Position numbers and translations under genes: made by a program. This document shows, piece after piece, positions 1 through 64,000 of a stretch of 64,000 nt of DNA. The notes under the pieces were generated by a model. It made no database searches. It saw only the letters and a list, made by a program, of their open reading frames with translations, and was not told the DNA's origin. Position 1 is the first letter of the stretch; the number at the start of each line of letters is the position of its first letter. Source of the stretch: Sphingorhabdus sp. 109 (lineage in GTDB: Bacteria > Pseudomonadota > Alphaproteobacteria > Sphingomonadales > Sphingomonadaceae); contig NZ_LR732707.1 in the NCBI RefSeq assembly GCF_902506555.1, forward strand, positions 2,379,290-2,443,289. Direction: 5' to 3'.

Positions 1-531
1 CAATTTCAGCCAGTCGGTCACCGCCGCGGCGACATCCTTGAGATTCGCGCGCAGCGCCTTCACCAGTTCCCGGCGGACACGGGCGTCGGTTCGCTCCAGC
101 TCGATATAGATAACCGATTCGCGCTTTTCACCGGGGGGGGCCTGCTCGACAAGCTCGATCAGCTGCCCTTCGGCATCGCGGCGCACGGCAACCACCGGGT
201 GGATCAACCGTTCGATGGTCAGGCCGAAACCGGCAATCGTCGCGCAAACCGAATCCACCAGAAACGGCATGTCGTCATTGACGATCGCGAGGCGCAAGTG
301 CCGGTTGTCATGCTGGCCGCTGACGCTTTCCAGCGACAGGTTCGCTTCGCTGCCACGACGTTCCTGGGCGGATCGCAAGGTGAACCGCGCGGCTTCCTCG
401 CAGGCCTGTTTGTCAAAACCGATATTTTCGCCGGGCAACGCACTCTCGCGAAAGGCAGCCACCAGCTTTTTTTCGAGACCGTCAAGCCTGTTCTGGGCTG
501 ACCCGGATTTCCGTTCGCGATTGGCCGCCAT
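1..531 (-). CDS. NAD-specific glutamate dehydrogenase (large type), N-terminal part, cut by window edge
   Basis: Only the first 177 codons lie in the window; the frame is open to base 1. The translation carries the N-terminal hallmark of the large (about 180 kDa) NAD-glutamate dehydrogenases, the segment NDDMPFLVDSV at about residues 94-104, followed by GFGLTIERLIHPVV. The enzyme oxidises glutamate to 2-oxoglutarate and ammonium in the cytoplasm, usually as a catabolic step. The start is the ATG whose complement is at 529-531 and reads MAANRERKSG. The dehydrogenase domain itself lies outside the window, so activity cannot be judged. No gene is seen in the 194 bases to the next gene. Confidence 0.88.
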   Translation of the reverse strand, partial: MAANRERKSGSAQNRLDGLEKKLVAAFRESALPGENIGFDKQACEEAARFTLRSAQERRGSEANLSLESVSGQHDNRHLRLAIVNDDMPFLVDSVCATIAGFGLTIERLIHPVVAVRRDAEGQLIELVEQAPPGEKRESVIYIELERTDARVRRELVKALRANLKDVAAAVTDWLKL

Positions 532-725
532 TTTACCCCCAAAGTGGATCGAGACGGGTCAGGCCCCGCCAGCATGGCTATGCTATGCGCCCAATCTGCA
601 GCGCGCTCAAGGGCCGAGCCGGTCCTTTTCGCTTGCGATAGGAGAATGTTTTTGACCGTGATATTTCGGTTACATATGTAACTAGAGGCAGGATAGCAAC
701 GGCGTCACCGCCGCCGCCCGCAGGA

Positions 726-2102
726 TCAGATTTCGGTATGTTTCAACGCCTGGCTGGTCAACTTGTCATTGCCGCGAACCGGTCCGACAATGGACAATTC
801 ACCGTCCGAGCCCTTGCGCGCGACGAGCACGACAAATTCGGAATCCCCGGGATCGATATCCTGCAACTGCCGCGACGGCGCTGCACGCAGTTTCACCAGC
901 ATGTCCTCTCCGGCCGACCGCAGCTTGTTGAGCAGCCCGGAGGTCCGCCCGGCGGCGCGCTCGGCCTGCACAATCGCTTTCAGACCACCCTCATGCTGAC
1001 CGAGCAAATCGGCGAGCGCGCCCTTGGCAATCGCATTGCGCTTGGCATATTTCAGCACTGCGGCATATTCGGTCAGCCGCGTCTTGTCATAACCGGTACC
1101 AAATACCAGTTTGACGATCGGCGTCATCGGTGCGCGTTCCTGGACCACAAGGCCGCAATCTTCGAGCAGCATCTGATAGTCGTCCGGGAACATCTCGGTC
1201 ATCAGATAGAAATCATAGGCGTTGCTGATGGCGGCATATAGCGCCGCACGGCTGCGCTGCTCGTTATGCGCGGCATGGTCGGCGCTATTCCGGGCAGCCG
1301 CCAGCCAGTCGGCCAGACTCGCGTCCTCGGCCGGCTGATCCGGCGATTGCGCTTCGTCCTGTTGCGGGATGATGGCGAAGGCGGGCGTCAGCTCAAGCGG
1401 GCTGGTCGCGGCCTGATCCTCCCGGCCGGTTGCATTCGGTCCGTCTTCCCAGACCGGACCCGCCACCTTGCGTTCGGGAGCCGAGAGCATCGCCTCGGAC
1501 ACTTCCCCTTCGATCTCCCGCTGGACGGTATCGGCGGCCACTTCCTTCCAGTTGATGACGCCGTAGATAAAATCTATCGTGTCATCATCGGTCGAGAAGG
1601 GCAGCAAAATACCGCGATACATGATCGTGATGCCTGCATGATTGACAAATTCCGCCTCGAAGCCGATCGGCGCCTGATTGGCGATGATCTGCAGATAATG
1701 GTCGGTGATGCGCGAAAGCAGGGAACGCGCCGGCACATCGGCAACCGCGGTGATCGACGCGTCGATCTTGCACTCCTCGCGCAGTGCGCGGCCGAGAAAC
1801 TGGATCGCGGGATTCTCGATGCCGTTGGTGAAATCGAGCAACACGCTATTGGGTCCGAAATCATCGTCCGATTCGGGCGACAGGTCCTCGACATTGGGAA
1901 AATGCCGTTCGCCCAGCAGGCTGGCCCAGAAATTATAGGCGCGTACATGCATGCGCCGCTCGTCCTGGCTGATCGGTGGTGGCGCCTCGACCGCGGCGTC
2001 ATCGTCTTCAAAGACCGTGTAATCAGGTGCCGATAGCAAATCCTGATCGCCGAGTTCATTGTGAGTCCGTAGGTTTTCCATGCTGCCCCATCGCGATTGC
2101 AT
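726..2102 (-). CDS. PAS_5-like sensory protein of unknown function
   Basis: A protein of about 458 residues. The first half resembles the PAS_5 type fold: a segment with LLGERHFPNVEDLSP, then LLDFTNGIENPAIQFLG, then SLLSRITDHYLQIIANQAP and a last strand DFIYGVINWKE. The second half is charged and helical, with no domain I recognise, and ends in a basic patch. It could be a cytoplasmic sensor or regulator, but no output domain is visible. I chose the ATG at 2102, with a weak GGA four bases upstream; ATG 2081 (MENLRTHNEL) is almost as good. The frame stays open to 2237, but that stretch is AT-rich and promoter-like. Confidence 0.7.
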   Translation of the reverse strand: MQSRWGSMENLRTHNELGDQDLLSAPDYTVFEDDDAAVEAPPPISQDERRMHVRAYNFWASLLGERHFPNVEDLSPESDDDFGPNSVLLDFTNGIENPAIQFLGRALREECKIDASITAVADVPARSLLSRITDHYLQIIANQAPIGFEAEFVNHAGITIMYRGILLPFSTDDDTIDFIYGVINWKEVAADTVQREIEGEVSEAMLSAPERKVAGPVWEDGPNATGREDQAATSPLELTPAFAIIPQQDEAQSPDQPAEDASLADWLAAARNSADHAAHNEQRSRAALYAAISNAYDFYLMTEMFPDDYQMLLEDCGLVVQERAPMTPIVKLVFGTGYDKTRLTEYAAVLKYAKRNAIAKGALADLLGQHEGGLKAIVQAERAAGRTSGLLNKLRSAGEDMLVKLRAAPSRQLQDIDPGDSEFVVLVARKGSDGELSIVGPVRGNDKLTSQALKHTEI

Positions 2103-2310
2103 CAATTCCACACCGGTCTGCACCACCATGGTAAATATATGGTAAATATCCGGATATGAGGCCCAGAACCGGCAGGTGCGGGCCGGAGAGCGCCACAATG
2201 GCAAGCGCGCGAAATATCGACTGCGCACTCTTGTCACGGCACGGCTCTGCTGTTAATGGCGCGCGATCAATGGAAAAGGCATGAGGTCTACCCTCCTCCG
2301 TTTCATCGAT

Positions 2311-2386
2311 GCCGCTTTAGCTCAGTTGGTAGAGCATCGCATTCGTAATGCGGGGGCCAGAGGTTCGAATCCTCTAAGCGGCACCA
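2311..2386 (+). tRNA. tRNA-Thr (anticodon CGT)
   Basis: A 76-base cloverleaf with the acceptor stem GCCGCTT paired to AAGCGGC, D-loop AGCTCAGTTGGTAGAGC, a seven-base anticodon loop TTCGTAA with anticodon CGT, T-loop GGTTCGAATCC, and an encoded CCA end. CGT reads ACG (threonine). The recombinase cassette starts about 200 bases downstream, so this tRNA 3' end is a candidate integration site, though I see no second copy of its end in the window. Confidence 0.95.
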
Positions 2387-2593
2387 CCCAGTTTTTCCCA
2401 TTTCCGAGCGTCTCTGCACCTGCCTCGATATGGCATAATTAATGAATATTTATCAGTAACTTACGTGAACGCCGCCCATCCCCTTTGCGACCAGAGACGC
2501 TTTGTCGGTGGCGGAATGCTGCCAATATGGCCCATCGTCTCAGAGGGCCATTTCGTGGCTGTCAGATGCACATTGAGATTTTGGGCTGCGCGG

Positions 2594-4210
2594 TCAGGCG
2601 AACCCGAACATTTTCCTCTGACTCGGCCAATCAAGCGGGATAGCATTGGCGCGGGTGAGCTTGCGACCGGTCAGATCAACCGGCTGTGTCCCATCCATGA
2701 TGGCTGCAATGATATCGGGCGCGAGCCACGAGATACGAACCAGCTGTCCCAGGTACCGTCGGCTGTAATCTGAAAGTGCAGGATTGGCTTTGCCGGTGAG
2801 GAGAAGGTCTTGTGCAGCAAAGGCTTGGGCGACCAGCTTTTGCAGTGTGGCATTGGGAGCGGGCTTGATGTTCGCGTTGGTAGGCGGAATGGTAAATTTC
2901 AGCTCACTGCCCTGTTTTGCCAGTTTTGCATCAATGCTGACTTCTGCTCGTTCCGCTTCAACGTGGGGCTTGAAACTGAGGATGACCTGGTCTTTCTGGA
3001 TTTGCACGTTGACGTTGTGATCCAACAATATCTTGCGCTTCTCGTGAATGGCAGCATTCTGAAGGCGATTAGCGATCTCGCTACTCGCGGCCATCTGATC
3101 CTTGATGAAATTGGCATCGCCCGATGCCGGCGCAGTATCAGCAATTGCCCTCGCAAGAGCGTCTATCACCAGTCTTTCAATTTCTCCCGATGGCAATCTC
3201 CCTACCAGATTCTTGTCATCACCCGGCTCAAGCCTCGTGACATAGTAACGAAATCGCTTAGATCCTGTCGAGGCATGCGTTGGGGTCATTGGCCTTCCAT
3301 CAGGATCGGTGATCAAGCCTGCGAGCAGGCTGGGATTGCTGGACTTCTTGCCCAGGGCATTGTCGCTTCGGTTGGCAGCGAAGATGCTCTGCACCTCATC
3401 AAACAATGCCTGATCAATGATGGCTTCATGCTCGCCATCATAAATGGCGTCTTTGTGTCGGACCTTGCCGGTGTAGATCGGGTTTTTGAGCAACTGGCTC
3501 AGTGCGCCGGTGCGAAATGCGACGCCGCCGATTTGCCGGCCATCTTTGTAGAGACGGACCTTGGTACGATATCCCTTAGCTGCAAGTTCATCAACCAGTT
3601 GGGGTACGGATTGAAGCTCGGTATATCGCCGGAACAAGTGGCGGACGGTATCAGCTTCGCGGGCGTTAACAACCAACTTGCGGTCACCAAGTTCATATCC
3701 AAGTGGAACCGGGCCGCCCATCCACATGCCCTTTTTCTTGGAGGCTGCAATCTTGTCGCGGATACGTTCCCCTGTGACCTCCCGCTCGAACTGGGCGAAT
3801 GATAGAAGGACATTGAGCGTCAGCCTGCCCATGCTGGTAGTGGTGTTGAAGGACTGGGTCACGCTGACAAAGCTCGCATGGTGCTCGTCCAGGATATCGA
3901 CGATCTTGGCAAAGTCAGCCAATGACCATGTCAGACGGTCGACCTTGTAGACTACGATGACATCGACCTTGCCGGCGATCACATCCTGCAGAAGTTGCTT
4001 GAGGCCGGGTCTCTCCATGGAACCACCGCTAAAACCGCCATCATCATAAAGCTCGGATGTCCCTTCCCATCCCTCGTGGGTCTGGCTCAATATATAAGCA
4101 GCACATGCCTCGCGCTGGGCATCCAGACTGTAGAAATCCTGCTCCAGCCCATCCTCGGTCGATTTGCGGGTATAGATGGCGCAGCGGGTTTTTCTCTTCG
4201 CCTCAGGCAT
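2594..4210 (-). CDS. Large serine recombinase, catalytic arginine replaced
   Basis: A 538-residue site-specific recombinase of the large serine integrase type. An N-terminal resolvase domain carries the nucleophile in IYTRKS (Ser17), the usual SLDAQREAC helix, DDGGFSGG at about 60 and VTQSFNTTTSMGRLTLNVLLSFAQFERE at about 115-142. A Recombinase domain follows (YTGKVRHKDAIYDGEHEAI near 245-265), then a C-terminal helical part. The family cuts and rejoins DNA through a phosphoserine link and mobilises islands or phages. Residues 91-95 read DRLTW where the family has DRL-x-R, so the second active-site arginine is Trp (codon TGG at 3926-3928). It overlaps the upstream DUF2924 gene by 8 bases and ends the three-gene cassette. 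Confidence 0.9.
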   Translation of the reverse strand: MPEAKRKTRCAIYTRKSTEDGLEQDFYSLDAQREACAAYILSQTHEGWEGTSELYDDGGFSGGSMERPGLKQLLQDVIAGKVDVIVVYKVDRLTWSLADFAKIVDILDEHHASFVSVTQSFNTTTSMGRLTLNVLLSFAQFEREVTGERIRDKIAASKKKGMWMGGPVPLGYELGDRKLVVNAREADTVRHLFRRYTELQSVPQLVDELAAKGYRTKVRLYKDGRQIGGVAFRTGALSQLLKNPIYTGKVRHKDAIYDGEHEAIIDQALFDEVQSIFAANRSDNALGKKSSNPSLLAGLITDPDGRPMTPTHASTGSKRFRYYVTRLEPGDDKNLVGRLPSGEIERLVIDALARAIADTAPASGDANFIKDQMAASSEIANRLQNAAIHEKRKILLDHNVNVQIQKDQVILSFKPHVEAERAEVSIDAKLAKQGSELKFTIPPTNANIKPAPNATLQKLVAQAFAAQDLLLTGKANPALSDYSRRYLGQLVRISWLAPDIIAAIMDGTQPVDLTGRKLTRANAIPLDWPSQRKMFGFA

Positions 4211-4661
4211 TGATCATAGCCTTGGGATTGAAACCACTTCGCTTCCTCAATCCAAAAAAGCGGGGGCCGGACCAGTGTGCGCCGGTGATTTCTTCAGCGA
4301 TGTGGCTGAGGCTTCCAAACTGCCTGCCATCATATTCGAAACCCTCATCTCCCACGAGCACGTGATAGCTTTTGCCATTCCATGTTCGAACCAGCCGTGT
4401 GCCTAGCTTGAGCGCAATTTCAGGAGGCATTCCTGCCAGACTCGATTTTGCCAGCTTCTTTTGCAGTTTTGATATCCGCATTTTGACCGAGGGCGTCGGT
4501 CCGCCATGCATGCGTTCTTGCAAGCGCCAGGCGATAGCCCGACGCAGCAGATCGGGCGCTGCTTCTGGTGCTGGTTTGCGGAAGGTATCCCGCCAAAGGG
4601 ATCGAAGTTGGGCCGGCGGCATGGCGGCCAGTTCTGACAACCGGTTTTCCAGATCGCTCAT
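4203..4661 (-). CDS. DUF2924 domain protein
   Basis: A 152-residue protein matching the DUF2924 family in length and motifs: LRSLWRDTFRKPAP, LLRRAIAWRLQERMHGG, then GTRLVRTWNGKSYHVLVGDEGFEY and SLSHIAEEITGAHWSGPRFFGL. The C-terminal half is a small beta-helix fold typical of DNA-associated phage or island proteins. Its function is unknown, but the gene is usually found directly upstream of a large serine recombinase, as here. The start ATG at 4661 overlaps the stop of the preceding gene (ATGA), so the three genes are translationally coupled. Confidence 0.88.
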   Translation of the reverse strand: MSDLENRLSELAAMPPAQLRSLWRDTFRKPAPEAAPDLLRRAIAWRLQERMHGGPTPSVKMRISKLQKKLAKSSLAGMPPEIALKLGTRLVRTWNGKSYHVLVGDEGFEYDGRQFGSLSHIAEEITGAHWSGPRFFGLRKRSGFNPKAMINA

Positions 4662-4894
4662 GAGGATGCGTCCTCACCCGATGGTTCCGCGGTGATGCGA
4701 TAGGCGGTACCTTCGTCCCCTCGCTGCTCCCGGGGGAGCTCAAAGCCCTTCTTGCGCAGCCCGGTCAGAAAGGCGCGGGCACTGTGTGGCTGCCAGCTGG
4801 TCGCTTTGCATATCTCGTCCAGCGAAGCGCCCGTGGCTCGGCCTAGCAGCGCGATAACTTTATCGGACTTGGTTTGCGGTTTTGTAGTTGGCAT
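4658..4894 (-). CDS. DUF3489 domain protein (small winged-helix-like)
   Basis: 78 residues beginning MPTTKPQTKSDKVIALL, with GATLDEI-like and WQPHSARAFLTGLRKKG segments typical of DUF3489. The fold looks like a helix-turn-helix, so it may bind DNA or regulate the recombinase. I chose ATG 4894 because GGAG lies seven bases upstream; a longer frame to 5017 has no such site and runs through a perfect inverted repeat. It is the first gene of the DUF3489-DUF2924-recombinase cassette. Confidence 0.85.
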   Translation of the reverse strand: MPTTKPQTKSDKVIALLGRATGASLDEICKATSWQPHSARAFLTGLRKKGFELPREQRGDEGTAYRITAEPSGEDASS

Positions 4895-4911
4895 TTGGGT
4901 TCTCCAGTATG

Positions 4912-4930
4912 GCGCTGGAGGATCCAGCGC
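4912..4930. repeat. Perfect 8-bp inverted repeat upstream of the recombinase cassette
   Basis: Arms GCGCTGGA and TCCAGCGC separated by GGA, centred about 27 bases upstream of the DUF3489 start. It could be an operator for autoregulation by the small HTH-like protein or an RNA hairpin in the leader. Confidence 0.5.
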
Positions 4931-4951
4931 TTCCACTGACCCAAGCCGCGG

Positions 4952-5329
4952 ATGGTAAAAAGACCCAGCGGCATGTCGCGAACATTGCCCTGCGACACCG
5001 CACCAATGCTCGAACAAACGCTGCAGTCCAGCGGTTTATCTGCAATAATGCAAAAGCTGCTACTGGACTTGCGCGAGGAAACGAGCGTTGTTGGGAGCAT
5101 GGTAAGTGATGACAAATTTGATGCAACCAAAGTGCGAGGCGCTCTGTTTGCACTCATTGCGGCTCGGCTGGAAGATGCTCATGAAATTGCCGTGAGAGGA
5201 CAGTCTTCGAAAGCCGATCAACAGCGGATTTGGCAGCTAACCAGAGATCTTGAAGGCAACCTGGAGAAGATCCGGATCTTGTTGAACGCGTCGACGATTG
5301 TTTCAGAATTGAGAGAAGAGAAATCATAA
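4952..5329 (+). CDS. Hypothetical helical protein
   Basis: 125 residues if read from ATG 4952, or 107 from ATG 5006 (MLEQTLQSSG). The sequence is predicted helical (AIMQKLLLDLREETSVVGSM, ARLEDAHEIAVRGQSS, RIWQLTRDLEGNLEKIRILLNA). I recognise no family. It is divergent from the recombinase cassette and shares its intergenic region, which fits a small island gene. No good ribosome binding site is visible for either start, so it is uncertain. Confidence 0.45.
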   Translation: MVKRPSGMSRTLPCDTAPMLEQTLQSSGLSAIMQKLLLDLREETSVVGSMVSDDKFDATKVRGALFALIAARLEDAHEIAVRGQSSKADQQRIWQLTRDLEGNLEKIRILLNASTIVSELREEKS

Positions 5330-5581
5330 TAGCCCCAATTGCCACAGGTCGGCGATGCGTCCAATTTTTGTCGTTTTGCGAATTCGCTCTCACATCCAAC
5401 AACAGACATCGTAGAAAACAAACCGATGAAGACTCTTACCCGCTCTGGCTATTTCTCCAATTCGATTGCTCAATCTCTGCAAGCGAGCTCTACCGAAACG
5501 TAATCGGCACAATCATGCAAAATTTGGCAACTGCCGGCGCGCCCGAACGGCGACATTTCGATTCCATGAGTTGTGTAAACA

Positions 5582-8500
5582 CTATTCTGCAGATGCATCC
5601 GGGTCAGGCGTCATGATCGGCCACGGTTTACCAGACGAAAGATCGGGGTGACGCGGCTCCGAAACAGGAACCCCGTGTTCGTCCCGAATGAGGTCAATAG
5701 CGGTCAGACATCGCGCGGCGGCATCTGCAGGGCCGCCATCGGCTGTCCGCGCGAGCAGCGCTTGCCGCAATTCGGCGCCGGGAACAGGCACTACGTTGTA
5801 TGCATTGCTCCAGTTTTCGACGGGGACGTGTTCGGTGACAACGGCTTCAATCGTGCGCCAATTCAGCATGGGCCGCCTCTGCTTGCTCTCGATATCAACC
5901 AAGAGCAGTATCCCCTCGTCGTCGGGGTTTTCAGAGACGGCCCTTGCAAGAAGCGCGAGAGCGGGTGAAGGTGCGCCATCTTTCAGTAGGTCATAGACTT
6001 TTCTGCGCACTTCCGGAAATTTCTCGATCAGTGCGCCAAGTTCGCGCGACGCCCGCCAGCCATCGACCGATCTGGCGTTAAACGCGCCATTCGCCGTAAG
6101 CTCAATGAGTCGGTGCGCGGATGAGACTGTACCCAGCTTGAGTGCCGCCGCACGCCATTGATAGTTCTCGTAGAATCGCGGGTCTTGTTCGGCGAGATCG
6201 AACAAGGCTTCTTCAGCGCCCGCCGAGGGGGTTGCAGCGAAACCGCCAACCATTCCTTCCAGAAAGCGCGGCGCGCGTTGTGCATCGGGCATGCTGCGTA
6301 CAACATCCAGCGTATCGACAGGACGTTTTGTGAAAGGCAACAATCTCAGCCAGTCGCGTAACTCATAGGCATTGCCGTCCATGAGTATCCACGGTTCCGT
6401 TTTTGCCGCTTCAAAGGTTTCGGAGATGCCATCGGTGACAAGCTTGCTATCAATTTCGAAGCCGGACAAAATCAATCCGAACAGTAGCTTGGTGCGGGCG
6501 CGCCGGTGCGTCAGGGAGATAAGTTCTTCAATTGTGGCGTCGCGCTGTCCGTGCGGGAGGCGCACGGACACGATACCAAGTTCAACCGCCAGCCGCTTCT
6601 GGTCATCTGTTGCGCCATCCGCGATGAGCGTTTCGATGACGGAGAAAATCGCTTCCGCTTCGTCGGATGTCGCGGCGGGATCGGCGGCGCGGGCTACGCG
6701 TTTTTCCGCGACGCCGCTGAGGTCCGGCTCGCCAAAGAAACGCTGATCCGGCGGCGGTTCGTTTGCGGCTTTCCAGTGTGCGGCGAGGACGCAGGCAGCG
6801 AGTTCACCAAAGTGCGGATCGGCAAGATATTCGCACATGAGCGCAGTCGTTTCCGGCGATTTGATCGCCATGAACGCGCGCTGATATTCGTGCGTCAGCG
6901 GCCAGCTCGCCTCGTCCCGCGCCTTGCCTTGCCGCCAGCCTGCGGCGGCGGCTTCCTCGCGGAAGGCGCGGTAACGGCGGAGATTCTCGTCCAGCATTCT
7001 CTTCAAGAGAGGGAGCAAGCTCACATCCGGCGCGCGACATGCAAGCGCGGCGATGCTCGCAATATGCCGCCGTTCCGCATCGCCGGACGCCAAAACGCGA
7101 TTGCCCCAATCTTCGATGAGCGCACGGATTGCGGCGCGGTTTTCCGCGTCGAAAGGACGGCCCCGGTCGGCCTCATCGGGGTGGCGTGACAGTAGCCTTG
7201 CCAGTCGTGCCATCTGCTCGTCATTTGCTTCAGCGGAGCGCGCCTGTATGGCGGCAACAAGGCTCGCGCCCAGCACATGCGCAATCCTCGATTCAATGTA
7301 GTGATAGCGATCGGAGGCCGCCTTGTCATATTTGCCGTCTGCACCACGCAGCCGCGTCGCCGCATCCAGCAACGCATCGATCATGCACCCCACGGACGAC
7401 GGGCCGAGAACAGAGGCAGCCGCTTCCGCTTTGTCATCAAGGCGTTCAGTTTCCGCCAGTGCGAGCCGCAGCAGATCATCGTCTTCAAGCCCGAAACCGG
7501 CACCGGCGAGAATATCGTCCGCCCCATAGAATAGATTCCGCCCCACGCGCACGCGCGCCAGCAAACCTTCGGCCACGGGCTGCGGATAACGGTTCCATGC
7601 TTCATAGATGAGCCGCACCGCCGCATCCTGCCTGCCCTCGATCTCCATTTCGGTGATGATGGCGGTGAGTTCGGCGCTCCTGTCCTCACTGTCGGTGGTG
7701 AAAATGATCGGGTGCAGCCGGTCATATGTGGACGTGCCGCTTTCTTCCTGCCGCCTGCGCGCAGCGGAAATTCCTTCCTGCACAGCCTCGTCATCCACTT
7801 CGTCAACAAGGTTTCTTCGCGCTAAAAGCACAAAGGTAGTGTCTTTTGCGTCATGCAGCAGTTCGGCGATATGACGGTCGGCACGGCGGAATGCCAAGGC
7901 CTCAACGACAGATGCTTGCACCTCTGGATCGGGATCATCCTTCGCTACCGTCGTTGCGAGATTGAGGCCGTCCATGCCGCTGTGAATCGCCATTTCATGC
8001 AGAAGCACCGCGCGCGGTTGCGAGGGTAGAGCCTGGATGCGCTTTTCTGCGTCCTGTCCGAGCAAGGACGGACGGAAGCGCCTGCAATTGCGCAGCGCCT
8101 TCAGGCTTACTTGATCGTTCTCATGCGTGATGAGGGGCCAGATGCGCTCAAGGAATTCCGGCCGCCCTGAGTTCATCATGAAACGGCAGGCCCGGTCGCA
8201 TTTGCCCGGCGCATGCCAATGACCGATATGTTCTTGAATAGTCTCCGCGATGGAGGCCCAGACTTCGTCCGTCGCGCGGTAGATCATTTCGGCGGCGAGA
8301 ATAGGGTCGACTTCGAAAGCGGCGAGAACGGCTTTTCCACTGGCAGACTTCTCGGGTGCTCCACCTCGCGACATGCGTTCCACGGCGAAAAGGACAGATT
8401 CTTCCCACGCCGGGAGGTTGAAGATTTCCTCTTTCAGCGCCTCGCGTCCTGTGGGGTCATCCACTTCGCTGATGATCCGGCGCTCGACCGTGTGCGACGC

Positions 8501-9637
8501 ATACCATTCCTGCAACTGCTGGTGCTGGAATGAAACACCGGGTGAATCACCGGCCCGCATGAGCACGTGGCTATTGACCAGCACTTCAAGTACGTCACCG
8601 GGGTCGGGCTGGGAATTCAACGTCAACTGCCCGTTCTGGGCGAGCAGTGTTCCCGTTTCAGAGATTGACCGCCGCGCGTTGCTATCCGCAATTGCAGTAT
8701 TCGCCGCTTGGGAGGCAAAAACAGCAAGGCCATCGAGAAAATCTTCCTGGAAACCTTTTGCCACTGCCTGCAGCGCCTCTGCACGGCTGGCTTCCTTTTC
8801 GTGGGCGGCGACGAAGTGGCGCAAGATTTCCTCTTTCGTGATTGGAAAAGGCGCGTTCTCGGGAAGCGAAAGCAAGGCCGACAGGTAAAGCGGTATCGTG
8901 ACAAGCTCGCGCACGCCGGACGTGCGCCAAGCCTGATCTACCATCTGCGCCCCCGCATCGCCGCGCATGGCGACGGCGATCTGCATTTGCTGTTCCTCGC
9001 TGAGCGGCAGGAGATCGACGCGCGTTCCCGCGAACAGCACATCAAGCGCCTGCCTGCGCGTTGAGACGGTCAGCCCGAGTTCCGGCATTTCTGCCTTGAG
9101 TGTATCGACTTGTACGCGCGCGCGCATGCGTGCCACCGTGTCGAGTTCATTCCAGCCATCCAACAACAATACGACGCCGGGGCGGCTTGCCGCCGCGCGG
9201 AAATCATCTTCCGAAATGCCCTTGAGCGCCGGGCGTTGGAGGATCGAACCGAGAACCGTCGCGTCTTCCGTCGTCCACTCGCCGAGCGGCACGATGAGTG
9301 GCGTGCCGCTGCCATCCGCCAGCATAGCTTCGGCGATCTGGAAGAGCGTCGTCGTTTTCCCCATGCCGGGGGGCGCGACGAGGATCAAATCATCCAATGA
9401 CACGACCGCACGCGCAATGGCGTTGGTCGTTGCCGGTTCGCCGAGTCCGTCCACTTCGAGTCTGAGCGGAACAGCTGTGGAGGGCCATTTCGCCGTGTTC
9501 CGAAACACCGCAAGATCGGCTTCTGCGGCATTGCGAAGCCGCACGTGTAAATCGTCATCGGGTTGCGGCGCGAGTGATGAAGGTGCTTCATCCCGCAGGA
9601 CGCGCCGCCATGATTCCTTTTGCGCCAGTTTTTCCAC
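5582..9637 (-). CDS. NACHT-type STAND NTPase with helical-repeat sensor region (probable antiphage effector ATPase)
   Basis: A 1351-residue frame. A NACHT-like P-loop ATPase domain sits near the start: Walker A APPGMGKTT at 88-96 and Walker B GVVLLLDGWNEL at about 154-165, followed by winged-helix-like helices (QHQQLQEWYASHTVERR near 375-390). The remaining 900 residues are HEAT- or TPR-like alpha repeats. This is the build of prokaryotic STAND immune proteins: repeats sense a phage protein, the ATPase oligomerises and an N-terminal effector acts. The effector, an HNH nuclease, lies directly upstream in another frame (gene at 9385-9939). The frame opens with GTG inside that gene and has no ribosome binding site, so a frameshift or coupled start is implied. 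Confidence 0.82.
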   Translation of the reverse strand: MEKLAQKESWRRVLRDEAPSSLAPQPDDDLHVRLRNAAEADLAVFRNTAKWPSTAVPLRLEVDGLGEPATTNAIARAVVSLDDLILVAPPGMGKTTTLFQIAEAMLADGSGTPLIVPLGEWTTEDATVLGSILQRPALKGISEDDFRAAASRPGVVLLLDGWNELDTVARMRARVQVDTLKAEMPELGLTVSTRRQALDVLFAGTRVDLLPLSEEQQMQIAVAMRGDAGAQMVDQAWRTSGVRELVTIPLYLSALLSLPENAPFPITKEEILRHFVAAHEKEASRAEALQAVAKGFQEDFLDGLAVFASQAANTAIADSNARRSISETGTLLAQNGQLTLNSQPDPGDVLEVLVNSHVLMRAGDSPGVSFQHQQLQEWYASHTVERRIISEVDDPTGREALKEEIFNLPAWEESVLFAVERMSRGGAPEKSASGKAVLAAFEVDPILAAEMIYRATDEVWASIAETIQEHIGHWHAPGKCDRACRFMMNSGRPEFLERIWPLITHENDQVSLKALRNCRRFRPSLLGQDAEKRIQALPSQPRAVLLHEMAIHSGMDGLNLATTVAKDDPDPEVQASVVEALAFRRADRHIAELLHDAKDTTFVLLARRNLVDEVDDEAVQEGISAARRRQEESGTSTYDRLHPIIFTTDSEDRSAELTAIITEMEIEGRQDAAVRLIYEAWNRYPQPVAEGLLARVRVGRNLFYGADDILAGAGFGLEDDDLLRLALAETERLDDKAEAAASVLGPSSVGCMIDALLDAATRLRGADGKYDKAASDRYHYIESRIAHVLGASLVAAIQARSAEANDEQMARLARLLSRHPDEADRGRPFDAENRAAIRALIEDWGNRVLASGDAERRHIASIAALACRAPDVSLLPLLKRMLDENLRRYRAFREEAAAAGWRQGKARDEASWPLTHEYQRAFMAIKSPETTALMCEYLADPHFGELAACVLAAHWKAANEPPPDQRFFGEPDLSGVAEKRVARAADPAATSDEAEAIFSVIETLIADGATDDQKRLAVELGIVSVRLPHGQRDATIEELISLTHRRARTKLLFGLILSGFEIDSKLVTDGISETFEAAKTEPWILMDGNAYELRDWLRLLPFTKRPVDTLDVVRSMPDAQRAPRFLEGMVGGFAATPSAGAEEALFDLAEQDPRFYENYQWRAAALKLGTVSSAHRLIELTANGAFNARSVDGWRASRELGALIEKFPEVRRKVYDLLKDGAPSPALALLARAVSENPDDEGILLLVDIESKQRRPMLNWRTIEAVVTEHVPVENWSNAYNVVPVPGAELRQALLARTADGGPADAAARCLTAIDLIRDEHGVPVSEPRHPDLSSGKPWPIMTPDPDASAE

Positions 9638-9939
9638 TCGTGCAGACGCTGGACGGTGAATTCATTCACGTCTGAGTCAATGGCCTTGCCGTGGTCGCGG
9701 CACATCCAGATACCGTTTTCTGCAGAGGAGCGCTCTGCGGGTGTCATTTTCTCGTCATAGCGCGGGCCACCGGGCGATGCGGCGCAGATATGGGCTGCTG
9801 TGCCGATATTGATTTCACCGTCCCCATCCGCCGTCGCACCAACTGTCGGCGTGCGGCATGGCGGAAACGAACAAAGCCAGCCCGCGCGTTTCGCGATCTG
9901 GAGCACTGTCTTTTGTGAAAAATCGTCTCTAGTTTTCAT
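9385..9939 (-). CDS. HNH endonuclease domain, probably the frameshifted N-terminal effector of the NACHT protein
   Basis: Residues 1-103 form an HNH domain: C23 and C28 (WLCSFPPC), the AHI motif with H50, SSAENGIWMC with N75 and C80, and RDHGKAID with H83. Such domains cut DNA. After residue 102 (LHEWK) the translation turns into compositionally odd sequence that overlaps the NACHT frame by 253 bases, while the -1 frame continues smoothly into the ATPase. The change falls at a run of five A (9629-9633). One extra A would give a single HNH-NACHT protein of about 1450 residues. The start chosen is MKTRDDFSQK; the frame extends seven codons further. Either this is a real mutation, an assembly error, or recoding. 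Confidence 0.75.
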   Translation of the reverse strand: MKTRDDFSQKTVLQIAKRAGWLCSFPPCRTPTVGATADGDGEINIGTAAHICAASPGGPRYDEKMTPAERSSAENGIWMCRDHGKAIDSDVNEFTVQRLHEWKNWRKRNHGGASCGMKHLHHSRRNPMTIYTCGFAMPQKPILRCFGTRRNGPPQLFRSDSKWTDSANRQRPTPLRVRSCHWMI

Positions 9940-10239
9940 CGCAAGCGCATAGTTACACAAATTTTTCTATCTCGGCTCGCTAAAACTTGGCCGGCGTTGC
10001 TTAACATAGCTTACCGCCGCTTAATCAGCAGTTCTTTAGGTGGAGACGGTGGAAACCAGACCGTTTGCAACCGGCCCAATTCCCGCCGGTCTGAAATGCG
10101 CCCTCATCTCAGTCATTGAAGTTACACCTCCGATCTCCCGAAAACGGACATTGATGTGTTAAAAGTTGATTGGCTGTTTCTCGCTTCATAGTAATGCGCG
10201 ATATAACTATACGAGCGGTGGCATGGCAGTGCTAAATGC
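9940..10239. other. Divergent intergenic region of the defence genes
   Basis: 300 bases separating the HNH gene from the nuclease-like gene on the other strand. A possible sigma-70 type promoter for the rightward gene is TTGATT at 10166-10171, a 17-base spacer and TAGTAA at 10189-10194. Nothing else is recognisable. Confidence 0.3.
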
Positions 10240-11397
10240 GTGGTGCTGTTTACGGGCGCACCCGAGCATTTTATCTTTTCAGGAGCAATTAGCCGAACCT
10301 TCAACTATGTTGGTTCCTCAATGCGTATCGAACGAACCGGCCCTGTCGAGCCACTGACCCCACGCGTCGAGCGCTTCATCCGTGAAGAGCTGCACGGCCA
10401 ATCGCTCGATGATCCTGTAAATTCGGAGCAGACCCGTCCTGACTATGCCTGCATGCGCGGCCTCGTCGCTATGGAGCTGAAAACACTTGAGGACGATGGC
10501 GAAGGGCGGGTCGAAAATTTGGTCGAACAGTTGCGCCAGCGTCCGGATTGGCCGATCTTCCTCGGCAACGCCCCTATGGATGCCTTTATCAAGAACACGG
10601 ACGACCCGGACGGCATCGGCAAGCTAGTTCTTGAGCGGGTTGGGCGTGGCATCACCCGCCCGTTGCAGAAAGCTAACCGGCAGCTTGAAGCGCACGAGAA
10701 GGATCATCCGCGCAAAAACCTCGTCAAGATTCTGATACTCGTGAACGAGGATCACGAAGCCTATGATCCCCACGCTGTATCGTACATCCTTTGGCACGCC
10801 GTGCGTCGTCGGGATAAGGATGGTTCGCCACGCTTCGCCTACGTCGATGCGATCATTTACTTCACCGAGCGCCACGCAACTATCGTGGAAAACCTTCTGA
10901 CTTTTCCTCTCACTGTGGTCGAGGGGAACGGAGTTTACGATGCGCCGTGGAAATCGGACGTCCTTGAGTTCATCCAACGAGCCTGGATACGCCATTGCGG
11001 TTACCCCGAACTATCCGTCGAGCAACCACAGGCGTCCGACTTCACCACCATTGACCATATTCCCGAACAGGCACCACTTCATGAGCGCAGGCGAACCGAC
11101 TATCGTCGCAATTCTTACCTGCAACCTTTGACCAATGATCAACTGCGTGATCGATTTGATGAGATTATGCTGATCAACACCCTGAGCTTTCTCAAAGAAC
11201 CGCCCGTCGTAATCCCAAAGGAGCAAACAACCGCCAGCATGGAGCGGTTCACCCACATGATGCTCGAAATGGCCAACCGCGCCCTTCCTATCACCGCGTT
11301 TGCCTTCGACCCACGGCGCGATATTGCCGCTGCTCGACGGCTCGGTCTTCCCGAAAGCGTCGAAACATGGATTTTGCGGATTGAAGCAGAAAAGTAA
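10240..11397 (+). CDS. Putative PD-(D/E)XK nuclease-like protein, defence-associated
   Basis: 385 residues from a GTG start at 10240; ATG 10321 (MRIERTGPVEP) is an alternative. I do not know the family. Residues 66-83 read RPDYACMRGLVAMELKTL, which has the spacing of a PD-(D/E)XK nuclease core: D68 on one strand, then E79-x-K81 on the next. A helix ENLVEQLRQRPDWP follows, as in many restriction-like nucleases. The rest is mixed alpha/beta with no transmembrane segment. It is divergent from the HNH-NACHT gene and lies in the same island, so a role in phage defence is plausible. It could equally be a restriction-like protein of another kind. Confidence 0.6.
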   Translation: MVLFTGAPEHFIFSGAISRTFNYVGSSMRIERTGPVEPLTPRVERFIREELHGQSLDDPVNSEQTRPDYACMRGLVAMELKTLEDDGEGRVENLVEQLRQRPDWPIFLGNAPMDAFIKNTDDPDGIGKLVLERVGRGITRPLQKANRQLEAHEKDHPRKNLVKILILVNEDHEAYDPHAVSYILWHAVRRRDKDGSPRFAYVDAIIYFTERHATIVENLLTFPLTVVEGNGVYDAPWKSDVLEFIQRAWIRHCGYPELSVEQPQASDFTTIDHIPEQAPLHERRRTDYRRNSYLQPLTNDQLRDRFDEIMLINTLSFLKEPPVVIPKEQTTASMERFTHMMLEMANRALPITAFAFDPRRDIAAARRLGLPESVETWILRIEAEK

Positions 11398-11638
11398 CAA
11401 CGGATTTGAAGTGAATGTCTCCTTTGCGCCCCGGCCTGTTTAAAAACCTGCCATTCCGCTAGCGACCCATTACCAGACGTTTTGTGCTCTGCCTCGAAGG
11501 TTGATAATCACCAATATGATAAGCTACAAGCTCAGCCTAAACGACCGATCAATCGAACGTGCAGAGTTCCAACCTATATTGCATTTCATAGAAACTTAAC
11601 TCTGGCCATCGCTTGAATATCAGCACGACGACATCAAG

Positions 11639-12268
11639 TTAACGGGACAATGTCGAATAGGCCCATGACCGCTCCCGCTCGTCAAGGTCGCGAAAGGCGG
11701 CGATTGTATCAGACAAAGTCAGCGTAAGGGCGATCGGGTCAAGGCCGGAAAGCAGGGCACGCTTTTCCTCACTCTCGATTTCGAAGGTCCAGCGACCGCC
11801 AACTTCGTCCTGCAATATCTGCTCTTCCAGATTGACCGTCAGGAGGGAGCCAGGTGCCGCGGCGAGCCCGCGAGCGATAGGATCGATGATCGAGGCCGCG
11901 AGAACGACCGGCAACACGCCATTGGCCAGACAATTTTTACGGAAGATCGGATTAAATGAGGGCGCAATAATCGTTCGGAACCCATATTCGGCCAACGCCC
12001 AGACGGCGTGCTCGCGACTTGATCCGCAGCCAAAATTCTCCCCGGCGACCAGTATTCTGGCATTCTTTAGTGCCGGATCATTGAGCATGAAATCGGGATC
12101 CGGATCGCGTTCGCCGATCGACAAATAGCGCCACCCCGCGAACAGGCCGTCAGCCAGACCACTTTTCGATACTTGCCGTATCTCTCGCGAAGGAATGATC
12201 GCGTCGGTATCCACATTGTCCCGCATCAGCGGAGCCGCGACGGCGGTAAAGGTCGTGAAGGGCTCCAT
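11639..12268 (-). CDS. leuD: 3-isopropylmalate dehydratase-type small subunit (LeuD-like), probably a citraconate/alkylmaleate hydratase subunit
   Basis: 209 residues. It shows the LeuD swivel-domain motifs: RDNVDTDAIIPSREI at about 16-30, the substrate-binding GENFGCGSSREHAVWAL and the C-terminal hydrophobic core. Together with the large subunit it forms a 4Fe-4S (de)hydratase. The gene starts one base after the large-subunit stop. The neighbours are a class III CoA-transferase and an HMG-CoA-lyase-family enzyme rather than leucine genes, so the substrate is more likely citraconate, or a substituted maleate, than isopropylmalate. That assignment is inference; leucine synthesis stays possible. 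Confidence 0.88.
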   Translation of the reverse strand: MEPFTTFTAVAAPLMRDNVDTDAIIPSREIRQVSKSGLADGLFAGWRYLSIGERDPDPDFMLNDPALKNARILVAGENFGCGSSREHAVWALAEYGFRTIIAPSFNPIFRKNCLANGVLPVVLAASIIDPIARGLAAAPGSLLTVNLEEQILQDEVGGRWTFEIESEEKRALLSGLDPIALTLTLSDTIAAFRDLDERERSWAYSTLSR

Positions 12269-12269
12269 C

Positions 12270-13673
12270 TCAGATCTCCAGCTTACGCGGATCAGCGATA
12301 TGCCCGGCGATCGCCGAGGCGGCAACGGTTTCCGGTGAGGCGAGATGCGTGCGGGTGCCCGGACCCTGACGGCTTTCGAAATTCCGGTTCGTCGATGATA
12401 CCACGCGGTCCTGCGGGCCGAAACTTTCGCCTCCCGCGAAGAAACACATAGAGCAACCCGATTCGCGCCATTCGAAGCCGGCACGCTGGAACACGTGATG
12501 TAAGCCTTCCTCCTCCGCCTGACGTTTGACATTGCTTGATCCCGGAACGCATATTGCCTTCACGCCGGGCGCAACTTTTCGACCGTCAAGTATAGCCGCG
12601 GCCCGTCGCAGGTCGCTAATCCGGCTGTTCGTGCATGAACCGATAAAGGCTGCGTCAATTGTCAGCGACTCCAGCGCAGTGCCTGCCTCCAGACCCATAT
12701 ACTGCAGCGCGCGCGGGTAGCCTTCGGCCATAGCCTTTCCAATTTCCCCGACGGCTGGCACAGCACCGTCGATCGCCACCACCTGTTGCGGCGTAGTGCC
12801 CCAGGTGACCATCGGTGCGACGTCACCCGCATCAAAAGTCAGTTCAGTATCAAAGACCGCCTCGGCATCGCTGCGCAGAGCGAGCCAGTCCCGCACGGCG
12901 CGGTCCCATTCGTCGCCGACGGGCGCGTACCGGCGCCCCTTCACATAATCGACTGTGGTTGCATCGGGTGCGATGATCGCGCTGAACGCGGCAAATTCCG
13001 TGCCCATGTTACACAAGGTCAGTCGCTGTTCGATATCAAGTGCCTCCACAGCACTGCCCGCATATTCGACTATATGCCCGGCGGCGCCGCCGACACCGAA
13101 ACGGCCGAGCAACGCGAGTGCGAGATCCTTGGCCGTTACGCCGCGCGCAAGCCTGCCCGAAATAGTGATCCGCATCCGCCCAGGCCGCTGGACACGCAAG
13201 GTAGAAGTGGCGAGCGCATGTTCGGCCTCGGTCGATCCGATGCCCCACGCCAGCGCACCGAGCGCGCCCTGCGAACAGGTATGGCTATCGGGACAGATCA
13301 GCGTCGTGCCTGGCAGTACTATGCCCAGTTCGGGCGATATGACATGGACGATTCCCTGATCGGGGCTGTCGAGGTCAAAAAGACGGATACCGGCGGCGTG
13401 GGTGCCCTCGCGGGTCGCAACAATGAAATCCTTACCGGTTGGCATCAGCGTCTCGCTGGTGCGCCCTGGAAAGGTGTCGACGATATGATCCATGACCGCA
13501 AAAACATGATCGGGATCGCGAACGGCAATATCACGTGCAAGCAAGCTTTTCAGCGCTACCCCGCCGGTTCGCTCGTGGAGCAAAATGCGATCGACGAAGA
13601 CCAGATCGGTCTCGCCAGTAGGGGAACCGATCCTATGACCGTCCCAAATCTTATCGAATATAGTCCGTTGCAA
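12270..13673 (-). CDS. leuC: 3-isopropylmalate dehydratase-type large subunit (LeuC-like), probably a citraconate/alkylmaleate hydratase subunit
   Basis: 467 residues, normal for LeuC. Cluster ligands are C347 (GSCTNSRISD), C407 and C410 (SGCSMC); the conserved CPDSHTCSQGALG block is at about 127-139. The enzyme family moves water across a C=C bond in alkyl-maleate or malate-type acids. The start appears to be TTG 13673 with GAGGG a few bases upstream, 11 bases after the CoA-transferase stop. The order CoA-transferase, large, small on one strand and a lyase on the other matches a path from an alkyl-maleate to its malate, the CoA ester and then cleavage. DmdA-like (dimethylmaleate hydratase) function is another option. 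Confidence 0.88.
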   Translation of the reverse strand: MQRTIFDKIWDGHRIGSPTGETDLVFVDRILLHERTGGVALKSLLARDIAVRDPDHVFAVMDHIVDTFPGRTSETLMPTGKDFIVATREGTHAAGIRLFDLDSPDQGIVHVISPELGIVLPGTTLICPDSHTCSQGALGALAWGIGSTEAEHALATSTLRVQRPGRMRITISGRLARGVTAKDLALALLGRFGVGGAAGHIVEYAGSAVEALDIEQRLTLCNMGTEFAAFSAIIAPDATTVDYVKGRRYAPVGDEWDRAVRDWLALRSDAEAVFDTELTFDAGDVAPMVTWGTTPQQVVAIDGAVPAVGEIGKAMAEGYPRALQYMGLEAGTALESLTIDAAFIGSCTNSRISDLRRAAAILDGRKVAPGVKAICVPGSSNVKRQAEEEGLHHVFQRAGFEWRESGCSMCFFAGGESFGPQDRVVSSTNRNFESRQGPGTRTHLASPETVAASAIAGHIADPRKLEI

Positions 13674-13684
13674 GACGCCCTCAC

Positions 13685-14806
13685 CTAATTGAAATCGATG
13701 CCATTGCTACTCTCAGCACGCGGCAAATCGTGTTGCAAACCCATCCTTTTCCCATCAATTTCAAGTGGAAGGGCAGGAAGTTTCGCGCGGCTACCATCGT
13801 CGAGAGTTATCTCTACAAAACCACCGCTGGCGAGCAGGTGCTGATCTTCGAGCAGATCGTCGGGACGCATGATTGGTGCGTAAGGCAAGCCGATTGATTT
13901 CAGTCTGCCAACCAGTTCATCGCGCGTCATCGCACCGAAAAGCTCGCGGATGACGGGAAGAATATGTTCGCGCTGGCGCACCCGCTCATTATTGACCGCA
14001 AGCGTCTGATCCGCGGCGAGCTCGTCCAGTCCCATCACCTCGCAAAAGGCCACCCATTGGGGATCGCTGACGACGCCGACAAAGAGCTGCTCATCCGGGT
14101 TAACCGTTTCAAAGACGTCATAGACCGCCCAAGCCGAAATCCGGGCAGGCATCGGCGGCGCGGTCGTGCCAGTCACTGCCTTTTGCGCTATATGCTGGCC
14201 TACCAGAAAGGCGGTTGTCTCGAACAACGAGCATTTCACTTCGCCACCCTTATCGGTCCGGTGCCGGCGTTCAAGCGCAGCAAGGATACCGATGACCCCG
14301 AACATGCCCCCGGTTACATCTATAACCGAAGCACCGGCACGCAAAGGCCGTCCGGGAGGGCCGGTCATATATGCAAGGCCACCCATCATTTGCGCGACTT
14401 CGTCGAGTGCGGTTCGGTTCTCATATGGGCCAGTAAGAAAACCCTTGGCGCTGCAATAAATGAGACGCGGATTGCTCTTTGTAATATCTTCCGGTCCAAG
14501 GCCGAGCTTCGCCAAAGCACCCGGGCGGAAGTTTTCTATCATCACGTCGGCTTCATCAATCAGGCGGCGGGCTTCGGCATTGCCTCGTTCACTCTTGAGA
14601 TCGAGGCAAACGCTGCGCTTGTTGCGATTGAACATCGGAAAATAGCCCGCACCCGAGCCCAACAGACGGCGGGTATGATCGCCGCCTTCCGGCTCTACCT
14701 TGATAACGTCAGCGCCAAGATCCCCCAGCATCAGGCCGATCGACGGGCCCATCACCATATGGGTGAACTCGACAACTTTAATCCCTTCCAGCGGCAACGG
14801 CTCCAT
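13685..14806 (-). CDS. Class III (CaiB/BaiF) CoA-transferase, candidate citramalate CoA-transferase
   Basis: 373 residues of the family III CoA-transferases, with the N-terminal GIKVVEFTHMVMGPSIGLMLGDLGADVIKVEPE, the RNKRSVCLDLK and MIENFRPGALAKLGLG blocks, and the probable catalytic Asp135 in TALDEVAQMMGG. These enzymes move CoA between acids through an Asp-CoA anhydride. By analogy with the succinyl-CoA:(R)-citramalate transferase of Chloroflexus, which sits beside a lyase gene, it may activate citramalate or a substituted malate made by LeuCD. It is the first gene of the minus-strand operon. AGGGA precedes the ATG, and a copy of the cluster operator lies in the promoter. Confidence 0.88.
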   Translation of the reverse strand: MEPLPLEGIKVVEFTHMVMGPSIGLMLGDLGADVIKVEPEGGDHTRRLLGSGAGYFPMFNRNKRSVCLDLKSERGNAEARRLIDEADVMIENFRPGALAKLGLGPEDITKSNPRLIYCSAKGFLTGPYENRTALDEVAQMMGGLAYMTGPPGRPLRAGASVIDVTGGMFGVIGILAALERRHRTDKGGEVKCSLFETTAFLVGQHIAQKAVTGTTAPPMPARISAWAVYDVFETVNPDEQLFVGVVSDPQWVAFCEVMGLDELAADQTLAVNNERVRQREHILPVIRELFGAMTRDELVGRLKSIGLPYAPIMRPDDLLEDQHLLASGGFVEITLDDGSRAKLPALPLEIDGKRMGLQHDLPRAESSNGIDFN

Positions 14807-14868
14807 TTTATCCCTACTCTTTCAAATCTAATCAGCGATATCTTGTCTCTCGACATCTCGATCTTATT

Positions 14869-14885
14869 TGATATAGATATAGGAC
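14869..14885 (-). promoter_or_regulatory. Cluster operator copy 1, between CoA-transferase and lyase genes
   Basis: Minus-strand sequence GTCCTATATCTATATCA, 63 bases upstream of the CoA-transferase start and about 20 upstream of the lyase start, so it could control both directions. It matches five other sites in this cluster. Confidence 0.55.
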
Positions 14886-14905
14886 ATTAAAGCAAGCAGA
14901 GGTTT

Positions 14906-15880
14906 ATGTCCGAAGAAATATTTATTAGCGAAGTGGGCCCACGCGACGGGTTACAGAGCATTACGGCAGTCATGCCGACTGCTGCCAAAAAGGCATGGAT
15001 TGCGGCCGAATCAGCTGCGGGCGTGCGCGAGATAGAGGTTGGAAGCTTTGTACCCGCCACGTTGCTGCCCCAGCTTGCCGACACGGCCGAGATTGTTGCG
15101 TTCGCCAAGACAATTCCCGATCTGACCGTTGCCGTACTCGTGCCGAATCTCCGCGGCGCACAGGATGCTTTATCGGCGGGCGCCGACAAAATTACCGTGC
15201 CGCTTTCGGTTTCCGAATCTCACAGCCTCGCCAATCTGCGCCGCACCCACGATCAGGTGATCGAGGAAGCGACCCGTATCGCTGCGGCGATTGCCAGTTT
15301 GCCGGAAGGCAGACGCCCGCATTTTGAGGGCAGCCTTTCCACCGTATTCGGATGCACCATCGAAGGCGCCATTCCAGAATCCCAGATCTTACGCCTGGCC
15401 GAACGACTGATGGAAGCAGGCTGCGACGAAGTCGGTCTTTCGGACACTACCGGCTATGCCGATCCAAGCGCGGTGCAGCATATGACAAAGGCGGTACGCG
15501 GCGTTGTCGGCGACCACGCGCTGACCGGCATCCATCTGCACAACACGCGCGGCCTCGGTCTTGCCAATGTGCTTGCTGCACTGGACGCCGGGCTCACTAC
15601 CGTTGACAGTTCGCTAGGCGGAATAGGCGGCTGCCCGTTTGCGCCAGGAGCAAGCGGCAATATCGTGACCGAGGACCTTGTCTTCATGTTACAGGCGATG
15701 GGATTCCGAACCGGCATCGATCTGGAAAAACTTCTGGCGGTTCGAAAAATCGTACAGGAAGCGCTTCCGGGAGAAGCACTTTACGGATTCACACCAGATG
15801 CCGGACTGCCGCTTGGTTTTGAAGGCGAAATTGACCCAAAAGAACTGGAAACCACGATATGCCGATCGGCACCAAAATGA
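14906..15880 (+). CDS. HMG-CoA lyase family enzyme, candidate (R)-citramalyl-CoA lyase
   Basis: 324 residues of the HMGL-like TIM barrel family. Metal and catalytic residues are visible: R13 and D14 (EVGPRDGLQ), H210 and H212 (GIHLHNT), and the catalytic Cys243 in GGCPFAPGASGN. The family cleaves 3-hydroxy-3-methyl acyl-CoA esters. The sequence also fits the (R)-citramalyl-CoA lyase of the 3-hydroxypropionate cycle, which belongs to this family and yields pyruvate and acetyl-CoA. The divergent CoA-transferase and hydratase genes support that reading, but leucine or HMG-CoA breakdown cannot be excluded from sequence alone. Confidence 0.88.
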   Translation: MSEEIFISEVGPRDGLQSITAVMPTAAKKAWIAAESAAGVREIEVGSFVPATLLPQLADTAEIVAFAKTIPDLTVAVLVPNLRGAQDALSAGADKITVPLSVSESHSLANLRRTHDQVIEEATRIAAAIASLPEGRRPHFEGSLSTVFGCTIEGAIPESQILRLAERLMEAGCDEVGLSDTTGYADPSAVQHMTKAVRGVVGDHALTGIHLHNTRGLGLANVLAALDAGLTTVDSSLGGIGGCPFAPGASGNIVTEDLVFMLQAMGFRTGIDLEKLLAVRKIVQEALPGEALYGFTPDAGLPLGFEGEIDPKELETTICRSAPK

Positions 15881-16536
15881 TCTGCGAAAATAAGACAGCA
15901 CGTCAGTTGTTCGAAGAGGTAATGGCCAACCCGGCCCGGAAGAAATTCGGCTTCGGCGAGAAGCTCGCGATCGTCAACGTCGATGTCCAGCAGGCCTATA
16001 CCCGACTCGACATGTTCAAGACGTCCTATGAAACCGATCCACGCCAGATCGAACATATCAACACGATTTCGCGCCTTGCCCGCGAACGCGACATGCCGGT
16101 GATCTGGTCGCATGTCGCCTATAAGGCCGATGCGGGTGATGCGGGAATCTGGGGTACCCGGACCGATACCGAGGATTCGCTGCAAAACATCAAATATGGA
16201 AGCGAGCGACATGCGTTCGATCAGCGTTGCGCCATCGACGAGAATGACCTTGTCTATACCAAAAGAATGCCGAGCGCCTTTTTCGAAACCCAGCTGGCCA
16301 GCTATCTGACTTGGCACAAGGTCGACACCGTCGTCGTGACCGGAGGTTCGACCTCGGGCTGCGTCCGCGCAACCGCGGTAGACAGCCTCAGCCACGGCTA
16401 CAGGACCATCGTCCCGATCGAGACCTGCGCTGACAAGCATGAAAGCTATCACTTCGCCAATCTGACCGACCTGCAGCTCAAATATGCCGATGTCGAGCCG
16501 GTGCAGGCGGTGATCGACTGGCTGGAGGCCCGCTGA
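15877..16536 (+). CDS. Isochorismatase-family cysteine amidase (N-carbamoylsarcosine/maleamate amidase type)
   Basis: 219 residues with the family triad: D36 (VNVDVQQAY), K129 (YTKRMPSAFF) and the nucleophile C162 in GGSTSGCVRATAVDS. These enzymes hydrolyse amides such as N-carbamoylsarcosine, maleamate and half-amides of dicarboxylic acids, releasing ammonia. ATG 15877 overlaps the stop of the lyase gene (ATGA); an upstream ATG at 15859 is possible. The two PuuE-like hydrolases follow with overlapping stops and starts, so the three enzymes are almost certainly co-translated and probably act in sequence, ring opening then half-amide hydrolysis. Confidence 0.88.
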   Translation: MICENKTARQLFEEVMANPARKKFGFGEKLAIVNVDVQQAYTRLDMFKTSYETDPRQIEHINTISRLARERDMPVIWSHVAYKADAGDAGIWGTRTDTEDSLQNIKYGSERHAFDQRCAIDENDLVYTKRMPSAFFETQLASYLTWHKVDTVVVTGGSTSGCVRATAVDSLSHGYRTIVPIETCADKHESYHFANLTDLQLKYADVEPVQAVIDWLEAR

Positions 16537-17465
16537 TGCGCGAAAGTGAAAAAGATCCCGGACTCTATGATTTCCGGCCATATCGTGATCGAACGAAGAT
16601 CGAATGGCCCGAGGGCAAGACGGTCGCTGTCTGGGTCTCGCCCAATCTCGAATATTACGAGATCGATCCGCCGGCCAACCCCCAGCGCAAGAGCTGGCCA
16701 AGGCCGCATCCCGATATCGTCCCCTACGGGCATCGTGACTATGCCAACCGTATCGGTCATTGGCGGATGGCCGAGGTGATGGAGAAGCACGGCTTCAAAG
16801 GATCGGTCTCGCTGTCGGTCGCGCTGTGCCAGCATCATCCAGAAGTCGTCGCCCATGCCAACGCACTGGACTGGGAGTTTTTCAGCCACGGAATCTACAA
16901 CACCCGCTACAGCTATGGTATGGACGAAGCACAGGAACGCGCGATCATCGAGGATTCGATCAAGACCGTCCGCGATGCGACGGGGCAGACGATCAAGGGA
17001 TGGCTGGCACCTGCGCTCACCCATACACCGCGCACGCTCGACCTTATCGCCGAATATGGTATGACCTATACCTGTGACCTCTATCATGACGACCAGCCCG
17101 GACCGGTCCACGTCAAGGACGGACGGCTGATCTCCATGCCCTACAGTATCGAGGTCAATGACCATTATGGCTTCTTCGTCTACAACATGTCCCCGCGCGA
17201 ATATGCTGACACGCTGATCCGGCAATATGAACGGCTCGCCGCCGAGGGTGAACAATCGGGCACCGTCATGTGCATCCCGTTGCACAGCTATCTGATCGGC
17301 CAGCCGCACCGGATTGGTCCTTTCGAGGAGGTGCTGAGGCATATCGCCGCCGACGGGCGGGCATGGATCACCCGGTCGGGCGATATCGCCGACCATTTTC
17401 TCGCCAACGATTATTATGACGCGACCGCGGCCGACGCCGCACGCTATGCGAAGGACGCCGGATGA
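16536..17465 (+). CDS. Polysaccharide-deacetylase-fold amidohydrolase, PuuE/cyclic-imidase type (copy 1)
   Basis: 309 residues of the PuuE-like branch of carbohydrate esterase family 4. The layout is that of PuuE allantoinase and of the cyclic imide hydrolase of Pseudomonas putida: EWPEGKTVAVWVSPNLEYYEIDPP, then YGHRDYANRIGHWRMAEVMEKHGFKGSVS, HGIYNTRYSYGMDEAQERAIIEDSI, and GWLAPALTHTPRTLDLIAEYGMTYTCDLYHDDQP. Members open cyclic ureides or imides rather than deacetylate sugars, and no signal peptide is present, so it acts in the cytoplasm. Start and stop overlap both neighbours. It differs clearly from the second copy, which suggests a division of substrates or a heteromer. Confidence 0.82.
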   Translation: MRESEKDPGLYDFRPYRDRTKIEWPEGKTVAVWVSPNLEYYEIDPPANPQRKSWPRPHPDIVPYGHRDYANRIGHWRMAEVMEKHGFKGSVSLSVALCQHHPEVVAHANALDWEFFSHGIYNTRYSYGMDEAQERAIIEDSIKTVRDATGQTIKGWLAPALTHTPRTLDLIAEYGMTYTCDLYHDDQPGPVHVKDGRLISMPYSIEVNDHYGFFVYNMSPREYADTLIRQYERLAAEGEQSGTVMCIPLHSYLIGQPHRIGPFEEVLRHIAADGRAWITRSGDIADHFLANDYYDATAADAARYAKDAG

Positions 17466-18388
17466 GCCTCGACCCCTCCTATCTCGAATATCCCAAGCGC
17501 CGTGAAGGCATGGACCATGGCCTCTATGTTCCCTCTCCCATTCCCACACGCAAGCCGTTTGCATGGCCTGATCGCAAGACCGTGGCCGTCACGCTGCTGG
17601 TCAACCTCGAATGGTTCCCGATCACACCGGAAGATGCGCCTTTCCGCGCGCCCGGTCATATGGTGACCCCTTATCCCGACTATCGCCATTATACGGCGCG
17701 CGAATATGGCACACGGGTTGGCTTTTACCGCCTGCTCGACGCCTTTGCGAAGGCCGGAGTACATGCGACTATCGCGGTAAATGCCGCCATTGCCGAACGC
17801 TACCCTTCCATCATCTCGGATATCCTGGCTGAAGGCCATGAGATCATCGCCCATTCGACGGATATGAACGGAACTATCGCGACCGGCTTACCCGAAGCTG
17901 AAGAGCGCGCACTGATCGTTCAGGCACGCGATACGCTGGCCGGGGCAATGGGCACGATGCCGCGGGGCTGGCAGTCGATCGCGCGGTCGCAGAGCTGGAA
18001 TACGCCGCGCCTGCTGGTCGAAGAAGGTTTCGATTATATGTGCGATTGGGTGAACGACGATCTGCCCTATCTCGCGACGACCGAGGCTGGCACGATCGTC
18101 AGCATGCCATTCAACCACGAACTTTCCGACCGGCAGATGATCGCCCTGCAGCAGCATTCCATGGAAGACGTCACCCGACAGATCGAGGACGCGTTCGACT
18201 GGCTGGGCATCGAGGCGGACCGGTTTGGCGGTCGCGTGTTACCGTTTACAATCACGCCCTATATCACTGGCCTGCCCCACAGGATGGACGCTTTCGAACA
18301 GCTGCTCGGAAAGCTGGCCGGGTCCAGCAAGAGCTGGTTCGCGACCGCCGGCGAAGTGGTGGACAGCTGGCAGGGCCAGACGGGCTGA
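17462..18388 (+). CDS. Polysaccharide-deacetylase-fold amidohydrolase, PuuE/cyclic-imidase type (copy 2)
   Basis: 308 residues, paralogous to the preceding gene and overlapping it by 4 bases. Shared blocks include WPDRKTVAVTLLVNLEWFP, TAREYGTRVGFYRLLDAFAKAGVHATIAVNAA, HSTDMNGTIATGLPEAEERALI, GWQSIARSQSWNTPRLLVEEGFDYMCDWVNDDLPY and the closing SWFATAGEVVD. The third block reads HSTDMNGT against HGIYNTRY in copy 1, so the presumed active-site loop differs. No signal peptide. Likely substrate: a cyclic imide or ureide, inferred from the family and the adjacent amidase. Confidence 0.82.
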   Translation: MSLDPSYLEYPKRREGMDHGLYVPSPIPTRKPFAWPDRKTVAVTLLVNLEWFPITPEDAPFRAPGHMVTPYPDYRHYTAREYGTRVGFYRLLDAFAKAGVHATIAVNAAIAERYPSIISDILAEGHEIIAHSTDMNGTIATGLPEAEERALIVQARDTLAGAMGTMPRGWQSIARSQSWNTPRLLVEEGFDYMCDWVNDDLPYLATTEAGTIVSMPFNHELSDRQMIALQQHSMEDVTRQIEDAFDWLGIEADRFGGRVLPFTITPYITGLPHRMDAFEQLLGKLAGSSKSWFATAGEVVDSWQGQTG

Positions 18389-18395
18389 ACCTGGC

Positions 18396-18710
18396 CTATT
18401 CGTTCGCCTGGGCACGGGGATCTATAAGAACCCGTAGTGCGCGCATCAACAATGCGTCGGTCGCGTCCTGACGTTGTTCGGCGACCTCTCCCTCATAGCG
18501 GATATCGCGTAGCGTCGCGACATCCTCGCCGCGCATTTCCGCAACCAACCTTTCAAGCCTGTCGATCCTGTCATTGGCGACTGACAGCTCGACGAGCAGC
18601 GCCAGAGCGATATTGAGCGTCTCCTCGGCTTCGCGATTGTCAAGACTTTGGGGACGTTGTCCACGCGCAGATTCGATCAGCGCGGCAATGGCTTGAGCTT
18701 GGTTGGTCAT
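18396..18710 (-). CDS. Small helical protein paired with methyltransferase (paralogue of 26295-26603)
   Basis: 104 residues, acidic and helical, with a probable coiled coil in LVELSVANDRIDRLERLVAEM followed by a second helix ending LLMRALRVLIDPRAQ. No known family. Its ATG overlaps the methyltransferase stop (TAATG), so the two are coupled. A protein of the same size and layout is encoded at 26295-26603. It may be a small partner or adaptor subunit. Convergent with the PuuE-like gene, with only seven bases between. Confidence 0.72.
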   Translation of the reverse strand: MTNQAQAIAALIESARGQRPQSLDNREAEETLNIALALLVELSVANDRIDRLERLVAEMRGEDVATLRDIRYEGEVAEQRQDATDALLMRALRVLIDPRAQANE

Positions 18711-19840
18711 TAGATAGGTTTCCTGCCGCTGATTGCATACCAGCGATTATTTGCCATGCCATGTAGCGCCGAAAGATCATGTTCGACGACATTGTCCTCG
18801 GGAAACCCGGCGGCAATCATATCGGCCTGCAGATTGGCCGTTGCATAGGTGTTCCAGTGCACCTCACCGTTGAAATGCGTGTCCCAATCGCGCTCGATTT
18901 CATGCACCAGTGTCGGCTGGTTGCGGATGGCGACATCCTGATGAATGACGATGCCTCCAGGACGGGCCAGACGGAAAGACTCGCCTATCATCGCGCGACG
19001 CTTTTCCTCACCGATTTCGTGCATCAGGTTGTGCGAGACAACAAGGTCAAAACTTTCGTCTTCGAAACGCATGTCCGAAGCATCCATCTGATGGAAATGC
19101 ACGGCGACGCCAAGCGACTCCGCACGGGCATGGCCATAGCGCAGCATGCCGGCGCCGAGGTCAACCGCATGGATTTCGACGTCAGGCCATTCGGCGGGAT
19201 AGGCGGCGGAGGCAGCTCCCGCTGAACAGCCGATATCGAGCATCTTGGCCGGTTTGAACCCGTCGAATTCTTCATTGAGTAGCCGCATGATGACACCCGC
19301 CTTGCTGTCGCCGCGACCGATCCCCTGGCCGAAGGAAAAGACATTGCCACCACATTCGTACAGCGCGCCTGAAACAACATCATAGTCGCTGCGATTCATC
19401 GCATATCCGCCGGGCTGGAGATGGATGTCGACATCTGCCACTTCCGGTGAGGGATCATAGGACGAATCCAGCGAGAGGCTCCCAAGCTTGTCATCGGCTT
19501 CGATCAGCTCCTTCGTCGCCTGCTCCATACGTTCGAGATCACGATAGGTTGGCTCTCCGACGGAAACCCATATCATCTCCTGGGCGGACCGGTTAGCGGC
19601 GCTCCACATCCGATAGCCGGGGGACATCAGAAAGGCTTCGCGTACTTCTTCGTGCGATTGAGGCTGACGACCATGACGTTCGGCGAACGCGGGAGCCGCT
19701 TCGGATTCGAATATCCCGACGTTTCTTGGCCTGACCTTGCTATTTAGCAGCCGGCGCAGCGAAACAACCGCGTTCTGCCTACTGCCTTCCTCGGCAGTCG
19801 TGCGGGGAAGAACGGCATGTTGAACGTCACGAACCTTCAT
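18710..19840 (-). CDS. SAM-dependent methyltransferase with unrecognised N-terminal domain (copy 1)
   Basis: 376 residues. The C-terminal part is a class I methyltransferase: motif I AKMLDIGCSAGAASAAYP at about 200-217, then EIHAVDLGAGMLRYGHA, DLVVSHNLMHEIGEEKRR and RLARPGGIVIHQD. About 190 residues precede it and share a pattern with the paralogue at 31589-32800, including DVDIHLQPGGYAMN and NVFSFGQGIGRGDSKAG. I do not recognise that N-terminal domain; it may bind substrate. AAGGAG lies six bases before the ATG, and cluster operator copy 2 is about 50 bases upstream. The substrate is unknown. Confidence 0.83.
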   Translation of the reverse strand: MKVRDVQHAVLPRTTAEEGSRQNAVVSLRRLLNSKVRPRNVGIFESEAAPAFAERHGRQPQSHEEVREAFLMSPGYRMWSAANRSAQEMIWVSVGEPTYRDLERMEQATKELIEADDKLGSLSLDSSYDPSPEVADVDIHLQPGGYAMNRSDYDVVSGALYECGGNVFSFGQGIGRGDSKAGVIMRLLNEEFDGFKPAKMLDIGCSAGAASAAYPAEWPDVEIHAVDLGAGMLRYGHARAESLGVAVHFHQMDASDMRFEDESFDLVVSHNLMHEIGEEKRRAMIGESFRLARPGGIVIHQDVAIRNQPTLVHEIERDWDTHFNGEVHWNTYATANLQADMIAAGFPEDNVVEHDLSALHGMANNRWYAISGRKPI

Positions 19841-19891
19841 CTCAAACTCCTTGTTTCACCCAAAGGGCGGATTCCATATTTCGGCTATATT

Positions 19892-19906
19892 GTTCTATCT
19901 ATATCA
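19892..19906 (+). promoter_or_regulatory. Cluster operator copy 2, upstream of methyltransferase 1
   Basis: GTTCTATCTATATCA, flanked by TT and CAA. It is two bases shorter in the spacer than the other copies. It lies in the 70-base gap between the methyltransferase start (19840) and the VOC gene stop. Confidence 0.45.
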
Positions 19907-19910
19907 CAAT

Positions 19911-20843
19911 TCAACGCGATTCGATCAACTCAATTAATTCGCCGGCGGGCCCGGTCAGGACAAGCGAGCGCCGGCCACCGTAACAGGTACCTGCCGAGAC
20001 CATCTCTGGTCCATCTGCAAGTTCGACGAAGGGAGAAAGGCTGGCAACCTCGAAACTGACAATCGCATTGCCGGGCGGCAAGTGCTCGTCGAGACGGGGT
20101 CGAACTCCGGCGATATAATCACTACCTGTAGGATATTCGTCGAGCTCGATCAGATTCCCGTGCTGCGCCATCCCGATTGCGCTGAGCGAAAAGGCGTGAT
20201 CAGCAGGAAGATTCTGGGCATGCTGAAGCACTCCTACCTTGCTCTTGCGCACCGGTCTTTCCCGCAATCTGAAATGGTCCACATACCAGCGAAGCATCGG
20301 ATCAAAATCCGAACCTGCGGCTACGACGATAAATGGCCGCCCGACGAAGCCCGAAGGCCTGGGCAGAATTGATGCCTTCCGGTCGCCACTCTCCATTGTA
20401 AAATAAAGGCATTCATCGCCCGGGCCCGCGACCTGCATAGCGACGATCGACGGCATGAACTGGAGCGGACTCGGCCCTGCGAGATGCCGGAAGGGTGAAG
20501 CGTCCAGCCGGTCCGCCAATGCATAGACATCGTCGACTATTATTTCGAATGCCGTCCAGCCAAAGCTGGTCAAAGGTGAATAGTCCGGCACGGCTGGTGC
20601 TTCGATAAGTCGGATAAAGATATCGTCTTCATTTTCGGGACGCAAGGTGCAGAAGGCAGTACCGGCCGTAGCGGGTGCACCCCAGCGCTGGGCGAGGGCC
20701 TGATCGATCCGGCCTCTTTCCAACACCCGGTACCCAAGCAGTTCGCCATAACAGGATTCGGCGGCGGTGATATCTGGAACGGTCGCAGTCGTGCCGGAAA
20801 TCCTCAGCAGCTGCGGTTCCGTATCGCTGGTCCAGTCGTTCAT
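19911..20843 (-). CDS. Two-domain VOC (glyoxalase/dioxygenase superfamily) protein
   Basis: 310 residues with two vicinal-oxygen-chelate modules. The first begins ISGTTATVPDITAAESCYGELLGYRVLER, the second around FIVVAAGSDFDPMLRWYVDHFRLRE. The closing beta segments SIVAMQVAGPGDECLYFTMES and SLVLTGPAGELIELIES are typical. The family includes glyoxalases, extradiol dioxygenases and isomerases. I cannot place the metal ligands securely, so activity is unassigned. GGGGA precedes the ATG. It has its own promoter with cluster operator copy 3 upstream. Confidence 0.8.
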   Translation of the reverse strand: MNDWTSDTEPQLLRISGTTATVPDITAAESCYGELLGYRVLERGRIDQALAQRWGAPATAGTAFCTLRPENEDDIFIRLIEAPAVPDYSPLTSFGWTAFEIIVDDVYALADRLDASPFRHLAGPSPLQFMPSIVAMQVAGPGDECLYFTMESGDRKASILPRPSGFVGRPFIVVAAGSDFDPMLRWYVDHFRLRERPVRKSKVGVLQHAQNLPADHAFSLSAIGMAQHGNLIELDEYPTGSDYIAGVRPRLDEHLPPGNAIVSFEVASLSPFVELADGPEMVSAGTCYGGRRSLVLTGPAGELIELIESR

Positions 20844-20888
20844 TCTGCAGATTCCCCACTATGATGCTGGCATCGTAGCGATTTAATT

Positions 20889-20905
20889 GTTATATTTCTA
20901 TATCA
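20889..20905 (+). promoter_or_regulatory. Cluster operator copy 3, upstream of VOC gene
   Basis: GTTATATTTCTATATCA, 46 bases upstream of the VOC gene start and just downstream of the GntR gene stop. Confidence 0.5.
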
Positions 20906-20930
20906 ATAATCCGAGAAACTGGAAAGACCG

Positions 20931-21710
20931 TCAGATAATCTGCGGTTCCAGAATACGGGGAGAATTCAGATCGAGGCGAATCTGGTAACGATCAGGGCGG
21001 AACTGGGCGAGGATGTGTTGCACCGGCCGTTCATTCACGTCGAAGACGGTCCGGCTGACCCGCAGGATTGGCGATCCGATGTCGACGTGCAGGCTCGCCG
21101 AAACTGCAGCGTCAGCAAGTGTGGCCGAGATCGTCTGATGGGCGGCGCCAATATGCGCGCCCGCGTCCTCGAGCAACGTCAGCATTGGTGTCGTTTTGAG
21201 ATTGGCACGTGTCATTGCCTTGCCGAGATCGGAAGGAATGTAGCTGACGAAATGGCCAAGCGGCTCACCATCGAGCCAGCGGGTACGAACCACGCGCAGA
21301 AGCTCGGTCCCGGCTGGCAAATCAAGCGCCTCGTCAATCGGTGGTCGCGCAGAGACCATATCCACCTCAAGCAGCTTGACCTGCGTCGCGCGGCCAAAAT
21401 TGCGCAGCGATTCGAGCGCCTGCTCGATATTGCCGTGAATCGGTCGCGCCGGCGAACGAAAGATCACATGGGTACCGACCCGACGCTTGCGTTCAACAAG
21501 TTGGTGGTCAGCCAGTTCTTCAAGGGCACGCCGCGCGGTGATGCGCGAGACCTGATATTCTTTGGTCAGTTCCTGCTCGGTCGGCAGCCGCGATCCGAAG
21601 GCGCGCTCCCCGCTCGTGATTTCTTCGCGCAGCTGCAGAAATATCTGGTGGTACAATGGCACTGCCTGATCACGATCCACACCTGCCTTGCCGCCGTTCT
21701 TTCCGGTCAC
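20931..21710 (-). CDS. GntR-family transcriptional regulator, HutC/UTRA type
   Basis: 259 residues. An N-terminal winged helix (VPLYHQIFLQLREEITSGERAFGSRLPTEQELTKEYQVSRITARRALEELADHQLVERKRRVGTHV, about 17-82) is followed by a UTRA ligand-binding domain (PAGTELLRVVRTRWLDGEPLGHFVSYIP; PVQHILAQFRPDRYQI near the end). Proteins of this type repress catabolic genes and let go on binding a pathway acid or sugar. It is the only regulator inside the 26-kb catabolic cluster, so it is the best candidate for the repeated palindrome found at six promoters. Starts at GTG 21710 after GGGGAG. Confidence 0.9.
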   Translation of the reverse strand: MTGKNGGKAGVDRDQAVPLYHQIFLQLREEITSGERAFGSRLPTEQELTKEYQVSRITARRALEELADHQLVERKRRVGTHVIFRSPARPIHGNIEQALESLRNFGRATQVKLLEVDMVSARPPIDEALDLPAGTELLRVVRTRWLDGEPLGHFVSYIPSDLGKAMTRANLKTTPMLTLLEDAGAHIGAAHQTISATLADAAVSASLHVDIGSPILRVSRTVFDVNERPVQHILAQFRPDRYQIRLDLNSPRILEPQII

Positions 21711-21814
21711 TTTTTTTATTCTCCCCTTTCAAGACGAGCGGCTAGCTCCAGAGACCGCATATTTACGATTTCGTTTCAAATCTTTGCCACCATTACACCT
21801 AAAAGGAAACCCAC

Positions 21815-22222
21815 ATGTTATCACATAAACCGACATTGAATGCCGCCCTCGCCCGTTCGGCTCTTGATGCCGCTGTAGAGGCTGCAAAGGCCTCCGGATT
21901 GGCCATGTCCGTTGCCGTTGTAGACGATGGCGGCTACCCCCTCTGTCTGGAACGGATGGACGGAGCCGGTCTGTTAACGGCGAAAGTCGCGAGCGAGAAA
22001 GCTAGAACTTCTGCTTTGTTGCGCGCACCGAGCCGGGCTCTGGCCGATCGCGTCGCCGCCGACCCGGCCCTCCTTCGTCTGACCGACTATCTGCCCATGA
22101 CCGGCGGATTGCCGATTATGGCCGAAGGGCGCTGCATCGGCGCCATCGGCGTGTCCGGCGGAACACCAGAGCAGGACGAACAAATCGGTCAGGCCGGGAT
22201 CGAAGCCCTGTATAGCGATTAA
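21815..22222 (+). CDS. HbpS/GlcG-like small protein
   Basis: 135 residues of the HbpS-like (DUF336) fold: LNAALARSALDAAVEAAKASGLAMSVAVVDDGGYPLCLERMDGA, then a glycine-rich end GLPIMAEGRCIGAIGVSGGTPEQDEQIGQAGIEAL. Family members bind haem or act in small-molecule degradation operons, such as GlcG of glycolate use, with no fixed reaction. It is divergent from the GntR gene. Its stop overlaps that of the convergent MFS gene by four bases. Confidence 0.85.
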   Translation: MLSHKPTLNAALARSALDAAVEAAKASGLAMSVAVVDDGGYPLCLERMDGAGLLTAKVASEKARTSALLRAPSRALADRVAADPALLRLTDYLPMTGGLPIMAEGRCIGAIGVSGGTPEQDEQIGQAGIEALYSD

Positions 22223-23514
22223 TCCGCCTGTTCTGTTGTCGGCGCGGGAAGCGGGAACAGCGCGCCAAGCAATCCGCTCATTGCAAGAAACGCACCGGCG
22301 GCGATGAGTGCCGCCGGCATACCGACATAATCTGCCATCACGCCCCAAGCAGCACTGCCCAGCGCAACGCCGCCGAACGCCGTCGTCTGATAGATGGCAA
22401 GCACGCGCCCGACATGGCTGCGGGCGATCGCAAGCTGTATCGAGACGTTAAACATCGAAAGAGCAGTCACCCAGCCTGCACCAGCCAGCAAATGTGCGAG
22501 AATGGCAATCGATGTCGCACGGCTGGAACCCAGCAGCACCAATGAAACCGCGACGACAATCACGGCGACCGCAACCAGAGCTCCTGCGCCATAACGTTTT
22601 CGGACGGGTATGCTCGCGATTGCTCCGACCATCGCCCCGATCCCGAAACAGGCAAACAGCAGTCCCAGCAGCGGCGCACCACCGCCCAGTCGTATCGCGA
22701 CCAGCGGCATGAAGGCCCAAATGGCCGAAGCGCCGAACCCGAATGCCAGCGTGCGCAGAACGAGATTGCGTACCCGCGCTTGAGCGAATGCATAGCCGAA
22801 CCCGCCTCTCAATATGCAGAGGAAATTGGGGCGCGGTGCTGATACCGCATCAAAGCCTTTCCAGCGCGCAAGAACGCCAATCACCCCGATATAGGAACAG
22901 GCGTTGATCATAAAAGCAACGCTTGCGCCCGCCGCCGCCACAATCCCGCCACCGACGACCGGCCCGATGCTGCGCGCGATATTATTGCCGAAGACATTCG
23001 TGGCTACCGCTGAGGGGATCTGATCGCGAGGCACAAGTTCACCGACCGAGGCCTGCCACGCAGGGGCATGCAGCGCAGTTCCGCAGCCGATCAGGAACGT
23101 GAAACCCAACAGCAGCGCGGGCGTCAGCAAATCGAGAAAGGCGCATGAAGCGAGCCCGAGCGACAGCACGAGCATCAGCAATTGGGCCGCCAGCATGACA
23201 TGTCGCCGGTCGAACATGTCGGCCAGCGCGCCGGCCGCGACCGCAAAGAGCATCACCGGCAGATTTGCCGCCGTCTGGACCAGCGCGACCATCGCCGCTG
23301 ATGCGCTGAGCGCAGCCATTGTCCAGCTGGTCGCGACGATCTGGATGAAACCACCCAGTTGAGAGAAAACGGTGGTTGCCCACATCGCGCGGAACAGGGA
23401 GTGGCGAAGCGGCCCGGGCCAGCCTTTTTGTCGAGCGAACCTGCTCAGTGCATTTCCTCGCCGCCCGACACATTCATCGCCTCGCCGGTGATATAGCGAG
23501 CTTGCCCCGAGCAT
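22219..23514 (-). CDS. MFS transporter, EntS/MFS_3 type
   Basis: About 400-430 residues with twelve predicted membrane segments, opening GPLRHSLFRAMWATTVFSQLGGFIQIVATSWTM as in the EntS-like exporters, and with DRRHVMLAAQ between segments 2 and 3. Likely an inner-membrane exporter or permease for a cluster metabolite. The start is unclear. ATG 23514 would overlap the upstream SDR gene by 70 bases, ATG 23385 would cut off the conserved PLRHSLFR segment, and a non-ATG start near 23448 is also possible. Co-transcribed after the SDR. Confidence 0.8.
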   Translation of the reverse strand: MLGASSLYHRRGDECVGRRGNALSRFARQKGWPGPLRHSLFRAMWATTVFSQLGGFIQIVATSWTMAALSASAAMVALVQTAANLPVMLFAVAAGALADMFDRRHVMLAAQLLMLVLSLGLASCAFLDLLTPALLLGFTFLIGCGTALHAPAWQASVGELVPRDQIPSAVATNVFGNNIARSIGPVVGGGIVAAAGASVAFMINACSYIGVIGVLARWKGFDAVSAPRPNFLCILRGGFGYAFAQARVRNLVLRTLAFGFGASAIWAFMPLVAIRLGGGAPLLGLLFACFGIGAMVGAIASIPVRKRYGAGALVAVAVIVVAVSLVLLGSSRATSIAILAHLLAGAGWVTALSMFNVSIQLAIARSHVGRVLAIYQTTAFGGVALGSAAWGVMADYVGMPAALIAAGAFLAMSGLLGALFPLPAPTTEQAD

Positions 23515-24296
23515 AAAAATGCACAGGCATTGGCCGCATCTTCGACCTCACCGACTCGGCCAAGCGGAATCCGATCACGCATTGCGGCGAGATAATCCTC
23601 GACAGTTTGCCCGCGCTTTTCGGCCATATATTCATTCTGCCAGGAGCCAAGGCCCGTCGTAACATGATTGGGGCAGACCGCATTCACTGTGATCTGCTCT
23701 CCGCCATATTCGATGGCGGCCGAACGCGTAAGACCGATAAGTCCGTGCTTGGAAGCGATATAGGAGGAGGTCAGCGCCGAACCCGATTTCGACCCACGGC
23801 TTCCGACCGAAACCACCCGACCCCGGCCCCAGCCCGGCTCGATCACCTGAGACTGCATCTGTCGAATAGCGTGTTTCATGGCAAAAAACGCGCCACGCAG
23901 GTTCACGTTGATCACAGTGTCCCACATGTCCTGCGTTGCATCGACAAGCGGCCCGAAAAGATAACCAACCCCGGCATTGTTCACGAGGATATCCAGCTTG
24001 CCATAGGTTTTGACGGCATGGGCGATGAGCGCTTCGACCTGTGCCTCTTCCCGCATATCTGCCTGGAACGCGCTAACATCCGGATTGATCGCGCGAATCC
24101 CCTCGGCAACCTCGGCCATCTCGTCAGATGCACCGACACCGTGTTCCGGGGCCAGTTCCCCCTTGGCCGCACCCAGATCGTGGATGACCAGTTTCACCCC
24201 GTCACTGGCGAGCTTGCGGGCGATAGCCTCACCTAGGCCTTTATGGCGACCAGAGCCTGTTACGACGGCGACTTTTCCTTCAAGATCTGGATACAT
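23445..24296 (-). CDS. Short-chain dehydrogenase/reductase
   Basis: 283 residues of the SDR family. Cofactor motif GSGRHKGLGEAIA at about 13-25, NNAGVGYLFGP near 108, the catalytic tyrosine and lysine in SSYIASK, and NAVCPNHVTT after it. The segment for a variant dinucleotide-binding site with an inserted H-K is like the 17-beta-type members that act on acyl-CoA or large substrates. I chose ATG 24296 (MYPDLEGKVAVVTG) with GGAAAGGG upstream; it follows the ene-reductase gene. Probable role: oxidation or reduction of an alcohol or ketone intermediate. Confidence 0.88.
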   Translation of the reverse strand: MYPDLEGKVAVVTGSGRHKGLGEAIARKLASDGVKLVIHDLGAAKGELAPEHGVGASDEMAEVAEGIRAINPDVSAFQADMREEAQVEALIAHAVKTYGKLDILVNNAGVGYLFGPLVDATQDMWDTVINVNLRGAFFAMKHAIRQMQSQVIEPGWGRGRVVSVGSRGSKSGSALTSSYIASKHGLIGLTRSAAIEYGGEQITVNAVCPNHVTTGLGSWQNEYMAEKRGQTVEDYLAAMRDRIPLGRVGEVEDAANACAFLCSGQARYITGEAMNVSGGEEMH

Positions 24297-24312
24297 ACCC
24301 AATTCCCTTTCC

Positions 24313-26298
24313 TCAAATTTCCATAGCGAGCCGATAGCCTTCGCTCGTTGCACTCAGCGCAATACGCGGTGCTTTGGCATCACCGATGTTGTGCACGGTT
24401 ATACCGGCTTCCCGGAGCGGCGTAGCCAGCGCATCATCAGGCGTCCGAGCGGTGGCATAGGTGAGAAAGGCCACATCCGCGATCACACTTTCTTCGCCAC
24501 TGAAAACATTCTCATACGCGACCTCGCCCTCTTCGAGCCGCGACGTCGCCAGCGGGCGAACCGAAGTCAGAATATGCGCGCCCTTGCTATAGAGCCGCTG
24601 ATAGACGCCCTGTCGGACGACCAGCGCCTCGTCTCCAGCCAGCCTTTCGCGTGGTGTGAGGATCACGACCCTGTCAAAACGCTCCATAAGCAGCTCAGCC
24701 ACGTCATAGACGAAAGCGCTGCCATCCTCATCGTAAATGACAGCAGTGCCGCGATTGTGCGCCTTGTGATCAAGAAACAGCGCCGCGGCTTCTCGCAAAT
24801 CGGGTACGATACCCTCTTCGCGCCATTGCTCGGGCAGGCAGGTGGGCCACGCAGGAGTTGAACCTGTCGCCAAAATCGCAATCTCCGGGCCGAAGGCGAG
24901 TACATCCTCGATCGTCGCGGGAAAACCCAATCGCATTTCTGCGCCGTGACGGCGTGCAGCCAGTTGCTGGTAGTCGTAAATGCTGCTGAGCCCTTCTCCG
25001 CCGGGCAAAGCCGCGTGGAGCTTCGTCTTGCCGCCGGGCTGTTCCGAGGCTCCAAAGATACAAACCCTATGGCCGCGCGCAGCTGCGACCCACCCTGCCT
25101 CCATTCCGGCTACGCCCGCGCCGATCACTGCCACGCGTTTGGGATTCTGCGTGATTGGTGGGGTCCAATCGGCCTCCTCACTCTCGCCCACCCGCGGATT
25201 ATTGTCGCAGAGCAGGCCGCGGCCCGAAGTGATCATGTGCCAGCAGGTATTGCACGAAACGCAATAGCGGATCTCCGCCTCGCGCCCCTGCTCCGCCTTG
25301 ACCGGCCAGGCCGGATCAGTAATCAGCGGACGTGCGAGCATGACAAGATCAGCGAGTCCGTCACGAATTATCCGCTCGCCTTCATTGGGATCAGTGATCA
25401 GGCCAAGCGCACCAAGCGGAAGACGCGGCGCAGCTGAGCGGCCCAACCGACTTATGGTTTCTACATAGGGGGTCCGGGGCCCATGATTGTCGGGAAGATG
25501 AGTGTAGAGTGAATCCGAATGGCTACCCCAGCAATATGTGACATAGTCCATCTCACCCTTTTGGTGAAGCAGCGCGGTCACCGCTTCGGCCTCTTCGAGC
25601 CCGAAACCACCTTCGGAAAAATCTTCTGCCGGCAGTTTGGCACCGATCAGGAAATCGGCCCCGCAACGGCTGCGTATGCCCTGCATTAGCAGCACCAGTA
25701 GCCGAGCCCGACCGTTCAAATCACCACCGAATTCGTCCTCGCGGCGATTGGAGCGTGCAGACAGGAATTGGTGGAAGATATGACCATGTCCCGCCGATAT
25801 TTCCACTCCGGCGAATCCGGCATCGGCCAGAATCCCGCACGAGCAGACAAATTCGTCGATCATCCGGTGGACGTCCCCGGTCTCCAGTACCTGTGGCACC
25901 GTCCAGCTCAGATCGTCAGGCAGTGCCGAAGCACCCCGCGCGGAAAGATTGCGATATCCGGCGCGAAAGCCACGTCCGTTGTCCTGGATCTGGCCGAGCA
26001 TCAAACTGCCTTCGCGCGCCACTGCTTCCGCCCAGCGCGGCAACATATCAGCATTAAGGCCCGAGAGAATCTGCGGGCGCGTGGGAAGCGTCTGCCAGCT
26101 CAACATGGCCATCGGTTCACTGACCAGCATCGCTGCCCCGCCCTTTGCCCGGTTTGCAAAATAGGCGATCAAGCGGTCAGTGACGCGACCGTCTCTGGAG
26201 TAATGGGTAGAGGTGGAGGCGTGGACAACCCGGTTTCGAAGCTCGCGGGTTCCTACCTTCAGAGGCGAGAAGAGATTAGGATAAGCTGTCACGCTCAA
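24313..26298 (-). CDS. FMN/4Fe-4S/FAD oxidoreductase of the trimethylamine dehydrogenase / 2,4-dienoyl-CoA reductase family
   Basis: 661 residues. The N-terminal old-yellow-enzyme barrel (NLFSPLKVGTRELRNRVVHASTS) carries the active-site AGHGHIFHQFLSARSNRR segment. A 4Fe-4S site is formed by C346, C349, C352 and C364 (CVSCNTC...LLC). A C-terminal FAD/NAD module starts RVAVIGAGVAGMEAG at about 388. Members reduce enoyl bonds or demethylate amines such as trimethylamine and stachydrine. The start is TTG 26298 overlapping the preceding stop (TTGA), with GTG 26292 as an alternative. Second gene of the operon 26603 to 22219. Confidence 0.88.
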   Translation of the reverse strand: MSVTAYPNLFSPLKVGTRELRNRVVHASTSTHYSRDGRVTDRLIAYFANRAKGGAAMLVSEPMAMLSWQTLPTRPQILSGLNADMLPRWAEAVAREGSLMLGQIQDNGRGFRAGYRNLSARGASALPDDLSWTVPQVLETGDVHRMIDEFVCSCGILADAGFAGVEISAGHGHIFHQFLSARSNRREDEFGGDLNGRARLLVLLMQGIRSRCGADFLIGAKLPAEDFSEGGFGLEEAEAVTALLHQKGEMDYVTYCWGSHSDSLYTHLPDNHGPRTPYVETISRLGRSAAPRLPLGALGLITDPNEGERIIRDGLADLVMLARPLITDPAWPVKAEQGREAEIRYCVSCNTCWHMITSGRGLLCDNNPRVGESEEADWTPPITQNPKRVAVIGAGVAGMEAGWVAAARGHRVCIFGASEQPGGKTKLHAALPGGEGLSSIYDYQQLAARRHGAEMRLGFPATIEDVLAFGPEIAILATGSTPAWPTCLPEQWREEGIVPDLREAAALFLDHKAHNRGTAVIYDEDGSAFVYDVAELLMERFDRVVILTPRERLAGDEALVVRQGVYQRLYSKGAHILTSVRPLATSRLEEGEVAYENVFSGEESVIADVAFLTYATARTPDDALATPLREAGITVHNIGDAKAPRIALSATSEGYRLAMEI

Positions 26299-26603
26299 TC
26301 GGGTTCGTGAAACCGCATCACCCGCTGGATGAATGCTTGGCTCCAGGCCGAACGCTCAGCCTCGCATTCGGCATCGGGGCGATAAGCTTCGATCTCATCT
26401 CGGTTGATAGTTCCCTTTTCATCGAGCAGTCTTTCAATCGTGTCTGCACGTTCACGAAGCGCGTTCGTCTCCGCCATCAGCTCGAGCAAAAAAGTCATTA
26501 TCTGATCAATCGCGGGATCGTCAAAAAACCGCGATCGAGCACCTTTGCTCGAACGGGGCAGCTTTACATCTTTCGTCGGTTTGTCGGCGCTATTGTCTGC
26601 CAT
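26295..26603 (-). CDS. Small helical protein (paralogue of 18396-18710)
   Basis: 102 residues. A basic N-terminus (DVKLPRSSKGARSRFFDD) precedes a probable coiled coil (MTFLLELMAETNALRERADTIERLLDE) and a last helix WSQAFIQRVMRF. The LLEL, ERL and closing RVMR/RALR positions line up with the small protein at 18396-18710. AAGGA lies four bases before the ATG. Function unknown; it leads the operon with the FMN/FeS enzyme. Confidence 0.7.
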   Translation of the reverse strand: MADNSADKPTKDVKLPRSSKGARSRFFDDPAIDQIMTFLLELMAETNALRERADTIERLLDEKGTINRDEIEAYRPDAECEAERSAWSQAFIQRVMRFHEPD

Positions 26604-26624
26604 GGAATCCTTGCCCGGAAAAAC

Positions 26625-26651
26625 AGAAAACGGGCGGCATCAGTGCCGCCC
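26625..26651 (-). terminator. Intrinsic terminator after the TonB receptor gene
   Basis: Stem GGGCGGCA / TGCCGCCC with a four-base loop (26632-26651), followed on the minus strand by GTTTTCTG. The T tract is short, so read-through into the next gene 22 bases on is likely. Confidence 0.6.
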
Positions 26652-26672
26652 ATTTTCCAATACACCAAAATA

Positions 26673-28982
26673 TCAGAAGTCGTAACGCAAACGCGCCATC
26701 CAACGACCCGGATCACTGAGATAGGGGTAGATCAGGAAGGAGGTCATGTAGAGATCGTCAAAGCAGTTGTTGCATTCGAGGCCTAGCGACCAGCCCTCAT
26801 CCGAACGCAATGTAACCCCGCCGTTCACGACGCCGTGGCCCGGTTGATAGCCCCGCGGATCGTTTGAAGTCGAGACCCAGGTTGAACTGATGTAATTCCA
26901 GTTCACAGCGGGCTGGATCGACAATCCGTTACCAAGTTCCCAATTGTAGCTGGCGCCTACCGTTGAAGTGAAGGACGGAGCGCGTGTCGGTTCCGCGATC
27001 TGTCCATCGGGTGTGATGATGCTGACATTACATGCAGTCACGTCACCAGCCACACAACTCGCCTGTTGTGCAAGCGTGATATCATTGACATTTTTGAAGC
27101 TCGCGTCCTGCAAACCAAACGACCAGAAGACGTTCAGTCCGTCAATCGGCGTCGTCGAAAGCTCGACTTCGAGTCCATAGTTCTGCATGTCCGCAACATT
27201 ACGCGTCAGATAGGTGATCGTACCCGTCAATGGGTTGAGGCCACCGCCTGGAAGCTGCTGATCATAATCGGTGAAGTAGAAACCAGTCAGGTTTACCGTA
27301 AGACGGCGGTCAAACCATTGCGAACGGACACCGCCTTCGAATGACCAGATCGTTTCGGGTGTGAAGGCCGCTGCATTGTCAGGTGAATAGGCCCGGGCGT
27401 TCCAGCCTCCGGATTTGAAACCGCGTGTCGCCGACGCGAACAGCATGACATCATCGGCCGCTTGGTACTGCAACGCGAACCGTGGCGTCCAGACCTTGGA
27501 GCGCTGCTCGACCGGTATACCGAGATCAATTAGATCCTGCGTGTCGAAAGGAACCGCCGAAGAGGTCAGTGGTAACGAGTTCACATTGGGTGAATAGGCA
27601 ATGGTTTTCCGTTCATCCGTGTAACGCACGCCGGCCGTAAACGTCAGATCCGGCGTCAGATGAAAGTCGCCCTGGATATAGCCGGCATAGGCTTCGGTAT
27701 CGTTGGACATGACCCGGTCACCATTCAGGAACGCCGTTCCGCTGGACAGGATGAGCAAGTTCGCGAAGTCTGTTTCGTTGGTTTCGTTGATATAATAGAC
27801 ACCGGCAACATAGTCGAGCAGGCCATCAAAAGCTTCGCCGCTGAATTTGATCTCCTGGCTGAACTGACCATGCCAGCTGTCACTTGCCAGAGGAATCCCG
27901 GCGCCGGGCGAAGCCGACACGAGGTTCACGCCATCGATGACGACACCGGTTGCACCGGCGAGACTCTCCGTCAGGAATTCCTGATAAAGATGACGATAGC
28001 CGGTAATGACATTGAGCGTGGCATTGCCACCCACTTCGACCTCGAGATTAGAGCTGATGGAATAGCTTTCGGCGAGATTGCCAGCAGTGTTGTCAGCGAG
28101 CCGCGAAGAAACCAGATCGCTGCCGAGCGGGGTATCGGCACTGATTTGTGTGTAGGTAATGCGCTGATCGGTCGTCGGATCGTAAAAATGCGGGAGATTG
28201 GCGTTTGAATTATGAATATAATCGGCCGAAATATCCCATTTGACGGTGTCGGAAAGATGCGCCTGAACAGCTCCGCGAAGCCCCCAATTCTCTTCACCGT
28301 TCAGCTTATCTCCGGTGCTCAGATTGTTCACGTAACCGTCGGATTCGATATAATAGCCAGAAAGCTTGGTGAGCAGCTGGTCCTCGATCAGCGGCACATC
28401 GACCGAAGCGCGTAACTGGACGCGGTTGAAACGACCGTAACCTACCTCGGCAAAGCCCCCAAATTCGTTCTGTGGACGCGCCATTATGACGTTGATCGCA
28501 CCACCTGTAGTATTGCGACCGAAGAGCGTACCCTGCGGCCCGCGCAATACTTCTACGCGTTCGACGTCGAACAGCGAGAAATTGTTGGCACCCTGACGCG
28601 AGACATAGATGTCGTCAATATATGTGCCAACCGGCGGATCGAAGGTCGAGATCGATTCCGAGTTGGCGAGGCCGCGCATCGCGTAGGCGTTGGCGGTGCC
28701 GACTGCCGTATTATGATGGCCGATTAGGTTGGGAACATAGTTGACGAGATCCAGCGTATCAGTGACCTGCCTGGCTTCCAGTTCCTGCGCACCGAAGGCA
28801 GAAACGGCCAAAGGCACCTCCTGCAGCGACTCCTCGCGACGCTGCGCGGTTACGATGATCTCTTGCGGTGCGTTAGACGCCTCTGCCTCGTCGGATGCAG
28901 CAACCTGCGCTAATACCGACGTTGACGAAAGAAGTGTTCCGCTGATCAGAAGGGCGTACCCTGTAGTCTTGTAGTTCATCAT
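26673..28982 (-). CDS. TonB-dependent outer-membrane receptor
   Basis: 769 residues: signal peptide MMNYKTTGYALLISGTLLSSTSVLA, a TonB box-like QEIIVTAQRREESLQEVPLAVSAF, plug domain with ERVEVLRGPQGTLFGRNTTGGAINV at about 145-170, and a beta-barrel that ends YLSDPGRWMARLRYDF with the usual terminal aromatic. Proteins of this sphingomonad subgroup import siderophores, sugars or hydrophobic compounds. Its place inside a catabolic cluster, with cluster operator copy 4 about 80 bases upstream, suggests it imports the substrate of the pathway rather than iron. Confidence 0.93.
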   Translation of the reverse strand: MMNYKTTGYALLISGTLLSSTSVLAQVAASDEAEASNAPQEIIVTAQRREESLQEVPLAVSAFGAQELEARQVTDTLDLVNYVPNLIGHHNTAVGTANAYAMRGLANSESISTFDPPVGTYIDDIYVSRQGANNFSLFDVERVEVLRGPQGTLFGRNTTGGAINVIMARPQNEFGGFAEVGYGRFNRVQLRASVDVPLIEDQLLTKLSGYYIESDGYVNNLSTGDKLNGEENWGLRGAVQAHLSDTVKWDISADYIHNSNANLPHFYDPTTDQRITYTQISADTPLGSDLVSSRLADNTAGNLAESYSISSNLEVEVGGNATLNVITGYRHLYQEFLTESLAGATGVVIDGVNLVSASPGAGIPLASDSWHGQFSQEIKFSGEAFDGLLDYVAGVYYINETNETDFANLLILSSGTAFLNGDRVMSNDTEAYAGYIQGDFHLTPDLTFTAGVRYTDERKTIAYSPNVNSLPLTSSAVPFDTQDLIDLGIPVEQRSKVWTPRFALQYQAADDVMLFASATRGFKSGGWNARAYSPDNAAAFTPETIWSFEGGVRSQWFDRRLTVNLTGFYFTDYDQQLPGGGLNPLTGTITYLTRNVADMQNYGLEVELSTTPIDGLNVFWSFGLQDASFKNVNDITLAQQASCVAGDVTACNVSIITPDGQIAEPTRAPSFTSTVGASYNWELGNGLSIQPAVNWNYISSTWVSTSNDPRGYQPGHGVVNGGVTLRSDEGWSLGLECNNCFDDLYMTSFLIYPYLSDPGRWMARLRYDF

Positions 28983-29062
28983 TTTAGCCTTCCCTGGTGT
29001 ACAGATTTTTCTAGATCAAACCCAATTTGCATCACTTGTCCGGCGTGATCTGAAACTCATTT

Positions 29063-29079
29063 GTCCTATTTATATATCA
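29063..29079 (+). promoter_or_regulatory. Cluster operator copy 4, upstream of the TonB receptor
   Basis: GTCCTATTTATATATCA, 80 bases upstream of the receptor start, in the 230-base gap before the hydrolase gene. Confidence 0.55.
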
Positions 29080-29212
29080 TAATTTTCCTTAGTCCAATAG
29101 TTTTTGTTTGGGAGCGAAACTCACTAAAATTACATATATTTTACAATTTCTTATAGCTGTATCGATTGGCCGATTTCGCCAGCGATCCCGTCAATCTATA
29201 TTAGCATCTTGA

Positions 29213-30034
29213 TCATAAATCAGAAAATTGTCTTAGATAGGTAATGACGAGTGCATTCCATTCCTCAGCCCGGTCAAGCACCATGCCGGGACCGCCAGGT
29301 AATTCCGCATAGGCCCAGTCGGGCCGTGCCTCGACGATTTGCTTTCCCCAAGAATAGATCGGGTCTGTGCGACTCGCGACTACAAGCGTAGGGCAGCGGA
29401 TTTTGGGCACGTCAGCCCGAAAATCATATTTCGGAATGACGCTGTGACCATGCTCTTTCCAAGGCCCGTGAAGAAAATAGGTGAGGACAGATATATGGAG
29501 TGTTTCGTCACTCCAGTCGGGGTCGCCTGTTGCCCGTACCCAACGCCAGCGATCGGTGAGGTGGCTACCGTCTTGGGAAATATCCTGGTTATCAGAAAAT
29601 TTGCCAATCCGCGAAGCGCGCTCTTCGCTGGAGTAAAATGGGGCGTTATCCAGAATTAAGCCCGTGACGAGATCGGGATGCACGGCAGCCAGACGGCCTG
29701 CAGCAAGGCCGCCGCCACGATGACCGAGAAGAATTGCCGACCCAATACCGAGCGCCTTTAGCAGCACGGCCAGATTCTCCCCATAACACTCTATGCTCGG
29801 CTGCTGGGGAGGGTCTGACATCCCGTGAGCCGGCAGATCAATGGCGATTGCATGAAAACCGGCATGCGCAATGACTGGCAGCACATGCCGGAACTGGAGT
29901 GAAGACCAAGGCGCCTGATGGACAAGCAGCACCGCTGGACCTTCTCCGAAGCTGCGATAATGGATTTGGCCGTCGGGACCATCGACATAACCGCGCCGTT
30001 CATTCGGCAAGGCGGTCATGATCGGAAGCTTCAT
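29213..30034 (-). CDS. Alpha/beta-hydrolase-fold protein lacking the nucleophile serine and histidine
   Basis: 273 residues with the alpha/beta hydrolase layout: oxyanion region LLVHQAPWSS, AIDLPAHGMSDPP, nucleophile elbow LLGHRGGG at about 103-109, and acid VASRTDP (D224). The elbow has Arg106 where Ser, Cys or Asp is expected, and the usual catalytic His site reads GGPGMVLDRAEEW with Pro249. The protein is otherwise intact, so it may be a non-hydrolytic member, such as a binding protein or decarboxylase-like enzyme, and not a decaying gene. ATG 30034 has AGGTG upstream; the frame extends 12 codons further. It has its own operator copy. Confidence 0.8.
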   Translation of the reverse strand: MKLPIMTALPNERRGYVDGPDGQIHYRSFGEGPAVLLVHQAPWSSLQFRHVLPVIAHAGFHAIAIDLPAHGMSDPPQQPSIECYGENLAVLLKALGIGSAILLGHRGGGLAAGRLAAVHPDLVTGLILDNAPFYSSEERASRIGKFSDNQDISQDGSHLTDRWRWVRATGDPDWSDETLHISVLTYFLHGPWKEHGHSVIPKYDFRADVPKIRCPTLVVASRTDPIYSWGKQIVEARPDWAYAELPGGPGMVLDRAEEWNALVITYLRQFSDL

Positions 30035-30146
30035 TGAATCACCTGCTTTTTCGACATACAGTCCCGCCACCCACCGTGATCAGATCCATTTCCTTCGGGG
30101 TGCATATCCAGTCCATTCTTAGCCAGATTCTAAAGTGGCGATAATC

Positions 30147-30163
30147 ATCCTATTTTTAAATCA
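30147..30163 (+). promoter_or_regulatory. Cluster operator copy 5, upstream of the hydrolase-fold gene
   Basis: ATCCTATTTTTAAATCA, 113 bases upstream of the gene start and immediately after the MFS gene stop. It differs from copy 4 at three of 17 positions. Confidence 0.5.
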
Positions 30164-30168
30164 ATTGA

Positions 30169-31572
30169 TCAGGTGACAGCCCCCTTAGCGTCGATCGCTG
30201 CAGATTTGGCATCCCGAGCGTCCATCGCGCTGGTCAGGACCTTCATGTCCTCAGCAAGTTTGCGATAATGCTTTAGGCCGAAAATCATAACCAAGATCGT
30301 TGGTATCCCGACGAACAGAACAAAGCCCGACAGCACCACCCCGATTGACTTGGGGTTACCGGACCAGTCGGTGGCGGCCCCAATCAGCGGCGGCCCAAGC
30401 AATGGACCGATCAGCGTGATTACCGTGTTGAAGATTGCTACCGAACGACTGCGGATCTCGCCCGGTGTAATCATCTGCAAAGCTGCAGGTCCGCCAGCAG
30501 TTGCAGCCGATTTCCCGATAAACGCGATAAACATCGCAACAACAGCCAGTTGGGCCGATGGCATAATCGGATAAATAGCGCTCATCGGAACAGTGATGCA
30601 CAAGCCGAGGATCAGCGTATACATTCCGCCCATATCGCCTTCTCGACCAAGCCGCTTGCTCGACCAAAGGGCAAGTGCAGTACCGATCGGCCCTGCAGTA
30701 AAGTAGAACAGGCCGGTGACTGCGCCAATCGTCATTACGTCCCAACCCCATACGCGCGAGAATAGCGGCACATTCCAGAAGGTAAGCGTCGCCATCGCAA
30801 AGTTGCATGTTGCGCCGGTGAACAGGACGCCAAAGCCCTTCCAACGATCGAGCATGTAACGTACTGCACTGATCTTCGGACCGCTCTCCTCACTGGCACT
30901 GATCGTATCGGTCTTGGGTGGCTCCTGAATTGTCATCAGCAGCAGCGCAAACAGAATGCCTGGCGCACCGACGACGAGGAATGTCATCTGCCAGGGAGCA
31001 AACATATGCCCGAACAACTCGATATCGCCGACGTCGTGAAGCGCCGAAACCAATACGCCGCCGGCAAGAAAGGCCATCCCGGCCCCTAGATAGGGCCCCG
31101 CCATATAGAGGCTGATCGCGCGAGCACGTTCCTCACGCTTGAAATAATCGCTAATGATCGACACCGAACAAGGACTGACCACCGCTTCGCCAAGGCCGAG
31201 ACCCAACCTGAAAATCAGTAGTGGCAGAAATGACATCGCAAAACCGCTCATCGTGGTCATCGTACACCAAATCACGAGCCCTAGAATCAGCAGCCACTTG
31301 CGGCTCCATCGGTCAGCGAGCAACCCCAATGGAATCGCGACAGCGACATGAAAGATGGAAAAAGCCGGGCCGAGCAGTAGACCAATCTGGAAATCGCTAA
31401 GCCCCATCATTTCCTTGATTGGCTCGACCACAAGCGAGAGAATGAATCTATCGAAATAGGAGAGGATAAATACGAGGAGAAGCAGAACAACTACATACCA
31501 GCGATACCAGCCGCTATTTCGATCAATTTTCACAAAGCATTCCTTAACCACGGGCGCTGATGCGCGTTTCAC
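30169..31572 (-). CDS. MFS transporter, spinster/hexuronate-like
   Basis: 467 residues with twelve membrane segments. The first, YVVVLLLLVFILSYFDRFILSLVVEPI, is followed by the conserved PLGLLADRWSRKWLLILG loop, typical of the Spns/aromatic-acid branch of the family. The C-terminal tail is charged and cytoplasmic. Probably an inner-membrane importer of the cluster substrate, working after the TonB receptor. It starts 16 bases after the methyltransferase stop, at GTG 31572 or possibly GTG 31533, so the two genes are one operon. Confidence 0.88.
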   Translation of the reverse strand: MKRASAPVVKECFVKIDRNSGWYRWYVVVLLLLVFILSYFDRFILSLVVEPIKEMMGLSDFQIGLLLGPAFSIFHVAVAIPLGLLADRWSRKWLLILGLVIWCTMTTMSGFAMSFLPLLIFRLGLGLGEAVVSPCSVSIISDYFKREERARAISLYMAGPYLGAGMAFLAGGVLVSALHDVGDIELFGHMFAPWQMTFLVVGAPGILFALLLMTIQEPPKTDTISASEESGPKISAVRYMLDRWKGFGVLFTGATCNFAMATLTFWNVPLFSRVWGWDVMTIGAVTGLFYFTAGPIGTALALWSSKRLGREGDMGGMYTLILGLCITVPMSAIYPIMPSAQLAVVAMFIAFIGKSAATAGGPAALQMITPGEIRSRSVAIFNTVITLIGPLLGPPLIGAATDWSGNPKSIGVVLSGFVLFVGIPTILVMIFGLKHYRKLAEDMKVLTSAMDARDAKSAAIDAKGAVT

Positions 31573-31588
31573 TCAGATTCGTATCGCC

Positions 31589-32800
31589 CTAGGACGGAAG
31601 ACTGCTACCAAAGACATACCAGGCACCTTTGCCGTGGCGCGGGCGACCCGGCTCGTCCCAGCCGAACGCCTCTGCCCTCTCTGGATAGGTACCGATATCA
31701 GGCAAGAGTTGTGCAAAATTTTCATCCGGACCAAAGCCTGCCTCCTCCAACAGAACAGCAGGATCCTGCGCCCGAAAACTGGTGTAGTTTGGCTCGTTAT
31801 TATGCTCGGTATCCCAGTTCCAGAAGAAATCTTCCCAAGCATCGACAAGACACGTGGCGGGCAGCTCCTGATGAACCATGACACCCCCCGGCCGAAGCAG
31901 GCGGCGGCATTCCCTGAGCACATTGCGCGTTGCATCGACGGTAATCTCGTGGAAGAAAAAGCTGGAAACGATTAAATCAAAATGACCTTCGGGAAAATCC
32001 AGTGCCTCGGCATTCTGCTGGCTGAGATGAATGGCGATGCCTTCGTGTTCGGCCACGGCATGACCATAGCGCAAAAGTGGCGCAGCGACATCCACACCAT
32101 GCGCTTCCGAATCAGGAAAGGCTTCGGCATAGGGCATGAGATTCTTAGCCGAAGAGGTCCCGATATCAAGGATGCGAACTGGCGCAAAATCAGGACGTTC
32201 GTGCTTTAGCCAACGACTAACGACCTTCGCGACGCCGCCCCAGCTGCGATGGTTCATACTCGCAGAAAAGACACGTGCGCCGAGGGAAACAACCGCCCCT
32301 TGGGCCACATCGTCTTCAACCCACTCATTGTGGAAACAACCCGGCGTCAGATGAACATCAAGCTGGGAGACATAAGGCGGGATGGGCATCTCCGGATTGA
32401 GCCGGAGCGAGCCCCCGGCCGGATTGCGTTGTACCGCAGCCTTGGCCACATCAATCATTTCAGGCAGAGCACGCTCGATCGGCTCTTGAACCGACTGAAA
32501 ACACATTTCCTGGGCATTGTAACGGAGTGTACTGTAGAAACGATAGGATGCTTCGCCCTTCATCACCTCTTCAATCGCCACCGCGTCCCCGATCAACTCA
32601 CCCTTGGCTTTGTGTGCCGGCGCGACACGCTGGTCAAAATCCTTCCGGACCATTTCCGGCATTTCTTGGATGGCGAAGCGGCGAAGCGCGCTGCAAAAAC
32701 GCTGGCGACCCCGCTCTTCAAGATTCGAATGAGGCAGCTCCTCGATGTCCGGAATGCCTGAATTCTTATGCGCGAACAGTGCGTCTGATGTACTGACCAT
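31589..32800 (-). CDS. SAM-dependent methyltransferase with unrecognised N-terminal domain (copy 2)
   Basis: 403 residues, paralogous to 18710-19840 over almost the whole length. Shared blocks: SQLDVHLTPGCFHNEWVEDD at about 167-186, RVFSASMNHRSWGGVAKV, motif I VRILDIGTSSAKNLMPYAE, EAHGVDVAAPLLRYGHA, DLIVSSFFFHEITVDATRN and RLLRPGGVMVHQE. The N-terminal 200 residues match no family I know. ATG 32800 has AGGA six bases upstream. The gene is divergent from the flavin monooxygenase gene. Substrate unknown. Confidence 0.83.
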   Translation of the reverse strand: MVSTSDALFAHKNSGIPDIEELPHSNLEERGRQRFCSALRRFAIQEMPEMVRKDFDQRVAPAHKAKGELIGDAVAIEEVMKGEASYRFYSTLRYNAQEMCFQSVQEPIERALPEMIDVAKAAVQRNPAGGSLRLNPEMPIPPYVSQLDVHLTPGCFHNEWVEDDVAQGAVVSLGARVFSASMNHRSWGGVAKVVSRWLKHERPDFAPVRILDIGTSSAKNLMPYAEAFPDSEAHGVDVAAPLLRYGHAVAEHEGIAIHLSQQNAEALDFPEGHFDLIVSSFFFHEITVDATRNVLRECRRLLRPGGVMVHQELPATCLVDAWEDFFWNWDTEHNNEPNYTSFRAQDPAVLLEEAGFGPDENFAQLLPDIGTYPERAEAFGWDEPGRPRHGKGAWYVFGSSLPS

Positions 32801-32891
32801 CAATTTTCCTATCGAACCTCTGAATGCCGTAATTTGTAAATGCCAAATCTTCCTTGCGATTTTCGCGGCTTGTAATTACACCGACTGAATA

Positions 32892-32908
32892 GTCTTATAT
32901 CTAAGACA
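32892..32908 (+). promoter_or_regulatory. Cluster operator copy 6, in the divergent methyltransferase 2/monooxygenase promoter
   Basis: GTCTTATATCTAAGACA. The core is a perfect palindrome, arms GTCTTA and TAAGAC with a four-base spacer, and is the most symmetric of the six sites. It lies 92 bases from one start and 27 from the other. Confidence 0.55.
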
Positions 32909-32934
32909 AATGAGATTGCAAGAGTTTGAACGTA

Positions 32935-34131
32935 ATGAAACACTCAAAACCCATTATCATCATAGGCGCCGGCCCTGTGGGCCTAACAGCAGCTATGCTC
33001 CTGCAGAAACGTAAAATTCCCTTTATCCTCTATGAAGCAGCATCGGAATTGCCCAATGACCTGCGCGCGTCCACTTTTCATCCGCCAACACTGGACATGC
33101 TCGAAACGCTCGGAGTCGCAGCTCCCTTGATTGCGCAGGGACTGATCAGTCCAACTTGGCAGGTCCGCATGCACCCGAGCGGCGAGCGGGCGGTATTTGA
33201 CCTCGGTGTCATCAATAGTGAAACGGGCCACCCCTATCGGCTCCAATGCGAACAATCCAAGCTTTGCCGGATCATGCTGGACATGCTGATCGCCGAAGGG
33301 GCCGATATACGCATGGGCATCAAGTTGGACGGAGTAGAGCAAGATGATGAGGGAGTCCGCGTCACGCTAAGCGATTCCGAAAACGAAGTCATGACCGATG
33401 AGGCTGCATTCCTGATTGGTACCGACGGGGCTCGTAGCGTTGTACGCTCGGCGCTCGGTTTTCCGTTTAAGGGAAAGACCTATCCCGAGACGACAATCCT
33501 TGCCACCACGCGATTTCCCTTTGACCAGCATCTCGAAGGCCTGTCCAACGTCAACTATGTTTGGAAGGACGGCGGCACATTCAGCCTGTTGCGCTTGCCC
33601 AGCCTGTGGCGCTGCAGCCTCTACCCGGACGGCGAAGAAAGCATCGAAGATGCTCTGGAACCGGCGAGCATCGAACGCAAGCTGCAGGAGATCGTAAAGA
33701 TCGACGGCGGCCACAAGGTCGATCAAATCCGTCCCTATCGCATCCATATGCGGATCGTGGACGACTATCGGTCGGGTCGCGTGCTGCTCGCCGGTGATGC
33801 TGCCCACCTCAATTCGCCATCTGGCGGGATGGGCATGAATGGCGGCATCCACGATGCTTTTGAACTGGTTAACACGCTTGAAGAGATACTGAACAGGGCG
33901 GCCTTGGACCGGCTTGATCGCTATACGCGCCGACGGCGGCCCATCGCGGAACAGGAAATCCTCACCCAGGCGGATCGCAACCGCGCGCGTATGCAGGAAC
34001 GGGATCCGGCCAAGCGGCGCGAATCGCTCCAGGCATTGCAACGCACGGTCGCCGATCCGGACGCCGCGCGCGAGCACTTGTTGCGCAGCTCGATGATCGC
34101 CGGCTTGCGCAAGGCGGCAGAAATCGCATGA
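32935..34131 (+). CDS. FAD-dependent monooxygenase (p-hydroxybenzoate hydroxylase family)
   Basis: 398 residues with the three flavin motifs: IIIIGAGPVGLTAAMLLQKR at the start, LIGTDGARSVVRSALGF at about 160-176 and GRVLLAGDAAHLNSPSGGMGMNGGIHDAFEL at about 280-310. These class A enzymes hydroxylate aromatic or heteroaromatic rings with NAD(P)H and oxygen. The nicotinate enzyme NicC belongs here. ATG 32935 was chosen; TTG 32926 is in frame. The racemase-like gene overlaps its stop, so it leads a five-gene operon to 37445. Confidence 0.9.
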   Translation: MKHSKPIIIIGAGPVGLTAAMLLQKRKIPFILYEAASELPNDLRASTFHPPTLDMLETLGVAAPLIAQGLISPTWQVRMHPSGERAVFDLGVINSETGHPYRLQCEQSKLCRIMLDMLIAEGADIRMGIKLDGVEQDDEGVRVTLSDSENEVMTDEAAFLIGTDGARSVVRSALGFPFKGKTYPETTILATTRFPFDQHLEGLSNVNYVWKDGGTFSLLRLPSLWRCSLYPDGEESIEDALEPASIERKLQEIVKIDGGHKVDQIRPYRIHMRIVDDYRSGRVLLAGDAAHLNSPSGGMGMNGGIHDAFELVNTLEEILNRAALDRLDRYTRRRRPIAEQEILTQADRNRARMQERDPAKRRESLQALQRTVADPDAAREHLLRSSMIAGLRKAAEIA

Positions 34132-34898
34132 CCGGACGGCGGTACGATTATGGCCGGGACGCGATGATAGGCATCGGCACGCCCCAGGCAAATCCCACGG
34201 TCGAGGCGGAAATGAGGATTATATTGCCTCCCGCCTGCGCCCTTGTCGTCAATCGCCTAACCAGTGCTTCAAACGATCCAATGGAACGGCTGCGCGACTA
34301 TATCGAACGGCTGGAGACAAGCCTCGAGGATTTCGATACGCTGCGCCCGGATGCCTATGGTTTTGGCTGCACCGGCTCGTCTTACCTGATCGATACGGAT
34401 TCAGAAGCCCGCATCGTAGAGCGGATCCAGGAGCGGCTCGGCTATCCCGTGGTCACGGCAACCGCGGCAATACGCTGGCAGTTCGCAAAACTGGGTATAG
34501 AGCGTATCGCTCTCGCCTCCCCTTATCCACCCGCCTTGTCCGAAGCGGCTAGCGCCTATTGGAGCGGCGCTGGATTCGATCTCGTTGAGGTTCGCCGGAT
34601 AGATACAGGCAGCGGCGATACCCGCAGCATCTATGCGCTGGGCAGTGAAGACGCGCGTCCAGCCGCCGAGGCGATGTCCGGCCTCGACGTCGATGCCGTG
34701 CTGCTGAGCGGCACCGGGATGCCCTCACTGGCCCTTGTCGGAGACGCCGGCAGCAACGGTCCGGCCATATTTTCCTCCAATCTCTGCCTCGCCAACCGCT
34801 TATGTGACCTTGTCGGCCTGCCGGTGCCGCAAATCTCCGAATGGCGCGAACGCCTTGCCGAAGCCCGCGAACCAACAAAAGGAAACCCTGCCCGATGA
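34128..34898 (+). CDS. Asp/Glu racemase superfamily enzyme (maleate isomerase/arylmalonate decarboxylase-like)
   Basis: 256 residues of the maleate isomerase type branch: IGIGTPQANPTVEAEMRIILPP, LRPDAYGFGCTGSSYLI with Cys81, and the C-terminal VLLSGTGMPSL. Maleate isomerase uses two cysteines and arylmalonate decarboxylase keeps only the second. Here only the first is present; Gly195 stands in the second position. It might decarboxylate or isomerise a substituted malonate or maleate. Both ends overlap neighbours (ATGA), so it is tightly coupled with the monooxygenase and aldehyde dehydrogenase. Confidence 0.8.
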   Translation: MTGRRYDYGRDAMIGIGTPQANPTVEAEMRIILPPACALVVNRLTSASNDPMERLRDYIERLETSLEDFDTLRPDAYGFGCTGSSYLIDTDSEARIVERIQERLGYPVVTATAAIRWQFAKLGIERIALASPYPPALSEAASAYWSGAGFDLVEVRRIDTGSGDTRSIYALGSEDARPAAEAMSGLDVDAVLLSGTGMPSLALVGDAGSNGPAIFSSNLCLANRLCDLVGLPVPQISEWRERLAEAREPTKGNPAR

Positions 34899-36367
34899 TA
34901 ACCGCACCCACTGCCATTATCGACGGAGAAGCCATCGCCGGAAGCGGCGCGCCAATCTCCGTTATCGACCCCGCAACCGAAGAGGTTATCGCCGGATTCC
35001 CGGACGCCGAGGACGCACTGGTCGACCGCGCTGTCACATCCGCGCGCGCAGCATTTGAACGCGGCGAGTGGCGGAATATGAGTGTCGCAGAGCGTCAGAA
35101 GATACTGCGCAATTGCGCCGATGCGATTGATGCCGCCGCTGATGAAATCGCCGATCTCGAATGTGCGAACACGGGCATCCCCTATAGTCAGGTTCGCGGT
35201 CGCCAAGTCGGCCGTTCCGCCGACAATTTTCGGTTCTTCGCAGACTATATCGGCCAAATGACGGCGGAGCTCTACGAACAGGATCCGAACTATCTGACCT
35301 TTGTCCGGCGTGAACCGGTAGGCGTAGCCGCACTTATTTCCCCTTGGAACTCACCAATCACGCTGGGCTCGATGAAAGTCGCGTCGGCTATCGCCTTTGG
35401 CAATAGCTGCGTGCTCAAACCAGCCGAACAGGCACCTTTGGCCCTCTCCAAACTGGTTGAAATCATCCAGTCAGCGGGCCTGCCCGAAGGTGTGCTGAAT
35501 CTTGTGAACGGCAATGGCGCGACGGCGGGCGACCGGCTGGTACGTCATCCCGACATTGACTGCATTTCCTTCACCGGCGGTACCGAGACCGGACGACGGA
35601 TTATGACTGCGGCCGGAGAAAACCTGAAACCGACGATCATGGAACTCGGCGGCAAGTCCGCGAATATCATTTTCGAAGACGCCGATTTCGAACAGGCGTT
35701 GGACGGTGCGCTGATCGGCATTTTTACCAACAATGGCCAGCAATGCCTAGCTGGCTCGCGGATTCTCGTCCAGCGCGGCATCGCAAAGCGCTTTATCGAA
35801 GCCTTTGTCGAGCGGGCCAAGGCGATCAGGGTCGGATCGCCGCGTGATGCCTCCACCGAAGTCGGGCCACTCGCCTCAGGACGCCATTATGAGCATGTGA
35901 TGAGCTTCGTTCCCGAAGCGAGCAATAATGGGGCCAATTTGCTGGCCGGCGGCAAACGCGCCGCTGCCTTCGACAAGGGCTTCTATTTCGAACCGACCAT
36001 TGCCTTGGTCGAATCCAATGACCACCGTCTGTGTCAGGATGAAATCTTCGGGCCATTTGCGTCGGTGCAGATCTTCGATACTGCAGAAGAAGCCTATGCC
36101 ATCGCCAACCGGTCTCGTTTTGGTCTGGTCGGTTATGTCTGGTCGCAGAATATCGCCACCGTCATGGAGGCCCAGGCAAAAATCTCTGCTGGCACGGTCT
36201 GGTGCAACACTCCAATGATGCGCGAATTGCGCGCACCCTTCGGCGGCTTTCGCGAGTCAGGTGTTGGAGCCGAGGGCGGTCGCGCAGCAGAGGCTTTCTA
36301 CATGCACCAAAAAACAGTCAGCATGCCATGCAAGCCGTTGACCCTTACAAAGCTCGGCAAGGGATAA
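34895..36367 (+). CDS. Aldehyde dehydrogenase (muconic semialdehyde dehydrogenase-like)
   Basis: 490 residues, normal for the family. Catalytic residues are N152 (SPWNSPITLG), E250 (MELGGKSANIIFE) and C284 (GQQCLAGSRI). NAD binding runs through VLKPAEQAP and FTGGTETGRR. Its nearest theme is 2-hydroxymuconic or 5-carboxymethyl-2-hydroxymuconic semialdehyde dehydrogenases of aromatic ring-cleavage routes. The ATG at 34895 overlaps the preceding stop; a longer frame at 34841 is out of register with the family N-terminus. Confidence 0.9.
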   Translation: MITAPTAIIDGEAIAGSGAPISVIDPATEEVIAGFPDAEDALVDRAVTSARAAFERGEWRNMSVAERQKILRNCADAIDAAADEIADLECANTGIPYSQVRGRQVGRSADNFRFFADYIGQMTAELYEQDPNYLTFVRREPVGVAALISPWNSPITLGSMKVASAIAFGNSCVLKPAEQAPLALSKLVEIIQSAGLPEGVLNLVNGNGATAGDRLVRHPDIDCISFTGGTETGRRIMTAAGENLKPTIMELGGKSANIIFEDADFEQALDGALIGIFTNNGQQCLAGSRILVQRGIAKRFIEAFVERAKAIRVGSPRDASTEVGPLASGRHYEHVMSFVPEASNNGANLLAGGKRAAAFDKGFYFEPTIALVESNDHRLCQDEIFGPFASVQIFDTAEEAYAIANRSRFGLVGYVWSQNIATVMEAQAKISAGTVWCNTPMMRELRAPFGGFRESGVGAEGGRAAEAFYMHQKTVSMPCKPLTLTKLGKG

Positions 36368-36372
36368 ATGGC

Positions 36373-36861
36373 ATGACGAAACTACAGGACGAAATTTCGG
36401 CTTTTCTCGACACTTATTTCGAGGCGTGGAACGGCTATGATGTGCCTGCCATGCGTTCATTGTGGGATGAGAGCGAAGAGAATGCGACCTATCTCGCCGA
36501 GGAATGCAAACCGCATCACGGATGGGACGAGATACTTGCCTATTGGGGAGTCGACCGCTCGAAATCCGAACGACTACTGACGTGGCATGATCTTCATGTC
36601 ACCGAAGCGAGCAACGATATTGTGATCGCCTTCTTTCATGCAAACTGGAGCACCTATATCCCGGACAACCGGCTCTACCCCAAGCCATTTGGCGGACCGG
36701 TCCGGATCACAATGGTGCTGCGCAAGACAACGACCGGTTGGCGCGCCATCCATTACGCAGAATCGCCGCTAGCATCGCTCATCCAGATGCGCGCAACGCA
36801 TGAAGCGGCAGTCGATCCGTTACTCCACGAGCGACTGGCCGCGAAAGGTATCCTTTACTAA
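36373..36861 (+). CDS. SnoaL/NTF2-like protein
   Basis: 162 residues with an NTF2-like cone fold: ISAFLDTYFEAWNGYDVPAMRSLWDESEENATYLAEE, then VDRSKSERLLTWHDLHVTEASNDIVIAFFHANWSTYIP and VRITMVLRKTTTGWRAIHYAESPL. The family covers small isomerases, dehydratases and dioxygenase subunits, so no reaction can be named. It starts five bases after the aldehyde dehydrogenase stop. A longer frame from 36202 would run inside that gene and is unlikely. Confidence 0.83.
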   Translation: MTKLQDEISAFLDTYFEAWNGYDVPAMRSLWDESEENATYLAEECKPHHGWDEILAYWGVDRSKSERLLTWHDLHVTEASNDIVIAFFHANWSTYIPDNRLYPKPFGGPVRITMVLRKTTTGWRAIHYAESPLASLIQMRATHEAAVDPLLHERLAAKGILY

Positions 36862-36893
36862 TCCGATCTTCCTATCGCAACGGAAAAGCGAAC

Positions 36894-37445
36894 ATGACCA
36901 CCACACTTCAGACCATCCCGCTCAAAACGATTGACGGCAAAGAGACCAGCCTCGCCGATTATGCAGGCTCCGTTCTGCTCATTGTCAACACCGCCTCGAA
37001 ATGCGGGCTCACCTTACAATATGAGGGTCTTGAAGCATTGTATCGCGCGCATAAGGAGAAGGGCTTCGTCATTCTCGGTTTCCCGGCCAATAATTTCCTC
37101 GCTCAAGAGCCTGGCACCGAACAGGAAATTGCTGAATTCTGCACGCTAACCTATGATGTCAGTTTTCCGATGTTCTCGAAAATCAGCGTCGCCGGTGATG
37201 ATCGCCATCCGCTCTATGATGCCCTAACCGCCGAGCAACCCGAAGCGATGAGCCCCAATGGCAATGCCATGCGCAACCGTCTGGCGAGCAAAGACTTACC
37301 GATCTGGGATGCTCCGGAAGTCCTGTGGAATTTCGAGAAATTCCTTGTATCACGCGAAGGCAAAGTCGTTGCCCGGTTTATGCCGGACACGTCGCCTGAC
37401 GATCCAGCTATGGTCGCCGCTATAGAGAGCTATCTCACACAGTAG
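36894..37445 (+). CDS. Glutathione peroxidase
   Basis: 183 residues with the family signature NTASKCGLTLQYEGLEALY (Cys37), GFPANNFLAQEPGTEQEIAEFC and a conserved LWNFEKFLVSREGKVVARFMPDTSP end. It reduces peroxides with glutathione or thioredoxin and probably protects against side products of the flavin enzymes encoded upstream. It has a purine-rich SD (GGAAAAGCG) and is the last gene of the rightward operon. Confidence 0.92.
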   Translation: MTTTLQTIPLKTIDGKETSLADYAGSVLLIVNTASKCGLTLQYEGLEALYRAHKEKGFVILGFPANNFLAQEPGTEQEIAEFCTLTYDVSFPMFSKISVAGDDRHPLYDALTAEQPEAMSPNGNAMRNRLASKDLPIWDAPEVLWNFEKFLVSREGKVVARFMPDTSPDDPAMVAAIESYLTQ

Positions 37446-37740
37446 ATCTTCTTCTAAGACATTTTCGCGCTACTGGGTATCGACGACGACTCTCGTGCGT
37501 AAGTTTCGCAAGTTTGGTCGGTGTTACACTGGAACGGATTGGATGAAAAACAAAGCGGCTAGTCTGCTCCCGCAGTAATTGCGGTCGTTCCCGCTGGGCA
37601 ACTACCTTGTCTGCTGTGCGCCTCCACATAATACGTAGTCATTCGAGATAATAATTGCTGAAAGCGGACATCCTCTTGGCCCATTCCGGCCAAGAGAATG
37701 ACAATGACCTACTCAAAATTTGATCCAGCTGCGCAAAACC
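37446..37740. other. Non-coding stretch with a 9-bp hairpin
   Basis: No gene seen. A perfect inverted repeat sits at 37673-37696: arms CTCTTGGCC and GGCCAAGAG around CATTCC. It may be a terminator-like structure at the edge of the decayed acyl-CoA synthetase. Confidence 0.35.
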
Positions 37741-38030
37741 GGCAATTGCTGATCAAATGCCCGGCGATGAGCTTGTCCGCCTATCTCAGCGCGCTTTGGA
37801 CAATACGGCTTTTGCCTTCGCCCGGCATCATCTGCACCACCGCCTTCACTTCTTCACCCAGATCGATATTGGGCACGCCAAAAACTGCAGCATCCACGAC
37901 CAGAGGATGCTCGATAAGAAGATTTTCACATTCCTGCGGCTAAATATTCACGCCGCCGGAAATGATCACGAAGGTCTTGCGGTCGGTCAGATGGACAAAG
38001 CCGTCTTCATGGACATTTTGGGCCGTTAGC
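37741..38030 (-). pseudogene. Remnant of an acyl-CoA synthetase (AMP-binding, C-terminal part)
   Basis: Read on the minus strand, about 38015-37750 gives VHEDGFVHLTDRKTFVIISG, then GVNI, a stop, PQECENLLIEHPLVVDAAVFG and VPNIDLGEEVKAVVQMMPGEG. This is the C-terminal adenylate-forming domain of long-chain acyl-CoA synthetases. A TAG replaces the expected Tyr in GVNIYPQE. After GEGKSRIVQSALR the frame breaks at another stop, and the conserved final domain is missing. No N-terminal part is present. The gene is dead. Confidence 0.82.
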
Positions 38031-38094
38031 GGACTGGCCGCATTTCAACTGCAACACCGAAAAAGCAGACGTTGACGCACAATAAATATATCAG

Positions 38095-38108
38095 TATATC
38101 ATGATATA
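38095..38108. promoter_or_regulatory. Palindrome over the arsR start codon, probable ArsR site
   Basis: TATATCATGATATA is a perfect 14-base palindrome whose last base is the first base of the arsR ATG. The half-site ATATCA also occurs as a tandem repeat just before it (38086-38101). No SD precedes the ATG, so the mRNA may be leaderless. Confidence 0.5.
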
Positions 38109-38440
38109 TGGATAATAAAGATGCCCTAAATGCCTTCGCGGCGCTTAGCCAAGTTACCCGGCTCAATGTTTTCCGCCTGCTCGTCAAGACTGGAGAGGAA
38201 GGTATGCTTGCGGGTGATATCAGCGATGCACTCGACGTGCGCCAGAACACTATGTCGGCCAATCTTTCGATCCTTACGCAATCTGGACTTGTCAGGAATG
38301 AGCGCCAAGGCAGAAGCATCCGCTATTTTGCCGATATGAACGGAGTGAGAGGACTGCTCGCCTTCCTGATGGAAGACTGCTGCGGCGGTCATCCAGGACT
38401 TTGCCAACCGGTGATCAATGAAATCGCCTGTGCCTGTTAG
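38108..38440 (+). CDS. arsR: ArsR-family arsenic-responsive repressor
   Basis: 110 residues with an ArsR winged helix: [69 protein letters not shown]. Cysteines at the C-terminus ([10 protein letters not shown] and CAC) may bind arsenite. This differs from the classical ELCVCDL site in the recognition helix, which is absent here; C-terminal sites occur in other ArsR subgroups. It heads the ars operon. Confidence 0.9.
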
Positions 38441-38577
38441 GACTTTGCTTTGCCCTTTTCGGCTTAAACTCTGGCACGGCGCTCGCAACGGTGGCTGGAG
38501 TTCTGGTCGAAGTGCCGATGATGCTCTCGCTGGTCGCGATTGCCAACCGCACCCGCAATGCCTTCCCCCAGCAATAA
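38441..38577 (+). pseudogene. acr3: C-terminal stub of an Acr3 arsenite permease
   Basis: The only open sequence between arsR and arsC reads [20 protein letters not shown] then [20 protein letters not shown] and a stop. That is the last transmembrane helix and tail of Acr3 exporters. It begins directly after the arsR stop with no start codon, so a deletion has removed roughly the first 300 codons. No other arsenite exporter gene is seen in the window. Confidence 0.8.
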
Positions 38578-38587
38578 AGGACAGCCG

Positions 38588-39457
38588 ATGAGAATTCTCT
38601 TTTTGTGTGTCGCCAATTCTGCACGCAGCCAAATGGCCGAAGGGCTCGCCCGCCAACGCTTTGGCGACCGAGCCGAAATTGCCAGCGCAGGATCGCAGCC
38701 GACGAAGCTCAATCCCTATGCCATTGAGGCGATGGCGGAGAGCGGCGTCGACATTAGCGGCCATAGCTCCAAGTCCGTAGATGGTATGAATGCCGCCGAT
38801 TTTGACTATGTCATCACGCTATGCGCCGAAGAAATTTGTCCGGTTATACCTGGTGCAACCAAGCGGCTGCATTGGCCGATCGATGATCCGGCGAGTGATG
38901 ATCCAAGCCTGACTCCAGAAGATCTGCGCACCCGTTTTGCTGCGGCGCGGGACAATATCTATACTCGTATTGCGGTTCTGGAGGCGCTGATCGACGTGCC
39001 GCAGGGGCCAAAGTCGCAAGAGTTCCACGCCAGTATCAGGGTCGGAGATCTTCCGAAAAGCACTCGCTTTTACAGTTGGCTGCTTGACGTAATGCCAAAA
39101 GAATGGACGCATCGCTTCGCGACATTCATCCGGCCAGACCTTAATTTGAATTTCGTGCTGCTTGTTTCCGACGGCAAGTCGCTCCACCATGACACGCTTT
39201 ATCACCTTGGACTGGATGCTGGGTCGAAGGCAGCCGTTATTGACGCCTATGACCGTGCGCTGAAAATGGGCGCCGAAGTCTTCAAGCCGCCTCGGACCAC
39301 TTGGCGCGGCACGCCCCTACATGAATTGTGGCTAAAGGACCCGGATGGCAATTTAATCGAACTCTATGCCCGGCTGACCAACGCCGAACTCGCAAATATG
39401 CCCGATGACAAGACCGAGGAATATCTGATCCCCGGAACGGAGCCAAGCCATGCTTGA
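38588..39457 (+). CDS. arsC: Arsenate reductase (LMW phosphatase type) fused to a VOC domain
   Basis: 289 residues. Residues 1-135 are a low-molecular-weight phosphatase-type ArsC: loop C7-VANSA-R13, and HWPIDDPAS with the acid near 99. Residues 145-265 are a VOC domain ([21 protein letters not shown], then [21 protein letters not shown]) like the ArsI/CadI set, though without the cysteines ArsI uses to hold arsenicals. The phosphatase part reduces arsenate to arsenite; the second domain is of unknown use. ATG 38588 was chosen. It overlaps the OsmC gene by 8 bases. Confidence 0.88.
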
Positions 39458-39854
39458 ATATAGTGTAACCGCCCACCGAATCGACGATCATGGTAGCCTT
39501 GCCGAGACGAAGCAGGCGCAGATAACGCTCGATACGGACATGAAAGGCCGCGCGGATGCCTTCAATCCTGCGGAGCTGTTCCTCGCCTCCCTTGCTGCCT
39601 GCATGATCAAAGGCATTGAGCGGGTGACGCCGATGTTGGAGTTCGATCTGCAAGGGGTCGTGGTCAAACTGCACGGCATCCGACAGGACAGCCCGCCAAA
39701 GATGGCTTCAATCGGCTATGAGATCATCGTCGAAACAAGCGAGAATGAACGACGACTCGACCTGCTACACAAGAATATTCGAAAATTCGGCACCATCTCA
39801 AATACGGTTGCCGAAGCGACCAACCTCGAAGGCACGATACGGAGGAGCGAATGA
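39450..39854 (+). CDS. OsmC-family protein
   Basis: 134 residues of the OsmC/Ohr fold: [28 protein letters not shown] with the conserved Cys in LAACM. The second active cysteine of true Ohr enzymes is not obvious. It may reduce peroxides or act in thiol stress within the ars operon. Confidence 0.87.
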
Positions 39855-39985
39855 GCCGCCTCGCTACCGAACGTCTTTTCGCTTCGCGTATGGGCTCGTT
39901 ACTGGGCCGAGGCTGCGATTATGTTCTCCTTTGTTGCCTTTGCCAAAAGGACGAAGCACTAGTGTCCAATTAACGGAGATACGGC
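39855..39985 (+). other. Short gap with an orphan open stretch ending RYWAEAAIMFSFVAFAKRTK
   Basis: From the OsmC stop to TAG 39959 the frame that begins AASLPNVFSLRVWAR is open without a start codon and looks like the end of a membrane protein. It may be another broken gene of the operon. I cannot name it. Confidence 0.3.
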
Positions 39986-40408
39986 ATGAGCGTAGTAATT
40001 TACCACAATCCCGATTGCGGCACATCGCGCAATGTGTTGGCCATCATCAAAGCATCCGGTGAAGCGCCTGTTATTATTGAGTATCTAAAAACAGGCTGGA
40101 CACGTCCCCAGCTTTTGGGCTTGTTCGCCGCTGCCGATTTAACACCGCGCACGGCGCTTCGAACGACAAAATCTCCCGCAGACGAGTTAGGCCTGCTTGA
40201 CCCTTCTGTAAACGACGAGGCGCTTCTTGATGCGATGTTGGAGCATCCCGTGCTTGTCAACTGCCCCATCGTTTGTTCGCCAAAAGGCGTGCGGCTTTGC
40301 CATCCTAGCGAGGCCGTGCTGGATCTTCTGCAAAGCCTGCCTCCCGGCCCGATGGAAAAAGAGGATGGCTCGCCGCTGATTGATGCGGAGGGAAATCGAG
40401 TTGACTGA
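39986..40408 (+). CDS. arsC: Arsenate reductase (glutaredoxin-dependent type)
   Basis: 140 residues of the ArsC/Spx fold. The catalytic site [10 protein letters not shown] (Cys11) and the arginine-containing [20 protein letters not shown] region are both present. It reduces arsenate with glutaredoxin and glutathione, a chemistry distinct from the phosphatase-type enzyme upstream, so the operon keeps two ArsC classes. GGAG lies eight bases before the ATG. Confidence 0.93.
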
Positions 40409-41111
40409 TACTCCGAATCTCGAAGAACAACATTTCCGACCAATCGACGAAGAACGCCTATTGTCGCCAGAGCGGGCAACGCATGCTCCGCGCATTTTAC
40501 TGCTTTATGGTTCTCTCAGAGAACGTTCTTTCAGCCGATTGATGACGGAGGAAGCAGCTCGCATCCTGACGCGGCTCGGAGCCGAAGCGCGGACCTATTC
40601 GCCTTCTGGCCTGCCGCTACCAGATGACGCGGAGTCAAATCATCCGAAGGTCCAGGAACTGCGTGATCTGATGGCTTGGTGCGAAGGCATGGTGTGGTGT
40701 TCACCTGAGAGGCACGGCGCGATGACAGGCATCATGAAAACACAGATTGACTGGATACCGCTGTCGCTTGGCGGCGTCAGGCCGACACAGGGTAAGACAT
40801 TGGCTGTGATGCAGGTCAGTGGCGGGTCGCAGAGCTTCAACGCGGTGAACCAGCTTCGTATCCTTGGTCGCTGGATGCGATTGTTGACCATTCCTAACCA
40901 GTCTTCCACTCCCAAAGCATTTCTGGAGTTTGATGAGGCAGGGAGGATGAAGCCTTCACCCTTCTACGACCGGATGGTCGATGTCATGGAAGAGTTGACG
41001 AAGTTTACTTTGCTGACCCGAAATAACAAAGATTACCTGTTGGAACGTTATAGCGAGCGCAAGGAAAGTGCAGCTGAACTATCCCAGAGGGTAAACCAAA
41101 AGGCCATTTGA
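40401..41111 (+). CDS. arsH: ArsH organoarsenical flavoprotein
   Basis: About 236 residues, the usual ArsH length. The FMN-binding loop [20 protein letters not shown] is followed by [24 protein letters not shown], both diagnostic of ArsH NADPH-FMN reductases that oxidise trivalent methylarsenicals. The start is probably TTG 40401 (GGAGG 9 bases upstream, overlapping the arsC stop); ATG 40383 is in frame. Confidence 0.92.
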
Positions 41112-41362
41112 TTGCAGCTCGACCGATCGAGCGCGAGTAAATAGTGCGTGTGGAATAGCAACCATCAGCACAATCTTCGACCTTGGGAATGACGTCTCCT
41201 GACGGCATTTCAGTCTGCCCAGATCTGGACCGGTTACGGAATGTCTGCATTTAACCTTGCAACCCCGACACAGCAGCCGTCGTAACTCATATTTCAGGAA
41301 CTTCTGCTTCAGCCCCGATTGCGGATGATCCAAGTCCAAACTTGATCACCGCAGAGCTGTCG

Positions 41363-42163
41363 TTAACAGAATGGCGCTCGAGTCGGTACTGGCTGTGTAC
41401 ATGCAAAGTCCAGATCGCTTGCTGGTCGCCGCTGTCTTGCCGCTTCGCCAATCAGCATCAGGGCGGGGCCATCTCCCAAGGCAGATTTCGCTGAAAGTGC
41501 CAACAGATCAAGGCGGGTGCTGAATTGACGCTCTTCGGGAAGGCTGGCGTTTTCTATCAGAAGCACGGGGGTGTCTGCGGGCAAGCCAGCCGCAACAAGC
41601 TGGCGTGAAATGGTCGCTGCTGCGCCTTTGCCCATATAGATTGCTAGCGTTGCCTTGGGATCCGCCAGCGCCTGCCAATCGAGATCAAGCTCGTCGCCCG
41701 CTTTTGCGTGGGCGGTTACAAATATCAGCTTGCGGGCGAGACCGCGCAAGGTCAGCGATATTCCGGCACTTGCAGCGGCGGCTGATGCGGCAGTTATGCC
41801 GGGGCAGATGTGACAGGCAATGCCATGTGTGGCGAGCGCATCCATTTCCTCTGCCGCACGACCAAAAATCCCTACATCGCCGCCTTTCAGGCGAACCACT
41901 CGTTCTCCCGCCAATGCAGCGTCAACCAGCATGTCGTTAATGCTGCGCTGGTCTTTGGAATGGCGGCCGGATCGCTTGCCAACAGGAACAAGTCTCGCGG
42001 AGAGCGGTGCAAGTTCCAGCACGCCTTTACCAACAAGGGCGTCATAAAAGATGACGCTGGCAGCGCGGATCAGTTTCTCGGCCTTGCGAGTCAAAAGATC
42101 CGGATCGCCGGGACCTGCGCCGACTAGCCATATGGTTCCGGGCGGGATGATAGCTTCGGTCAT
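41363..42163 (-). CDS. cobA: Uroporphyrinogen-III C-methyltransferase
   Basis: 266 residues. SUMT signature GTIWLVGAGPGDPDLLTRKAEKLIRAASVIFYDALV, the GDVGIFGRAAEEMDAL loop, ICPGITAASAAAA and AIYMGKGAAATISRQL. It makes precorrin-2 for sirohaem, the cofactor of the nitrite reductase encoded upstream. ATG 42163 overlaps the nasA stop (ATGA), the last gene of the nitrate operon. The lead-in to 42235 is out of frame with the family. Confidence 0.93.
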   Translation of the reverse strand: MTEAIIPPGTIWLVGAGPGDPDLLTRKAEKLIRAASVIFYDALVGKGVLELAPLSARLVPVGKRSGRHSKDQRSINDMLVDAALAGERVVRLKGGDVGIFGRAAEEMDALATHGIACHICPGITAASAAAASAGISLTLRGLARKLIFVTAHAKAGDELDLDWQALADPKATLAIYMGKGAAATISRQLVAAGLPADTPVLLIENASLPEERQFSTRLDLLALSAKSALGDGPALMLIGEAARQRRPASDLDFACTQPVPTRAPFC

Positions 42164-44754
42164 TCTGCGGCCTCCAATTTGATGTCCTGCGCCTCGATCA
42201 GCAATTTGGAAAGCGCAGGGCGGCAACTGCCGCAATTTGTCCCGGCATTCAATGCCGTGCCGATATCGTCCAGACTGGTGAGCGATTGCTCGCCAATGGC
42301 GCCGACAATCTGTTTAACGCCCACGTTGAAACAGACGCACAGGATTGCGCCCTTATCCGGTCCGGCGACTTTCGGGCGTGCTGCGAGCAAGGATGGAGCA
42401 TCCGCCTGTTCCTCGCTGACCAATTGTGCCGCAATCCATTCCCGTGATGGAAGTTGACCGTCGCGCGTCACGAAAAGCGCGGCCGCCAGCCTGCCTTCGC
42501 CATCGCGCACGGCAACCCGGCGCATCCCGCGTTTCATGTCGATGGCTTCGAGATGTTCGCCGACAGGGAGCAGTCTGTCCACGTCCATATTGTCTGCGCC
42601 CGCCATTTCGGTAAGCCAACCGCCCGCTATCCTTGCACTCGTCCAATACAGAAGGGCTGGCAATGCCGGTCGCTTGCTGCTGACCAGAAAGGCTTGCCAT
42701 TTCGCTCCGACTGCCTCGATATTGCACGGACTATTTTTATACGCGGGTTGGCCCGATACCGGGTCGACCGTTTGATCGGGCAACCGGTTGGCACGACCAC
42801 CGCCGCTCATCTGATCGGTCCAGTGCATCGGGACGAACATCTCGCCTTTGCGTTGCGCCTCGGTAATCTGCACACGAAAGATGCTATTGCCCTGCGGCGT
42901 CATGATCCGCGCCAACGTACCATCACCAATAGCGCGCTCCCTCGCATCATCCGGGTGAATTTCGACCAGCGCTTCGCGACGATGTTGCGACAGCCGCGGA
43001 CTGAGGCCTGTTCGGGTCATCGTGTGCCATTGATCCCGATAGCGGCCTGTATTGAGGCGGAGCGGAAATGCACGATCAACCGGCGCCGGAGCAGACGGAG
43101 CAACAACAACCAGCCTTGCCTTGCCATCGGCAGAGGTGAATTTCCCCTCCACAAAAGGTGATGCACCACCCCAGGCTTTCGGCACCCAGTCGTCATATTC
43201 GCGATCGCTGGTGCCGACCCATTCGGATATATCCAGCTTGCGCTGGCCGTCGTTGTGAAATCCGGTTTGGGCGGCATATTCGCGGAAAATATCTGCCGGT
43301 CCGCCGAACGCGAAGGCGTTGCCAAATCCCATGCGGCGGGCGACCTCCTGGACGATCCACCAATCGGCCTTTGCCTCGCCGGGGGGCGCGAACAACGAAC
43401 GCTGACGGCTGACGACGCGCTCGCTGTTGGTGACGGTCCCGTTTTTCTCACCCCAGGCGAGCGCCGGCAGCTTCACATCGGCATAGGCAGCCGTGTCGGT
43501 TTCGGCGATAACATCGGACACCACGACAAAATCACAGCGATCCAATGCCTCGCGGACCAAGCCTGCATCCGGCATCGAGACGGCCGGGTTGGTTGCCATG
43601 ACCCAGATCGCCTTGATCTTCCCTTCATGCACATCGCGGAACATGTCGACCGCTTTGCGCCCCGGTTTGCGGGCAATGGTCGGGCTTTTCCAAAAGGACT
43701 GCGCAGCGTCGCATTCTGCATCGGAGAAGCCCATGTGCACGGCCAGCATCGATGCCAGCCCGCCTACCTCCCGCCCGCCCATCGCATTGGGCTGGCCGGT
43801 TATCGAAAACGGTCCTGTTCCCGATTTACCAATCCTCCCCGTGGCCAGATGGAGATTGATAATGGCATTGCCTTTGTCGGTGCCGCCCGCCGACTGGTTC
43901 GCGCCCTGACTGAACAGGGTGACCATTTTGGGATGAGCGGCGACCAGGTCGGCAAGCTGATCGAATGGTTCGGGATCGATACCCGCGGAAGCCGGATCGC
44001 CGGTTAGCCCGTTCCAGAATCCGGTCGGTGTCGCCACATGATCGCGCAAATAATCTTCGTCCAGCAATCCCCTTGTCATCATCTCGGCGAGCAATGCGTT
44101 GAACAAGGCGACGTCCCCGTCGAGCGCGATGGGCAAATGGAGATCGGCACATTCGGCTGTTTCGGTGCGGCGCGGATCAATAACCACCAGCTTCGTCCCG
44201 CGTTCGCTGCGGGCCTTTTCGATGCGCTGCCAGATCACCGGATGACACCATGCGGTGTTCGAACCGACCAGCAGGACGAGGTCGGCATTTTCCAGATCAT
44301 CATAGCTGCAAGGCACCACATCCTCGCCAAAGGCCCGCACATGGGCGGCAACCGCGCTGGCCATGCACAGGCGGCTGTTGGTGTCGATATTGGCGCTGCC
44401 GATAAAGCCTTTCATCAGCTTGTTGGCGACATAATAATCCTCGGTCAGCAACTGGCCGGAGACGTAGAATGCGACGCTGTCGGGGCCATGCTCGCGGACG
44501 GTATCGGCAAAACGATTGGCCACCAGATCGAGAGCCTTGTCCCACTCCGCTCGCTCGCCGGCAACTTCCGGATAGAGCAGGCGTCCTTCGAGACTGACCG
44601 TTTCCGCCAAATGCGTGCCCTTGGAACAAAGCCGTCCGAAATTCGCCGGATGGTCCTCGTCTCCCTTGATGATGATCTCGCGGTCGGCGGTGATTTCGGC
44701 TTTGATACCGCAACCAACGCCGCAATAGGGGCAAGTGGTGCAAATCTTTTTCAC
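42160..44754 (-). CDS. nasA: Assimilatory nitrate reductase catalytic subunit
   Basis: 864 residues, molybdenum bis-MGD enzyme. N-terminal 4Fe-4S ligands C8, C11, C15 (CPYCGVGC) and C43 (RLCSKG), the MGD domain with DTNSRLCMASA, NPAVSMPDA and GTVTNSERVVSRQR, and the C-terminal dinucleotide-binding domain. A BFD-like [2Fe-2S] domain closes the protein (LCVCFNVGVKQI and NCGSCRPAL at about 800-850). It reduces nitrate to nitrite in the cytoplasm. It starts at GTG 44754, overlapping the nirD stop (GTGA). Confidence 0.94.
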   Translation of the reverse strand: MKKICTTCPYCGVGCGIKAEITADREIIIKGDEDHPANFGRLCSKGTHLAETVSLEGRLLYPEVAGERAEWDKALDLVANRFADTVREHGPDSVAFYVSGQLLTEDYYVANKLMKGFIGSANIDTNSRLCMASAVAAHVRAFGEDVVPCSYDDLENADLVLLVGSNTAWCHPVIWQRIEKARSERGTKLVVIDPRRTETAECADLHLPIALDGDVALFNALLAEMMTRGLLDEDYLRDHVATPTGFWNGLTGDPASAGIDPEPFDQLADLVAAHPKMVTLFSQGANQSAGGTDKGNAIINLHLATGRIGKSGTGPFSITGQPNAMGGREVGGLASMLAVHMGFSDAECDAAQSFWKSPTIARKPGRKAVDMFRDVHEGKIKAIWVMATNPAVSMPDAGLVREALDRCDFVVVSDVIAETDTAAYADVKLPALAWGEKNGTVTNSERVVSRQRSLFAPPGEAKADWWIVQEVARRMGFGNAFAFGGPADIFREYAAQTGFHNDGQRKLDISEWVGTSDREYDDWVPKAWGGASPFVEGKFTSADGKARLVVVAPSAPAPVDRAFPLRLNTGRYRDQWHTMTRTGLSPRLSQHRREALVEIHPDDARERAIGDGTLARIMTPQGNSIFRVQITEAQRKGEMFVPMHWTDQMSGGGRANRLPDQTVDPVSGQPAYKNSPCNIEAVGAKWQAFLVSSKRPALPALLYWTSARIAGGWLTEMAGADNMDVDRLLPVGEHLEAIDMKRGMRRVAVRDGEGRLAAALFVTRDGQLPSREWIAAQLVSEEQADAPSLLAARPKVAGPDKGAILCVCFNVGVKQIVGAIGEQSLTSLDDIGTALNAGTNCGSCRPALSKLLIEAQDIKLEAAE

Positions 44755-45095
44755 ACAACCCCGGCCAGGGCAGAAGCACGTTCGATATAAATCCGGCCTG
44801 CGTCAATTTTGACCGGAATAACGGGCACGCAACCCTTGTCTTCGCCCAACGCCTCACCCGTCAGCAGGGAAATCCGCCAGTTATGCAGAGGGCAGGTGAC
44901 GCTGGTGTCATGGACAATGCCCTGGCTCAGCGGCCCGGCCTTGTGCGGACATTTGTTCGCCAGAGCATGGATGCTCCCCGTAGCGGTGCGGAATATCGCT
45001 ATCTCCTGCCCCCCTTGCACCGGCAGGGTCCGCGCTCCCAAAGCCGGCAGCTGCTCGACCGGGCCGATATCGATCCATCTTGCATCAGCCATCAT
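44751..45095 (-). CDS. nirD: Nitrite reductase small subunit
   Basis: 114 residues of the Rieske-like NirD family, with ALANKCPHKAGPLSQGIV and TCPLHNWRISLLTGEA: the C-x-H plus C-x2-H ligands, C49, H51, C69 and H72, are all present as in true Rieske proteins. It assists NirB. The ATG at 45095 overlaps the nirB stop (ATGA); ATG 45092 is also possible. Confidence 0.92.
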   Translation of the reverse strand: MMADARWIDIGPVEQLPALGARTLPVQGGQEIAIFRTATGSIHALANKCPHKAGPLSQGIVHDTSVTCPLHNWRISLLTGEALGEDKGCVPVIPVKIDAGRIYIERASALAGVV

Positions 45096-47599
45096 GCAGG
45101 CTCCAGAACGGAAAAGGGCCGGATTTCGGCGATATGCTTGTGCAGATGACCTTCCGCACCGGCGACCCGTTCCGCCCAGGGATCCTTCTGATGCACCGAC
45201 TGCGCGAACAGAAAACGTTCCTGCAATTCCTTGCGACCCGCCTCGTCCTCGACAATGCGGCCCTTGATATAATCCATACCGACCCTTTCGACCCACGGTG
45301 CCGTGCGATCGAGATAGCGCGCTTCCTCCCGGTAGAGCTGGATGAAGGCGGCCATATATTCGAGCGCCTGCTCTTCGGTTTCGACCTTGCAGAGGAAGTC
45401 GGTGCCGCGCAGATGGATCCCGCCATTACCGCCAACGCTCAGTTCATAGCCACTGTCGACACAGATGATTCCGAGATCCTTGATCGATGCCTCTGCACAA
45501 TTGCGCGGACAGCCCGACACGGCGATCTTGAATTTATGCGGCATCCAGCTGCCCCAGGTCATCTGTTCGGCCTTGATCCCGAGACCGGTCGAGTCCTGCG
45601 TACCAAAGCGGCACCATTCGCTACCGACACAGGTTTTGACCGTGCGCAGCGCCTTGCCATAAGCATGGCCGGACACCATCCCGGCGGCGTTCAGGTCGGC
45701 CCAGATTGCCGGGAGATCCTCTTTCTTGATACCGAAAATATCCAGCCTTTGGCCGCCGGTGACCTTCACCAGCCGCGCTTCATATTTGTCGGCGGCATCG
45801 GCAATCGCGCGCAACTCGTTCGGGGTGGTAATCCCGCCCCACATTCTGGGGACAACCGAATAGGTACCGTCTTTCTGGATATTCGCGTGCATCCGCTCGT
45901 TGACGAACCGGCTTTGCGGGTCTTCTTCATGCTCCGTGGGCCAGGCGCACAGCAGATAATAGTTGAGCGCCGGACGACAGGAAGCGCAGCCGTCTGCCGT
46001 GGTCCAGTGCAGTTCCTGCATCACCTGAGGAATCGACTTCAGCTCTTTTTCGAGGATATTGCGCCGCACATCCTCATGCGTGAAACTGGTACATTTGCAC
46101 ATTGGCGTAACCTTGCGTTCGCCGTCATAATCGTCACCCAAAGAGAGGCTGAGCAAACTTTCCACCAGGCCTGTGCAGGATCCGCAACTGGCCGATGCCT
46201 TGCAACCGGCGCGAACACTGTCGAGGTCGCCGGCTCCGCCATCGATGCACGCGACAACCTGTCCCTTGGTTACGCCGTTGCAGCCGCAGATTTCTGCGTC
46301 TTGGGACAATGCTGCAACGGCGCTATCAGGGTCCAGCGTGGCCCCTCCTGAAGCAAAAGCCTGACCAAAAATAAGCGCTTCGCGGATATCGGATATGTCT
46401 TCTTGGCGTTTCAGAAGATCGAAATACCAACTGCCGTCTGCTGTGTCTCCGTATAGCACAGCTCCGATCAACCGGTCTCCCTTCACCACCACCCGCTTGT
46501 AAACCCCGCGGGACGCGTCGCGCATGACAATGTCTTCGGTGTCGGCGCCGCCAGAAAAATCGCCGGCAGAGAACAGGTTGATCCCGGACACTTTCAGTTT
46601 GGTCGCGGTAACGGAACCGACATATCCGGATGGAGTGCTGGTCATGAAATCCGCGAGAGCCCGGCACATTTCCCACAGAGGTGCGACCAGCCCGTAGCAG
46701 GCGCCGCGATGCTGCACGCATTCCCCGACCGCCACTATCGCCGGATCGCTGGTTACCATATTGTCGTCCACGACGATGCCGCGCTCGACTTCCAGTTCCG
46801 CCAGTTTGGCCAGACCTGTCGACGGCTTAATCCCGACCGCCATGACGACAAGATCGGCCTCGATTTCGGTCCCGTCCTTGAGCTTTACGCCAGTGACATG
46901 GCTGTCTCCCAATATTTCCGCAGTATCGGCCTGGGTAATGATCGTTTGCCCGCGCCGTTCCAGCTCGCTTCGCAGCAGAAAACCTGCCGCTTCATCCAGC
47001 TGTCGCTCCATCAGGGTCGGCATCAAATGCAAGACGGTGACCTTCATCCCGCGCAGGGAGAGACCGTGCGCCGCTTCCAACCCCAGAAGACCGCCGCCGA
47101 TCACGACGGCATTGCCGCCGGTCTCTGCCGCTGTCAGCATTTTGTCGACGTCATCAAGATCGCGGAAGGTGATAACGCCCGGCAGCTTGTGTCCCGGCAC
47201 CGGAATGATGAACGGATCGGACCCCGTGGCAATCAGCAGCCGATCATATGGCGTCACCCGGCCCGAGGCACTGACCACCTCTCTGGCTTCGCGTTTGATC
47301 GCTATGACAGCATCGCCGCTAACCAATTCTATGCCGTTATCATCATACCAGCTTTGATCATTGATAATGATGTCTTCGAAGCTCTTGTCGCCGGCCAGAA
47401 CCGGAGACAGCATGATCCGGTCATAGTTGACCCGGGGTTCCGCTCCAAAGATGGTGATCGCATAGCGGTCCCCATCACGGGCGAGAATTTCCTCCACGGC
47501 ACGACAACCGGCCATGCCATTGCCAATGACGACAAGGCGTTCACGGGCCTGCCCGGAAGCCTTTTCCTGCTGAACGTTAGTTATAACCGGTGCATTCAT
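45092..47599 (-). CDS. nirB: Nitrite reductase (NAD(P)H) large subunit
   Basis: 835 residues. An FAD/NADH reductase part (LVVIGNGMAGCRAVEEIL; AVVIGGGLLGLEAAHGLSL), a [2Fe-2S] BFD region (CGCNGVTKGQVVACID, CKASASCGSC), then the sirohaem domain with TCVGSEWCRFGTQDSTGLG and SGCPRNCAEASIKD carrying the 4Fe-4S/sirohaem cysteines. It reduces nitrite to ammonium with six electrons. It starts 16 bases after the porin stop and overlaps nirD. Confidence 0.95.
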   Translation of the reverse strand: MNAPVITNVQQEKASGQARERLVVIGNGMAGCRAVEEILARDGDRYAITIFGAEPRVNYDRIMLSPVLAGDKSFEDIIINDQSWYDDNGIELVSGDAVIAIKREAREVVSASGRVTPYDRLLIATGSDPFIIPVPGHKLPGVITFRDLDDVDKMLTAAETGGNAVVIGGGLLGLEAAHGLSLRGMKVTVLHLMPTLMERQLDEAAGFLLRSELERRGQTIITQADTAEILGDSHVTGVKLKDGTEIEADLVVMAVGIKPSTGLAKLAELEVERGIVVDDNMVTSDPAIVAVGECVQHRGACYGLVAPLWEMCRALADFMTSTPSGYVGSVTATKLKVSGINLFSAGDFSGGADTEDIVMRDASRGVYKRVVVKGDRLIGAVLYGDTADGSWYFDLLKRQEDISDIREALIFGQAFASGGATLDPDSAVAALSQDAEICGCNGVTKGQVVACIDGGAGDLDSVRAGCKASASCGSCTGLVESLLSLSLGDDYDGERKVTPMCKCTSFTHEDVRRNILEKELKSIPQVMQELHWTTADGCASCRPALNYYLLCAWPTEHEEDPQSRFVNERMHANIQKDGTYSVVPRMWGGITTPNELRAIADAADKYEARLVKVTGGQRLDIFGIKKEDLPAIWADLNAAGMVSGHAYGKALRTVKTCVGSEWCRFGTQDSTGLGIKAEQMTWGSWMPHKFKIAVSGCPRNCAEASIKDLGIICVDSGYELSVGGNGGIHLRGTDFLCKVETEEQALEYMAAFIQLYREEARYLDRTAPWVERVGMDYIKGRIVEDEAGRKELQERFLFAQSVHQKDPWAERVAGAEGHLHKHIAEIRPFSVLEPA

Positions 47600-47615
47600 T
47601 TACAAATTCCAGTTG

Positions 47616-48848
47616 TTAAAAACTATATCCCAGCCGCAGCCAGAATTTCTCCGTATCGACGCCATAGCTGTCGGCGTTGTAGTTGGCGTATTTGAGACCG
47701 ACGCTGAAGATGCTGACCTTGAAGTTGAGTGCTGCATCAAATTCCGTGCCGTATTTGATGCTGCCGACATCGCTGCGAAAATCATGATAGGCTGCGCTTG
47801 CGGTGATACCGCCGAGCAGATTGACCTTCTTGCTGATGCTGACATATTTGTCTTCCAGCCCCGCCGGCGGCGTGCTGAGGAAGACATCCGCCCAGCCGTT
47901 GAACTTGTGCAATGTGGCATGCGGGGTCTGGAACCGATTTCCTGCGCGATCGGCACCCAGGCTTTCGTAACCCAGCGTCAGGCCGAAGCCGGAAAAGGAC
48001 GTGCCGACCGAACCGGCGATATAGTCGACCGAATAATTGGCGGGATTGGCTTTATAGTCTTTCTGCACAGCATAGCTGCCCGCGAGATTTAGCGTAAAAC
48101 CTTCGGAAACCGGAAGCTTGGCTGTTGCACGCAGGCCGTAGGTGGCCGAAGAATTCAGCGAAACCGGCTGGCCGGCGTCAAAGTCGAGCAGATAGGCAAA
48201 GCCCTTCAGATTGACCGGCCCGGCTTTTACGCCTGCGCCCAAGAATATCAGGTCTCCATCAAAAGCTTCGCGCGTTCCGGCGTCCGCGCCAAATATCGTG
48301 CGCTGGGAAACGGCATAAGCGGCTTCCAGCGTCAGAGGTTTCAGCGCCGTGAGCGATGCACTGATGGCATCGAAAGTCTGTTCATTCTGCCGCCAGCCAA
48401 CGCTGCCCACGAAACGCTGGTCATCAATGTTGATTCTCTGGCGCCCGACGGTGAGGCTGCCCTTGTCCTTCTTGGCGAATTTCAGCTGAATGCGGTTCAG
48501 TTCGATATTTTCCGGGTCGGCGACGACGGAAAATGGTTCGACGCCATTGCCTGCATTGGTGTCATTATAGTCATTTATAATGCCCAGCGTCGCTTCGCTC
48601 TCGACGAGAAATGAAAGCCCGATATCACTGGCCAGTTCCAAACCAGCGCGTGTCCGCAATGTCAAAGAGTCCGCGCTGGTTAACGGCTGGTCGACATGCT
48701 CGTATGCAAGCCGGGCGTCGAAAATCGGATCCAGGGTCAAACCTTCGGCAACCACCACCGGATCGCCGGTCTTCGCCAGGGCAAAGGAAGGTGTCGCCAG
48801 CGCGACTCCCGATAATAGTCCAATCGAAATGATATTTCTTTTTTTCAT
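47616..48848 (-). CDS. Outer-membrane porin, alginate-export/nitrate type
   Basis: 410 residues. Signal peptide MKKRNIISIGLLSGVALATPSFALA, then an antiparallel beta-barrel (FDARLAYEHVDQPL; IELNRIQLKFAKKDKGSLTVGRQRINIDDQRFVG) ending KFWLRLGYSF. The alginate-export-like barrel is often found in nitrate operons of this group, where it probably admits nitrate. It sits between the ABC transporter genes and nirB. Confidence 0.85.
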   Translation of the reverse strand: MKKRNIISIGLLSGVALATPSFALAKTGDPVVVAEGLTLDPIFDARLAYEHVDQPLTSADSLTLRTRAGLELASDIGLSFLVESEATLGIINDYNDTNAGNGVEPFSVVADPENIELNRIQLKFAKKDKGSLTVGRQRINIDDQRFVGSVGWRQNEQTFDAISASLTALKPLTLEAAYAVSQRTIFGADAGTREAFDGDLIFLGAGVKAGPVNLKGFAYLLDFDAGQPVSLNSSATYGLRATAKLPVSEGFTLNLAGSYAVQKDYKANPANYSVDYIAGSVGTSFSGFGLTLGYESLGADRAGNRFQTPHATLHKFNGWADVFLSTPPAGLEDKYVSISKKVNLLGGITASAAYHDFRSDVGSIKYGTEFDAALNFKVSIFSVGLKYANYNADSYGVDTEKFWLRLGYSF

Positions 48849-48895
48849 TTTCTTCCCTGTCAAAGATCATCTCTCGTGCCGGGCATCCTCTCGGT

Positions 48896-50623
48896 TCAGG
48901 CCGCTTCCTGCTGCGTGCTCTTGTTCGGATTTCCATGTTCATATTCGGCCAGAAACTGCAGGACTTCCTGCCGGTAAGCGTAAAATTTCGGATGTTCGAG
49001 CAGCGCCTTGCGATCACGTGGCCGTGGCAGATCGACATCGAGTATCTTGCCAATGGTAGCCTGAGGGCCATTCGTCATCATCACCACCCGGTCGGCGAGC
49101 AATATCGCCTCATCAACATCATGGGTGACCATGATGGCGGTGACTTTCGTTCGGTTCCAAACCTCGATCAAGACATCCTGGAGATCCCAGCGGGTGAGGC
49201 TGTCGAGCATGCCAAAGGGCTCGTCGAGCAACAGCAATTTGGGAGACAAAGCGAAAGCGCGCGCTATGCCAACCCGCTGGCGCATGCCGTTCGACATGTC
49301 GGCGGCGGTTTTGTCCATGGCATCGCCAAGACCAACGCGGTCCAGATAATATTCGATGATGTCCTTGCGTTCCGAACGCGTGCTGTGCGGATAGACCCGT
49401 TCCACGCCGAGGGCGACATTCTGTCTGGCGGTCAGCCATGGCATCAATGACGGAGCCTGGAATACGACGGCCTTGTCGGGCCCGGCAACATCAACTTCCC
49501 GTCCGTCCAATATGATCCCGCCATCGCTGATCTCGTTCAGTCCGGCAGCCATTGTGAGCACGGTTGACTTGCCGCAACCGGAGTGGCCAATCAGCGAAAT
49601 AAACTCCCCCTTGTCCATCAGGATATTTACATCCTCGACCACCGTCAGCGGACCTTTGGGCGTTGGGTAGATTTTCTTGAGTTTGAAAAACTCGAGATAG
49701 CGCGTTTTGATCGGGCTTTGTGCTGCATCAAGATAGGCCTGCGGCAAATTCGTCTGCTCGCCTTCTTGCGCGCCTGAGAGGTCCAGGGGCGTGATATCCG
49801 GCAGATCCGCGGATTCGGACGCAACCGCTTTTTGATCACTGCTCAATATATCAAGATAGCCAACAATCTTATTGCGCAGGGTTTTATATGCCGCATCTTC
49901 ATTCATTGCCTCGCGCTGGCGGGGACGCTCGATATCGACATCGAATATCTTGCCAATGGTGGCCGATGGGGCCGGGGTCAGGATCGCCACACTGTCGGCA
50001 AGCAGCAGCGCTTCATCCACATCGTTGGTTACCAGAACAATCGTCCGCTTTTCGTGTTTGCGGATGCGCTCGATCTCGTCCTGCAATTTTGCCCGGGTCA
50101 GCGCATCGAGCGCCGACAAAGGCTCGTCCATCAGCAGGATTTCGGGCTCCATCGCAAGGGCGCGCGCAACCGCGACGCGCTGCCGCATGCCTCCCGACAG
50201 CTGGGCCGGCTTGCGATCCATCGCGTGATCCAGACCGACCAGTTCGATTTTCTGACGCACCAGCGCCGCGCGCTCTTCCCTGGACTTGTCCTGATGAACC
50301 GCATCGACCGCCAGTGCGACATTGGCTTCAACGCTCAGCCAGGGGAACAACGAATAGCTCTGGAAGACCAAGCCACGATCCTTGCCCGGTCCTTCGCACG
50401 GCGCGCCCTTGACCAGCACTTCCCCGCTATCGGCTTCGGCCAGTCCGGCGATGCAATTTATCAATGTGGTCTTGCCGGCACCGGAAAAACCGAGAATGGC
50501 GATAAACTCTCCCTCGGCGACATCAAGGTTGATGTTGTCGAGAACATCAGTCCGGATTCCGGACCCGTCGACAAAGGACTTGCTGACGTTGTTCAGGGAT
50601 AGGATGGGAAGGCTATGGGTCAC
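48896..50623 (-). CDS. Nitrate ABC transporter ATPase with two fused ATP-binding domains
   Basis: 575 residues. The first ABC module carries Walker A GFSGAGKTT (about 45-53), signature LSGGMRQRV and Walker B ILLMDEPLSALDA. The second, from about 310, has GHSGCGKST, signature MSNGMRQRV (Ser-Asn in place of the standard SG) and LLLLDEPFGMLDS. Each is like NrtD/SsuB, so one chain provides both halves of the ATPase dimer. This fused form differs from cyanobacterial NrtC, where the second half is a substrate-binding domain. Confidence 0.92.
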   Translation of the reverse strand: MTHSLPILSLNNVSKSFVDGSGIRTDVLDNINLDVAEGEFIAILGFSGAGKTTLINCIAGLAEADSGEVLVKGAPCEGPGKDRGLVFQSYSLFPWLSVEANVALAVDAVHQDKSREERAALVRQKIELVGLDHAMDRKPAQLSGGMRQRVAVARALAMEPEILLMDEPLSALDALTRAKLQDEIERIRKHEKRTIVLVTNDVDEALLLADSVAILTPAPSATIGKIFDVDIERPRQREAMNEDAAYKTLRNKIVGYLDILSSDQKAVASESADLPDITPLDLSGAQEGEQTNLPQAYLDAAQSPIKTRYLEFFKLKKIYPTPKGPLTVVEDVNILMDKGEFISLIGHSGCGKSTVLTMAAGLNEISDGGIILDGREVDVAGPDKAVVFQAPSLMPWLTARQNVALGVERVYPHSTRSERKDIIEYYLDRVGLGDAMDKTAADMSNGMRQRVGIARAFALSPKLLLLDEPFGMLDSLTRWDLQDVLIEVWNRTKVTAIMVTHDVDEAILLADRVVMMTNGPQATIGKILDVDLPRPRDRKALLEHPKFYAYRQEVLQFLAEYEHGNPNKSTQQEAA

Positions 50624-50633
50624 AATATCCTCC

Positions 50634-51701
50634 TCAAACCGTACGATTGCGACTGGCGAAATTTTGCAGAAGCATCATGATCCGGTCGAGCAGGAAACCG
50701 ATCAGGCCGATCACGATGACAGCGAACATGATGCGGGCGAGCGACTGGCTGGATCCGTTCTGGAATTCGTCCCAGACAAATTTGCCAAGTCCGGGGTTTT
50801 GCGCGAGCATTTCCGCGGCGATCAGAACCATCCAGCCCACGCCAAGCGACAGGCGCATGCCGGTAAAAATATAGGGGAGCGCAGAGGGCAGAACCAGACG
50901 AGTGAGTTTGGCAAACCAGCCAAGCCGAAGCACCTTGCCGACGTTGAGTAAGTCCTTGTCGATCGATGCGGCGCCGATCGCGGTGTTGATAAGCGTCGAC
51001 CAGAGCGAACAAAGCATCACGACGATCGCAGAAATTACAAAGCTTTTTGGTAAGGTCGGATCCGGATCGGTCATCGTTGCCGAAATCACCATGGTAACAA
51101 TCGGAAGCCAAGCCAGCGGACTGACTGGTTTCATGATCTGTACGATCGGGTTGATCGCGGCGTTGAATGTTTTGGACAGTCCGCAGATCAGGCCGAGCGG
51201 CACGGCGATTATCGTGGCCAGAGCGAAGCCCAGGGCCACCGTCGCCAGGGACGTCCAGATCTGGTCCAGAAAAGTGGGCGGACCACTAAATTCAAAATTC
51301 CGTGTTTCGCCACCATTGGCAACTGCAGCTGCATTTCTGGCGTCCTGAGCAGTATAAAATTCCGCTTTCTGTTCTTGGATAGCGGTCCATTCATCAAAAA
51401 GCGCTACGCCCTGAGCCGAAACTTCGACCGGTCCCGGCAGACTGCCGAGCGAAGTGTCTACCTGCGGCGCAAGAACCGCCCACAGAGCCAGAAAAGCCAG
51501 AATTCCAACGATCGGTGCGGCGAGGCTTTTCGTCCAGGCAACCAACATTTGAGGATCAAGGAAGCTCCGGTTCGGCGCATTGGAACTCGTAGCAACCCGT
51601 GTAGCGGGATCGGCATCGACAGCGCCATTGAGTTGCCTTGACTTCACCGTATCTTCAAGACCGGTATCGGGCTCTATTGGGTTCGCAGCGACGGTCGCCA
51701 T
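50634..51701 (-). CDS. nrtB: Nitrate ABC transporter permease
   Basis: 355 residues of the SsuC/NrtB permease type, with six membrane segments and the EAA-like loop in GMRLSLGVGWMVLIAAEMLAQNPGLGKFVWDEFQN. A soluble stretch of about 75 residues follows the first segment. ATG 51701 has AAAGGA upstream; ATG 51722 lacks one. It passes nitrate across the inner membrane with the fused ATPase and NrtA. Confidence 0.92.
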   Translation of the reverse strand: MATVAANPIEPDTGLEDTVKSRQLNGAVDADPATRVATSSNAPNRSFLDPQMLVAWTKSLAAPIVGILAFLALWAVLAPQVDTSLGSLPGPVEVSAQGVALFDEWTAIQEQKAEFYTAQDARNAAAVANGGETRNFEFSGPPTFLDQIWTSLATVALGFALATIIAVPLGLICGLSKTFNAAINPIVQIMKPVSPLAWLPIVTMVISATMTDPDPTLPKSFVISAIVVMLCSLWSTLINTAIGAASIDKDLLNVGKVLRLGWFAKLTRLVLPSALPYIFTGMRLSLGVGWMVLIAAEMLAQNPGLGKFVWDEFQNGSSQSLARIMFAVIVIGLIGFLLDRIMMLLQNFASRNRTV

Positions 51702-51729
51702 GTCTTTGGTTCCTTTATTCATCAGAAGC

Positions 51730-53142
51730 TTAGTTGACGCCGGAATTGGTCACTTTCTGACCAGCCTTTAGACCGATGGGGAATTTCGCGAGATAGGCAT
51801 TCGGAGCCCTGCCATCATAAATGATGCCATCGATAAAGCCCGATTGTTCATCCTTGAAGCCGTCCGACTCCGGAATACTGTCGGCGGGTATGACCCCTTC
51901 GTCCGCCAGTTTTTTCGCGGCGGTCAGATAGAGATCAGGCCGGTAGACCGCCTTTGCTGTATCGAAATACCATTGATCGGTCTGGTCTTCGGCAATCTGT
52001 CCCCAACGCCGCATCTGGGTGAGATACCAGATTGCATCCGAGTAAAAGGGATAGCCGGCATAATCGTTGAAGAAGATGTTGAAGTCTGGTGCCGGCCGTG
52101 TGTCGCCCGCCTGAAACGTGAACTCGCCTGTCATCGAGGCTCCGATGACAGCCTCGTCTGCTCCCACATAATTGGATCGCGCTAGAATTTTCACCGCTTC
52201 CACGCGATTCTTGCCGCCATCGACGTCCAACCATTGCTGTGCCTTGATAATCGCGCGGAGCATGGCGGCCGTAGTCGCGGGATATTTCTCGGCAAAATCC
52301 TTGCGCAGGCCGAGGACTTTTTCCGGGTTCTTTTTCCAGATTTCGTCATCGGTAATCACCGGAACACCGATTTTCTTTTGCACGGCCGCCTGATTCCAGG
52401 GTTCACCTACGCAATAGCCGTCAATCGTGCCGGCTTCCATCGTTGCCGGCATCTGCGGCGGTGGGGTAACCGAAAGCGCTGCTTCGGCACCAACCGTCCC
52501 GCCAACATCGCCAGGGGTGTAATATCCGGGGTCAACACCGCCCGCTGCCAGCCAGTAACGCAGCTCGTAATTGTGGGTGGAAACCGGAAAGACCATGCCC
52601 ATCTTGAATTGCTTGCCCTGCGATTTGTAATTCGCAATCACCGGTTTTAGGACTGAAGCGCTGATCGGGTGTACGGGCTTTCCATCCGAATTTTTTTTAA
52701 GACCCGGCTCGATCTGGGCCCAGACCTTGTTCGACAGTGTGATCGCATTGCCGTTGAGGTCGAGCGAAAGCGGAGCGATGAGATCCGCCTTGGTCCCATA
52801 GCCGATTGTCGCGGCGAGCGGCTGCCCGGCCAGCATATGTGCGCCATCGAGTTGACCGCCGATGACACCATCGAGCAACACTTTCCAATTCGCCTGCGGT
52901 TCGAGGGTAACGTTCAAACCTTCTTCCGCGAAAAATCCCTTTTCCTTGGCAACGGCAAGCGGCGCCATATCGGTGAGCTTGATGAACCCAAGTTTCAAAA
53001 CCGGTTTTTCGATCGCGCCATCCCGGGTGGCGGGCTTAACCGTCTCGCCGCTATTGGAAGAACTGTCGCCACCGCTTCCGCATGCAGACAAAGCCACTGC
53101 ACAGGCAGCCATGAGAAGAAAATTGCGGCGGTTCGATTTCAT
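51730..53142 (-). CDS. nrtA: Nitrate-binding lipoprotein of the ABC transporter
   Basis: 470 residues. Signal peptide and lipobox LSAC with Cys21 (twin-arginine-like SNRRNFLLMAA), then the NrtA/CmpA fold: LKLGFIKLTDMAPLAVAKEKGFFAEEGLNVTLE, DGAHMLAGQP, HNYELRYWLAAGGVDP and IDGYCVGEPWNQ. It captures nitrate (or nitrite) at the inner membrane. Its transcript starts with an ANTAR-type leader and terminator (53198-53302). Confidence 0.94.
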   Translation of the reverse strand: MKSNRRNFLLMAACAVALSACGSGGDSSSNSGETVKPATRDGAIEKPVLKLGFIKLTDMAPLAVAKEKGFFAEEGLNVTLEPQANWKVLLDGVIGGQLDGAHMLAGQPLAATIGYGTKADLIAPLSLDLNGNAITLSNKVWAQIEPGLKKNSDGKPVHPISASVLKPVIANYKSQGKQFKMGMVFPVSTHNYELRYWLAAGGVDPGYYTPGDVGGTVGAEAALSVTPPPQMPATMEAGTIDGYCVGEPWNQAAVQKKIGVPVITDDEIWKKNPEKVLGLRKDFAEKYPATTAAMLRAIIKAQQWLDVDGGKNRVEAVKILARSNYVGADEAVIGASMTGEFTFQAGDTRPAPDFNIFFNDYAGYPFYSDAIWYLTQMRRWGQIAEDQTDQWYFDTAKAVYRPDLYLTAAKKLADEGVIPADSIPESDGFKDEQSGFIDGIIYDGRAPNAYLAKFPIGLKAGQKVTNSGVN

Positions 53143-53197
53143 TGCTCAATCCCTTTTTCTTTGCCGGGCAACGTCAGGGTGGAACGACAAAACACGC

Positions 53198-53242
53198 AAA
53201 AAAACCGCCTCAAGCGACAGTCGTTCAGACTGGCTTGGGCGG
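53198..53242 (-). terminator. Intrinsic terminator in the nrtA leader
   Basis: On the minus strand a stem CCGCC-CAAGC / GCTTG-A-GGCGG with an inner CAGTC/GACTG stem is followed by seven T. It lies 56 bases before the nrtA start, placing the nitrate operon under antitermination control. Confidence 0.82.
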
Positions 53243-53261
53243 CGACATTGCCTATTCGATT

Positions 53262-53302
53262 GTAGATCGTTCTACCATGCGTTTGCCCGCCATTGGACAA
53301 AC
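53262..53302 (-). ncRNA. ANTAR-target two-hairpin RNA of the nrtA leader
   Basis: P1 (53281-53302) has arms GTTTGTCC and GGGCAAAC around the hexaloop AATGGC. Five bases on, P2 (53262-53275) has arms GTAG and CTAC around AACGAT. Both loops have A at position 1 and G at 4, the rule for RNA bound by ANTAR proteins. P2 lies 19 bases before the terminator stem. NasT, encoded upstream, is the likely ligand. Confidence 0.8.
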
Positions 53303-53395
53303 CGGTAAATATTGTGTCGGGAGTTTTCCCGTCCCGAATCAAATAACATTAGCGGGAAAGAAAAGGCAAGAAAAAATACTGCATCGCAACAAAGG

Positions 53396-54613
53396 TCAGG
53401 ATTTAGGCAAGGAATCCAAATAGTTCTGTACCGCCATCGGATCAAAAACCCGACCATCGAAAAACGGATTTGCGCCTAGCGTCAATCGCCCCTGAGTCGA
53501 ACCGACCGGCAGGCTGTCGCTCACGCTGCCTTCCAGTTTGGCATTGGCTCCGGGCATCGGTGTATCGAGTCCCTTCAACGCGGTACGATAAACATTGGGC
53601 TGAAAAACCTGTTCGGCGCGCAGTTGGTCATTCGCATTATAGGCAAGGTGATCCCAGCGCAACAATTGCGAATACAGCCACGCCGCCTGACTTTTCCAGG
53701 GGAAGTTTGCTGCTTCTCGATATTGGAACATGAAATCTGGCGCATCCAGAGGCGGAGCACCGGCCGTCAGCATGATCCGGTCCGATATTGCCCGATTGAT
53801 CAGCCTCGCCGAGCCGTCGAGATACTCTTTCCGCGCCAGTATCGCGGCATTGGCATCCCAATTTACCGGATCGACAAAATGCTTGGCGGCAAAATGTAGC
53901 GCTCGAACCAAGCGTTCAAACTTGTCCCGATTATCATCTAGCTTATCAGCCGGCATCGCCAGTACCTTTTCGACACCGCGCCGCCAGATTTGTGCCGTGA
54001 CCAGAACGATCCGACCTACGCCGCGCTCGACGGCAACGCTATTCCATGGCTCACCAACACATATTCCGTCTACCTCGTCATTCGCCAGCGCATCGGCAGC
54101 GAACGGTGGGGCAATGGTTACGATATCAACATCGGTGTCCGGCGCGATACCGCATTGTGCTAGCCAATAGCGCAACTTGTAATTGTGACCGGAATAGCGG
54201 TGAACAACACCAAATCGAACGCGACTTCCACTCCGTGCACGTTCGGCGATTTCGGCCTTCAATTTTTCTCCGACGGCGACCGGATCACCGAGCCTTCCGA
54301 CAGGGGCCACTTTGTCCGCCAGGATGTGGGACATGGTAATGGCGTTGCCGTTCAACCCCAGGACAAACGGGACGGACAGGGGCTTGGCCGGTCGCCCGCG
54401 ACCGAGCGTCGTGGCGATCGCAAGCGGTGCGAGCAAATGCGCAGCGTCGGTATGACCATATAGCAGCCTGTCCAATACAGATGCCCAGCTCACGTCCCGA
54501 ATGAAGTTTAGATGCAGCCCCTGTTCTTCGGCAAAGCCGTGTTCTTGGGCCAGGATTGGCAAAGCCGCGTCGACCAGCGGCAAAAAACCGATATTGATTT
54601 GATCGATGCTCAC
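53396..54613 (-). CDS. nasS: NasS-type nitrate sensor
   Basis: 405 residues related to NrtA but without a signal peptide or lipobox: MSIDQINIGFLPLVDAALPILAQEHGFAEEQGLHLNFIRD, DAAHLLAPLAIATTLGRG, HNYKLRYWLAQCGIAPD and DGICVGEPWNSVAVERG. In known systems NasS holds NasT until nitrate or nitrite binds. The ATG overlaps the nasT stop (ATGA). About 250 bases then separate it from nrtA. Confidence 0.92.
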   Translation of the reverse strand: MSIDQINIGFLPLVDAALPILAQEHGFAEEQGLHLNFIRDVSWASVLDRLLYGHTDAAHLLAPLAIATTLGRGRPAKPLSVPFVLGLNGNAITMSHILADKVAPVGRLGDPVAVGEKLKAEIAERARSGSRVRFGVVHRYSGHNYKLRYWLAQCGIAPDTDVDIVTIAPPFAADALANDEVDGICVGEPWNSVAVERGVGRIVLVTAQIWRRGVEKVLAMPADKLDDNRDKFERLVRALHFAAKHFVDPVNWDANAAILARKEYLDGSARLINRAISDRIMLTAGAPPLDAPDFMFQYREAANFPWKSQAAWLYSQLLRWDHLAYNANDQLRAEQVFQPNVYRTALKGLDTPMPGANAKLEGSVSDSLPVGSTQGRLTLGANPFFDGRVFDPMAVQNYLDSLPKS

Positions 54614-55188
54614 AACCCGCCTCCCAATAGTTTCTCAGCCGTGACGATGGCCTCTGCGATCTCCGCCATGCGTTTATTGCTGTTCATGGCGTGATCGCGC
54701 AGCAGCTTGTGGGCTTCCGGTTCGCTCATTTTCCGTTTCCCGATCAATATTTTCTTGGCACTGTCAATTATCGTGCGATCAGACAGCGCATCACGCGCTT
54801 CTTTCAGCTCCGCTTGCAAGCGGGAAAAGGCCTGAAACCGTCTTACGGCCAAATCGAGAATGGGCTTCATTCGGCGCTGCGAAAGCCCATCAACAATATA
54901 GGCAGAAACCCCAGCATCAATGGCTGCCGCAATCGTATCTTCATCGGATTGCTCGACAAACATGGCAATCGGGCGGGAAACCGCACGGCTAACGGCAAAA
55001 TATTCTTCCAGCATATCGCGGGAGGGATTGCCAAGGTCGATCAGGATGACCTCGGGGTCTATCGTTTCAATAGCCCGCGCCATTCCCGAACGCTCCGAAA
55101 TCACAAAAACATCGCGCTCACCCACTTCGGCGAGCCCGTCTTCAATTATAGCCGCGCGAACGGGGTTTTCATCGATAACAGCGATACG
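54610..55188 (-). CDS. nasT: NasT-type antiterminator (response-regulator-like plus ANTAR)
   Basis: About 192 residues. An N-terminal pseudo-receiver LRIAVIDENPVRAAIIEDGL with EVILIDLGNPSRDMLEEY is followed by a C-terminal ANTAR domain (ALSDRTIIDSAKKILIGKRKMSEPEAHKLLRDHAMNSNKRMAEIAEAIVTAEKLL). I chose TTG 55188 because GGAG lies six bases upstream and the protein then begins where NasT proteins begin; TTG 55266 is in frame. It binds the nrtA leader RNA. Confidence 0.9.
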   Translation of the reverse strand, partial: RIAVIDENPVRAAIIEDGLAEVGERDVFVISERSGMARAIETIDPEVILIDLGNPSRDMLEEYFAVSRAVSRPIAMFVEQSDEDTIAAAIDAGVSAYIVDGLSQRRMKPILDLAVRRFQAFSRLQAELKEARDALSDRTIIDSAKKILIGKRKMSEPEAHKLLRDHAMNSNKRMAEIAEAIVTAEKLLGGGL

Positions 55189-55486
55189 CAATTGCGACTC
55201 CGTTTGCGGAAGTGACTGTGGGCAGTCTAACGCCTTTTTGTTCGCAGGTGCAATATGAAGGATCAATCTATCATTGAGCCACCAATCGCAGCGGCCGCTT
55301 TTCCTCTTTGCTGCAAAAACCGGACAAACCGCCTCTTACCAAGTCGTCACCATCTGAATGTCGGTAAATTCTGCGCCCTAAAGGGCGGCTTGCAGAATCT
55401 GTCATTGACCGTGGCAATGACGAGAATTGGGGCGCAAAACAGACAAGATCATTGCCCGATGGGAACGACGGCATTAACGTCCCATC
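55189..55486. other. No gene seen
   Basis: Upstream region of nasT, probably its promoter, running into the wrecked methylase. Nothing coding is convincing on either strand. Confidence 0.4.
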
Positions 55487-55903
55487 TCATAAGTTCGACT
55501 GGCCGCAAGTCGGGCGAACAAAGCAATTCACCCTTTGACTTCCCCCCAGTCGGGCCAATTCACTTTGCCGGGCGTGCGCACCCCGCTCCATATCTTCTGC
55601 TGTTCCTGAATAGTAAGCCGTCCCGGACGCAAGAAATTGGATCCCGCGGAAGCCGACAATATCACCGACCGAAGCGGTGACCTCATGCATGTGACGCCAG
55701 TCCATGCATATGAAATGGACTGTTCCGCTGCGTGATACTGTAGCGCAAGCACCCAAAGTTTCAGCAAGGAACATCCTGAACTCGGCTTCGTTCATTTCAC
55801 CAGGTGCAACGTCGATCTCGCCAGAACTGAAGCCCGTCAGGCCCAGGTCAATGTCTACTTCTGGCAGGAAACGATCGGTCAAATCGGCCTGTTCTGGGAC
55901 CAA
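55487..55903 (-). pseudogene. Remnant of a ParB-like/DNA-adenine methylase with internal deletion
   Basis: The frame joins two segments normally about 150 residues apart in the ParB-N plus DNA methylase family: the helix VDIDLGLTGFSSGEIDV and the methylase stretch GEMNEAEFRMFLAETLGACA to GTVHFICMDWRHMHEV. The catalytic DPPY motif that should lie between them is missing, as is everything after WRHM; the tail is unrelated. Thus the gene cannot encode an active methylase. The family is common on phages and islands. Confidence 0.75.
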
Positions 55904-55914
55904 AATGACTAATT

Positions 55915-55944
55915 TTCCCTGTTGGTTCCCCGATAACAGGGGAA
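55915..55944. repeat. Interrupted inverted repeat TTCCCTGTT / AACAGGGGAA
   Basis: The arms surround GGTTCCCCGAT. Sequences of this type recur in many alphaproteobacterial intergenic regions. Here it abuts the methylase remnant and may mark a recombination junction. Confidence 0.45.
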
Positions 55945-56137
55945 TTCACGATGAGACCCGTATGCGACTGTATGCGTCGCGCACCATTATAGTCCAGGCT
56001 ATCCTCATTTTTATTTGTTCATTCATCGGCCTGAGCGGCCAAAGCGAGCTCCGGACTTGGCTTCGCGCGATCTCGGACTTATCGATCTGCGAACTGACGA
56101 TGATATGGCAGCTATTGATGGTAAGGCAGTTTGACGA

Positions 56138-56812
56138 TCATTCGCGGCTAAGTCGTTCGGCGGGATCCATGTCATCAATCGGCGGTGTGTCGTACAGTTT
56201 CTTGCGGAAGATGGATCGGAGCAACCACGGCTCGAGAATCCGCCCTACCAGATAAAGCGTAGCGAAAATTGCCGCGAGGATATAAGCCGTCTTGGGCGAG
56301 TATTTTTCATATTTGTCTTTTTCTTTGTCTTTCTCGTCGGGCTTTTCGGGTGCCGGTGCCCCCATGGCTACGTCCAGCCAGTGCAACTTCACATCCTTGT
56401 CCGCTTCGTCATCCTTTTTCGATTCATCGTCGGCTTTTCCGGCCTGTTCCGCCGCTTCGGCTTTGGATTTTTCATACTCGCCAATCGCAACATTAACCTG
56501 GCCCAGGGCCACAAAGAGTAACGGCGCGAGAAAGCAGGCCAGCAGGGCCGGGCTGGTGACATTATAGGCAAGGACCGAACGTCCTTCCCGCTCGCCCACC
56601 GTCAGCGTGCCACGGGTAAAGGTCGCCAGCCTGTCCTGGGCGGCAGGATTATGCTTCCTGAATGTCAGCGTATCGCCGTCTATCTCGTAGCTTGTACCAT
56701 TGGTCTGGAACAGCGGATCAAGCCTGTCGAATGCCGTTGCTGGCGACATTGGCGTTTCAAGGGGCAACAAGCCCTTCACACGCCAGATCCGGTCAATGAA
56801 AGGCAATTTCAC
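56138..56812 (-). CDS. Membrane protein of unknown function
   Basis: 224 residues, no recognised family. A cytoplasmic or periplasmic start with a possible two-strand domain (AFDRLDPLFQTNGTSYEIDGDTLTFRKHNP) precedes a membrane segment LLACFLAPLLFVALGQV (about 90-106). A charged linker rich in Lys, Asp and Glu then leads to a second segment AAIFATLYLVGRIL (about 178-191). It is downstream of the hydroxylase gene on the same strand, about 115 bases away. Confidence 0.7.
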   Translation of the reverse strand: MKLPFIDRIWRVKGLLPLETPMSPATAFDRLDPLFQTNGTSYEIDGDTLTFRKHNPAAQDRLATFTRGTLTVGEREGRSVLAYNVTSPALLACFLAPLLFVALGQVNVAIGEYEKSKAEAAEQAGKADDESKKDDEADKDVKLHWLDVAMGAPAPEKPDEKDKEKDKYEKYSPKTAYILAAIFATLYLVGRILEPWLLRSIFRKKLYDTPPIDDMDPAERLSRE

Positions 56813-56927
56813 TTACAATTCCTCTGGAATTTTTCAGGAGACGGAATGCCCACCGCATAGCGATGCTCATTTGCAAAGATGACCCATTCTGAAAGAAAGT
56901 CGTTTCAGGCAGGGGCAAAATGGCCAA

Positions 56928-57920
56928 CTATTCGGCCGGTATCGCGGTCGGTGGCTCCCGGCGATCCTTGATCCGGGACTTGATCGACTTATAGCCTTCC
57001 GTAAACGGGAAGGTCATCGTTTCGTTGATCGGCATGCGGCGCCCGCCTTCCATCCCGAGCAATTCCGCCTCGCCGTCAACACAGGTTCCGAAAAGACGGT
57101 CGAATATGATCCAGCTGGCCCCATAATTGCTGCGCGTCGCTTCATAATCTTGCGAGTGGTGCACACTGTGGTGCTCGGTGGTGTTGAACAGGAACCGCCA
57201 CCAGCGGGGACTATTGAAACGAACGTTGATGTGCTGGTAAACGCCAACCGTGAGGCCGATCGCGCCGGCGAGCAGAAAGGCCCGCGGGATGAAATCGAAG
57301 AAGCCGCCGATGCCCAGCCCGATCAGGAACAGTTCGATCGGATTGCCAACAGCCCCCTTGTTGATGTTCAACTGGGTGATGTAGTGATGCGGCGCGTGGG
57401 TCAGCCAGAGCGGATACCAGTTGTGCATTCCGCGGTGCATCCAATATTGGCCGAATTCAAAAATCAGCGAGATCAAAAGCGCCTGGACCAGTAGCGGCAA
57501 TCCGGTGAACCAAGCAAATTTGTCCCAGTCAAAAGAACTCTGGATGGCTTCGATCATCACACCGTCGCCGATATAATTGTCAACCATGCGAAGAAGCGTG
57601 TAACCGAGACCGACATAGAACAGATCGGTAGCAAATTCCTTCCAGGTGAGCCGCCAGCTGTCATAACGCGGATTGACCCATTCGAGCCCCAGCAGGAACA
57701 GCTTGAAAGCGATCCCGATCATGATGGCCGTGGATGCTACAGCAATGGAATTGGGCGCATAATACCAGAAGGCGAGCACGGCAAAGAGCACGGTCGGCTG
57801 GAAATATGTGAAGAAGATCTGTTTCGCCGGACCGCCTTCAACCCTGCCGATATTTTCCCATCCGACGGTGACTGGCGCGTCAGCTCCGATGATCCTTTTT
57901 CCTACCCGAACTCCGTTCAT
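56928..57920 (-). CDS. Sterol desaturase/fatty acid hydroxylase family protein
   Basis: 330 residues with four to five membrane segments and the three histidine boxes HRGMH, HAPHH and HHSVHH that bind a di-iron centre. The family hydroxylates or desaturates lipids, carotenoids or sterols. The start is ATG 57920 with AAGGAGG seven bases upstream. A palindrome is found about 130 bases upstream (58045-58057). Confidence 0.9.
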   Translation of the reverse strand: MNGVRVGKRIIGADAPVTVGWENIGRVEGGPAKQIFFTYFQPTVLFAVLAFWYYAPNSIAVASTAIMIGIAFKLFLLGLEWVNPRYDSWRLTWKEFATDLFYVGLGYTLLRMVDNYIGDGVMIEAIQSSFDWDKFAWFTGLPLLVQALLISLIFEFGQYWMHRGMHNWYPLWLTHAPHHYITQLNINKGAVGNPIELFLIGLGIGGFFDFIPRAFLLAGAIGLTVGVYQHINVRFNSPRWWRFLFNTTEHHSVHHSQDYEATRSNYGASWIIFDRLFGTCVDGEAELLGMEGGRRMPINETMTFPFTEGYKSIKSRIKDRREPPTAIPAE

Positions 57921-58044
57921 AGCGAGACCTCCTTGGTGAGGCCCCAAGGCCCCAGAATCGCTGCCTACCCGCCGTGCAACCGGCCCGGTAATGCAGTTTC
58001 TCTCCTGTGAACGATTCTTATTTTTTGATATAACGGCTATCGTA

Positions 58045-58057
58045 TTGATATTATCAA
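58045..58057. promoter_or_regulatory. Palindrome upstream of the hydroxylase gene
   Basis: TTGATA-T-TATCAA, in an AT-rich region that also holds TTTTTTGATATAACG. A candidate operator, with no regulator gene nearby. Confidence 0.35.
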
Positions 58058-58128
58058 ATACGTCAAGCGTAATATTTTCGTGCGTCGCCGTAGCTCAATT
58101 TACCTCCGCTGAACGCGTAATAGACATG

Positions 58129-59895
58129 CTATTTCGCCGCAATAAAGGCTCGCCAACCGCCAAATTCGGTAACATCCTGTGCGCCTGTCGTTGCGCGAGA
58201 CTCAGCGACAAAACCCTTGACGCTGCTGCCGTCGGCCAGAGTGACGGTTCCGATTGCAAGCGGGGCCGGAACTTCTGCTACAAAGCTGCCAAAGGCTGCG
58301 ACGTCGAGTTCATAAACCTCCACTTTGATGGCAGCTCCATCCTCGCTGTGCACCAGCGCGGGTTTGGGCGGCACGCTGTCGGCGATCGCGTAAAGACGGT
58401 AGGTGGGAGCCGTTTCGAAAGCACCGACGAACGCGGCATCGCGTGAGGTCAGCTGCCAGTGTAGCGGCATGTCTTTCAAATGGGCTCCGACGACGGCCAG
58501 TTTTACGCTTTCCATTTTTCCCTCCAGATCGAGTGCGGGCGGAGCAGGAAAATCTGCTGCCGCGAAATAGGTTTCCGCTGCATCGAGCAGGGCATGATCA
58601 CTATCGGCGGGTCCGATCAAGGTGATACCGAAACCGGTCCCGTTCGGACGGGTGCCAGCGGGCACAGCGACAGCCGCCATGTCGAGAAGATTCACGAAAT
58701 TGGTGTAGGCGCCCAGATTGCTGTTCAACGCTATTGGCGCCACCAATAGCTCCGCGACGCGATAGGTCGTGCCGGTGGTGGGAAAGGCCAGCATGTCGAC
58801 CTCGTTCCACAGTCCGTCCGCCTGGCGTTTGAGTTCGGCAAGCCGGTATATCCCCTTGAATACATCCACTGCATTCTTGCTCAAGCCGGCCTCGGTGATC
58901 TGGCGGACCGTTTGGTGGATCGCATCCGGATTGCTGGCCAACAGATCGTGCATGGCTGCTGTTCGTTCGGCAACCCATGGCCCATTATACAGAAGACTGG
59001 CCGCTTCGTTGAGAGGCGATATGTCGAGTTCGACGATCTCAGCATCGCTTCCCAAACGGGCGATCGCCTGATCGTAAAGATATTCGGACTGGCTGTCACC
59101 GAACCAGACGCGCTGGTCGCGGCGGGGCACGCCGATCCGCCGGGGTTGCATCGTGCAATCGACCAGCGGCTTCGAATAGGGGTCCTCCGCGTCAAAGCCG
59201 GCGAGTACATCGTCTACCAGCCGTGCATCAGACAAATTGTCGGTAAACACCGTGATACAGTCGATCGTCCGGCAGGCTGGCACGAGACCTTTTGTACTCC
59301 AGCGTCCCTTGGTCGGTTTGAGACCGACAAGATGGTTGAACGCTGCGGGCACCCGGCCCGAACCGGCGGTATCGGTGCCCAGTGCGAAGGCAACAAGGCC
59401 CGCAGCAACCGCCACTGCCGACCCCGAGCTCGACCCCCCGCTGACATAAGCAAGATTATAGGCATTGCGGGGGATGCCATAAGGACTGCGCGTGCCGACC
59501 AGACCGGTGGCGAATTGATCGAGATTGGTTTTCCCGACGCATATGGCTCCCGCCTCGAGCAGCTTTGCGGCCACGGTTGCAGAAGCAGCGGGGGAATAGG
59601 CGTAGGCTGGACAGCCAGCCGTGGTTGCAAAACCGGCGACATCGATATTGTCCTTTACCGCAAAGGGCACGCCGGCCAGCGGCAGCTTTTCCCCTGCCGC
59701 GATGCGACCATCAACTGCGCGAGCTGCGACAAGCATATCGTCGGACGCAGCGCGACTGATCCATATTTGCGGCTGAACCGCATCATAGGCATCAAGACGG
59801 GCGAGCGTTTCCTGCGCTACGGCGAGCGCGCTAGTTTTTCCGCCATTTACGGCCGCCGCGATCGCCGCAGGGCTTTGCCGGTCGAGCTTCGTCAT
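58129..59895 (-). CDS. atzF: Allophanate hydrolase
   Basis: 588 residues. The amidase-signature N-terminal part has K81 (AVKDNID), S155 (SGGSSSGS) and the nucleophile S179 (GTDTAGSGRV). A C-terminal domain from about 460 (VKLAVVGAHLKDMPLHWQL) is typical of AtzF. It splits allophanate to ammonia and CO2. The ATG shares one base with the stop of the carboxylase gene (TAATG), so the two are coupled. Confidence 0.94.
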   Translation of the reverse strand: MTKLDRQSPAAIAAAVNGGKTSALAVAQETLARLDAYDAVQPQIWISRAASDDMLVAARAVDGRIAAGEKLPLAGVPFAVKDNIDVAGFATTAGCPAYAYSPAASATVAAKLLEAGAICVGKTNLDQFATGLVGTRSPYGIPRNAYNLAYVSGGSSSGSAVAVAAGLVAFALGTDTAGSGRVPAAFNHLVGLKPTKGRWSTKGLVPACRTIDCITVFTDNLSDARLVDDVLAGFDAEDPYSKPLVDCTMQPRRIGVPRRDQRVWFGDSQSEYLYDQAIARLGSDAEIVELDISPLNEAASLLYNGPWVAERTAAMHDLLASNPDAIHQTVRQITEAGLSKNAVDVFKGIYRLAELKRQADGLWNEVDMLAFPTTGTTYRVAELLVAPIALNSNLGAYTNFVNLLDMAAVAVPAGTRPNGTGFGITLIGPADSDHALLDAAETYFAAADFPAPPALDLEGKMESVKLAVVGAHLKDMPLHWQLTSRDAAFVGAFETAPTYRLYAIADSVPPKPALVHSEDGAAIKVEVYELDVAAFGSFVAEVPAPLAIGTVTLADGSSVKGFVAESRATTGAQDVTEFGGWRAFIAAK

Positions 59896-62800
59896 TAGTG
59901 CTTCCTCAACGCCAGCATCGGCGCGCCTGGTTCGAGCGACTGGCGCTCGTTGATATAGAGAGCTACAATTGTGCCATTATCCGGGCTTTCGAGCGGGCTT
60001 TCCATTTTCATCGCTTCGATAACGGCGATAACATCGCCGGCCTTTACCGTGTCGCCTTCCGCAACCATCAGCTTCCACACGCTTCCGCCAAAGGGCGCCT
60101 CGATCAGGTCGGTGCCTTCTGGCAGTTCAATTGCCGGATCAGCGGCGGCCCCAAGAGCGGGGTCTTCTGTCAGTTGTGTCACGCGATCAAATTCGCCATC
60201 CTGCTGCCATTGAGCGCGTTCCGCCTCGAAAGCGGACTGACGCGTTGCCTCAAAAGCTTTAATCGACTCCGCATTGTCAGCCAGAAAGGCGCGATGGTCA
60301 GCGAGACGAAACTCCGATTCCTCGACCCGGATTGACCGGCGCCCATTGGGGAAATCCCTTCTCCATTCAACCAGTTCCTCAGGGCTAACACTGAAAAAGC
60401 GGATCTGGTCGAAGAAGCGCAGCAACCACGGCTTGCCATCAACGAAAGCATCGGTTTGCCGATAGGTATTCCACACCTGAATAGTACGGCCAAAAAGCTG
60501 ATAGCCTCCGGGCCCTTCCATACCGTATATGCACATATAGGCACCGCCGATTCCGACCACATTGGGCGGTGTCCATGTGCGGGCCGGATTATATTTGGTG
60601 GTTACCAGCCGGTGCCGGGGATCGACCGGTGTTGCCACCGGCGCGCCAAGATAGACGTCGCCCAGCCCCATCACGAGATAGCTGGCATCAAAAATGATAT
60701 CCTCGACAGCATCCGCATCGGGCTGGCCATTGATCCGCCGGATGAACTCGATATTGTCCGGGCACCACGGCGCGTCGTTACGGACTGCGGCCATATATTT
60801 CTCGATCGTTTCCAGTGTGGCCGGGTCCCGCCAGCTGAGCGGCAGATGCACGATCCGCGAAGGAACCGTGAAATCCTCGAGATCGCCCAGTTGATTGTCG
60901 GCTTCCATAAGGGCAGCCAGCGCGCCCGTCTGATCAAGAATATTGTCATCGAAATGGAGTTGCAGGGAACGGATGCCGGGGACGATATCGATCACGCCTG
61001 GCAAGGCTTTTTCCTCGAGCAGCGTCATCAGAGCATGAACGCGGATACGCAATTCAATGTCGAGGACGATCTCTCCATATTCGACCAGTATATTGCGGTC
61101 ACCCTGTTGCCGGTACACCGTCCGGGGGCGTAGTCCCTGAGCCTCTGTGTCAGCGAGGATCGTTGAAAGATCAGCGATCTCGCGCTGCGGGCCGGGGCGT
61201 AAGGGATTTGCCGCAAGCTCCATCGGAGCACGGTCGGCAGCCCTGGCATCATTAAGCGTGACCGGCACAAACCGCAGGCGGTCTCCGGGCGCAAGCTGCC
61301 CGATTTTCCAGCGATCAGCGGCGATCACCACGAACGGACAGACGAATCCGCCGAGCGATGGGCCATCGGGGCCAAGAATGATCGGCATATCGCCGGTAAA
61401 ATCGACGGCACCGATCGCGTAAGGATTGTCGTGGATATTGGAGGGGTGCAAGCCCGCCTCCCCGCCATCGGCCCTTGCCCATTGCGGCTTTGGTCCAACC
61501 AGACGCACGCCGGTGCGGTTGCTGTTATAGTGGACGCGCCAATCGGCATCGAGGGTCGCACGGATATCGTCCTCGGTGAAAAAATCGGGCGCGCCGTGGG
61601 GACCGTATAAAACGCGCAAAGTCCAGTGATTCCCGAAATCCGAAACGTCGGAAACCGGAGCGGGTGCGCTGACCTCGGCTTCTGCCAGATGCAACATATC
61701 GCCTGCCACCAGCTTTCGAGCGGCATGGCCACCGAATTGGCCCAGTTCGAAGGTGCTGCGGCTGCCGAGATAGGCGGGAATGTCGAGGCCACCCGCGATC
61801 AAAATGTAACCGCGCATGCCGCCGCCACTCACCCGGCCGAGCGCGAGCGTCTGGCCAGCAGTAATGTCGAACGGAACGCCCCGTTCAACAGGCTCATCGT
61901 CGAGCCGGGCACCGAAATCGGCTCCGGTGATGCAAATGCGCGCGGGTGCGTTGAAATAGAGGGTTGGACCGGTAAACGTAATCTCCAGCCCGGCTGTGCC
62001 TTCCGGATTGCCAAGCCGCTGGTTGCCGATACGGAAGGAATGATCATCCATCGGCCCCGAGGGCGGCACTCCGACTGACCAGAGACCGATGCGGCCCGGC
62101 CAGTCCTGAACCGTGGTTGCGGTGCCACCGGAAACCACCCGGATGCTGCGCGGATTATAGACGATCGTATCCAGCAATCTCGTCGCAACCTGTCCGGACA
62201 TGAAACGATCATCGCGGACGACGGCGCGCAGCCAGCGAAGGTTGGACTCAAGACCGTCCACCCGGCTTTCGTCGAGCGCGGCCTGCATTGCGGCAATGGC
62301 TTCCTCTCTTGTATCGGCGTGAACAATAAGTTTTGCGATCATCGGATCATACCAGGCGCTGATCGCGCTGCCGGCCGTACACCATGTTTCGGCACGAAGA
62401 GATTCAGGAAAATCGATGGCGGTGATGGTGCCGCTGGTCGGCCGATAATCCAGTGCAGGATCTTCGGCATATAGACGGACTTGTATAGAATGGCCCGTTG
62501 CCACCGGTGGCTCGCGATCCAGAAATGAAAAGTCTCCTGCCGCCCCGCGGATCATCCACTCGACAAGATCAATGCCCATCACCTCTTCGGTGACGCCGTG
62601 TTCGACCTGTAGCCGAGTATTCATTTCCAGGAAGAAGAATTCCTGGCGATCGGCATCAAAGAGGAACTCGACCGTACCGGCGGAGAGATAGCGCGCGGCC
62701 GCACCTAGGCGCACCGCTGCGGCGATGAGTTCGCGGCGCACCTCATCGTCAAGATCCGGTGCCGGCGACTCTTCGACAACCTTCTGGTTCCGCCTTTGCA

Positions 62801-63491
62801 ACGAACAGTCCCGTTCGCCGAGCGGCATCACCCGCCCGGTGCCGTCGCCAAATATCTGCACCTCAATATGCCGGGCGCGGGCGATATAGCGCTCCAGAAA
62901 CACGCCGGCGTCGCCGAAATTGCCGGCACCCAGACGAGCGACGCTGTCCCAGTTCTTGCGTACGGCCGACTCATCCTCGCAAATCTGCATGCCGATGCCG
63001 CCGCCGCCCGCCGTGGCTTTCAGAATGACCGGATAGCCAATTTCGTTGGCTGCGCGTGCGGCGTCATCCTCGTTGTCGAGAAGCCCGGTGCCGGGCGCAA
63101 GCGGCAAGCCATGCTCTTCCGCCAGCGCACGGGCGCTGTGCTTCAGACCGAAGGTTCGCATATCGTCCGGCGTGGGGCCGATAAAGACAATATCGGCAGC
63201 GGCACATGCTTCTGCAAATTCGGCATTCTCGGCCAAGAAGCCGTAGCCGGGATGAATGAAGCGCGCGCCGGTTTCCCGCGCGGCCTCGATGATCGCGGCA
63301 ATATCGAGATAGCTCTCGGTGGCCGGCGCTGGCCCTATGCATATAGCCATATCCGCCTGCGATACATGCAGGGAGTCGGCATCGGCGTCGGAATAGACCG
63401 CAACCGATCGCAAGCCCATGCGACGTATCGTTCGAATAATTCTGGTAGCAATTGCTCCGCGGTTGGCAATAAGAACCGTATCAACGCTCAT
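59895..63491 (-). CDS. uca: Urea carboxylase / guanidine carboxylase, biotin-dependent
   Basis: 1198 residues. Biotin carboxylase part (VLIANRGAIATRIIRTIRRMG; ATAGGGGIGMQICEDES; EMNTRLQVEHGVTEEVMGIDLVEWMIRGAAGD), then a KipA/KipI-like carboxyltransferase (TTVQDWPGRIGLWSVGVPPSGPMDDHSFRIGNQRLGN to about 1000) and a terminal biotinyl domain with IEAMKMES, Lys about 1162. ATG 63491 overlaps the stop of the DUF1989 gene. Enzymes with this neighbourhood were recently shown to prefer guanidine over urea. Confidence 0.94.
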   Translation of the reverse strand: MSVDTVLIANRGAIATRIIRTIRRMGLRSVAVYSDADADSLHVSQADMAICIGPAPATESYLDIAAIIEAARETGARFIHPGYGFLAENAEFAEACAAADIVFIGPTPDDMRTFGLKHSARALAEEHGLPLAPGTGLLDNEDDAARAANEIGYPVILKATAGGGGIGMQICEDESAVRKNWDSVARLGAGNFGDAGVFLERYIARARHIEVQIFGDGTGRVMPLGERDCSLQRRNQKVVEESPAPDLDDEVRRELIAAAVRLGAAARYLSAGTVEFLFDADRQEFFFLEMNTRLQVEHGVTEEVMGIDLVEWMIRGAAGDFSFLDREPPVATGHSIQVRLYAEDPALDYRPTSGTITAIDFPESLRAETWCTAGSAISAWYDPMIAKLIVHADTREEAIAAMQAALDESRVDGLESNLRWLRAVVRDDRFMSGQVATRLLDTIVYNPRSIRVVSGGTATTVQDWPGRIGLWSVGVPPSGPMDDHSFRIGNQRLGNPEGTAGLEITFTGPTLYFNAPARICITGADFGARLDDEPVERGVPFDITAGQTLALGRVSGGGMRGYILIAGGLDIPAYLGSRSTFELGQFGGHAARKLVAGDMLHLAEAEVSAPAPVSDVSDFGNHWTLRVLYGPHGAPDFFTEDDIRATLDADWRVHYNSNRTGVRLVGPKPQWARADGGEAGLHPSNIHDNPYAIGAVDFTGDMPIILGPDGPSLGGFVCPFVVIAADRWKIGQLAPGDRLRFVPVTLNDARAADRAPMELAANPLRPGPQREIADLSTILADTEAQGLRPRTVYRQQGDRNILVEYGEIVLDIELRIRVHALMTLLEEKALPGVIDIVPGIRSLQLHFDDNILDQTGALAALMEADNQLGDLEDFTVPSRIVHLPLSWRDPATLETIEKYMAAVRNDAPWCPDNIEFIRRINGQPDADAVEDIIFDASYLVMGLGDVYLGAPVATPVDPRHRLVTTKYNPARTWTPPNVVGIGGAYMCIYGMEGPGGYQLFGRTIQVWNTYRQTDAFVDGKPWLLRFFDQIRFFSVSPEELVEWRRDFPNGRRSIRVEESEFRLADHRAFLADNAESIKAFEATRQSAFEAERAQWQQDGEFDRVTQLTEDPALGAAADPAIELPEGTDLIEAPFGGSVWKLMVAEGDTVKAGDVIAVIEAMKMESPLESPDNGTIVALYINERQSLEPGAPMLALRKH

Positions 63492-64000
63492 GCGGTAACG
63501 ATCATTCGCACCGGAGTGGGATTGAACCCGTTGCAAGGATTGTTGATCTGCGGGCAGTTCGACACAACCACGATCAGGTCCATTTCAGCGCGCAGGTCAA
63601 CGGTCAGCCCCGGGGCGGAAATACCATCGACAATGCCCAGCGTCCCGTCTTCTTCTACCGGCACGTTCATGAAAAAGTTGATATTAGAAACGATATCACG
63701 CTTGCCGCGCCCTTCGGTCAGATTGGCCTCGAGGAAATTCTCGACACAGGCATGCTGACTCTTGGTGTGATGCCCGTAACGCAGCGTGTTGGACTCGCAG
63801 GAACAGGCGCCGCCGATGGTGTCGTGATACTCCACCGACGTCGCCAGGATAGTCATCATCGGGCGCCCCTCGTTCGACCGCAGGACAGTACCAGCGCGAA
63901 GGAACAGATTGCCCTGCGCTGCGACGGTATCCTGTGCGCTATAGCGTTCGGAATCATCGGCAGCTGAATAGAGCAGAAAATCAACCGCCTGATTTCCTTC
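63488..64000 (-). CDS. DUF1989 protein (urea carboxylase-associated / carboxyguanidine deiminase subunit), 5' end cut off
   Basis: The frame is open to the window edge; 170 residues are visible. It reads GNQAVDFLLYSAADDSERYS, GNLFLRAGTVLRSNEGRPMMTI, then HDTIGGACSCESNTLRYGHH, SQHACVENFLEANL, and SNINFFMNVPVEEDGTLGI. These are DUF1989 motifs with conserved Cys and His that bind zinc. Such proteins form a carboxyguanidine deiminase that works after the carboxylase. A second DUF1989 gene and a guanidine riboswitch may lie just outside. Confidence 0.9.
   Translation of the reverse strand, partial: EGNQAVDFLLYSAADDSERYSAQDTVAAQGNLFLRAGTVLRSNEGRPMMTILATSVEYHDTIGGACSCESNTLRYGHHTKSQHACVENFLEANLTEGRGKRDIVSNINFFMNVPVEEDGTLGIVDGISAPGLTVDLRAEMDLIVVVSNCPQINNPCNGFNPTPVRMIVTA

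Follow-up and report, generated by a model that had tools for sequence, protein, structure and literature searches.

Gene content and layout of the cluster

The window analysed here is a 64,000-nt stretch of Sphingorhabdus sp. 109 (GCF_902506555.1, NZ_LR732707.1, forward-strand positions 2,379,290-2,443,289), and all coordinates refer to it. All seven of the seven reading frames sought at 11639-18388 were found intact (Table 1). Adjacent genes abut or overlap by a few bases, and a 99-bp gap separates two divergent units. The preliminary description had recognized six enzyme genes in two divergent coupled units; this arrangement holds, with seven genes rather than six because it had counted LeuCD as one enzyme. 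Pfam profiles assigned LeuD to Aconitase_C (6.3e-29), LeuC to Aconitase (1.8e-149), CaiB to CoA_transf_3 (2.9e-106), the lyase to HMGL-like (1.6e-49), the amidase to Isochorismatase (6.6e-29), and PuuA and PuuB to Polysacc_deac_1 (6.9e-7 and 4.4e-10). The LeuD profile search used the frame from 12250, and the ATG was placed separately.

Table 1. Genes and DNA elements of the cluster and its surroundings, in window coordinates.
Feature	Position	Strand	Basis or remark
LeuD-type small hydratase subunit	11639..12268	-	209 aa from ATG at 12268
LeuC-type large hydratase subunit, dedicated clade	12270..13673	-	family profiles
class III (CaiB/BaiF) CoA-transferase (caiB)	13685..14806	-	family profiles
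operator-like element TTGATATAGATATAGGACA	14868..14886	+	starts 38 bp before lyase start codon
HMGL-family lyase, proposed alkylmalyl-CoA lyase	14906..15880	+	HMG-CoA-lyase motifs kept
isochorismatase-family amidase, proposed half-amidase	15859..16536	+	Asp-Lys-Cys positions kept
PuuA, PuuE/cyclic-imide-hydrolase-like, proposed catalytic subunit	16536..17465	+	E39, H118, D185, H250 kept
PuuB, paired PuuA paralogue, proposed partner subunit	17462..18388	+	C-terminal His to Thr
small protein, adjoins methyltransferase-like gene, 3' of VOC	18396..18710	-	reading frame
SAM-methyltransferase-like protein	18710..19840	-	family profile
weak element copy (3 mismatches)	19891-19909		upstream of SAM-methyltransferase-like gene
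VOC/glyoxalase-superfamily protein, kept in clusters of same type	19911..20843	-	profile and related loci
element, exact pattern match	20888..20906	-	starts 63 bp before VOC start codon
GntR/UTRA regulator	20931..21710	-	profile and related loci
TonB-dependent outer-membrane receptor, likely uptake	26673..28982	-	profile
element, 2 mismatches	29062..29080	-	starts 98 bp before TonB receptor start codon

An operator-like element is common to the operon, the VOC gene and the TonB receptor; of 47 related upstream regions, 39 contain a similar one. The unit therefore exceeds 11639-18388, to which it had initially been confined, and extends to the VOC and TonB genes. The GntR/UTRA regulator is a candidate reader of this element.

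Linkage and exchange of parts in related loci

The preliminary description had called for a gene-neighbourhood search for the set. We examined the best 80 of at least 523 PuuA relatives in a species-level genome collection, a sphingomonad-leaning sample whose loci are not independent, and counted neighbours within at most 10 kb on either side (contig ends shortened some stretches) at a tblastn E of 1e-12 or better. Amidase, PuuA and PuuB lie together at all 80 of these loci, accompanied by LeuC at 60, LeuD at 60, CaiB at 62 and HMGL at 63; the full set is present at 58. Among the 22 without the full set within the stretch, several Novosphingobium loci show amidase-PuuA-PuuB only. The association exceeds chance, and the cluster is common in sphingomonads.

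Other versions exist in the same genome. Cluster A duplicates the whole set, with identities of 78% for PuuA, 82.5% for the amidase, 63% for LeuC and 68% for HMGL. Cluster C places PuuA-PuuB beside a DmdAB-type hydratase and a PrpB/dimethylmalate-lyase-type enzyme with a KRCGH motif. It passes TIGR02087, the LeuD/DmdB subfamily model (178.4 bits against a cut-off of 108.95), and bears the sequence hallmarks of DmdAB and dimethylmalate lyase; its activity on dimethylmaleate and dimethylmalate is putative. The CoA-transferase of cluster C is nearest to succinate-glutarate CoA-transferase but reaches 445.5 bits against 750, and a B. plantarii acyl-CoA dehydrogenase stays below the glutaryl-CoA dehydrogenase cut-off (207.6 versus 470 bits). 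Glutarate from cluster C would point to a carboxyethyl substituent.

Plasmids pJE1 and pTomTYG65b carry both lyase types within one cluster. At L177, L178, L180 and L124, all outside sphingomonads, amidase-PuuA-PuuB occurs with LeuCD or Dmd and an ICL-type lyase. The PuuA-PuuB pair has no HMGL next to it at L124, L132, L177, L178 and L179. An FAD enzyme lies near the pair at L177, L178 and L124, that of L124 belonging to the fumarate-reductase/TcuA superfamily. Identification of the FAD enzyme as tricarballylate dehydrogenase was rejected, the match being at superfamily level (170.7, 165 and 117.2 bits, the cut-off being 369). The window genes scanned, those of 11.6-36.9 kb, included no FAD_binding_2 dehydrogenase.

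Beside PuuA-PuuB, then, the hydratase varies (dedicated LeuC, canonical-like LeuC or DmdA, with at least three LeuC lineages in use), as does the lyase (HMGL with CoA-transferase, or PrpB/ICL-type). Such swapping fits one chemistry of ring opening, deamidation, substituted-maleate hydration and cleavage. The step order first proposed, from imide opening through half-amidase, maleate-type hydratase and CoA transfer to lyase, is backed in outline by linkage and swapping. Outside sphingomonads, a LeuC/DmdA-type hydratase occurs at 5 of 17 PuuA-like loci examined, partly of other lineages, while the 12 without a LeuC-like gene count against the imide reading, as do the loci lacking the full set or HMGL and the lack of an FAD_binding_2 dehydrogenase among the scanned window genes.

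LeuCD-CaiB and HMGL might instead form an unrelated branched-acid route of the leucine, itaconate or mesaconate type that lies by chance beside an N-heterocycle operon. Transcription is divergent, the protein families are chiefly familiar from pathways of this kind, and LeuD and HMGL score above the family cut-offs. However, HMGL is the leading gene of the closely spaced series that continues with amidase-PuuA-PuuB, LeuC recurs at the frequency given above (60 of the best 80 of at least 523), and other LeuC and lyase types have re-associated independently with the pair, leaving a chance juxtaposition very improbable.

Enzyme assignments

The closest solved relative of PuuA is the PuuE allantoinase 3cl6 (E 3.9e-25; 8.2e-22 for PuuB, likewise a sequence relative), and the NCBIfam allantoinase PuuE model is the best family model for both (4.5e-32 and 2.7e-31). 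Unlike PuuE, the window proteins are paired, and both fail as allantoinase PuuE, with 111.3 bits for PuuA and 108.7 for PuuB against the TIGR03212 equivalog cut-off of 424.6. PuuA retains E39, H118, D185 and H250, which we take to be the catalytic positions of the PuuE/cyclic imide hydrolase family; these are kept in 75 of 75 frames taken from the collection loci and from this genus, as well as in all 9 plasmid copies. By similarity to solved PuuE and by its active-site positions PuuA belongs to this family, and its structure prediction is confident (pTM 0.87).

PuuB differs. Its H250 position holds Thr in 72 of 73 frames and Ser in one, 8 of 9 plasmid copies are without at least one of E, H and H, and by its active-site positions it does not qualify as an active enzyme of the family. 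One plasmid copy (L133) keeps all four active-site residues, which counts against a degenerate partner. The two proteins represent sister families whose pairing is ancient. This ancient pairing, together with a full active-site set in PuuA only, makes one two-part hydrolase likelier than two enzymes. Instead of the two independent PuuE-like hydrolases first described, PuuB, lacking the active-site His, looks like a partner subunit.

The amidase aligns to 4l07 (best match, 107.5 bits) and 26st (104.3 bits) with the Asp-Lys-Cys triad present. This triad, of the maleamate/N-carbamoylsarcosine amidohydrolase type, could serve either substrate class, and the near-equal closeness to N-carbamoylsarcosine amidohydrolase (104.3 versus 107.5) counts against the imide reading. 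So does PuuE itself, which opens a cyclic ureide. PuuA-PuuB could accordingly open a hydantoin- or dihydropyrimidine-like ring, the amidase remove the N-carbamoyl group, and LeuCD and the lyase process the remaining acid. The top family model, allantoinase PuuE, is consistent with this, as are the amidase scores against two N-carbamoylsarcosine amidohydrolases (104.3 and 91.8 bits), a single PuuE-like gene of Sulfitobacter found with carbamoyl hydrolase, dihydropyrimidinase and hydantoinase genes, and a urea-carboxylase-type gene at 59895-63536 of the window. But decarbamoylation would yield an amino acid, which the hydratase, CoA-transferase and lyase have no way to process, and no aminotransferase occurs among those recurrent neighbours whose identity could be established. 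In sister lineages, moreover, the amide hydrolase adjoining PuuA-PuuB is annotated as an amidase, asparaginase or nitrilase, whether or not an isochorismatase-family gene is also present. We consider a ureide substrate unlikely.

Alternatively, an oxygenase (the FMO at 32926-34131 or the VOC protein) would open the ring as in nicotinate/B6 pathways, and PuuA-PuuB would deacylate or deformylate the open-chain product before a maleamate-type amidase acts. The VOC gene carries the same DNA element, and a distant solved relative of PuuA, 3qbu, bears the name peptidoglycan deacetylase. Orthologues of the FMO, Asp/Glu-racemase-like, ALDH, MFS and methyltransferase genes at 30169-36367 also lie no more than 10 kb from PuuA-PuuB in L053, L055 and L061. 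Yet each of these genes lies near the pair in just 3 to 8 of the best 80 loci of at least 523 (at least 35% identity), which places them outside the core, and PuuE relatives with reported function open rings, as far as the accessible part of the source extends (3cl6; PMC9304392). Initial opening by an oxygenase is therefore doubtful.

Window LeuC narrowly fails TIGR00170 (546.8 bits against 560.25) and passes wider subfamily models, whereas the canonical LeuC at C2:1881169 passes with 774.2. Window LeuD (188.2 bits) and canonical LeuD (182.8) both pass TIGR00171 (cut-off 116.25), a model that cannot separate them. HMGL scores 280.6 bits against the cut-off of 246 for the HMG-CoA lyase subfamily PRK05692 and keeps PRDGLQ, the E in IEVGSF, HLHN and GGCPFAPGA. 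Since LeuD and HMGL pass their cut-offs and LeuC misses narrowly, ordinary family substrates are compatible with the sequences. The preliminary description had regarded its proposal as lost if LeuCD were the genome's sole isopropylmalate dehydratase; a canonical LeuCD lies elsewhere, making a leucine role for the window pair unlikely, although its small subunit, taken by itself, would be accepted as LeuD. HMGL is likewise unlikely to be the leucine-degradation lyase. Four HMG-CoA-lyase-like genes were found in the genome. Two have LeuCD and CaiB as neighbours; the other two lie with CaiB and HyuA/HyuB-like genes, which for the fourth were assigned by gene sizes and position only. A fifth PF00682 match, at C2:841099, is a 612-aa frame weakly matching HMGL.

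A proposed route for substituted cyclic imides

We read the cluster as serving the catabolism of a cyclic imide of the succinimide or maleimide type that bears a carbon substituent, with a probability of roughly 0.6. The genes present, their linkage and pairing, the conserved residues, the exchange of parts and the shared DNA element are observed; the reactions, complex, regulation and substrate are what we infer from them. PuuA, probably complexed with its degenerate sister PuuB, would open the imide ring to a half-amide, from which the amidase would release ammonia. LeuCD would hydrate the resulting alkylmaleate, the CoA-transferase would activate the alkylmalate, and the HMGL-type lyase would cleave it to a 2-oxo acid and an acyl-CoA. 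For a saturated substrate, the FAD dehydrogenase of some relatives could introduce the double bond. The compound probably enters the cell via the co-regulated TonB receptor. Citraconimide is one candidate substrate, and methyl likewise a candidate substituent.

The earlier interpretation is partly supported overall. Its link to tetrapyrrole breakdown is still a guess that nothing specific supports: an HbpS-like gene occurs in only 10 of the best 80 of at least 523 loci, and no heme oxygenase appeared among the 25 families listed, of 84, in a scan of neighbour proteins. That scan covered 86 of the 99 representatives listed for 107 unassigned frame families; the 13 omitted were mostly long. It is quite improbable that the cluster represents an undescribed widespread route, with a PuuA and degenerate PuuB imide hydrolase, interchangeable hydratase/lyase back ends and a dedicated TonB receptor, that consumes substituted maleimides freed by light or oxidation from chlorophyll, heme and bilins.

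Known systems share parts of the proposed logic. In Eubacterium barkeri nicotinate fermentation, the aconitase-family DmdAB (2,3-dimethylmalate dehydratase) precedes dimethylmalate lyase, which cuts the substituted malate. Cluster C has relatives of both types and a like order of substituted-maleate hydratase and lyase, whereas the window uses LeuCD, CoA-transferase and an HMGL-type lyase, with entry by imide opening. The aerobic NicD-NicF-NicE nicotinate route has an isochorismatase-family maleamate amidase, as does the window in family, and some window relatives lie near FMO and Asp/Glu-racemase-like genes; however, the window core is without a maleate isomerase, and hydratase and lyase would handle the diacid. 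The Pseudomonas itaconate/methylsuccinate route employs enzyme families that differ from those of the window cluster. That route likewise activates a branched C5 diacid with CoA and cleaves citramalyl-CoA (PMC12290011); it is not known to involve a nitrogen step. The accessible part of another report describes a fungal relative of the P. putida cyclic imide hydrolase CIH in Aspergillus nicotinate breakdown, which opens 3-hydroxyglutarimide before an amidase acts; the product of HxnM-HxnN is hydroxyglutarate (PMC9304392). That system likewise couples PuuE-related imide opening to a separate ammonia-freeing amidase, whereas the window has two paired PuuE-family proteins plus a hydratase and lyase for the proposed carbon-substituted product.

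The preliminary description knew of no operon of such content, and none that combines a polysaccharide deacetylase with an isochorismatase was found in the open-access literature. The cluster looks like an apparently undescribed route that opens nitrogen-containing cyclic imides and cuts the product into ordinary metabolites, and PuuA relatives stand at no fewer than 523 places in the species-level collection. The pairing of PuuA with PuuB suggests an architecture of catalytic and degenerate subunits in the deacetylase fold. Plasmid records that carry the set give its genes separate, unconnected names (polysaccharide deacetylase, 3-isopropylmalate dehydratase, hydroxymethylglutaryl-CoA lyase); if our reading is true, such names mislead in many sphingomonads, and a whole catabolic route could be assigned at once, its substrate testable with a handful of imides.

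The seven-gene cluster and its paired PuuE-like proteins

The window (G000:C2:2379290-2443289 of a 3.62 Mb genome) carries seven genes that a preliminary description had assigned to a substituted cyclic imide pathway of ring opening, half-amide hydrolysis, LeuCD hydration, CoA transfer and lyase cleavage. Family searches found all seven present, intact and in the families named there. CaiB, LeuC and LeuD form a minus unit, separated by a 99-bp gap from a divergent plus unit of HMGL, an isochorismatase-family amidase, and two PuuE-like proteins, PuuA and PuuB.

Linkage was scored around the best 80 of at least 523 PuuA relatives in a species-level genome collection, by tblastn of reference proteins (E no higher than 1e-12, matched piece covering 45% or more of the query). 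Among these best 80, amidase, PuuA and PuuB each matched in 80/80 loci, LeuC and LeuD in 60 each, CaiB in 62, HMGL in 63, and the full seven-gene set in 58; an ICL-type lyase matched in 8 and an FAD dehydrogenase in 14 (10 at 69% identity or more). Among named organisms in this set, Parasphingopyxis lamellibrachiae holds the nearest relative of the window cluster. The window also encodes a member of the Old-yellow-enzyme family whose nearest relatives are 2,4-dienoyl-CoA reductase and the NCR enzyme; it matched in 13 of the same 80 loci (11 at 65% identity or more) and could reduce a maleimide-like double bond.

PuuA and PuuB are adjacent, in that order and on the same strand, in all 72 loci with both frames called. 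Across 32 genomes of the genus, 30 hold some PuuB match and 22 one of at least 41% identity; the partner adjoins in 21 of the 22, and in the exception (G014) the PuuB copy lies at a contig end. In a tree, the two proteins form separate clades of 17 members each (support 0.969 and 0.983) that branch alike, with longer branches in PuuB, and the single-gene relatives included fall outside both.

PuuA residues E39, H118, D185 and H250 match the PuuE active site, and we take these positions to be catalytic from the family and the alignment to PuuE. They are invariant in 75 frames (78 called from collection loci and genus, three removed by a length filter) and in 9/9 plasmid copies. At the H250 position, PuuB carries Thr in 72 and Ser in one of 73 frames (79 before six were removed by length); of nine plasmid PuuB proteins, five have lost H118 and L133B alone retains all four residues. 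Both predicted folds are confident (pTM 0.87 for PuuA, 0.85 for PuuB). We infer that the pair forms one hydrolase with two kinds of subunit, PuuA being catalytic; alternatively, PuuB may act on a different substrate.

For the amidase, the best alignment is to the isochorismatase-family protein 4l07 (P. putida S16 maleamate amidase), followed by N-carbamoylsarcosine amidohydrolase; its Asp, Lys and Cys are conserved. The HMG-CoA lyase motifs are retained in HMGL, which departs from them directly after the SFV motif. The window LeuC scores slightly under the LeuC equivalog cut-off and a second LeuC in this genome well over it; both the window LeuD and the other LeuD pass their model. The LeuD and HMGL cut-off results count as evidence against the imide reading.

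Features of the window (positions within the window unless stated)
Feature	Position	Strand	Remark
Serine recombinase	2594-4210
Two overlapping frames	5582-9960
1351-aa protein	5582-9637
Effector-like stretch	9385-9960
Seven-gene cluster (cluster B)	11639-18388
Element before HMGL	14868-14886	+	begins 38 bp before start codon
Element before VOC			begins 63 bp before; exact to pattern
Element before TonB receptor			begins 98 bp before; 2 mismatches
Weak element before methyltransferase-like gene			begins 69 bp before; 3 mismatches
PuuA	16536-17465	+
PuuB	17462-18388	+
Methyltransferase-like/small-protein pair	18396-19840		in L037, 4219-5810
GntR gene	20931-21710	-
Old-yellow-enzyme family protein	24313-26298
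Second catabolic unit	29213-36861
FAD monooxygenase (FMO)	32926-34131
Urea-carboxylase-type enzyme	59895-63536

Hydratases, lyases and amide hydrolases around the pair

The genome holds three tandem PuuA-PuuB pairs, in clusters A (L037), B (the window) and C (L038). Cluster A has amidase, PuuA, PuuB, ALDH and ADH on one side, and alpha/beta hydrolase, LeuC, LeuD, HMGL and CaiB on the other. Cluster C comprises LeuC, a small subunit, a PrpB-family lyase, PuuA, PuuB, GntR and MFS. Its LeuC is archaeal/Dmd-type (PRK00402, 520.7 bits vs a cut-off of 385), its small subunit LeuD/DmdB-type (178.4 vs 108.95 bits), and its lyase keeps the KRCGH motif, with methylisocitrate lyase and 2,3-dimethylmalate lyase among its solved relatives.

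At a fourth locus, L042 (C2:2465000-2482000), a single PuuE-like gene is found beside FMO, an amidase of 82% identity, an arylmalonate-decarboxylase-like gene, HyuA, HyuB, HMGL and CaiB. The HMGL-type lyase gene of L042 and another at L145 (C2:2525000-2540000) of this genome both sit with CaiB and large HyuA/HyuB-type genes, the type being Pfam-confirmed in L042 only; possibly a lactam or hydantoin is opened there at the expense of ATP, with the same kind of lyase step. A urea-carboxylase-type biotin enzyme of 1213 aa in the window, with biotin carboxylase, CT_A_B and CT_C_D domains, bears on the rival reading of a cyclic ureide substrate but lies about 41 kb away.

Additional loci were taken from named plasmids and from a sample of 398 genomes in the phylum, 15 of which, own genome included, matched Burkholderia PuuB at 1e-50; larger stretches were taken from nine of the 15, and G272, G059, G182, G198 and G224 were covered at 3.9 kb. 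On plasmids pJE1 and pTomTYG65b, a single cluster combines LeuCD-CaiB-HMGL with a second LeuCD that is accompanied by an ICL-type lyase. Burkholderia plantarii (L124) has a DmdAB-type hydratase, an FAD enzyme and a PrpB-type lyase beside amidase-PuuA-PuuB; in Neorhizobium (L132) amidase, PuuA, PuuB, LeuC and LeuD are followed by a branched-chain-amino-acid-type ABC transporter. L177 and L178 carry ICL-type lyase, amidase, PuuA, PuuB, FAD enzyme, GntR, LeuC and LeuD; L180 carries amidase, PuuA, PuuB, LeuC, LeuD, HMGL and ICL-type lyase. On the Acidiphilium multivorum plasmid NZ_CP041720.1 (L126), transposase genes lie upstream of CaiB, HMGL, amidase, PuuA, PuuB, LeuC, LeuD and an FAD enzyme. 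This plasmid is typed as conjugative and has the whole imide cluster aboard, its PuuA 83% identical, probably through transfer outside the sphingomonads.

Of 17 PuuA-like loci examined outside the sphingomonads, a LeuC- or DmdA-like gene is present in 5 (L124, L132, L177, L178, L180) and was not found within the stretch covered in 12 (L125, L127-L130, L133, L179, L181-L185), of which L184 ends at a contig end; L182 has PuuA, with PuuB not seen within its stretch. In a tree of 18 LeuC proteins (L177, which gave no single 330-aa frame, is left out), a split with support 1.000 sets apart the window, cluster A and eight others, L180 among them. L178 and Neorhizobium fall with the genome's canonical LeuC and the second LeuC of pJE1 (0.933), cluster C, B. 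plantarii and L041 in a Dmd group (1.000), and the second LeuC of L109 apart from the other groups.

By record names, the amide hydrolase beside the pair is an amidase in Salipiger and Agrobacterium, an asparaginase in Arthrobacter (there the pair comes after three subunits of a molybdenum hydroxylase), and a nitrilase-related protein in Terrarubrum; an isochorismatase-family gene is also kept in Salipiger, Terrarubrum and L181. The main argument for the proposed reaction order is that different proteins have been recruited to the same places.

Plasmids of Kocuria, Microbacterium and Gordonia (L134, L135, L137) carry single PuuA-like genes together with N-carbamoylsarcosine-amidohydrolase-like ones, in the vicinity of genes for Rieske or ring-hydroxylating dioxygenases; these would belong to another route.

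A shared DNA element and neighbouring genes

The element TTGATATAGAnATAnnACA, which by eye resembles the palindrome TGTTATA-N4-TATAACA, recurs upstream of several genes of the window. At up to two mismatches the whole genome has four sites, three in the window and the fourth at C2:858003, against none for the reversed control pattern. With up to three mismatches allowed, 39 of 47 loci with window-type HMGL have the element no more than 110 bp upstream of the HMGL match, as do 30/38 without the nine discovery loci (controls: 20/4700 random windows, 3/4700 base-shuffled upstream regions), counts drawn from related, non-independent loci. It was not found in L037, L038, L040, L041 or L042, so clusters A and C are apparently not controlled by it. 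Its natural candidate reader is the GntR gene that lies between the units.

Clusters of this type are often accompanied by a recurring gene pair that encodes a methyltransferase-like protein (~375-410 aa, N-terminal part without family assignment) and a small 104-120-aa protein. The second catabolic unit comprises alpha/beta hydrolase, MFS, methyltransferase, FAD monooxygenase, ALDH, SnoaL-like and arylmalonate-decarboxylase/maleate-isomerase-like genes. In L053, L055 and L061, orthologues of its FMO, racemase-like, ALDH, MFS and methyltransferase genes are no further than 10 kb from PuuA-PuuB, so this unit may produce the substrate of the imide cluster or complete its breakdown.

Near the serine recombinase, two overlapping frames together look like a defence gene: the 1351-aa protein has a NACHT-associated NCAB2 end, and the overlapping stretch resembles defence-library entries for endonuclease effectors and PDC-M68.

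Proposed chemistry

The comparative evidence upholds the pathway logic and refines it with a paired hydrolase, a larger regulon and interchangeable back ends; the specific substrate and the tetrapyrrole origin guessed in the preliminary description are unproven. Predicted from the enzyme families, a methyl substituent would lead, as first proposed, through citramalyl-CoA to pyruvate and acetyl-CoA, and any other single substituent R to R-CO-COOH and acetyl-CoA. A dialkylmaleate intermediate would yield a longer acyl-CoA, and the PrpB-type variant would make the cleavage without CoA.
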